Part shown: in pieces, positions 1 to 23,193 of the stretch | Position numbering within the stretch: the stretch's first letter is position 1 | How the letters are laid out: each line of letters begins with the position of its first letter | Virus record (IMG/VR): IMGVR_UViG_3300025669_001086 | Coordinates: 1-23,193 of that record | Reading direction: 5' to 3' (one strand) | From: a virus | Length of the DNA: 23,193 nucleotides | Notes under the pieces: generated by a model | The model's input: only the letters and a program-made list of their open reading frames with translations | What the model was told of the DNA's origin: nothing | Database searches by the model: none | Position numbers and translations under genes: made by a program

Positions 1-795
1 TTTTCTTGCTTCAGAATAAACCATAGGATCGCCTCTATAAAATGGTTTTGGTTTTTTCTTTTCAGGTAAAGATCCCTTATCGATATCTTCCCAACGTTTC
101 TGATTAAGATAAGTTGCAGGGTGTGGAATAAAATCTTTATCTCCGAGCCAGGCCTTAGTTTCTTTTTTGGTTTCAATATCTTCTAATATATCAGGTAATA
201 ATTTTTTACTAATCTTCTTGAATGATTTTAATGCTTTTCTTGGACCAACTTTTCTTGGATATAATGAATAAAAAGTATCAAAATCAGGGTATTTTTCTAA
301 TAATTCTTTAATAGATAAATTATCGTCTTTATTATCTATATTTTTATTAATATCTATATCTTTATCTATATTGTCTAAACTTTCTTTAGTGTCCGACTCA
401 ACTTCCTTTAGTGTGGCACTCAACTTTCTTGGGTGTGACACTAAACTTTCTTTAGTGTGGCTCAAGTTTCTTGAGTTTAGCTTTAATAAGATAACATTAT
501 CATACCAAAGTTGAGTAGTCCTCAAGTATCTTGTGTCAGGATCCTTTTCAATAAGTTCTTTTTTAATCAACCCTGAAATAATTGAATGAGCAGATTGTTC
601 TGAAACATCAATATAATTTCCAAGAGTTTTTTTAGAAGCATAACACCAACCTTGTAAATTACTTTTAGGATTATTTTGTAAATGATAAATACTATCTGTT
701 ATACAATACTCATTAAGAGATATTTTTAATGTTTTTTTTGCCTGATGAATAATTATTGTATATGTTAGTATTTCTTTTTGTTCGTTGTTTTTCAT
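1..795 (-). CDS. Phage replication initiator protein (O/DnaD-like), 3' end outside window
   Basis: The reading frame is open from an ATG at 795 to the left edge, giving at least 265 residues with no stop, so the C-terminus is missing. Residues about 50-95 (ASKKTLGNYIDVSEQSAHSI and the following lysine-rich stretch) read as a winged-helix DNA-binding domain. The linker at about 105-150 is charged and lies over the iterons. The C-terminal part has FYSLYPRKVGPRKALKSFKK and then IPHPATYLNQKRWED, the signature pair seen in many phage replication O and DnaD-like proteins that recruit host helicase. The gene follows promoter P1 and a leader with a terminator 25 bases before the start. The Shine-Dalgarno match is poor. 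The class (replication initiator) is fairly sure; the exact family is inferred from motifs alone. Confidence 0.8.
   Translation of the reverse strand, partial: MKNNEQKEILTYTIIIHQAKKTLKISLNEYCITDSIYHLQNNPKSNLQGWCYASKKTLGNYIDVSEQSAHSIISGLIKKELIEKDPDTRYLRTTQLWYDNVILLKLNSRNLSHTKESLVSHPRKLSATLKEVESDTKESLDNIDKDIDINKNIDNKDDNLSIKELLEKYPDFDTFYSLYPRKVGPRKALKSFKKISKKLLPDILEDIETKKETKAWLGDKDFIPHPATYLNQKRWEDIDKGSLPEKKKPKPFYRGDPMVYSEARK
299..481 (-). other. Predicted replication origin inside the initiator gene
   Basis: Five iterons (374-481) are followed, in gene sense, by about 75 bases of almost pure A/T (about 299-373, runs such as ATCTATATTTTTATTAATATC on the plus strand). Iterons followed by an AT-rich unwinding tract within the initiator coding region is the layout of the lambda origin in gene O. 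That origin activity resides here is inference; the repeats and the AT tract are directly visible. Confidence 0.7.
374..481 (-). repeat. Five tandem 22-bp iterons
   Basis: Units lie at 374-395, 396-417, 418-439, 440-461 and a shorter, more divergent 462-481. On the minus strand the core reads ACACTAAAGAAAGTTTAGT with a few substitutions. A degenerate sixth copy may lie at 519-540. The unit is 22 bp, not a multiple of three, so consecutive copies are read in different codon frames (HTKESL, SHPRKL, ATLKEV, DTKESL) yet keep their DNA sequence. Selection is therefore on DNA rather than on a protein repeat, as expected for initiator binding sites. Confidence 0.85.
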
Positions 796-810
796 AGTTT
801 TTTAATAATG

Positions 811-865
811 AATAAAAAGACCCCGGCTACTACAATGAGATAAAAACATACCTCTTAGCCGGGGT
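811..865 (-). terminator. Intrinsic terminator in the leader of the replication gene
   Basis: A 10-bp GC-rich stem (820-829 with 856-865, ACCCCGGCTA / TAGCCGGGGT) encloses a 26-nt loop and is followed on the minus strand by TCTTTTTATT. It lies downstream of promoter P1 and only 25 bases before the initiator start codon, so transcripts of the initiator gene, whether from P1 or P2, must read through it. It may also end the upstream recombination operon. Confidence 0.75.
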
Positions 866-917
866 TTCTCTATCAATTATATTCAAATGTTGGTATGTTT
901 TTTTAATCATTGTAGTA
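828..917 (-). promoter_or_regulatory. Long inverted repeat in leader, possible antiterminator
   Basis: Arm 892-917 and arm 828-852 are inverted copies of each other: 11 paired bases (GGTATGTTTTT), a 3-4 base mismatch, and 11 more (TCATTGTAGTA). In RNA this would form a 22-bp interrupted stem with a 39-nt loop. The loop contains the 5' arm of the terminator stem (856-865), so this stem and the terminator stem cross and should compete. The arms could instead be paired protein sites in DNA. Confidence 0.55.
830..910 (-). CDS. Possible 26-residue leader peptide
   Basis: An ATG at 910, about 14 nt after the predicted P1 start site, opens a 26-codon frame (beginning MIKKTYQHLN, ending KRYVFISL) that stops at TAG TAG (827-832), directly at the 3' arm of the terminator. 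It spans the terminator's 5' arm, so a translating ribosome would keep the terminator from folding. There is no Shine-Dalgarno sequence and the frame is short, so chance is a real possibility. It is listed because its placement is what a translation-coupled attenuator would need. Confidence 0.25.
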   Translation of the reverse strand: MIKKTYQHLNIIDRETPAKRYVFISL

Positions 918-926
918 AATTACTAC
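912..926. promoter_or_regulatory. 15-bp palindrome overlapping P1 start site, likely operator
   Basis: GTAGTAAATTACTAC is a perfect inverted repeat around its central base. It begins a few bases after the -10 of P1 and covers the expected transcription start (about 924), a typical place for repressor binding. A candidate binder is the small HTH-like protein encoded at 4563-4736, but nothing in the sequence proves the pairing. Confidence 0.5.
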
Positions 927-930
927 TCTT

Positions 931-959
931 ATTTTAACTTTTTCTAATAACGCTGTCAA
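931..959 (-). promoter_or_regulatory. Promoter P1 for the replication gene
   Basis: On the minus strand TTGACA (954-959), a 17-bp spacer and TAAAAT (931-936) give a near-consensus sigma-70 promoter pointing at the initiator. The predicted start is near 924. A perfect DnaA box lies exactly 7 bp upstream. Confidence 0.8.
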
Positions 960-966
960 ACGCTAC

Positions 967-975
967 TTATCCACA
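967..975 (+). promoter_or_regulatory. DnaA box upstream of P1
   Basis: TTATCCACA is the perfect consensus DnaA box. It sits 7 bp from the -35 of P1 and just past the stop of the 977-1420 gene. The same box at the same distance is found at P2. Confidence 0.75.
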
Positions 976-976
976 G

Positions 977-1420
977 TTATTTTTTTCTTGCGCTTTTAAT
1001 TTCTTTCTGATATTCAATCCAAAGATCCTCTGGGTGTGGTAAAATTATATTCAATACAGAGATTGAAAATCTTTCAACCTTGCCCATATATTCAGAAAAC
1101 TCTATCGTATCTAAAATTGACGTGCTTTTAACATAAGGATTTGGTCCTGATCTATCCATTAAAAACATATAGGCGAACTTAGCGTGAACTTTACTTATGT
1201 CGTCCTCTCCAGTTTCTTTAGCAATTAAATCTACCCATAACCAGTAAAGTCGATTTGAGGCCGGAGTTCTTTTATTAGTCCATTTTTGAATACCAATCTC
1301 AACTTCTTTATCTTTTAACTCTAATAAGTTTTGTTGCCAAAGTTTAGGATTATTAAATACAGGATAAAGATTAAGCCCTCTCTTTTTAATTGTAGCTTTC
1401 CAACGTTTTATTATTTTCAT
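977..1420 (-). CDS. Hypothetical early phage protein, possibly NinB/recombination-mediator-like
   Basis: 147 residues. The N-terminus is basic (MKIIKRWKATIKKRG). The centre has RTPASNRLYWLWVDLIAKET, and the end has LPHPEDLW. The pattern of a basic residue, N-x-x-x-W and a helix, followed by a C-terminal proline-containing LPxP motif, is reminiscent of phage NinB/YbcN-type recombination mediators. Its place at the end of an ERF and nuclease operon agrees with that. The similarity is weak and is my inference; a plain hypothetical protein is equally defensible. It starts at the ATG after a 24-base gap from the previous gene and ends just before the DnaA box of P1. Confidence 0.6.
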   Translation of the reverse strand: MKIIKRWKATIKKRGLNLYPVFNNPKLWQQNLLELKDKEVEIGIQKWTNKRTPASNRLYWLWVDLIAKETGEDDISKVHAKFAYMFLMDRSGPNPYVKSTSILDTIEFSEYMGKVERFSISVLNIILPHPEDLWIEYQKEIKSARKK

Positions 1421-1444
1421 CTTTTTATCTTATTGTTAATTTAT

Positions 1445-1651
1445 TTAACTTCTTATTTCATTATAATCCCAAGGACTATCATTAAAAACACTATCATCTT
1501 CTAATTTTTCAATCATTTTATCCTTATCTTCATTATCTTTATGAATTTCGTGTAGTTTACCGCTTTCTCCATTATTCTTTTTTAATTCTGATGAGAATAT
1601 AATTCCCCTATCCCTTTGATCTGTTGTTAAATACTTTTGTCTTTTATTCAT
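1445..1651 (-). CDS. Small hydrophilic hypothetical protein
   Basis: 68 residues, rich in Lys, Asp and Glu (for example HKDNEDKDKMIEKLEDDS), with no membrane segment and no motif I recognise. Its ATG overlaps the stop of the upstream gene by 4 bases, a translational-coupling arrangement that supports it being real. It sits in the recombination operon; the function is unknown. Confidence 0.6.
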   Translation of the reverse strand: MNKRQKYLTTDQRDRGIIFSSELKKNNGESGKLHEIHKDNEDKDKMIEKLEDDSVFNDSPWDYNEIRS

Positions 1652-1872
1652 AATTTTTTATTATACTCATTGCTTATAGAGTCCTTGTCTAAAGTTGGTA
1701 AAGTTTTAAGCGTCATATCCTCCCATAATTCCTTAGCTAATTCAATTATCTCGTTCTTGCTTAATAATGGATCTAATCCACCATATTCTTCTCCTGTCAT
1801 TTTTTCTGCGTGTTCAACTAATTCAGGCCAATTCTCTTTTAGAAAATCGTTAAAGTTATCGCACGTTTTCAT
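1648..1872 (-). CDS. Small acidic hypothetical protein
   Basis: 74 residues, mostly helical by composition (NDFLKENWPELVEHAEK; KNEIIELAKELWEDM). It overlaps its neighbours by 4 bases at both ends, so it is tightly coupled to the nuclease upstream and to the 68-residue protein downstream. No family is recognised. A small accessory partner of the recombination proteins is possible but unproven. Confidence 0.65.
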   Translation of the reverse strand: MKTCDNFNDFLKENWPELVEHAEKMTGEEYGGLDPLLSKNEIIELAKELWEDMTLKTLPTLDKDSISNEYNKKL

Positions 1873-2495
1873 TTTTTTATCTTAAAGATACGTCCTAATT
1901 CACAAATATCATTCCAAGCATTTGAAATCCTTTTTGAGAATAAAGTTATATCTTTAATTGTTCTTTTAGTTTCAAACATTTTTATTTTACCGGTTAAGAA
2001 AATACTCCCGTCTTGTCTTTCAGCAGTTTCAAGCCAATGAAGAAATATCTTTTTAGGCAAACAACCATACTTGATCCAAACCATTAAAGCATAGAAAGTT
2101 AGTTGCCCGGATTTGTCAGCCGTTGATTGAATATAATTCTTTCCGGTTTTATATTCCCCTATTGTTTTGGTCCGGGTATCCCACCCGTCCAGTTTTCCAA
2201 ATAAAGGAATGTTTTGATTAGGTAATGATACTCTAATCTCAAACTCTCTTTTAGGATATTGAGGAGCAAATAATAATATACTTTCAATAACAGGATCACG
2301 TTGCTCATCATATCCTAATTCAAGACCCTTTGCTATCCTTGATCCAAATCTCATATACTTATTGTCAAAGCCGTCTTTCCCCTCTATGTAATGCCAATAA
2401 TACATAGAGGGATTGGTTTCAATAAGATTAAGTTGAGTCCAAGAGATATAATCGCGTGGACTATTATTTTTTATTGATTTCATTGACTTTATCAT
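1869..2495 (-). CDS. PD-(D/E)XK exonuclease of the RecB/Cas4-like phage type
   Basis: 208 residues. The N-terminal YISWTQLNLIETNPSMYYWH (residues 16-35) matches the helix seen in RecB/Cas4-like nucleases. The catalytic core is visible: Asp in GKLDGWD (residues 100-106), then Glu114 and Lys116 in GEYKTGK, then QLTFYA (131-136), the helix that follows the ExK strand in this fold. The expected role is resection of double-stranded ends to make single strands for the ERF protein encoded just upstream. The start ATG at 2495 overlaps the ERF stop by 32 bases; a second ATG at 2483 is possible. No iron-sulphur cysteine set is seen, so a plain exonuclease fits better than a true Cas4. Confidence 0.8.
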   Translation of the reverse strand: MIKSMKSIKNNSPRDYISWTQLNLIETNPSMYYWHYIEGKDGFDNKYMRFGSRIAKGLELGYDEQRDPVIESILLFAPQYPKREFEIRVSLPNQNIPLFGKLDGWDTRTKTIGEYKTGKNYIQSTADKSGQLTFYALMVWIKYGCLPKKIFLHWLETAERQDGSIFLTGKIKMFETKRTIKDITLFSKRISNAWNDICELGRIFKIKK

Positions 2496-3276
2496 TAGTT
2501 AATTTCTTAACTTTGGCTTTGAAAGTTTTACTAAACTTAGACGAGCTTTGAGTTTGCTCATCAATGTTGATTAACTGACTGTCATTTACTGACTCTTTAA
2601 TGGCCTGGAGTATCATATCCATAGTTTCTTTTAGAGTAGGAGTTTTAGCTTTAGGAGGAATAACTGGAGTAGGAGTTGGCGCAGGTTTATTTGTGGTTTG
2701 AGTTGAGATAGCGTCATCATCAGTATCTCCTGTTACTATACCGAAAGCGTCGCAGAAAGCATATCTTTTAGCGAAAGTTAAAGCTGAAGCAGTTACTTGA
2801 GAATTAGACATAATATCTGTTTTATTTCCTAATGGAACTTCCATATCACTAAACTCTGAATGTCCTAATCTATGCTTAACAATACAAATTGCTTTAACTC
2901 CTTTATCTTTAGTTTCAGTTTTGATCTGATAACTAAATCCATTTTTACTAATAAAAGGCCTGGTTTGAATAACAATAGAGTCAATCGGAGCATAAGAATA
3001 TAGTAGTTGGTTGTTCTTATTCTTAACTTGCTTTGACTTTTTAATGATTGGCATTTCACTTTGAAGATTAGACATTGCTTCGTCAAACGCTTCCTTAGCT
3101 TGACTTGCTTTAACTCTCTCAGCTAAGGCAACCATTCTCTCAATGGTTTCAATAGAAGATCCTTGATCGATTGCTCGAGCAATAAGATCTTCAGGAGTTG
3201 AGGGAATAACTGCTATTGATTTACTTGTTGATTTTTTAGGTGCAACAACAACCTCTACTTTTTGTTTTGTAGGCAT
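2464..3276 (-). CDS. erf: ERF-family single-strand annealing protein
   Basis: 270 residues from the ATG at 3276. The core (about 45-192) carries the hallmarks of the Erf family: YSYAPIDSIVIQTRPFISKN, the beta-strand run FSYQIKT, then SNSQVTASALTFAKRYAFCD and FGIVTGDTDDDA. The tail is Pro/Thr-rich and then Lys-rich. Erf proteins form rings that anneal complementary single strands, aiding phage recombination and genome circularisation. A longer TTG-started frame reaches 3312, inside the upstream gene. I chose the ATG because it follows the upstream TAA directly. The nuclease downstream and the coiled-coil protein upstream complete a typical recombination cassette. Confidence 0.9.
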   Translation of the reverse strand: MPTKQKVEVVVAPKKSTSKSIAVIPSTPEDLIARAIDQGSSIETIERMVALAERVKASQAKEAFDEAMSNLQSEMPIIKKSKQVKNKNNQLLYSYAPIDSIVIQTRPFISKNGFSYQIKTETKDKGVKAICIVKHRLGHSEFSDMEVPLGNKTDIMSNSQVTASALTFAKRYAFCDAFGIVTGDTDDDAISTQTTNKPAPTPTPVIPPKAKTPTLKETMDMILQAIKESVNDSQLINIDEQTQSSSKFSKTFKAKVKKLTNDKVNEINKK

Positions 3277-3277
3277 A

Positions 3278-3865
3278 TTATTTTTGATAACTTGATACTT
3301 CTCTTTCCTCAACGACCTTTACGCCAGGGATAATAAACCCGGCAAGAGCAGATCTTCTTATCTTGACCATATCAAGTATAAGAAAATCACGTGGAACATC
3401 AAACTCATTTTCGATAACAACTTTCTTAACCATTCTAAATTGGATCGATCCATTATCTGCTTCAATCTTATTGGCCGGAGTAATCTTATCTAATTTTTCA
3501 GCGCCTTTTTCAATATCCATTTTTCCACTTTCAATTTTTTCTGTAATTTCAACTTCTTTCTCTCTTGCTTTTTCAGCTTGTTGATTTCCGAAGATAGTCA
3601 TTTTCTTTTTAACAATTCTTTCGGCTTCGGACCAATCTGACTCTAATGGCCTAAAAAGATCCATAGCATTATTTTTTGCCTCATTAAGAGGTTTAATAAT
3701 ACTATCTCTTTTTTCTTTGATCTCTCTACCAACAGATTTAATTTTGCCTAAAATATCTGTGGCTTCAACTAATCCCGGAGCGCTATTTATTTTTAACGAT
3801 CCTGCTGATTTTATTATTGATGATACTTGCTTTTTAATTGGAGCAAGATTTAATTCGTTTTTCAT
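3278..3865 (-). CDS. Coiled-coil protein associated with ERF (DUF1351-like)
   Basis: 195 residues. The first two thirds are helical and strongly charged (REIKEKRDSIIKPLNEAKNN; KMTIFGNQQAEKAREKEVEI). The final third is beta-like and ends IPGVKVVEEREV. This layout, directly before an ERF or RecT gene, matches the DUF1351-type proteins common in phage recombination cassettes; their biochemical role is not settled. The ATG at 3865 has no good Shine-Dalgarno sequence. The upstream 88 bases contain a plus-strand promoter and the start of a predicted antisense small RNA, so expression of this gene could be affected by it. Confidence 0.65.
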   Translation of the reverse strand: MKNELNLAPIKKQVSSIIKSAGSLKINSAPGLVEATDILGKIKSVGREIKEKRDSIIKPLNEAKNNAMDLFRPLESDWSEAERIVKKKMTIFGNQQAEKAREKEVEITEKIESGKMDIEKGAEKLDKITPANKIEADNGSIQFRMVKKVVIENEFDVPRDFLILDMVKIRRSALAGFIIPGVKVVEEREVSSYQK

Positions 3866-3872
3866 TTAACTA

Positions 3873-3901
3873 TTGACACGACTCGCAAGATTTCTTATAA
3901 T
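3873..3901 (+). promoter_or_regulatory. Consensus sigma-70 promoter on the plus strand
   Basis: TTGACA (873-878), a 17-bp spacer and TATAAT (896-901) match the consensus at all twelve positions. It is the strongest promoter in the window and points against nearly every gene. Transcription would start near 3908. Confidence 0.8.
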
Positions 3902-3907
3902 GAGAAT

Positions 3908-3987
3908 GTTCGCATTTTTCATATAAAAAACTAATACTTCGCCGTGTTATATTTTATTCCCAGATATTATTTTCTGGGATTTTTTTT
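3908..3987 (+). ncRNA. Predicted ~80-nt small RNA, antisense to the early operon
   Basis: A consensus promoter ends at 3901 and a clean intrinsic terminator follows at 3958-3987, with no credible plus-strand ORF between (the ATG frames stop after a few codons and lack a ribosome site). The RNA would overlap the 3' end of the HNH gene by about 34 nt, and its first part is complementary to the leader of the 3865 gene. It contains CAUUUUUCAU, and so UUUUUCAU, which complements the first eight bases (AUGAAAAA) of at least three phage genes (3865, 795, 5244). In AT-rich DNA that last match may be chance. Confidence 0.65.
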
Positions 3988-4406
3988 AATTTGATTAGTG
4001 CTATTCTACCCATTCTATCTAAAATTGTTCTTTTTTTTACTTTCTCGATTTTAGCTATATCTTCTAATGTCATACTCTTTCCAAGTTTCTCAAAATATTT
4101 TTTATTTCTGTCGCTCAAAATTACAATTCTTTTATGGATACAATCATTTGAGAATAATTGTAGATTTTCAATTCTATTATCATTCTTAATTTCATTGATA
4201 TGATGAACAACTTCTTCTGATTTTAGATATCTCCCAAGATGTTTTTCCATTACTAATCTATGTTCTAAAACACTCTTATTTTTATTAGCAAAAGGGTGAT
4301 TTGGTTTTCTAATAAGAATATATCCCTTTGCTGTTTCTCTAATTCCTCCTTTCCATAATGGGTGATTTTTACCTTTATTTAATTTGTGTCCTTTTTTATA
4401 TGGCAT
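3954..4406 (-). CDS. HNH homing endonuclease
   Basis: 150 residues. The N-terminal GKNHPLWKGG is a NUMOD3-type motif. The HNH core is complete: EHRLVMEKHLGRYL (His49), then EEVVHHINEIKNDNRIENLQL with His68-His69, Asn71 and the downstream Asn residues. The C-terminus (about 112-131, MTLEDIAKIEKVKKRTILD) is a helix-turn-helix for target DNA recognition. Such genes are selfish elements that cut alleles lacking them. It lies 10 bases after the small membrane-protein gene as a free-standing insertion; no split host gene or intron ends are apparent on either side. Its 3' end doubles as the terminator of the predicted plus-strand small RNA. Confidence 0.9.
   Translation of the reverse strand: MPYKKGHKLNKGKNHPLWKGGIRETAKGYILIRKPNHPFANKNKSVLEHRLVMEKHLGRYLKSEEVVHHINEIKNDNRIENLQLFSNDCIHKRIVILSDRNKKYFEKLGKSMTLEDIAKIEKVKKRTILDRMGRIALIKLKKIPENNIWE
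3958..3987 (+). terminator. Intrinsic terminator, plus strand
   Basis: A 7-bp stem TCCCAGA / TCTGGGA (958-964 with 973-979), an 8-nt loop and eight T residues. The T-run is only on the plus-strand side, so it does not serve the minus-strand genes. It also encodes the last residues of the HNH protein in the opposite direction. Confidence 0.75.
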
Positions 4407-4416
4407 AATTAGTTTT

Positions 4417-4566
4417 TTATTTTTGACACAACTCTTTCATCATTTCTGTTTGATGAGGTAACGTTTCCCAATAAGCACATTTGTTATCCCAACTTTTTTC
4501 CCAACATAGAAACATAATAGTTGAAAGAAAGATTGAGATACCGGCTATCGCTAAGATTGTTTTCAT
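4417..4566 (-). CDS. Small membrane protein, 49 residues
   Basis: The ATG at 4566 has an excellent Shine-Dalgarno sequence (AAAGGAG, 6 bases upstream) and overlaps the stop of the previous small gene by 4 bases. One hydrophobic segment spans residues 3-21 (TILAIAGISIFLSTIMFLC). A short tail follows with Trp and Cys (WEKSWDNKCAYWETLPHQ). The N-in/C-out single span and the cysteines suggest an inner-membrane protein exposed to the periplasm or cell surface. Early expression next to a regulator would suit superinfection exclusion or membrane takeover, but no family is recognised. Confidence 0.7.
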   Translation of the reverse strand: MKTILAIAGISIFLSTIMFLCWEKSWDNKCAYWETLPHQTEMMKELCQK

Positions 4567-4736
4567 TTTGACTCCTTTCTTTTAATTATCTGATAGAAGT
4601 TTGATAATGATGTTTTGAAGATTTGAGCTAAACATAACATCGAGATATCATTCTTATATTTATTCCAGGTATCTAAGTAGATTTCTGATCTAACTCTTTT
4701 TTGATACTTGGTTAATTTTTCTTTTATTTTAGTCAT
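4563..4736 (-). CDS. Small HTH-like protein, first gene of the early operon
   Basis: 57 residues, basic. Residues 31-52 (ISMLCLAQIFKTSLSNFYQI) read as a helix-turn-helix. The protein is short like Cro-type regulators, though no family match can be claimed. The start at 4736 has AAGGA 8 bases upstream, and its stop overlaps the next ATG. It is the first gene after promoter P2, whose start site carries 11-bp direct repeats, so autoregulation is an obvious possibility. It may also bind the palindrome at P1. Confidence 0.65.
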   Translation of the reverse strand: MTKIKEKLTKYQKRVRSEIYLDTWNKYKNDISMLCLAQIFKTSLSNFYQIIKRKESK

Positions 4737-4770
4737 TTGTTAATTCCTTATTTATTTATTATCGACCTTT

Positions 4771-4792
4771 ACTATGCTTTAACTATACTTTA
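4771..4792. promoter_or_regulatory. 11-bp direct repeats at the P2 start site, possible operator
   Basis: Two adjacent copies, ACTATGCTTTA and ACTATACTTTA, differ by one base and abut the -10 of P2, with a further partial copy on each side. The spacing is one helical turn, which would place bound proteins on the same DNA face. Confidence 0.45.
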
Positions 4793-4821
4793 ATTTTAAG
4801 CTATTATTGAATACGTGTCAA
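4793..4821 (-). promoter_or_regulatory. Promoter P2 for the early operon
   Basis: TTGACA (816-821), a 17-bp spacer and TAAAAT (793-798) on the minus strand. The hexamers and spacer length are identical to P1. The predicted start is near 4786, about 50 bases before the small HTH-like gene. Confidence 0.8.
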
Positions 4822-4828
4822 GTGTTTT

Positions 4829-4837
4829 TTATCCACA
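4829..4837 (+). promoter_or_regulatory. DnaA box upstream of P2
   Basis: TTATCCACA, perfect consensus, exactly 7 bp upstream of the -35, as at P1. The bases from 4838 to 4950 contain no supported gene, only AT-rich DNA. Confidence 0.75.
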
Positions 4838-4950
4838 ATTAGAAAAAAGGCCTGAAATGGTATAAATGGCTCAACTAAGCCGAAAAACATAGCCCTTAAT
4901 TTGACTTTAGAGCGTCTGAATAAAAAAAGTAGTAGTATAGGTTAGCTTAA

Positions 4951-4990
4951 TAAAATAAAAACAGCCCACGTTTTCAAATGAGCCGTCTTT
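4951..4990 (-). terminator. Intrinsic terminator of the lysis/late operon
   Basis: On the minus strand, AAAGACGGCTCA pairs with TGGGCTGTTTTT through 12 base pairs, some of them G-U, across a 10-nt loop, followed by ATTTTATT. It begins 18 bases after the holin stop codon and separates late from early transcription. Confidence 0.75.
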
Positions 4991-5007
4991 ATCCAAGTAT
5001 GGTAATT

Positions 5008-5244
5008 TTATTTTGCGCTTCCAGTTCCCCTTAACTTATAATATAATCTTGATCCAACAATAGCTTCTCCAGTTCCGTATCTAATAACTATATCATATAC
5101 ACCCCAGATAGAAGTTATCAATCCTGGCAAAAAATCAACAAAAGTCAATTCTCCTGATAAAACTAAAGCTAATGATGTTAAAATACCTGCTACCAATTTT
5201 ATGATAGCACTCCAAATTGCTTTGCTATTATACCATTTTTTCAT
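5008..5244 (-). CDS. Holin-like membrane protein
   Basis: 78 residues from the ATG at 5244. An AAGGA site sits 11 bases before this ATG, which directly follows the upstream stop; a longer frame to 5295 would overlap the peptidase by 50 bases and is less likely. The opening MKKWYNSKAIWSAIIKLVAG resembles many phage holin-type proteins. Two hydrophobic spans are visible (about 10-30 and 35-58, with a possible extra turn), and the C-terminus is basic (RLYYKLRG). The expected role is to permeabilise the inner membrane for release of the peptidase encoded upstream. The next element is a strong terminator. Confidence 0.65.
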   Translation of the reverse strand: MKKWYNSKAIWSAIIKLVAGILTSLALVLSGELTFVDFLPGLITSIWGVYDIVIRYGTGEAIVGSRLYYKLRGTGSAK

Positions 5245-5245
5245 A

Positions 5246-6331
5246 TTATTTTCTTTCCTTATTTTTTTCCATACGACCTTTGATATATTTTCCAATAAAA
5301 CTTTTGTCCTGGAAAAGTTTAATCAAGCCAGTTGTGTTTAGAAAATATATAGCTCTCTCATAGCTTTTATGCTCTTTCGATAATATCCAATTATTGAGAG
5401 AAGTTATTAAATCTTCTCCAACATAAGATTTTGCTCCAGAGTCATTTGCTATGTCCCGGAAAAAACCAAACTTGTAGCATTTTCCTAATAGCTTCAAATC
5501 TATTTTTATTTCCATTTTTTTTTTAGGATCTGGATCGATAACGTTCTCTCCGATGATAGAACGATAAGCATATCCGAGAACCTTATAATTAGGCGCTAAT
5601 TGTTTAATAAAATCTCCGTCAAACGAGTCAATATAATTATCATAAATAGGTAAGTATTTTCCCTTTGTTCCCATTACAACGTGATTAAAATCTCCCTCAA
5701 TCCGAGGATAAATACCATTGATAGGCCTGGACCAAGCCTTGACTACAATACCCAAGAGATTATTTTCATTATTCAAAATATGATCAAAATCTTTTTCATA
5801 AGCCCGATCATAATTCGTTGGCATTCTTTTCTTATATTCTTTACCGAGATCTAACATCGCTTGAGTGATCCTTTTTGGATTATGATATTCCTCCCAAGAC
5901 ATATTCTTTTCAAGAGGGAGCATAGCTTTTGGTATCATTCCGTTATTTTCAACTGCTTTCCAAGGAGCAATAATAGAATTACCTCTTTTAGTAGTCCCGG
6001 ATAAAATTGCTATAAAAGCGTCAGATAATATAACCCGGCCATTAACAATATATCCATTATCAAGCAACCATTTGATCGTTGAGTAATGTAATATCTTTTC
6101 AGTAACCAATCCGGTTACTTTGGTTTCGTGATCATTAACCGGCTCTCTACTGGCGCAATCCATCATATCTCCCTTAGATGTTTTTTGGACCTCTCCAATA
6201 GGATAGTATGATGAGAGATTACTAACTTTTTGAGAGATACAACTTTTTGAAGCTCCAATCCTATAAACATAATCTTTATCAGATTGATCATTAGCTTCTT
6301 TTTGTAAATCTAAACCGTGATTTTTTATCAT
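5246..6331 (-). CDS. Papain-like cysteine peptidase, candidate endolysin
   Basis: 361 residues. A papain-fold triad can be read: Cys59 in GDMMDCASREPVN, His217 in GDFNHVVMG, and Asn232 (or Asp231) in PIYDNYIDSFDG. The spacing is as in C1-type peptidases encoded by phages. There is no signal peptide. Immediate linkage to a holin-like gene and a terminator argues for a lysis function cutting peptidoglycan cross-links. A virion maturation or host-protein protease cannot be ruled out. The C-terminal 100 residues (about 270-361) are helical with a basic tail and may be a wall- or membrane-binding domain. The stop is 1 base before the holin ATG. Confidence 0.7.
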   Translation of the reverse strand: MIKNHGLDLQKEANDQSDKDYVYRIGASKSCISQKVSNLSSYYPIGEVQKTSKGDMMDCASREPVNDHETKVTGLVTEKILHYSTIKWLLDNGYIVNGRVILSDAFIAILSGTTKRGNSIIAPWKAVENNGMIPKAMLPLEKNMSWEEYHNPKRITQAMLDLGKEYKKRMPTNYDRAYEKDFDHILNNENNLLGIVVKAWSRPINGIYPRIEGDFNHVVMGTKGKYLPIYDNYIDSFDGDFIKQLAPNYKVLGYAYRSIIGENVIDPDPKKKMEIKIDLKLLGKCYKFGFFRDIANDSGAKSYVGEDLITSLNNWILSKEHKSYERAIYFLNTTGLIKLFQDKSFIGKYIKGRMEKNKERK

Positions 6332-6335
6332 ATAT

Positions 6336-6569
6336 TTATTCTATCTTTATTATTTTAATAAAAGTATTGATCCCGTCAAAGTTTCTAATAATACATCGCT
6401 TAGTCCCAATAGGAATTGAATGCTCAACAAAAGTTCTAAAATAAGCAAAAGCGTGACTATACTGATAACTATCTCCACAAAATACTTCAGATATTACAAA
6501 AGCAGTAGATAAAAAACTTATCGTCGTAGAAGTAATTAGGAGTTGAGTTATTTCTAATGTTCCAAACAT
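6336..6569 (-). CDS. Small hydrophobic hypothetical protein of the lysis cassette
   Basis: 77 residues from the ATG at 6569; a GTG start at 6587 would lie within the hairpin tail. The N-terminal half is hydrophobic (ITQLLITSTTISFLSTAFVI, about residues 7-28), like one membrane span. The rest is mixed, with two cysteines. It lies between promoter P3 with its hairpin and the cysteine peptidase, 4 bases from the latter. It could be a second lysis-membrane protein such as an antiholin, but no family is recognised and the ribosome site is poor. Confidence 0.5.
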   Translation of the reverse strand: MFGTLEITQLLITSTTISFLSTAFVISEVFCGDSYQYSHAFAYFRTFVEHSIPIGTKRCIIRNFDGINTFIKIIKIE

Positions 6570-6574
6570 ATAAA

Positions 6575-6644
6575 TATAAAAGCCCACAGACGGCTAAGTG
6601 AGTGAGCTTCCTTATGAAAATATAGCAAATTGTTAGCCGTCTGT
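6575..6644 (-). terminator. Strong hairpin/terminator right after promoter P3
   Basis: A perfect 12-bp stem ACAGACGGCTAA / TTAGCCGTCTGT (586-597 with 633-644), a 35-nt loop, and GTGGGCTTTTATATTT on the minus-strand side. Transcripts from upstream late genes should partly stop here. Transcripts from P3 would start within the stem itself. The loop contains AAGGAAG, a ribosome-site-like sequence with no suitable start nearby. Confidence 0.65.
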
Positions 6645-6648
6645 CTAT

Positions 6649-6678
6649 ATTTTAACATTGTTGAAAAGAAGCTGTCAA
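6649..6678 (-). promoter_or_regulatory. Promoter P3 for the lysis cassette
   Basis: TTGACA (673-678), an 18-bp spacer and TAAAAT (649-654) on the minus strand. The hexamers are the same as in P1 and P2 but there is no DnaA box upstream. It lies just after the stop of the small membrane coiled-coil gene. Confidence 0.6.
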
Positions 6679-6681
6679 TAC

Positions 6682-6954
6682 TTATTTGTTCCTCTCCTCT
6701 AAGATAGTAAAAATCTTAACTACATTCTCATTAATTTTTCTAATATCTTTTTCCATATGCTTCAAATGATTTTCTCTTATAAAGTAAATGTCCTGATCTA
6801 TATTTTTGTGATTAATCTCACAACGTTGCTTTATTAATTTGATCGCCTCGGTATTTTTAATATCAGGATCACGAAAAAACTTAAAAATGGTAAATATAAT
6901 CCCTCCAAGAATAGCGATCGAAGTAATAAGCTGTATCATATCCATTGTTATCAT
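6682..6954 (-). CDS. Small membrane-anchored coiled-coil protein
   Basis: 90 residues. One N-terminal membrane span (about 7-26, IQLITSIAILGGIIFTIFKF), then a charged helical coiled coil ending in KIFTILEER. The ATG overlaps the stop of the giant gene (ATGA) and has GGGGGA upstream. The topology resembles the XhlA-like or spanin-like accessory lysis proteins found beside holins, but also fits a virion-associated membrane protein. It lies upstream of P3, so it would be expressed with the late structural genes. Function is inferred from topology only. Confidence 0.65.
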   Translation of the reverse strand: MITMDMIQLITSIAILGGIIFTIFKFFRDPDIKNTEAIKLIKQRCEINHKNIDQDIYFIRENHLKHMEKDIRKINENVVKIFTILEERNK

Positions 6955-9900
6955 ATTTTCCCCCTTTCAATATCTCTTTTAACATCTGATCGAATATCAC
7001 TAACCCATTCTCTAATTTTGTCAATTCTTTTTTCCTGTGAATATCCTTTTAATCGACCTAAGTTATCGTCTATTTTTTCTTTAATCTCTTTTCCTGAATA
7101 CTCAATATATTTATAATACTCGTCCTCAGTCATTACACGGCTTTCTTTATCTCCTCGAGGTTTTATCTTGGTTGCCTTTGACGGCACAGTTATCCATAAT
7201 TCATTTTTAGCTAAAAACTTAATCGTTTCATCTTTAGTTTCTTTAACCGGTTGTAATTCAGTTAGCGCTTCTCCCTTAATTGGTTGGCCAAATACATTAA
7301 GTTTAGGTTTTAGCCCGGAGGTTAATCTTAAATTAGATAATATCTTTTCTTTAATAGTATTGGTTGTATAAATTGTAGGATCAAAATATCTGGCCGTTTG
7401 TTTGAATAAATTAGGAATAGGACTTGTTGCCTGTTGAGCTACAAATCTTTTTAGATAGTTCTTATTCATTTCAGGATCACTTATAAGGTTTACCAATTCT
7501 GACGGACCACGTAAAAATGACATATCTAAAATAGAACTGGCTGATCCAACAAGAGATAAGGTAACTCTATTAAATAAATCCTCGTCTTTGATGTTTGTAT
7601 ATTTACTACTATCAAAATAGTTTCCAACAATAGTCATTGGGATTGCCATTGGTCCCCAGTTTTGATATGGATACCAAGTATTGCCAATCTTAATTGAGTT
7701 TTCGCGCCAACCGGAGTCTTTGAGTTGCTGTTTCTTTTTATAATTCAAAGGACCATTGCCACTTAATTTTTCGTCAGCAGCTAAAGTAGCAAAATAGATC
7801 ATAGCCATAGTCCCTAAAGCTCCTCGAGTTAATGATTTCCCTCTTTGCCTGGCTGTTAGTTCGCTATGATAGTATTTATAGAATAATCCACCCTCTTGAA
7901 AATATGTTTTCCCTTTTATCTTAACAGGTTTAATAAAGCCACGTTTTAATCCAAGAGGAGTCCAATCTAAACTATTATTTACAACATTAGCCACAATACG
8001 AGTAAATGGTAAGATAAGTTTTCCTCCAGGAACTTTGTTAGCAAGACGTCCTAAGTTTTCAGAAAACAAACCAATAATTCCCTCAGGTTTTTGAGTATAT
8101 GTTCCTCTTGATGAAAAATACTGAACTTCAGGATCTGATTTTAATTCATCTTTTAATTCTAATACCCTCCTCCTAACTTCTTCGCCTCTCAATCCCTCAT
8201 TGACTGCTATCTCTCTTGCTTTCCCGTAGGCCTCCATTCCTCTAAATCCCTCTCTGGCCAAAGCGTCCCCGGCCGCCATTAAGCGTCCGACATAATCGAA
8301 TAAATTAAGCCACTTAGCTTTTCCAGTAAATATAATTGGCTTTCGGCCGTATTCCTCATACTTTGATGTTTCTCCCTCTTTCCAAATCTCAACGGCTCTT
8401 TTTTTACCAGTTCTAAGTCCCTCCATTAATCCAACCATAGCAGTAGGAAACTCTTTAGGATTTCTTGCCGTTAAAGTAGCAATTTCTCCAAGTCCTTGAG
8501 ATAAGTTTCCGAAGTTATTTTTAATTTGAGTAGATCCACCTGAAAGAATTGACATATACCATAAATGCCAGGCCTTATCAGCATAAGTTGGCTCAATCAA
8601 TTTCTTAGCTTTTGTTAAGAATGAAGTTAGATCTCCTCCAGTTTCTCCCTCGATCTTTTTTAATCGAGAAGTTAGATCTCTTATGATATCATTTTCTCCG
8701 GCTATTGCTTCCATTTTGAATTGCCTAAAAACATTAGAGGCCTCAGTTCTTAATCCGGCAACAGTTTTCATAACTCCTTGAAGTCGAAACAGCTTCTCTT
8801 TAATAAGGGCTAATTCCTTGCCTGAGGCAGTTTCAGTAGTCGTTTGTCTAATTGTATCTCTAAGGTCTTGCGCCATTTCTGCGACAATCTGACGGCTCTT
8901 GAGGACAGTTTCAGCATTGGCGATAGATCCTGGCTCAACTTTTAATAGATCTTCAACAGTTACTCCAACTTCATTAGCTAATTGCTTTAGATTTTCGTCA
9001 GTTTTAGATATTCTTTGCTTCTTAAACTCTCCTTGCTTTTCAGCAATTCCAGTTAATAAAGTATCAACGTCATCAGGAGCATTAATCTTATCAGGATTAA
9101 AAGATTTTCTACCCTTAACAAACTCTCCCGTCTTGAGTCCGGTCCCTGAAAATAAACCTGTTCGTTTCTTAGTTTCAACTACAACCTCATTAGCTGTTTG
9201 AAAAATACTATTTATCCTATCTATCTGATCTTGGTTATAATCTTCAAATGTATCTTTTTTAGTTTCTGATAATTTAATTTTCAATGCTTGTAACTGTTTT
9301 CTTGATTGACTATATTTCTCATAAGCCAATCTGGCCTGTTCAGAGTCCTTAAATCCTAATTCAGTAACAAGATCATCTCCTTTTTGAGCAAACTTAGATG
9401 TTTTTTCTCCGGTAACTTCAGGAAGTAATCCTTGCTTATTAGTATATTTTGATAATTGCTTAATAGGATCTCCACTTAATACTGATGATAATTCTCCTAC
9501 TTGATTTTGTAATTCATTAACTTTGCTTTCATTTTTAATAAACTTCTTTTGTTTTAATGCCGGTAATTTGGTTGGCTCAGCTTTCGGTTTAACTATCTTT
9601 TTCTCTACTCCCTTAGTTGCTTGGGTGTAGATGTCTGTTAGTTGAGATTTGGTTTTTAATATATCTTTATTTAAGACAATTATTTCTTCTCCACGAGTAG
9701 AAGCACCTTTACCAAAAATTCCAGGGTAGGTTTCATTTTTATAATAGTCAAACCCTTTATTCTTTAAGAAATCTTGTAACTTTACTTGTCTTGCATCTAT
9801 TTTGGCAAAGTCTGGATTTTTTACAAATAAATAATCATCTAACAAATTTTCTTGTATTTTTGAAAGTTCGTCTCTTTTTAATGCGCTTAATCCATCTTTT

Positions 9901-12900
9901 AATATTTTTTGTTGTCTTTCTGGGTTAAATGATTTAAACAATTTTTCCCCTTGATTAAAGTTATCCTTACCAATAAATTCTTCTAATAACTTTGTATTAG
10001 TTAAATCAGCTTCTTTTCCACCTATTATATAACTATCCTTAACTCCACCATAAGTTTTTGCCAATTCTTTATTTGGTGTCGTATAAATAGCTTTACCTTT
10101 AATATCAGAAGAAACTTCGCTAGTTCCTCTAAATACTTTAGGTTGTGCCTTCACAAACTCCTCTGCACTCTTATACTTCTTTGCTTGCTTTTTGATGGTT
10201 GTTGGTGTGAATTCTGCTAAATCTTTAAACTTCTTCGTAAGTCCTTTTTCAATAGCCTTAGCTTCTACGCTTAATGCTACTCCAGATGGTTTTCCTTTAG
10301 GTTTAATTGGTTTAATCTTTTCTGGATAATAAATAAACTCTCCCTCAAAACCCTCTGCTTTCGGTTTTAATAAATCAGATTTTTTAACAGTCGTTTCAGT
10401 AATTTCAGGTTGACCTCTCTTAAATCCAAGATTTTCTCTAAAGTCAACAGCGTCTTGTTTTTTAGTGAAAACAAACTTACCCTCTTTTAATACAATTCCT
10501 TTTTCATCTACCCTATAAATTTTGATCTTATTTTCCCCTGTTAATCTATTGTATTGATCCAAAGTTTTTTCTATATCTTTAGGACTTTTAATATCTAACA
10601 TTTCAGTCCTATTTCTAATTATGAGTTCTGCTTCTTTTTTTGTATATCCTCTTTCAATCAATTCATCAACACTCCTTGCTCCTTTAGTAGTTGGTTCAAC
10701 TTTCGGTTTAGTTTCGGTTTTTGGTTTTGGTTTGACTGGTTCTCCCCAATAACCAAATTCAGTAATATCATCTCCGGCAAATTGAACTTCTTTTACTTTT
10801 ACCTTAAACTCTTGTATTGGCACATTCTCAGTTAAGCTTTCTCTTCTGGCCTTTTCCTTTGAAAATGTAACCCAATCGCCAGTTCTTAATTCATTTTTTG
10901 GTCCGGCTCTATATATTGTTATTGTAGAATTAGGTTTCCCTTTTATTCTTTGTAATACATCAATACTCTCTTGATATTCTTTACCTCCGTGCTTATAAAT
11001 TTCTGGTCGTTCATAAAAATTAGGCAAACTTTCTTGTGGTATATTTGAAGCTACTCCACTTTTACTTGGTCTATGAGACATTTTATAATCATCAATAGAA
11101 GTTTTACCAGTTAATTCTTCCCAAAACTTAGATACCTGTTCTTGGCCACGAATTCCCCTATCTCTTAATTCTTGATTAATTTTACCTCCTGATAATTCAT
11201 AAAAATCTTTTCCATTATCATATTCCATTGCTTTTGTAAATATCTCTTGATCAATCTCCGACTTTTTAACTTGCTTTTCAACTGGAACTTCCTCAACTGG
11301 TTTTCTTGCCTCTCCCATTGTTTCCCTGATCCTTTCAGTAATAAATCCCTCTTTGGCTAAGTAATAATTTATAAACTCTGAGAAGTTAGGAGCAATTTTA
11401 ATAGCTTGTTTAGAATTAGTTACTACTTCCTTAACTGCCGTAGCAAATTTATCAGCATATCTTTCTCTGGTTTCTCCTGGCGATAATTTTTCTACATCTT
11501 TATTAAAAGTTTCTGTCAATAATTTAATCTTAGCTGATATTTCTTTGGCCGTAGCATTCCCCTCTAAACTATCAATAGCATATTTAATAATAGAGCTTTC
11601 AATAGGTAATTTATATTTATTATAATCCGGGATTAAATCTGATAACTTATTATTGATATCCGAGCTTATCTTCTGATCTAAATAATGGCCTAATTCGTGG
11701 GCCAAATTTCCACCCGTAGTTTTATCAGTAGTATAAATAGTTGATCGCTTTGTCTTATAATCAAAAACATATTTTGCCGCGATAGTTTTTCCATTTAGAT
11801 CTCTACCAAGAGTTTTGACAACCCTATAATCGATATCCTCTTTTCCTTTGATAAGATTTTCCAGGACCAATTTATTATCGGTATGTATATCAATAACTCT
11901 ATCTTTGAATGGGATTTTTAGAATACCCTCAGATTTTACCGGGACATTTTTGACTACTTCATTAACAATTTCTTTAGCAATATCAGTAGTAATTTCTACG
12001 TTAGCTTTTTGTTTTCCTAAATTAGGAGCTTCATAAATTATTTTTCCATTTTTATCAGTTACTCTCGCAATATCATTAATCCCGATATTATCACCTCTAT
12101 AATAACCACTATTTGGATCTTTGTATGTTTTACTTCTTGCTTCTGGTTTAATTTCAATTATAACCTCTCCTTTGCCACCACGCATTTTTAATGCACCTTG
12201 TGCTGTTTCAACATCTTCGGCAAGCCAAGTTCTATTTACTTTACCTTTACCAAATCCTATTTGCTCACCACTAAACCCTCCTTGTTTTATATTATCCCAT
12301 TCCAATAAAGTAGTTCCTCTAAACAATGGTTTTATTCCATTATCACTAATACCTTTTTGTCTTGTTATAATTCCATTTCTAATCCCTGAATATAATAATT
12401 TTAATGGAGTGCTTAATGGCTTAAATCCAATAGCAATAGCCGGAGCAGCTATTTGAGTAATTTTTCCTTTGGCTTCTTTAGATATAGGTAACTTTTCAAA
12501 TCCTGCTTTAATTCCCTTAGGAGCAACCTTTAATGTTCCAACTTGAGTAGCAATAGTTGCTAAACTAATTACCGGCTCTCTTAGGATCTCTTTGCTTTCA
12601 TCAGAAATAGGAGTAATGTCAAGTCCTTTTTCTCCTAAGAATGATCCAAGTTCTCCTAATTTTTCAAATCCATAACTAACTGCCTTTGCCGGATATTTGA
12701 GGACAGGCACTTCTTTCGCTGCTTCCAGTTCTGTTTGTAATAATAACCATTGAGGTATCAATCCAATTAAAGAAGAAGCAACATTAAGTCCACCGGCTAA
12801 TCTTTTAACCGGAGTATCCATTGTAGATTTTTGAACAACAGATCCCTCTCTAACTGGCTCTACTTCAAATAAGTCGCTAACCTTATTAACAACATTAGTA

Positions 12901-13181
12901 AATGCTTCTGCCGGGACATTAAAAACTTTCTCAGCTACCCGGCCAAGTATTCCACCCTTTCCTTGAAGTTCTAATTTAGGAGCAGTAATATCTTCTCCAC
13001 TAAAATCAGGAGTTTTGAAAAATGACGGAGCGCCCTGAGATATAGTCCCTCCTAATTTCTTTTCTCTAATATATTTATCAAGAGGATCTTCGGCCGGAGC
13101 CGTATATAAAGAACGTCCGAATATGGACTCGTATTGAGTGTTCTTTTTATTTTGTTTTCCGAAAATAGAGTCGTATGACAT
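6951..13181 (-). CDS. Giant polyvalent protein: zincin metallopeptidase plus four ADP-ribosyltransferase-like modules
   Basis: 2076 residues, 27% of the window. Readable modules: a duplicated YDSIFGK / YESIFGR motif at 3-9 and 17-23; an ART-like module from LFRGTT (Arg288) to about 375; a zinc peptidase with LAHELGHYLD (His495-His499) and a probable third ligand Glu in TRERYADKFA; ART-like modules at TIYRAG (Arg758), KIYRVD (Arg890) and VFRGTS (Arg1018, to about 1165); a long helical region; a conserved-looking AWHLWYMSILSGGS at about 1540; and a C-terminal hydrophobic segment near 1785-1801. Such multidomain polyvalent proteins are known in phages and mobile elements and are thought to enter the cell with the DNA and disarm host functions. 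Position between adaptor-type genes and lysis suggests an ejected virion protein. Enzymatic activities are inferred from motifs only. Confidence 0.75.
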   Translation of the reverse strand: MSYDSIFGKQNKKNTQYESIFGRSLYTAPAEDPLDKYIREKKLGGTISQGAPSFFKTPDFSGEDITAPKLELQGKGGILGRVAEKVFNVPAEAFTNVVNKVSDLFEVEPVREGSVVQKSTMDTPVKRLAGGLNVASSLIGLIPQWLLLQTELEAAKEVPVLKYPAKAVSYGFEKLGELGSFLGEKGLDITPISDESKEILREPVISLATIATQVGTLKVAPKGIKAGFEKLPISKEAKGKITQIAAPAIAIGFKPLSTPLKLLYSGIRNGIITRQKGISDNGIKPLFRGTTLLEWDNIKQGGFSGEQIGFGKGKVNRTWLAEDVETAQGALKMRGGKGEVIIEIKPEARSKTYKDPNSGYYRGDNIGINDIARVTDKNGKIIYEAPNLGKQKANVEITTDIAKEIVNEVVKNVPVKSEGILKIPFKDRVIDIHTDNKLVLENLIKGKEDIDYRVVKTLGRDLNGKTIAAKYVFDYKTKRSTIYTTDKTTGGNLAHELGHYLDQKISSDINNKLSDLIPDYNKYKLPIESSIIKYAIDSLEGNATAKEISAKIKLLTETFNKDVEKLSPGETRERYADKFATAVKEVVTNSKQAIKIAPNFSEFINYYLAKEGFITERIRETMGEARKPVEEVPVEKQVKKSEIDQEIFTKAMEYDNGKDFYELSGGKINQELRDRGIRGQEQVSKFWEELTGKTSIDDYKMSHRPSKSGVASNIPQESLPNFYERPEIYKHGGKEYQESIDVLQRIKGKPNSTITIYRAGPKNELRTGDWVTFSKEKARRESLTENVPIQEFKVKVKEVQFAGDDITEFGYWGEPVKPKPKTETKPKVEPTTKGARSVDELIERGYTKKEAELIIRNRTEMLDIKSPKDIEKTLDQYNRLTGENKIKIYRVDEKGIVLKEGKFVFTKKQDAVDFRENLGFKRGQPEITETTVKKSDLLKPKAEGFEGEFIYYPEKIKPIKPKGKPSGVALSVEAKAIEKGLTKKFKDLAEFTPTTIKKQAKKYKSAEEFVKAQPKVFRGTSEVSSDIKGKAIYTTPNKELAKTYGGVKDSYIIGGKEADLTNTKLLEEFIGKDNFNQGEKLFKSFNPERQQKILKDGLSALKRDELSKIQENLLDDYLFVKNPDFAKIDARQVKLQDFLKNKGFDYYKNETYPGIFGKGASTRGEEIIVLNKDILKTKSQLTDIYTQATKGVEKKIVKPKAEPTKLPALKQKKFIKNESKVNELQNQVGELSSVLSGDPIKQLSKYTNKQGLLPEVTGEKTSKFAQKGDDLVTELGFKDSEQARLAYEKYSQSRKQLQALKIKLSETKKDTFEDYNQDQIDRINSIFQTANEVVVETKKRTGLFSGTGLKTGEFVKGRKSFNPDKINAPDDVDTLLTGIAEKQGEFKKQRISKTDENLKQLANEVGVTVEDLLKVEPGSIANAETVLKSRQIVAEMAQDLRDTIRQTTTETASGKELALIKEKLFRLQGVMKTVAGLRTEASNVFRQFKMEAIAGENDIIRDLTSRLKKIEGETGGDLTSFLTKAKKLIEPTYADKAWHLWYMSILSGGSTQIKNNFGNLSQGLGEIATLTARNPKEFPTAMVGLMEGLRTGKKRAVEIWKEGETSKYEEYGRKPIIFTGKAKWLNLFDYVGRLMAAGDALAREGFRGMEAYGKAREIAVNEGLRGEEVRRRVLELKDELKSDPEVQYFSSRGTYTQKPEGIIGLFSENLGRLANKVPGGKLILPFTRIVANVVNNSLDWTPLGLKRGFIKPVKIKGKTYFQEGGLFYKYYHSELTARQRGKSLTRGALGTMAMIYFATLAADEKLSGNGPLNYKKKQQLKDSGWRENSIKIGNTWYPYQNWGPMAIPMTIVGNYFDSSKYTNIKDEDLFNRVTLSLVGSASSILDMSFLRGPSELVNLISDPEMNKNYLKRFVAQQATSPIPNLFKQTARYFDPTIYTTNTIKEKILSNLRLTSGLKPKLNVFGQPIKGEALTELQPVKETKDETIKFLAKNELWITVPSKATKIKPRGDKESRVMTEDEYYKYIEYSGKEIKEKIDDNLGRLKGYSQEKRIDKIREWVSDIRSDVKRDIERGKI

Positions 13182-13186
13182 AATTT

Positions 13187-14896
13187 TTAATCATATTCAG
13201 GCACATAATCCTCATAATGAGTTGGATTAGCATAGCTCTTAAATGAGTCATCAAAATCTTTAGCACTATATCCTGCAGAAACCCAAGTATTCTTTTCTCT
13301 CCTATATGTATCAGGCGAAACAAATCCGTCTGCTCCTGCTTGAGAAGATAATGATCCGGCCATAGTTGATCTAACTTCTTGAGTTGTTGGCTCATCATCA
13401 GTTCCAGTTCCAGTCCCGGCTGATCCTAAATCTTTAATCGTTTCTCCTGTTATTTTATTGATGAGTAATACTCTCTTTCCGGCCGTAACAATAGCAGTAT
13501 CTTTGTCCCTGGTTAATTTAGAAACATATTCAGGATAATATCGAGCAATTTCATCAGCTTGTAATTCCTCGGCTTCTCCGACTTCAATTTCAACATCTGC
13601 TTCAGCTCTCTTACTATAATAATTTAATTCCTCAGCAGTTAATTCTCTATCATATTTTAATTCACTAAGAACAGTTTTAGCTGTATCAACAGATCTTTCT
13701 TCTCCTCGATCAACTTGATTAAGTAATCGAGTTTCTTTATTTTGTAATCGATCTAATTCAGCTCCGGCCATATCTTGTATCTTTTTATTTTGGCCAACTC
13801 GTCCTGCTTCTCCAAGCCAGGGATTATCATTAACTGTTCCGATAGCTTCATTCATATCAGCATTGACTTTATCAATCTCATCTTGGACTCCTTGTAATTC
13901 TGTCTTGACATCTGCTAAACCTGAGTCCTCATATAATCTTTTATAAATATCCTCATAAGTTTCTGTTACTGGAGCAAAGACGCTTGTTTCTAATCCCTCA
14001 ATCCCATACTTCTTATAAACATCATCTCTTATTTCTTTTTCTGATTTTTCTGCCGGGATCAAGGCCTGTAATAATTCATTAGGAAACTCGCCACCTGATT
14101 GAGCGATCAATCCAACTAAATTAGTAATTTCTTCAGGCGACATATTTTCATAATCTCCAGTTATTTGAGTCCAGTCAATTTTATCAGGAGTAACACCAAG
14201 AGCTTGAGCTAATTGATTTGGATCTGTATATCCAACTCCAGTAGTTTTATTATAAATTGTTCCTCCTCTATTTTCTAATTCAGGATAAGTTGTTGGAGTA
14301 ACTGGCGCAGTAGGAGTTACTGGAGCAGGAGTCCCTGGAGGAATAGCGTCAGGAGCGACAGGAGTCCCAGGAGTAGGAGTTCCAGGCGTGGGAGCTACTG
14401 GAGTAGGAGCTACCGGAACATTGGGATCAACTGGAGGAGTGGCCGTAGGATCTACTGGTTTCTCAGGAGTTATTTTGGTCCAATCAATTAAATGAGGAGC
14501 AATACCTAAGTCGGCCGCTAATTGAGCAGGATCAGCATATCCTTGACCAGTTTGAGTATTAAAAATAGTTCCATTTCTATTAACTAAATTATTGTAATTG
14601 ACCTTTGGGATAATCGGAGCAACTGGTTGAGGAGTAACTGGAGGAGTCGAAGTAGGAGCAGTCGGTTGCTGTAATGCCTGGTTATATATATTTGGAGGAT
14701 TTGTTTGAGCATTAGGTAATGACTTCGGTAACTGATTGATTGGAGTAGATGTTTCCTCCTTGATTTGCGTCCAATCAATTTGATGAGGTTGAATAGCTAA
14801 ATCTTTTGCCAAATCTTCTGGCTTAGCATAGCTTTTTCCAGTTAAAACATTAGATATAGTTCCACCTTTGTTAATTAGATCTTGATATTTTATCAT
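13187..14896 (-). CDS. Structural protein with three 42-residue modules in a Pro-rich N-terminus
   Basis: 569 residues. A 42-residue unit occurs three times, at residues 4-45, 101-142 and 204-245. Shared features are GTIxN, TGxGY, LAxxLG and the ending IDWTxI. Linkers of 55 and 61 residues are Pro/Thr-rich with short repeats such as VAPTPGTPTP. Residues about 245-500 are helical and charged, a probable coiled coil. The C-terminus (GADGFVSPDTYRREKNTWVS...) is another small domain. No known family is recognised. Position between the adaptor and the giant ejected protein suggests a tail or internal-virion component; the repeats could bind one symmetric partner several times. It starts at the ATG two bases after the adaptor stop. 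Confidence 0.65.
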   Translation of the reverse strand: MIKYQDLINKGGTISNVLTGKSYAKPEDLAKDLAIQPHQIDWTQIKEETSTPINQLPKSLPNAQTNPPNIYNQALQQPTAPTSTPPVTPQPVAPIIPKVNYNNLVNRNGTIFNTQTGQGYADPAQLAADLGIAPHLIDWTKITPEKPVDPTATPPVDPNVPVAPTPVAPTPGTPTPGTPVAPDAIPPGTPAPVTPTAPVTPTTYPELENRGGTIYNKTTGVGYTDPNQLAQALGVTPDKIDWTQITGDYENMSPEEITNLVGLIAQSGGEFPNELLQALIPAEKSEKEIRDDVYKKYGIEGLETSVFAPVTETYEDIYKRLYEDSGLADVKTELQGVQDEIDKVNADMNEAIGTVNDNPWLGEAGRVGQNKKIQDMAGAELDRLQNKETRLLNQVDRGEERSVDTAKTVLSELKYDRELTAEELNYYSKRAEADVEIEVGEAEELQADEIARYYPEYVSKLTRDKDTAIVTAGKRVLLINKITGETIKDLGSAGTGTGTDDEPTTQEVRSTMAGSLSSQAGADGFVSPDTYRREKNTWVSAGYSAKDFDDSFKSYANPTHYEDYVPEYD

Positions 14897-14897
14897 A

Positions 14898-15596
14898 TTA
14901 AAAGTTTCCTATATTATTATTATTTACTTCACTTGTCGACCCTTTCAAAACGTCAATTTTTCTAAACCTTTGCCTACCTTTTCTAACCTCTTTAGGTTTT
15001 TGCTCCTCGATCCTATCCCATATTTTATCTAAAATAGCACTCGCTTCAGCCAGTTTAGCAAGCGAGTCATTTCTACGTCCGGCTAATTTACTTCCTAATA
15101 CTATTGACTCAGCTTTTAATATAATAGCTTCGTCCCCGTCCGGTTCTGAGTCAGCGAAAGGAGTTAGATCTCCGTCAGCAGTTAGATCTGCAACAGATTG
15201 TTGACCATACATTGCTATAGTATCTCCAACACTACAAGCATTTCCATTAATATAGATATTACGATCAAACTCAGCCCAAACCTTATCAGTCCCGGTTGAG
15301 TATTCTTCTAAGTATTTCAAATAATCCTCATAAGCAATCTTTACATATCTTTCTCCGTCAACTGTTATCAAAAAAATTGATTTGGTCCTGAATAAAGTAG
15401 CATAAGGATAATTTCCAGTTGCGTCTATTAAATCACTATTATTAGAGGCCTCTAAAAATGGCCAGGGTTGATAACTACAAGACCAATCCTTAGCCATATT
15501 GAGCCAACGTTTTATCATTGTTGTTGTTATAAAAGTTGAGGTTGCTAAAATTGTTAGTCGATCCCTTAACTCTGTTTGTTGATTTGCGAATGTCAT
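14898..15596 (-). CDS. Head-tail adaptor protein (P22 gp4-like)
   Basis: 232 residues with a strong AAGGAG site before the ATG at 15596. The N-terminal helices MIKRWLNMAKDWSCSYQPWP followed by FLEASNN and then a beta-rich stretch (IFLITVDGERYVKIAYEDYL) match the layout of podovirus connector/adaptor proteins that dock under the portal. A long helical C-terminus (SLAKLAEASAILDKIWDRIE) and a basic tail follow. In the virion it would link portal to tail. Assignment rests on the pattern of the N-terminal tryptophan-rich helices and on context; sequence identity to gp4 itself cannot be judged. Confidence 0.6.
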   Translation of the reverse strand: MTFANQQTELRDRLTILATSTFITTTMIKRWLNMAKDWSCSYQPWPFLEASNNSDLIDATGNYPYATLFRTKSIFLITVDGERYVKIAYEDYLKYLEEYSTGTDKVWAEFDRNIYINGNACSVGDTIAMYGQQSVADLTADGDLTPFADSEPDGDEAIILKAESIVLGSKLAGRRNDSLAKLAEASAILDKIWDRIEEQKPKEVRKGRQRFRKIDVLKGSTSEVNNNNIGNF

Positions 15597-15615
15597 AATT
15601 TTTCTCCTTATTTAA

Positions 15616-16671
15616 TTAAACTGTTCCGTCGTGTAATACCTTAAAAGTATTACCTGCGACTCTTATTTCTAAATACTGGTTTCCTGATCCTGCTGATCCA
15701 GATCCTCCAGTAGTTCCACTTGTAACTGGTATTTTGAAAGATGTTGTCCCGTCATAAAATCTTGGATCAGTCCCGTCATACCACATATCGCCGTCTGCCG
15801 GGGAGTTATGGACTTCACTATTTAGCCCGACTACATCAACATCTAATGTATCTATATATGCTGTTGCCCATTTTTTAGAACTTGTCCCAAGTGTTGGCGC
15901 TGTTCCAGTATTCGATGGGTAAAAAGAACTTGCTCCAAATAAATATGTTTCTGACGCTGCTTCGTTAATATCATACACTCTTAAAGAAATCTTATCTACT
16001 GATGAATAAATACTGGCTGTCTTTTTATTTGTAGTATTATAATCATAAAAAAGTAATTCATTAGCATTAATTTCTAATCCCCAAGCTTCATCACCCTTGC
16101 TACCGACATAACTTCTTAAAACATTACTCGTAATATATATTCTTGCGTCGGCAGTATTAGTTGAAGTTTTAATACTACCTGCTACAAGATCTGCTCCTAC
16201 TATATTTATAGCTGTCCCGGTAAAGTTCCAATAGACAGTTGTGCTTCCAATATAAAACTTTGCTAAATCGCTATCTGAGTCATCTAATCCTAATATAAAT
16301 CCATTAGCATTATTATTAAAATCTGTTTTCCCGGCTGCGATATAGACATCTCCCTTTCCCGGATCTATTGCTAAAGTAATTGTCTTAGATGTTATCGTTC
16401 CGGCTGTTAGTTTAGAAACTGCCAAACTATCAATTTTAGCATTGGTTATAATAGCGTCCTTGATATTAGCCGTATTGGCAACGAACTCATTTACGCTTAC
16501 TAAATTAGCTTCTAAGTTATCGACATTAATCTTATCTGAGTTTTGGCCGTCGTGATCGTGAGGTTCCACAATAAAAAGAGAATTAGGTTTTATCTCCTCA
16601 TTAGATATCTCCTCATTAGTGTTTATAGGAGAGGCCTCTTTTATTTCATTTTCGATAACTTTTTCTGTCAT
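15616..16671 (-). CDS. Tail fibre / receptor-binding-like protein
   Basis: 351 residues. N-terminal acidic region, then VEPHDHDGQNSDKINVDNL, a motif common at the start of phage fibres. Next is a heptad-like stretch (ANTANIKDAIITNAKIDSLA, then VSKLTAGTI) typical of trimeric fibre shafts, then a beta-rich part. A GTSSKKWATAYIDTLDV segment and the ending MWYDGTDPRFYDGTTSFK are frequent in fibre tips and chaperone-like regions. The role is most likely host recognition, or a short spike. Its ATG overlaps the stop of the preceding gene by 4 bases. No catalytic motif is seen. Confidence 0.7.
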   Translation of the reverse strand: MTEKVIENEIKEASPINTNEEISNEEIKPNSLFIVEPHDHDGQNSDKINVDNLEANLVSVNEFVANTANIKDAIITNAKIDSLAVSKLTAGTITSKTITLAIDPGKGDVYIAAGKTDFNNNANGFILGLDDSDSDLAKFYIGSTTVYWNFTGTAINIVGADLVAGSIKTSTNTADARIYITSNVLRSYVGSKGDEAWGLEINANELLFYDYNTTNKKTASIYSSVDKISLRVYDINEAASETYLFGASSFYPSNTGTAPTLGTSSKKWATAYIDTLDVDVVGLNSEVHNSPADGDMWYDGTDPRFYDGTTSFKIPVTSGTTGGSGSAGSGNQYLEIRVAGNTFKVLHDGTV

Positions 16672-17027
16672 TTTAGTTGATCAGCAAGACCGACAAGAGT
16701 CCTCAATTCAAATTGAGTAATCCTTGCTCCCGGCAATGCTTTTTCGTTATAATCTTTCAAATAATTTTTCAAGAAACCTACTTGATCAAGTGATAATTCT
16801 ATTTCTTTCTCATCTCTCCTCCAAACATCATTTGACTTATCAACTAAGTCAAGATAATTTCTATAATCACTCATCTTATACTTACTACTATCAAAAGCAG
16901 ATAAAAGACGGACCAAACATACTGGATCGTGCTGATCATAAATCAATTCCTTATTATCATTTCTCATTTCCTTATTGTCTTTATCTAACTTATTTTTAAT
17001 TGTGAGTTTTAATGTTATTGTTTTCAT
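16668..17027 (-). CDS. Small structural-region hypothetical protein
   Basis: 119 residues, charged, starting with a beta-like MKTITLKLTIKNKLDKDNKE and then helical (IELSLDQVGFLKNYLKDYNE). No membrane span and no recognised family. It sits between the beta-propeller protein and the fibre, coupled to the fibre by a 4-base overlap and separated from the propeller gene by only 4 bases, so it is probably a minor tail or assembly protein. Confidence 0.65.
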   Translation of the reverse strand: MKTITLKLTIKNKLDKDNKEMRNDNKELIYDQHDPVCLVRLLSAFDSSKYKMSDYRNYLDLVDKSNDVWRRDEKEIELSLDQVGFLKNYLKDYNEKALPGARITQFELRTLVGLADQLK

Positions 17028-17031
17028 ATTT

Positions 17032-18438
17032 TTAATGTTGAGTTAACTCTGGCATACCAAAGTTAGAACTCATACTTTTAATTCTTGGAGCATTATTAGC
17101 ATTGGGAGTCAATTCGAGTCGACGTTCGAATATCCTACCCTCTCCGTGAATAGCAAACTCTGCTTCAGTCCCGTTTTCTGTGCTGAAAGACGAAGCTCCG
17201 TCTAAGGTTTTTGCAACAGTCCAGGTAGAAGCATTATTAAACTTATATTTCAAAGCAAATGAACAACTTTTAGGAAGTGGCTCTAATACTACTAATGTAG
17301 TGCTAAATTGTTTTCTTTGATCAGGACGTCTTGCGTCATATTCTAAATCCTCATAAACACCACTTGCCTTAACAGTAGCGCTTAAAGCGTCAACTCCATA
17401 AGTTGATCCACTTTTCCAAGCTACTAATAGAGTTCCATTTACCATTGAAACTGCGCCAATATCAATTCCAGTTATAATTCCAGGCGAGGGGATATAATCA
17501 AGGTTGAGAGCATAGTCAAAGTTTTGTTCTGATCTTCCCCAAGAATAAACTCCACACTTTGAAGAAGAATTACCCGATACTCCAAACATTGCTAATCCTT
17601 TTCTATTACAAACTCCTCCAGGTAAAACAGATCCTCCGTCAGGAAATCTAAACAATGGGACATTGCTAACTAAATCGATAGGATATACTTCTCCGTCAAC
17701 TCCGGCCTGAGCTAACATAAACTCTGTTGTTAATAATGCATTTATACCTTTAGCCGGAAGTAATCTTTTTTTAAGATAATGAAGAGCAGTTAAGGCCCAA
17801 GAATAATAATATGCTTTTTCAGCATTTCCCTCATCAGTCGTTCCTATAATGACTTGCTCATCAACATCAAAAAGACATTTTGCTAAACTCCCTGGCTGTA
17901 ATCTAACTGCTTGAGCCGTGAACGCTGCCGAAGCATAATCAATCAATGCTAAATACTGATCATTACAAATAAGAAACTCGCCAAGAGCTTTTTTCATTGT
18001 ATGCCAAGTTGCCGCAGTTAAAGTTGTATTCCAGTCGTGAGCAACATCAGCTCCCCAAGTCCCGTCATCTGCCTGAGTTACTAATATCCGGCTTATCTTA
18101 GTATCACAAGCCCAGTAAAGATATCCGTTCCATTCGTCAGCGCCTTTAATTGCTCCATTAGCGTCAGTATATTCTAAGGTCCAGGTTGTCCCTTTCCTTT
18201 TATAAATCTTTCCAGTATCTCCAAATCCATAAGCATTTCCGTCAGAGCAAGGGACAATAAATCTAATAAGATCAGTTACAATCGCTACTGACTCTTTAAC
18301 TAAGGCCTGATTACAAGTCAAAACATTATCTCTACTCCTTATATCTAATCCATATCCAAATTGAAATGATCCGGCAATACCTTTATTGTTTTCGCCAGAG
18401 ATCCCTCCCTTAAACTTTCTTGTAGTATAAATTGGCAT
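17032..18438 (-). CDS. Beta-propeller-like tail protein
   Basis: 468 residues. Repeating beta-strand blocks with Trp/Gly turns are visible (DGNAYGFGDTGKIYKRKGTT; EWNGYLYWACDTKISRILV; GVYSWGRSEQNFDYALNLDY; VNGTLLVAWKSGSTYGVDAL), which fits a propeller. P22-type phages carry a propeller-like tail stabiliser (gp10) in their tail hub; this is the closest functional guess from position after the coat gene, but direct similarity is not claimed. Its ATG overlaps the stop of the 27-residue microprotein by one base, which suggests coupled translation. Cysteines are scattered and not in a zinc pattern. Confidence 0.55.
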   Translation of the reverse strand: MPIYTTRKFKGGISGENNKGIAGSFQFGYGLDIRSRDNVLTCNQALVKESVAIVTDLIRFIVPCSDGNAYGFGDTGKIYKRKGTTWTLEYTDANGAIKGADEWNGYLYWACDTKISRILVTQADDGTWGADVAHDWNTTLTAATWHTMKKALGEFLICNDQYLALIDYASAAFTAQAVRLQPGSLAKCLFDVDEQVIIGTTDEGNAEKAYYYSWALTALHYLKKRLLPAKGINALLTTEFMLAQAGVDGEVYPIDLVSNVPLFRFPDGGSVLPGGVCNRKGLAMFGVSGNSSSKCGVYSWGRSEQNFDYALNLDYIPSPGIITGIDIGAVSMVNGTLLVAWKSGSTYGVDALSATVKASGVYEDLEYDARRPDQRKQFSTTLVVLEPLPKSCSFALKYKFNNASTWTVAKTLDGASSFSTENGTEAEFAIHGEGRIFERRLELTPNANNAPRIKSMSSNFGMPELTQH

Positions 18439-18521
18439 TATTTTTTATTCTTCCTTTTTCTTGGGAAGTTAGGTTTCTTACCTGTTACTTTACAAATTTT
18501 TCGTCTTTTTCCTTTTGGCAT
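18438..18521 (-). CDS. 27-residue basic microprotein
   Basis: The frame MPKGKRRKICKVTGKKP... ends in PRKRKNKK. Fourteen of 27 residues are Lys or Arg. The stop TAA overlaps the ATG of the propeller gene (TAATG), a coupling signal that makes chance less likely. AGGATAAG lies about 10 bases before its start, in the 3' arm of a hairpin. CKVTGKKP looks superficially like the start of ribosomal protein L28 and may be coincidence. It could be a nucleic-acid-binding virion peptide or simply a translational enhancer for the next gene. Confidence 0.45.
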   Translation of the reverse strand: MPKGKRRKICKVTGKKPNFPRKRKNKK

Positions 18522-18537
18522 AATTTTATGAACTTAT

Positions 18538-18562
18538 CCTTGCCTCCATAAAGAGGCAAAGG
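18538..18562 (-). terminator. Hairpin between beta-helix gene and microprotein
   Basis: CCTTGCCTC pairs with GAGGCAAAGG around a short loop with one bulged base. There is no T-tract on the minus-strand side, so it is more likely an mRNA-processing or stability element than a terminator. Its arm carries the ribosome-site-like AGGATAAG used by the microprotein. Confidence 0.4.
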
Positions 18563-18575
18563 AAATCCACAAGGA

Positions 18576-19526
18576 TTAGTCAGTATCTGTATCAATAACA
18601 GTAATCGCTCCAGTTGAAGCACCAGTGTAGTTATTCATAGCAATACCTGATCCACTTGAAACTGCTGTGATCGTAGTATTACATTTGAAAATCTTGTTTT
18701 CAGTAATCATAACTTGACCGGCTGTTGGAGTTCCGTCAATTTGAATACCAGTATCAGTTGTTCCAGTTCCACAAATAAGGTTATTAGCAATTAAGTTAAA
18801 ACCTCTATTCGTAGTTGTTGGGACGTATTGAATACCAATACCTGATGTTGGAACCCAAAAAGTGTTGTTGACTGCTTTGTTACGGCTTCCATTCATATAA
18901 AGACCGGCAGTCGCACAAGATAGAAAGCTACAATCTTCAACAATTAAATCAACTGAGTCGAAAGTACCTCCTGAATAAATCCCATAAGTTCCTGTGAAGA
19001 AACAGTCGTGAACGTGAGTTTTATAAACGGCTGCAGTATGATCAATATCAATAGCGTTATAAGCACCTGATACAATAAAGCCAAGTCCGGCAATTTCAAT
19101 ACCATTAGCTTCAATGCTAAAGATGTGATGATTAGCTGCACTTTGCTTCATAGAACAAGGACCATACATTAATCCAGTAGTTCCTGATCCGAATATTCTT
19201 AATCCTTCAACGTCAAGAGCAATTTCAGCGCCTTCATCATATACTCCTGGAGCAATGATAATTTGATCGTTTGATTGAGCTGCGTCAACAGCACTTTTGA
19301 CAGAAGTATAAACTTTTTCAGTTCCGTCTAAGTAAGGTTGATGTTCTCGAACAAATTGTTCGTAGCCAGTAGCAGTTGACTTTATTACATAAAGAGTTCT
19401 GCCAAATACTTTACCTCGCTTATCTCGGTTATCGATTGACTCTTTGATATCTATTAATCTATTTTTAATCATTTGAGTAAACCTTTCAATTAATTTCTCT
19501 ACCGACCTTTCCGGCTTGGTTGCCAT
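18576..19526 (-). CDS. Right-handed beta-helix protein
   Basis: 316 residues from the ATG at 19526; a TTG-started frame runs to 19613 but would cover the hairpin cluster, so I prefer the ATG. A short helical head (about 1-35, VEKLIERFTQMIKNRLIDIK) precedes a classic pectate-lyase-like start: YTSVKSAVDAAQSNDQIIIA, then PGVYDE. Repeating beta-helix coils follow (LRIFGSG, IEIAGLGF, NAIDIDH, LIVEDCSFLSC, NKAVNNTF, LIANNLICG, VMITENKIF). No catalytic residues are evident, so it is more likely a structural decoration or spike than an enzyme. Placement directly after the coat gene suggests a head- or tail-decorating protein. The C-terminus ends in a Gly/Thr/Asp-rich tail. Confidence 0.65.
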   Translation of the reverse strand: MATKPERSVEKLIERFTQMIKNRLIDIKESIDNRDKRGKVFGRTLYVIKSTATGYEQFVREHQPYLDGTEKVYTSVKSAVDAAQSNDQIIIAPGVYDEGAEIALDVEGLRIFGSGTTGLMYGPCSMKQSAANHHIFSIEANGIEIAGLGFIVSGAYNAIDIDHTAAVYKTHVHDCFFTGTYGIYSGGTFDSVDLIVEDCSFLSCATAGLYMNGSRNKAVNNTFWVPTSGIGIQYVPTTTNRGFNLIANNLICGTGTTDTGIQIDGTPTAGQVMITENKIFKCNTTITAVSSGSGIAMNNYTGASTGAITVIDTDTD

Positions 19527-19573
19527 ATCGAAGTTTGGATAAATCCGTTCCGATATCTCGCACTTAGAGAAAT

Positions 19574-19634
19574 CCTGATTTATTATCAGGGCAAAGGGCT
19601 TATAAAAGCCCAATGCTCTAACAATAAGGTTAGA
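19574..19634 (-). terminator. Cluster of three hairpins after the coat gene
   Basis: In transcription order: TCTAAC / GTTAGA (617-622 with 629-634, overlapping the coat stop codon), GGGCTT / AAGCCC (596-601 with 606-611) and CCTGAT / ATCAGG (574-579 with 585-590). Each is short and none has a long T-tract. Such clusters often act as leaky terminators or protect the 3' end of abundant coat mRNA. Confidence 0.5.
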
Positions 19635-20715
19635 CCTTTACCCACATATAAGCTAATGCTTTTCTGCGTTCGTCAAGGATTTTAGCACCATAAACAATCA
19701 AGCCCTTATATGCTTTTCCGAAGTTTCCAATTAAATCTTCAATTCCAGTTTCTTTGAACTCCATTGCAAACGTAATAGCTGACTTATGTCCTGCCATTAT
19801 GTAATAACCAGTAGTATTATTACCAGATACTTGTTGATTTTGGAATACTTGAAAACCAGAAATCCAACCAATTAGACCCTTTTGAACAACATCTGCATAA
19901 GCACTTTCGACTGCCGGGGTAAAACTCTCTGATCGGCGAATTAAACCTGCGATCTTGGCGTTAATAGTGATCCAACGATCATCTTGAGGTATTTCATTCT
20001 CATCTAACTTTTCTTTCAACTCATCAATAGTTTCAATAATGTTTACTGAAGTAACAGTTTTAACTGCTGCTGCTTCAACAACATAAGCAACTCCTGCCAA
20101 TGCACCTCCGTCATAAGACTGAGTATCATCATCACTATCATTTTCAATTACAATAACTGTTGCAGAAGCTCGACTATAAATCCTATACCAATCTGTGTGA
20201 CCTGTGCCTTTTATACCCAATCCAATCATAGCGTCAGTAAAAGCAGTCCCAACACCAACAACTGCTCCAGTCGTAACTGTAACGGTAATTGTTCCTGTTG
20301 ACTCATCAACACCAACTCTGTTTCCAGATCCAGTATCGGCATATAAACCAAGAACATAACTATCAACTTCCTGCTTTAGTTGCTTAGTTGCTCTTTCGAG
20401 TAAAGCACTTTCAGGATCATTGACATAACTTTCAAACCTACTTAGAGATAAAATCTTGAAGTAATACGCCTTTTGCTGATCTGGGTTAAGAGTTCCCTCG
20501 CTTTCGGTTGGGTCCTCAGCCGACATATCTGCGCCGGTGTATGTATTCATCGTTAAATCGCCAAACGTCAATACACTAAAACTTTCAGCTCCACCCTCAC
20601 TAACTAATTTTTCATAGTCGCTATTTGTGATCATTGGTTGAACTGCAGTTTCGTAGTATTTTTCTAACGCTTTGGCCGCAAACTTTTCGCCTAAATTTGT
20701 TCCGTAATCGTCCAT
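19630..20715 (-). CDS. Major capsid protein (P22/HK97 fold) with inserted beta domain
   Basis: 361 residues. The N-arm and E-loop-like part (residues 1-135) include LNPDQQKAYYFKILSLSRFE and ERATKQLKQEVDSYVLGLYA, the pattern of P22-type coat proteins. Residues about 137-214 form a separate beta-rich module beginning GTITVTVTTG, with VGVGTAFTDAMIG and WYRIYSRASA, like the mobile Ig-type inserts of phage structural proteins. The remaining part (IPQDDRWITINAKIAGLIRR, then the GFQVFQNQQV region) returns to the capsid fold. It follows the scaffold gene, as in P22-like phages. It has only a weak GAAAG ribosome site despite the high expression expected. Confidence 0.8.
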   Translation of the reverse strand: MDDYGTNLGEKFAAKALEKYYETAVQPMITNSDYEKLVSEGGAESFSVLTFGDLTMNTYTGADMSAEDPTESEGTLNPDQQKAYYFKILSLSRFESYVNDPESALLERATKQLKQEVDSYVLGLYADTGSGNRVGVDESTGTITVTVTTGAVVGVGTAFTDAMIGLGIKGTGHTDWYRIYSRASATVIVIENDSDDDTQSYDGGALAGVAYVVEAAAVKTVTSVNIIETIDELKEKLDENEIPQDDRWITINAKIAGLIRRSESFTPAVESAYADVVQKGLIGWISGFQVFQNQQVSGNNTTGYYIMAGHKSAITFAMEFKETGIEDLIGNFGKAYKGLIVYGAKILDERRKALAYMWVKV

Positions 20716-20758
20716 ATTAATAATCTTTCATTATTTCTTTCTGCGACTTGATAAAAGA

Positions 20759-21490
20759 TTAGATGATAGTCATTTTTTTCTCTTGGACCAATTTTTGATA
20801 TACCTGAGGTTTGTTTTTCCTTAGATCCGACGCTTCCTTAGCAGTATATCCTTTTTTAGGAGGTAGAGGCGGTAGATGTTCTCCACCACTTCCGTCCTCT
20901 AATCCAGGAGTTACTGTAATAGGATCGGCCGGAGTAAGATCTTCAGGGATAGTAGGAATTGAGTCGAATAAGAATTGTTTAGCAAGATTAAGTAAGTTTA
21001 TTTGTCCGGCATTTTCAGGCGAACAAGCAAACTTCTTAAAAGCATACTCTCCTCCTAAATCCTCTAATGCTTTACGCATTTCAGGAGTTAGATCAGGCAC
21101 CATTTTAGCATAATCGTCATTCCATTTTTGCTTGGCCTCGAGAGTTGCTATACGCTTCTTATCCTTTAGCTTTAACTTTTCGGCATTTTGTTCTGCCGTA
21201 TCAAGTAAAGCAAAGTCAGGTATGCTATCTTCTAATTCTTTTTCAGAAAGAACTTCGTTAGATTGCTCTAACTGCACCTCAAGCTCAGCTTTTTCTTGAG
21301 CCAGTTGCTTATTCTCAAGCATAATGCGTTGATTTTCAGCAGCCGACGCACCGAACTTTGTTTTATAATCTACATCGCCAACCGGAGGTGTTTCGACTGG
21401 TGGCGTTGTTTCTTTAGGAGTTAGCTCTCCCTCCGTTCCTGTGGGAGTTGGAGGAGTTTCCTCGTTCCCGTTAGAGTTTGGAATATACAT
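20759..21490 (-). CDS. Scaffolding protein
   Basis: 243 residues from the ATG at 21490; a start at 21511 adds seven residues but has no ribosome site, whereas GGACGGA sits 9 bases before 21490. Layout: Pro/Thr-rich disordered head (NGNEETPPTPTGTEGELTP), a coiled coil at about 50-90 (QRIMLENKQLAQEKAELEVQ), helices, a second disordered part (ADPITVTPGLEDGSGG), and a short C-terminal helical basic domain (SDLRKNKPQVYQKLVQEKKM) like the coat-binding domain of other scaffolds. Position immediately before the coat gene supports the assignment. It would line the inside of the procapsid and leave or be cut later. Confidence 0.75.
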   Translation of the reverse strand: MYIPNSNGNEETPPTPTGTEGELTPKETTPPVETPPVGDVDYKTKFGASAAENQRIMLENKQLAQEKAELEVQLEQSNEVLSEKELEDSIPDFALLDTAEQNAEKLKLKDKKRIATLEAKQKWNDDYAKMVPDLTPEMRKALEDLGGEYAFKKFACSPENAGQINLLNLAKQFLFDSIPTIPEDLTPADPITVTPGLEDGSGGEHLPPLPPKKGYTAKEASDLRKNKPQVYQKLVQEKKMTII

Positions 21491-21501
21491 ACTTTTAATC
21501 C

Positions 21502-21537
21502 GTCCATTCATCTATAATGGACTTTCGAAAATGTCAA
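21502..21537 (-). promoter_or_regulatory. Weak promoter candidate and hairpin before the scaffold gene
   Basis: TTGACA (532-537) is followed after 15 bases by TATAGA (511-516); the spacer is short for sigma-70. The region also forms a 7-bp hairpin GTCCATT / AATGGAC (502-508 with 516-522), which would place the 21511 ATG in its loop. Confidence 0.3.
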
Positions 21538-21569
21538 TTATAGCTTATATGGGTTAGGAATTGTTAAAA

Positions 21570-21971
21570 TTACTTACTTTCTTTTTTAATAACCTTGATG
21601 ATATCAGCGTTCTTTTGTAACCCTTTGATATCAACTTTCATTTCCTTAGCAACTTTCCTTAACTCTTTATTAGTTAAAGTACTAAGATCAACCATATCCT
21701 CATCAACATTACTTTCAACATCAACTGGATCACTATCTACTTCTTCGACTTCTATTTCTTCAACTTCAACTTCGGTTTCTGCTTCGACTTCCACTTCATC
21801 ACTAATATCAAAATCTGATTTTTGACTATTAGTTAAATAATCTCTCCTGCCCATTAGTATTTCCCGTTCTCCTGGGGAAACTGAACTTGGACCTTTCTCT
21901 AAAATGTCTTGTAATAATTGGCCACCCTTAAAACCAAATGGCTCAATTATTTCTTTTTTTTTCTTATCCAT
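21570..21971 (-). CDS. Small acidic protein with HeH/LEM-like C-terminus
   Basis: 133 residues with AAGGAT upstream. N-terminal part basic/neutral with GERE and RRDYLTNSQKS. The middle (about 55-95) is an extreme Glu/Val/Asp repeat (EVEVEAETEVEVEEIEVEEV). The C-terminus LSTLTNKELRKVAKEMKVDI and KGLQKNADIIKVIKK matches the two-helix HeH/LEM or SAP-like motif found at the ends of many phage proteins. It is probably a minor head or assembly protein, possibly DNA-binding through the motif. The acidic stretch could mimic DNA or keep the protein soluble. The function is not known. Confidence 0.65.
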   Translation of the reverse strand: MDKKKKEIIEPFGFKGGQLLQDILEKGPSSVSPGEREILMGRRDYLTNSQKSDFDISDEVEVEAETEVEVEEIEVEEVDSDPVDVESNVDEDMVDLSTLTNKELRKVAKEMKVDIKGLQKNADIIKVIKKESK

Positions 21972-22026
21972 TTTTTTATATCCTTATATTATTTTTAACT
22001 CGACCTTTAATCAAATTATAATTCCA

Positions 22027-22404
22027 TTATCGAACTTTCTTCAAATTCGGTAAATTACGCCTTAACTGATCTTCAAGTATCTTAGCATTTTTCTTAGGCG
22101 ACTTAACTATATTAACTATTAAATCAAATATACTTATCCGGTCCTTAATAGATCTATCAACCAACGAATTAGCGTCTATCAATCTGAGATTAAATAAAGA
22201 TGAAGAAGATATAGTCATTTCTCTTTCAATTAATTCTTTGACTAACAATTCTCTTTCTCCAGTCAGGAATGTAGCAAGATCATTGACGTCAATCTTATCG
22301 GTATTCAATATAGTTTCCCAACGATCATATTGAGCTTTGGCTTGAGGGCTTAACTCCTCATAATTCTTTCCTATCTTCTTTAATGTTTCTGTTAATATAT
22401 TCAT
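22027..22404 (-). CDS. Small helical hypothetical protein
   Basis: 125 residues, helical throughout (LTETLKKIGKNYEELSPQAK; SIFDLIVNIVKSPKKNAKIL), basic at the end, no membrane segment and no recognised family. Its ATG overlaps the stop of the membrane-anchored protein gene by 4 bases. It lies upstream of the scaffold, where phages often carry small assembly or head-connector genes. Nothing more can be read from the sequence. Confidence 0.6.
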   Translation of the reverse strand: MNILTETLKKIGKNYEELSPQAKAQYDRWETILNTDKIDVNDLATFLTGERELLVKELIEREMTISSSSLFNLRLIDANSLVDRSIKDRISIFDLIVNIVKSPKKNAKILEDQLRRNLPNLKKVR

Positions 22405-23060
22405 TTATCTTGGATTGAAACTTCCATATACAACTGACTGTCATCAGTAGTTGAATTAGTTGAAGCTATCAATCTAACACAATTAAAATTAGGTTCTTCT
22501 ATTGTAAAACTAAATATATTATCTCCAACTGCCGACGCGCTTAATGTAATAGTTTCTAACGCGGTCCTAAGGACACTTTGAGGAGTGCTTGTCGTTGTTG
22601 GCTGTGCTATTGGACTCCAGTTAGCCCTATTAACGCTTTCAACTGGATTTTCACAAGCGTTATCATTAGATCCGGCTATTGTAATCGTAATCTCTGAGTC
22701 GGTATTTGAGGCATAATGATTTCCTGAAAATGTAAGCAAATTAGCTAATCCAACATAGAATGGAACGCTCGAGGTCGTGTAGGCGCTCGTATGAGGCGAC
22801 TCTGTGCTTGTAGCCGTAGCTGTTGTTGAAGCAAACGTTAAAGGACTTGATGAAGATGTCCCGAATAATGAATAAATCCGTCCTCTATCAGTATTCTTTG
22901 AAACAACTGATCCAATCATAAGATCATCAGAAGTCATTTGGTCCGACTTTTGATCCGGCTCAATGTTAATTTCTATCGACTTGCTATCAAATACAAACCA
23001 TAGACCTACTATGATTAAGATAACTGCGATAACTTTTAATAAATCATAAAATGTTTTCAT
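22401..23060 (-). CDS. Membrane-anchored Ser/Thr-rich protein of unknown function
   Basis: 219 residues with an ideal AAGGAG site 8 bases before the ATG. One N-terminal membrane span (residues 7-24, LLKVIAVILIIVGLWFVF), then a Ser/Thr-rich linker (SSSSPLTFASTTATATSTES) and a beta-rich ectodomain ending NFNCVRLIASTNSTTDDSQL. Cysteines in ACENP and FNCVR may form a disulfide, consistent with export. An uncleaved signal anchor would leave the ectodomain outside the membrane. This is odd among head-assembly genes; it could alter the host surface late in infection or be a virion-linked membrane protein. No family is recognised. Confidence 0.65.
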   Translation of the reverse strand: MKTFYDLLKVIAVILIIVGLWFVFDSKSIEINIEPDQKSDQMTSDDLMIGSVVSKNTDRGRIYSLFGTSSSSPLTFASTTATATSTESPHTSAYTTSSVPFYVGLANLLTFSGNHYASNTDSEITITIAGSNDNACENPVESVNRANWSPIAQPTTTSTPQSVLRTALETITLSASAVGDNIFSFTIEEPNFNCVRLIASTNSTTDDSQLYMEVSIQDK

Positions 23061-23079
23061 ATTTTTTTCTCCTTATTAG

Positions 23080-23193
23080 TTAATGAATTGGTTGAATTGA
23101 AAATACTCCAGTTCCCTCTATTTGAGGAAGACAATTTGTTGAACTTCCACGCCTAACTTCTGTATTAGCACCAATAACCCAACTCCCACCTAC
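23080..23193 (-). CDS. C-terminal end of an unknown late protein (truncated by window)
   Basis: An open frame enters from the right edge and ends at TAA (23080-23082), giving the last 37 residues (VGGSWVIGANTEVRRGSSTN and a short tail ending FSIQPIH). It lies 20 bases before the next ATG in the same operon. In this gene order an upstream portal or structural gene would be expected, but 37 residues are too few to identify it. Confidence 0.5.
   Translation of the reverse strand, partial: VGGSWVIGANTEVRRGSSTNCLPQIEGTGVFSIQPIH

Follow-up and report, generated by a model that had tools for sequence, protein, structure and literature searches.

A candidate counter-transcribed small RNA opposite the early genes of a metagenomic phage

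Genome fragment and early gene module

The sequence analyzed here, referred to as the window, is an IMG/VR virus fragment of 23,193 nt with a G+C content of 34%, of which 95% is coding and 5% intergenic. All assigned genes are on the minus strand, as described in the first-pass annotation; the plus-strand ORFs that are present were read as antisense by-products. From right to left, structural genes are followed by lysis genes and then by an early module composed of orf57, a 49-aa ORF, an HNH endonuclease gene (3954–4406, minus), a gp157-like recombination-module gene (3278–3865, minus), the genes of an ERF single-strand annealing protein and a PD-(D/E)XK nuclease, small ORFs, a NinB-like gene, and a replication initiator gene truncated by the window edge. 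Elsewhere in the window, a single chain of 2076 aa (6951–13181, minus) matches both ParB C-terminal-domain and internal virion protein families.

Promoters with at least 11 of 12 matches to the sigma-70 consensus number four in the window, share the same TTGACA grammar, and are all wholly intergenic. Three of them are minus-strand promoters of the form TTGACA-17/18-TAAAAT, located in gaps before genes (959, 4821, and 6678), and the one at 4793–4821 (TTGACA-17-TAAAAT) is the probable early-operon promoter. The fourth (3873–3901) is on the plus strand, opposes the early-operon promoter, and lies in the gap between the HNH and gp157-like genes. This gap of 88 nt (3866–3953) is nearly filled by the plus-strand promoter and the RNA predicted to follow it.

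Several other repeated or structured elements were detected. Within the replication initiator gene, five copies of a repeat of about 20 bp with a spacing of 20–22 bp (375–480) are probably iterons of a phage origin, by analogy with those in lambda O. Immediately before the same gene (805–959, minus), a promoter TTGACA-17-TAAAAT (959–931) is followed by a leader of about 115 nt and a strong terminator, whose stem is formed by 880–856 and 829–805 (fold z −4.4). In this leader, 917–899 can pair with 846–828, excluding or knotting with the terminator stem, and by its modeled fold the element has the appearance of an attenuator or of another small RNA. In addition, a 12-bp perfect inverted repeat, ACAGACGGCTAA / TTAGCCGTCTGT (6586–6644), immediately downstream of the minus-strand promoter at 6678–6649, is a possible operator.

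Promoter, terminator, and predicted RNA

The plus-strand promoter, TTGACA-17-TATAAT, matches the consensus at 12 of 12 positions with a spacer of 17 nt and is the sole 12/12 promoter in the window. An intrinsic terminator with a 7-bp stem and eight U residues (3958–3987, plus) follows it within the 3' end of the HNH ORF, with the sequence TCCCAGA-8 nt-TCTGGGA and then TTTTTTTT, the stem-loop with its 8-nt loop covering 3958–3979. It is the top-ranking plus-strand terminator in a scan of positions 1–12000, and its stem begins 56 nt past the −10 box and 85 nt past the start of the −35 box. Between the promoter and the terminator, the plus strand has no ORF of note, the single ATG there (3906) opening a reading frame of six codons (MFAFFI). 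The promoter, the terminator, and the ORF-free interval had all been pointed out in the first-pass annotation, and each was recovered here.

If transcription starts 7 nt past the −10 box, as we infer, the product would be a plus-strand RNA of about 80 nt (3908–3987). Its predicted fold (z −3.8) consists of an AU-rich hairpin (3932–3949) with the loop UUCGCC and the terminator hairpin, preceded by an unpaired 5' tail. This tail, GUUCGCAUUUUUCAU (3908–3922), comprises nucleotides 1–15, has a predicted unpaired probability of 0.95–1.0, and is the candidate pairing segment. The predicted RNA is the full complement of the final 34 nt of the HNH ORF and of part of the gp157 leader, so that the antisense relation to the HNH 3' end and the recombination leader, also proposed earlier, is a positional fact.

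Searches against Rfam and for tRNAs gave no match; no Rfam family reached the gathering score in the window, and the sub-threshold matches fell mostly over the terminator. Since no family matches, Rfam annotation would miss the predicted RNA. The start of the gp157-like gene resembles the complement of the RNA tail: ATTCGTTTTTCAT (3853–3865, plus), which is antisense to the gp157 start, and GTTCGCATTTTTCAT (3908–3922, plus), from the tail, are near repeats that differ by a 2-nt insertion, and the tail may have arisen by copying of a start region.

Candidate trans targets and possible transcriptional interference

In the first-pass annotation, the RNA was proposed to carry UUUUUCAU, complementary to the starts of three phage genes including the initiator and the holin. 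The match itself is true, as ATGAAAAA begins the initiator (795), the gp157-like gene (3865), and the putative holin (5244). This 8-mer occurs nine times in all versus 6.1 ± 2.7 expected, and the match therefore means little by itself; the octamer AUGAAAAA is not enriched, and the statistics do not support targeting through UUUUUCAU alone. The holin start was rejected as a target, its pairing with the tail being weak (−8.8 kcal/mol, conditional P 0.48).

The whole 15-nt tail performed better than the octamer at two starts. Beyond its own locus, its top two minus-strand sites are the start regions of orf74 (1858–1873; −13.5 kcal/mol, 13 bp with a bulge) and the replication initiator (779–796; −13.0 kcal/mol, 9 bp and 5 bp separated by an internal loop), and none of 60 shuffled tails had start codons as both of its top two sites. 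When the UUUUUCAU core was kept constant, conditional P values were 0.003 for orf74 and 0.011 for the initiator. By net pairing energy, orf74, the initiator, and gp157 rank first, second, and third among 25 genes. A figure of −19.4 kcal/mol for the initiator was discarded as inflated by pairs spanning long loops, the cleaner figure being −13.0. Pairing between the predicted RNA and the p959 leader RNA did not exceed that of shuffles.

From these ranks, a mainly trans-acting RNA could be proposed, whose 15-nt tail would block translation at the initiator, orf74, and gp157 start codons, as the pMV158 RNAII tail does on repB. The predicted accessibility of the tail is consistent with this proposal, as is RNAII itself, which has a similar build of tail, hairpin, and U-rich end and requires its tail for repB inhibition (PMC4485353). 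However, the match is partly due to the many genes that begin with ATGAAAA; shuffles that kept the core reached −13 or better at two start regions in 5.6% of cases; and among unrelated genomic 80-mers of like composition, 11 of 120 (9%) equaled the observed net pairing with the initiator or orf74. As genomic 80-mers pair this well and several targets were tried, the trans targets remain suggestive. It is doubtful that they are real, and an RNA acting mainly through them is a rather unlikely reading of the locus.

A second alternative is that the RNA itself is near-inert and the plus-strand promoter works by transcriptional interference against the early operon before gp157-ERF, the terminator merely shortening the opposing transcript. 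The geometry, convergent with the minus-strand promoter at 4821, fits this explanation, and in lambda the convergent pO lowers pR transcription and affects replication while the oop RNA has little effect there (PMC3985674). Interference would need neither a folded RNA nor an unpaired tail, and we regard it, as the sole mode of action, as unlikely.

Chance controls and related loci

Windows simulated with a third-order Markov model contained a 12/12 promoter in 93 of 2000 cases, and none of the 2000 combined such a promoter with a strong terminator no more than 200 nt away. These controls were designed after the site had been singled out and for that reason overstate the surprise somewhat. Weak promoter-like sites carry no meaning here, as sites with 9 of 12 matches are as frequent as in shuffles. 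Across 569 kb of the window and the fetched loci, one other comparable promoter-terminator unit was found in mostly intergenic DNA; it belongs to a close relative by capsid, G012, and is on the sense strand. The early region of G012 contains a promoter TTGACT-17-TATAAT (L038:5944–6118) followed by a multibranched structured leader of about 120 nt (z −4.6); the stem that closes this structure overlaps with a strong terminator. Downstream of the leader, which has no Rfam match and may represent a phage leader RNA not yet described, are a small ORF and two genes, one possibly for a single-strand annealing protein and one nuclease-like.

One contig is 99.99% identical to the window and covers 6089–23193 only, ending short of the RNA site. 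A comparable antisense promoter-terminator unit before gp157 was absent from 26 viral-contig loci with 25–38% gp157 identity; in one of these (L046), a terminator lies 241 nt beyond a 10/12 promoter. In two relatives (G010 and G006), gp157 is preceded by a small ORF after a helicase gene, with no HNH gene there and small gaps that leave no room for the RNA. These loci show that the predicted RNA is no ancient, fixed part of the gp157 neighborhood; they do not refute it, because they are too distant (at most 38% identity).

In the collections searched, protein queries for relatives of gp157, ERF, the nuclease, the initiator, and, among bacterial genomes, the capsid recovered neither a close relative spanning the RNA site nor a host. 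In a DNA search of phage records, the HNH core was the sole match, and as the phage HNH relatives match at this core only, they are silent on whether the RNA arrived with the HNH gene. The exact promoter pattern had no match in viral contigs. A pattern of TATAAT plus the tail had nine matches, which are attributed to chance because none has a correctly spaced TTGACA box or a similar terminator.

That the promoter-like and terminator-like sequences are unused products of chance would agree with the lack of conservation among the relatives compared and with the AT-rich composition of the window (34% G+C), in which many 9/12 sites occur in the number expected. The joint occurrence of promoter and terminator in none of the simulated windows and the intergenic position of every promoter with at least 11 matches argue against it; pairing of the two elements by chance is unlikely, and we consider the explanation as a whole improbable. 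Least probable of all, and by a wide measure to be doubted, is that the gap codes for a leader peptide of 18 residues (MKNANILIIRNLASRVNS; 3866–3922, minus, start 3922), with the plus-strand promoter a chance product and the tail likeness mere start-codon antisense: its 18-codon ORF does stop immediately before the ATG of gp157, which is without a clear Shine-Dalgarno sequence, but the ORF is likewise without one, ORFs this short are frequent by chance, a 12/12 promoter occurs in fewer than 5% of random windows, and the terminator is left unexplained.

Proposed function of the predicted RNA

At the sequence level, the predicted antisense unit is real and of an ordinary kind. On this basis, the earlier proposal that a host-type promoter drives a small RNA on the plus strand has good support, and such an RNA is very probably made. 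Promoter, terminator, strand, and overlap are read from the DNA and the unpaired tail is a prediction; transcription, the dampening role, and the trans targets we infer.

The best explanation is an OOP-like regulatory RNA, counter-transcribed as in lambda, that would dampen the early operon, mainly in cis and possibly in trans, which, judging from sequence features and analogy, we favor with moderate confidence. Host RNA polymerase would transcribe the RNA of about 80 nt from the consensus sigma-70 promoter within the early operon, opposite every gene, and the RNA would end at the intrinsic terminator in the 3' end of the HNH gene. In cis, it would pair with the HNH-gp157 segment of the operon mRNA and lower early-operon expression, and head-on transcription would add to the dampening. 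In trans, the unpaired 5' tail may act at early-gene start codons (gp157-like, orf74, and replication initiator). We commit to an RNA that dampens the early operon because the layout is as in lambda OOP and the tail, hairpin, and U-rich end are as in RNAII. The dampening role is somewhat probable; this judgment and those given for the making of the RNA and for its trans targets overlap and are not mutually exclusive. A more elaborate form, in which one RNA is cis-antisense to the recombination leader and its 15-nt tail acts on several early starts including the initiator, jointly setting recombination and replication, seems distinctly unlikely.

Comparison with known antisense RNAs

Phage antisense RNAs of the OOP sort are well known (PMC12197685). 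Lambda OOP is counter-transcribed from pO, terminated at tO, and overlaps the cII 3' end by 52 bases (PMC5869508); both its antisense action on cII and a convergent-transcription effect of pO on pR have been reported (PMC3985674). By sequence, the unit described here likewise has its own sigma-70 promoter directed against an early operon, and it is predicted to give a short RNA (about 80 nt) with an intrinsic terminator that is antisense to the 3' end of a neighboring early gene (34 nt of HNH, compared with 52 bases of cII). In contrast, OOP lies between cII and O and targets cII, whereas the predicted RNA lies between the HNH and gp157-like genes, and no sequence relation between the two RNAs was found.

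RNAII of plasmid pMV158 consists of a single-stranded 5' tail of 17 nt, a single hairpin, and a U-rich end of 8 nt, and its inhibition of repB translation depends on the tail (PMC4485353). The predicted RNA resembles it in the unstructured 5' tail (15 nt, predicted), the terminal hairpin, the U-rich end, and, as is suspected here, in having an initiator start as target. It differs in its additional hairpin, in the partial match to the initiator (9 + 5 bp with an internal loop), and in its position, since RNAII is encoded opposite repB while the initiator (start 795) is 3 kb from the RNA at 3908–3987. The sar RNA of phage P22 is also a phage antisense RNA and blocks the translation start of a phage gene; its target, however, is the antirepressor gene ant, and no relation to the predicted RNA in sequence or context was seen.

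With this locus, a phage group known here from metagenomes only gains a candidate antisense RNA with well-defined limits. Were its tail to act on the initiator, small antisense RNAs would prove to control replication in unrelated phages as they do in plasmids.
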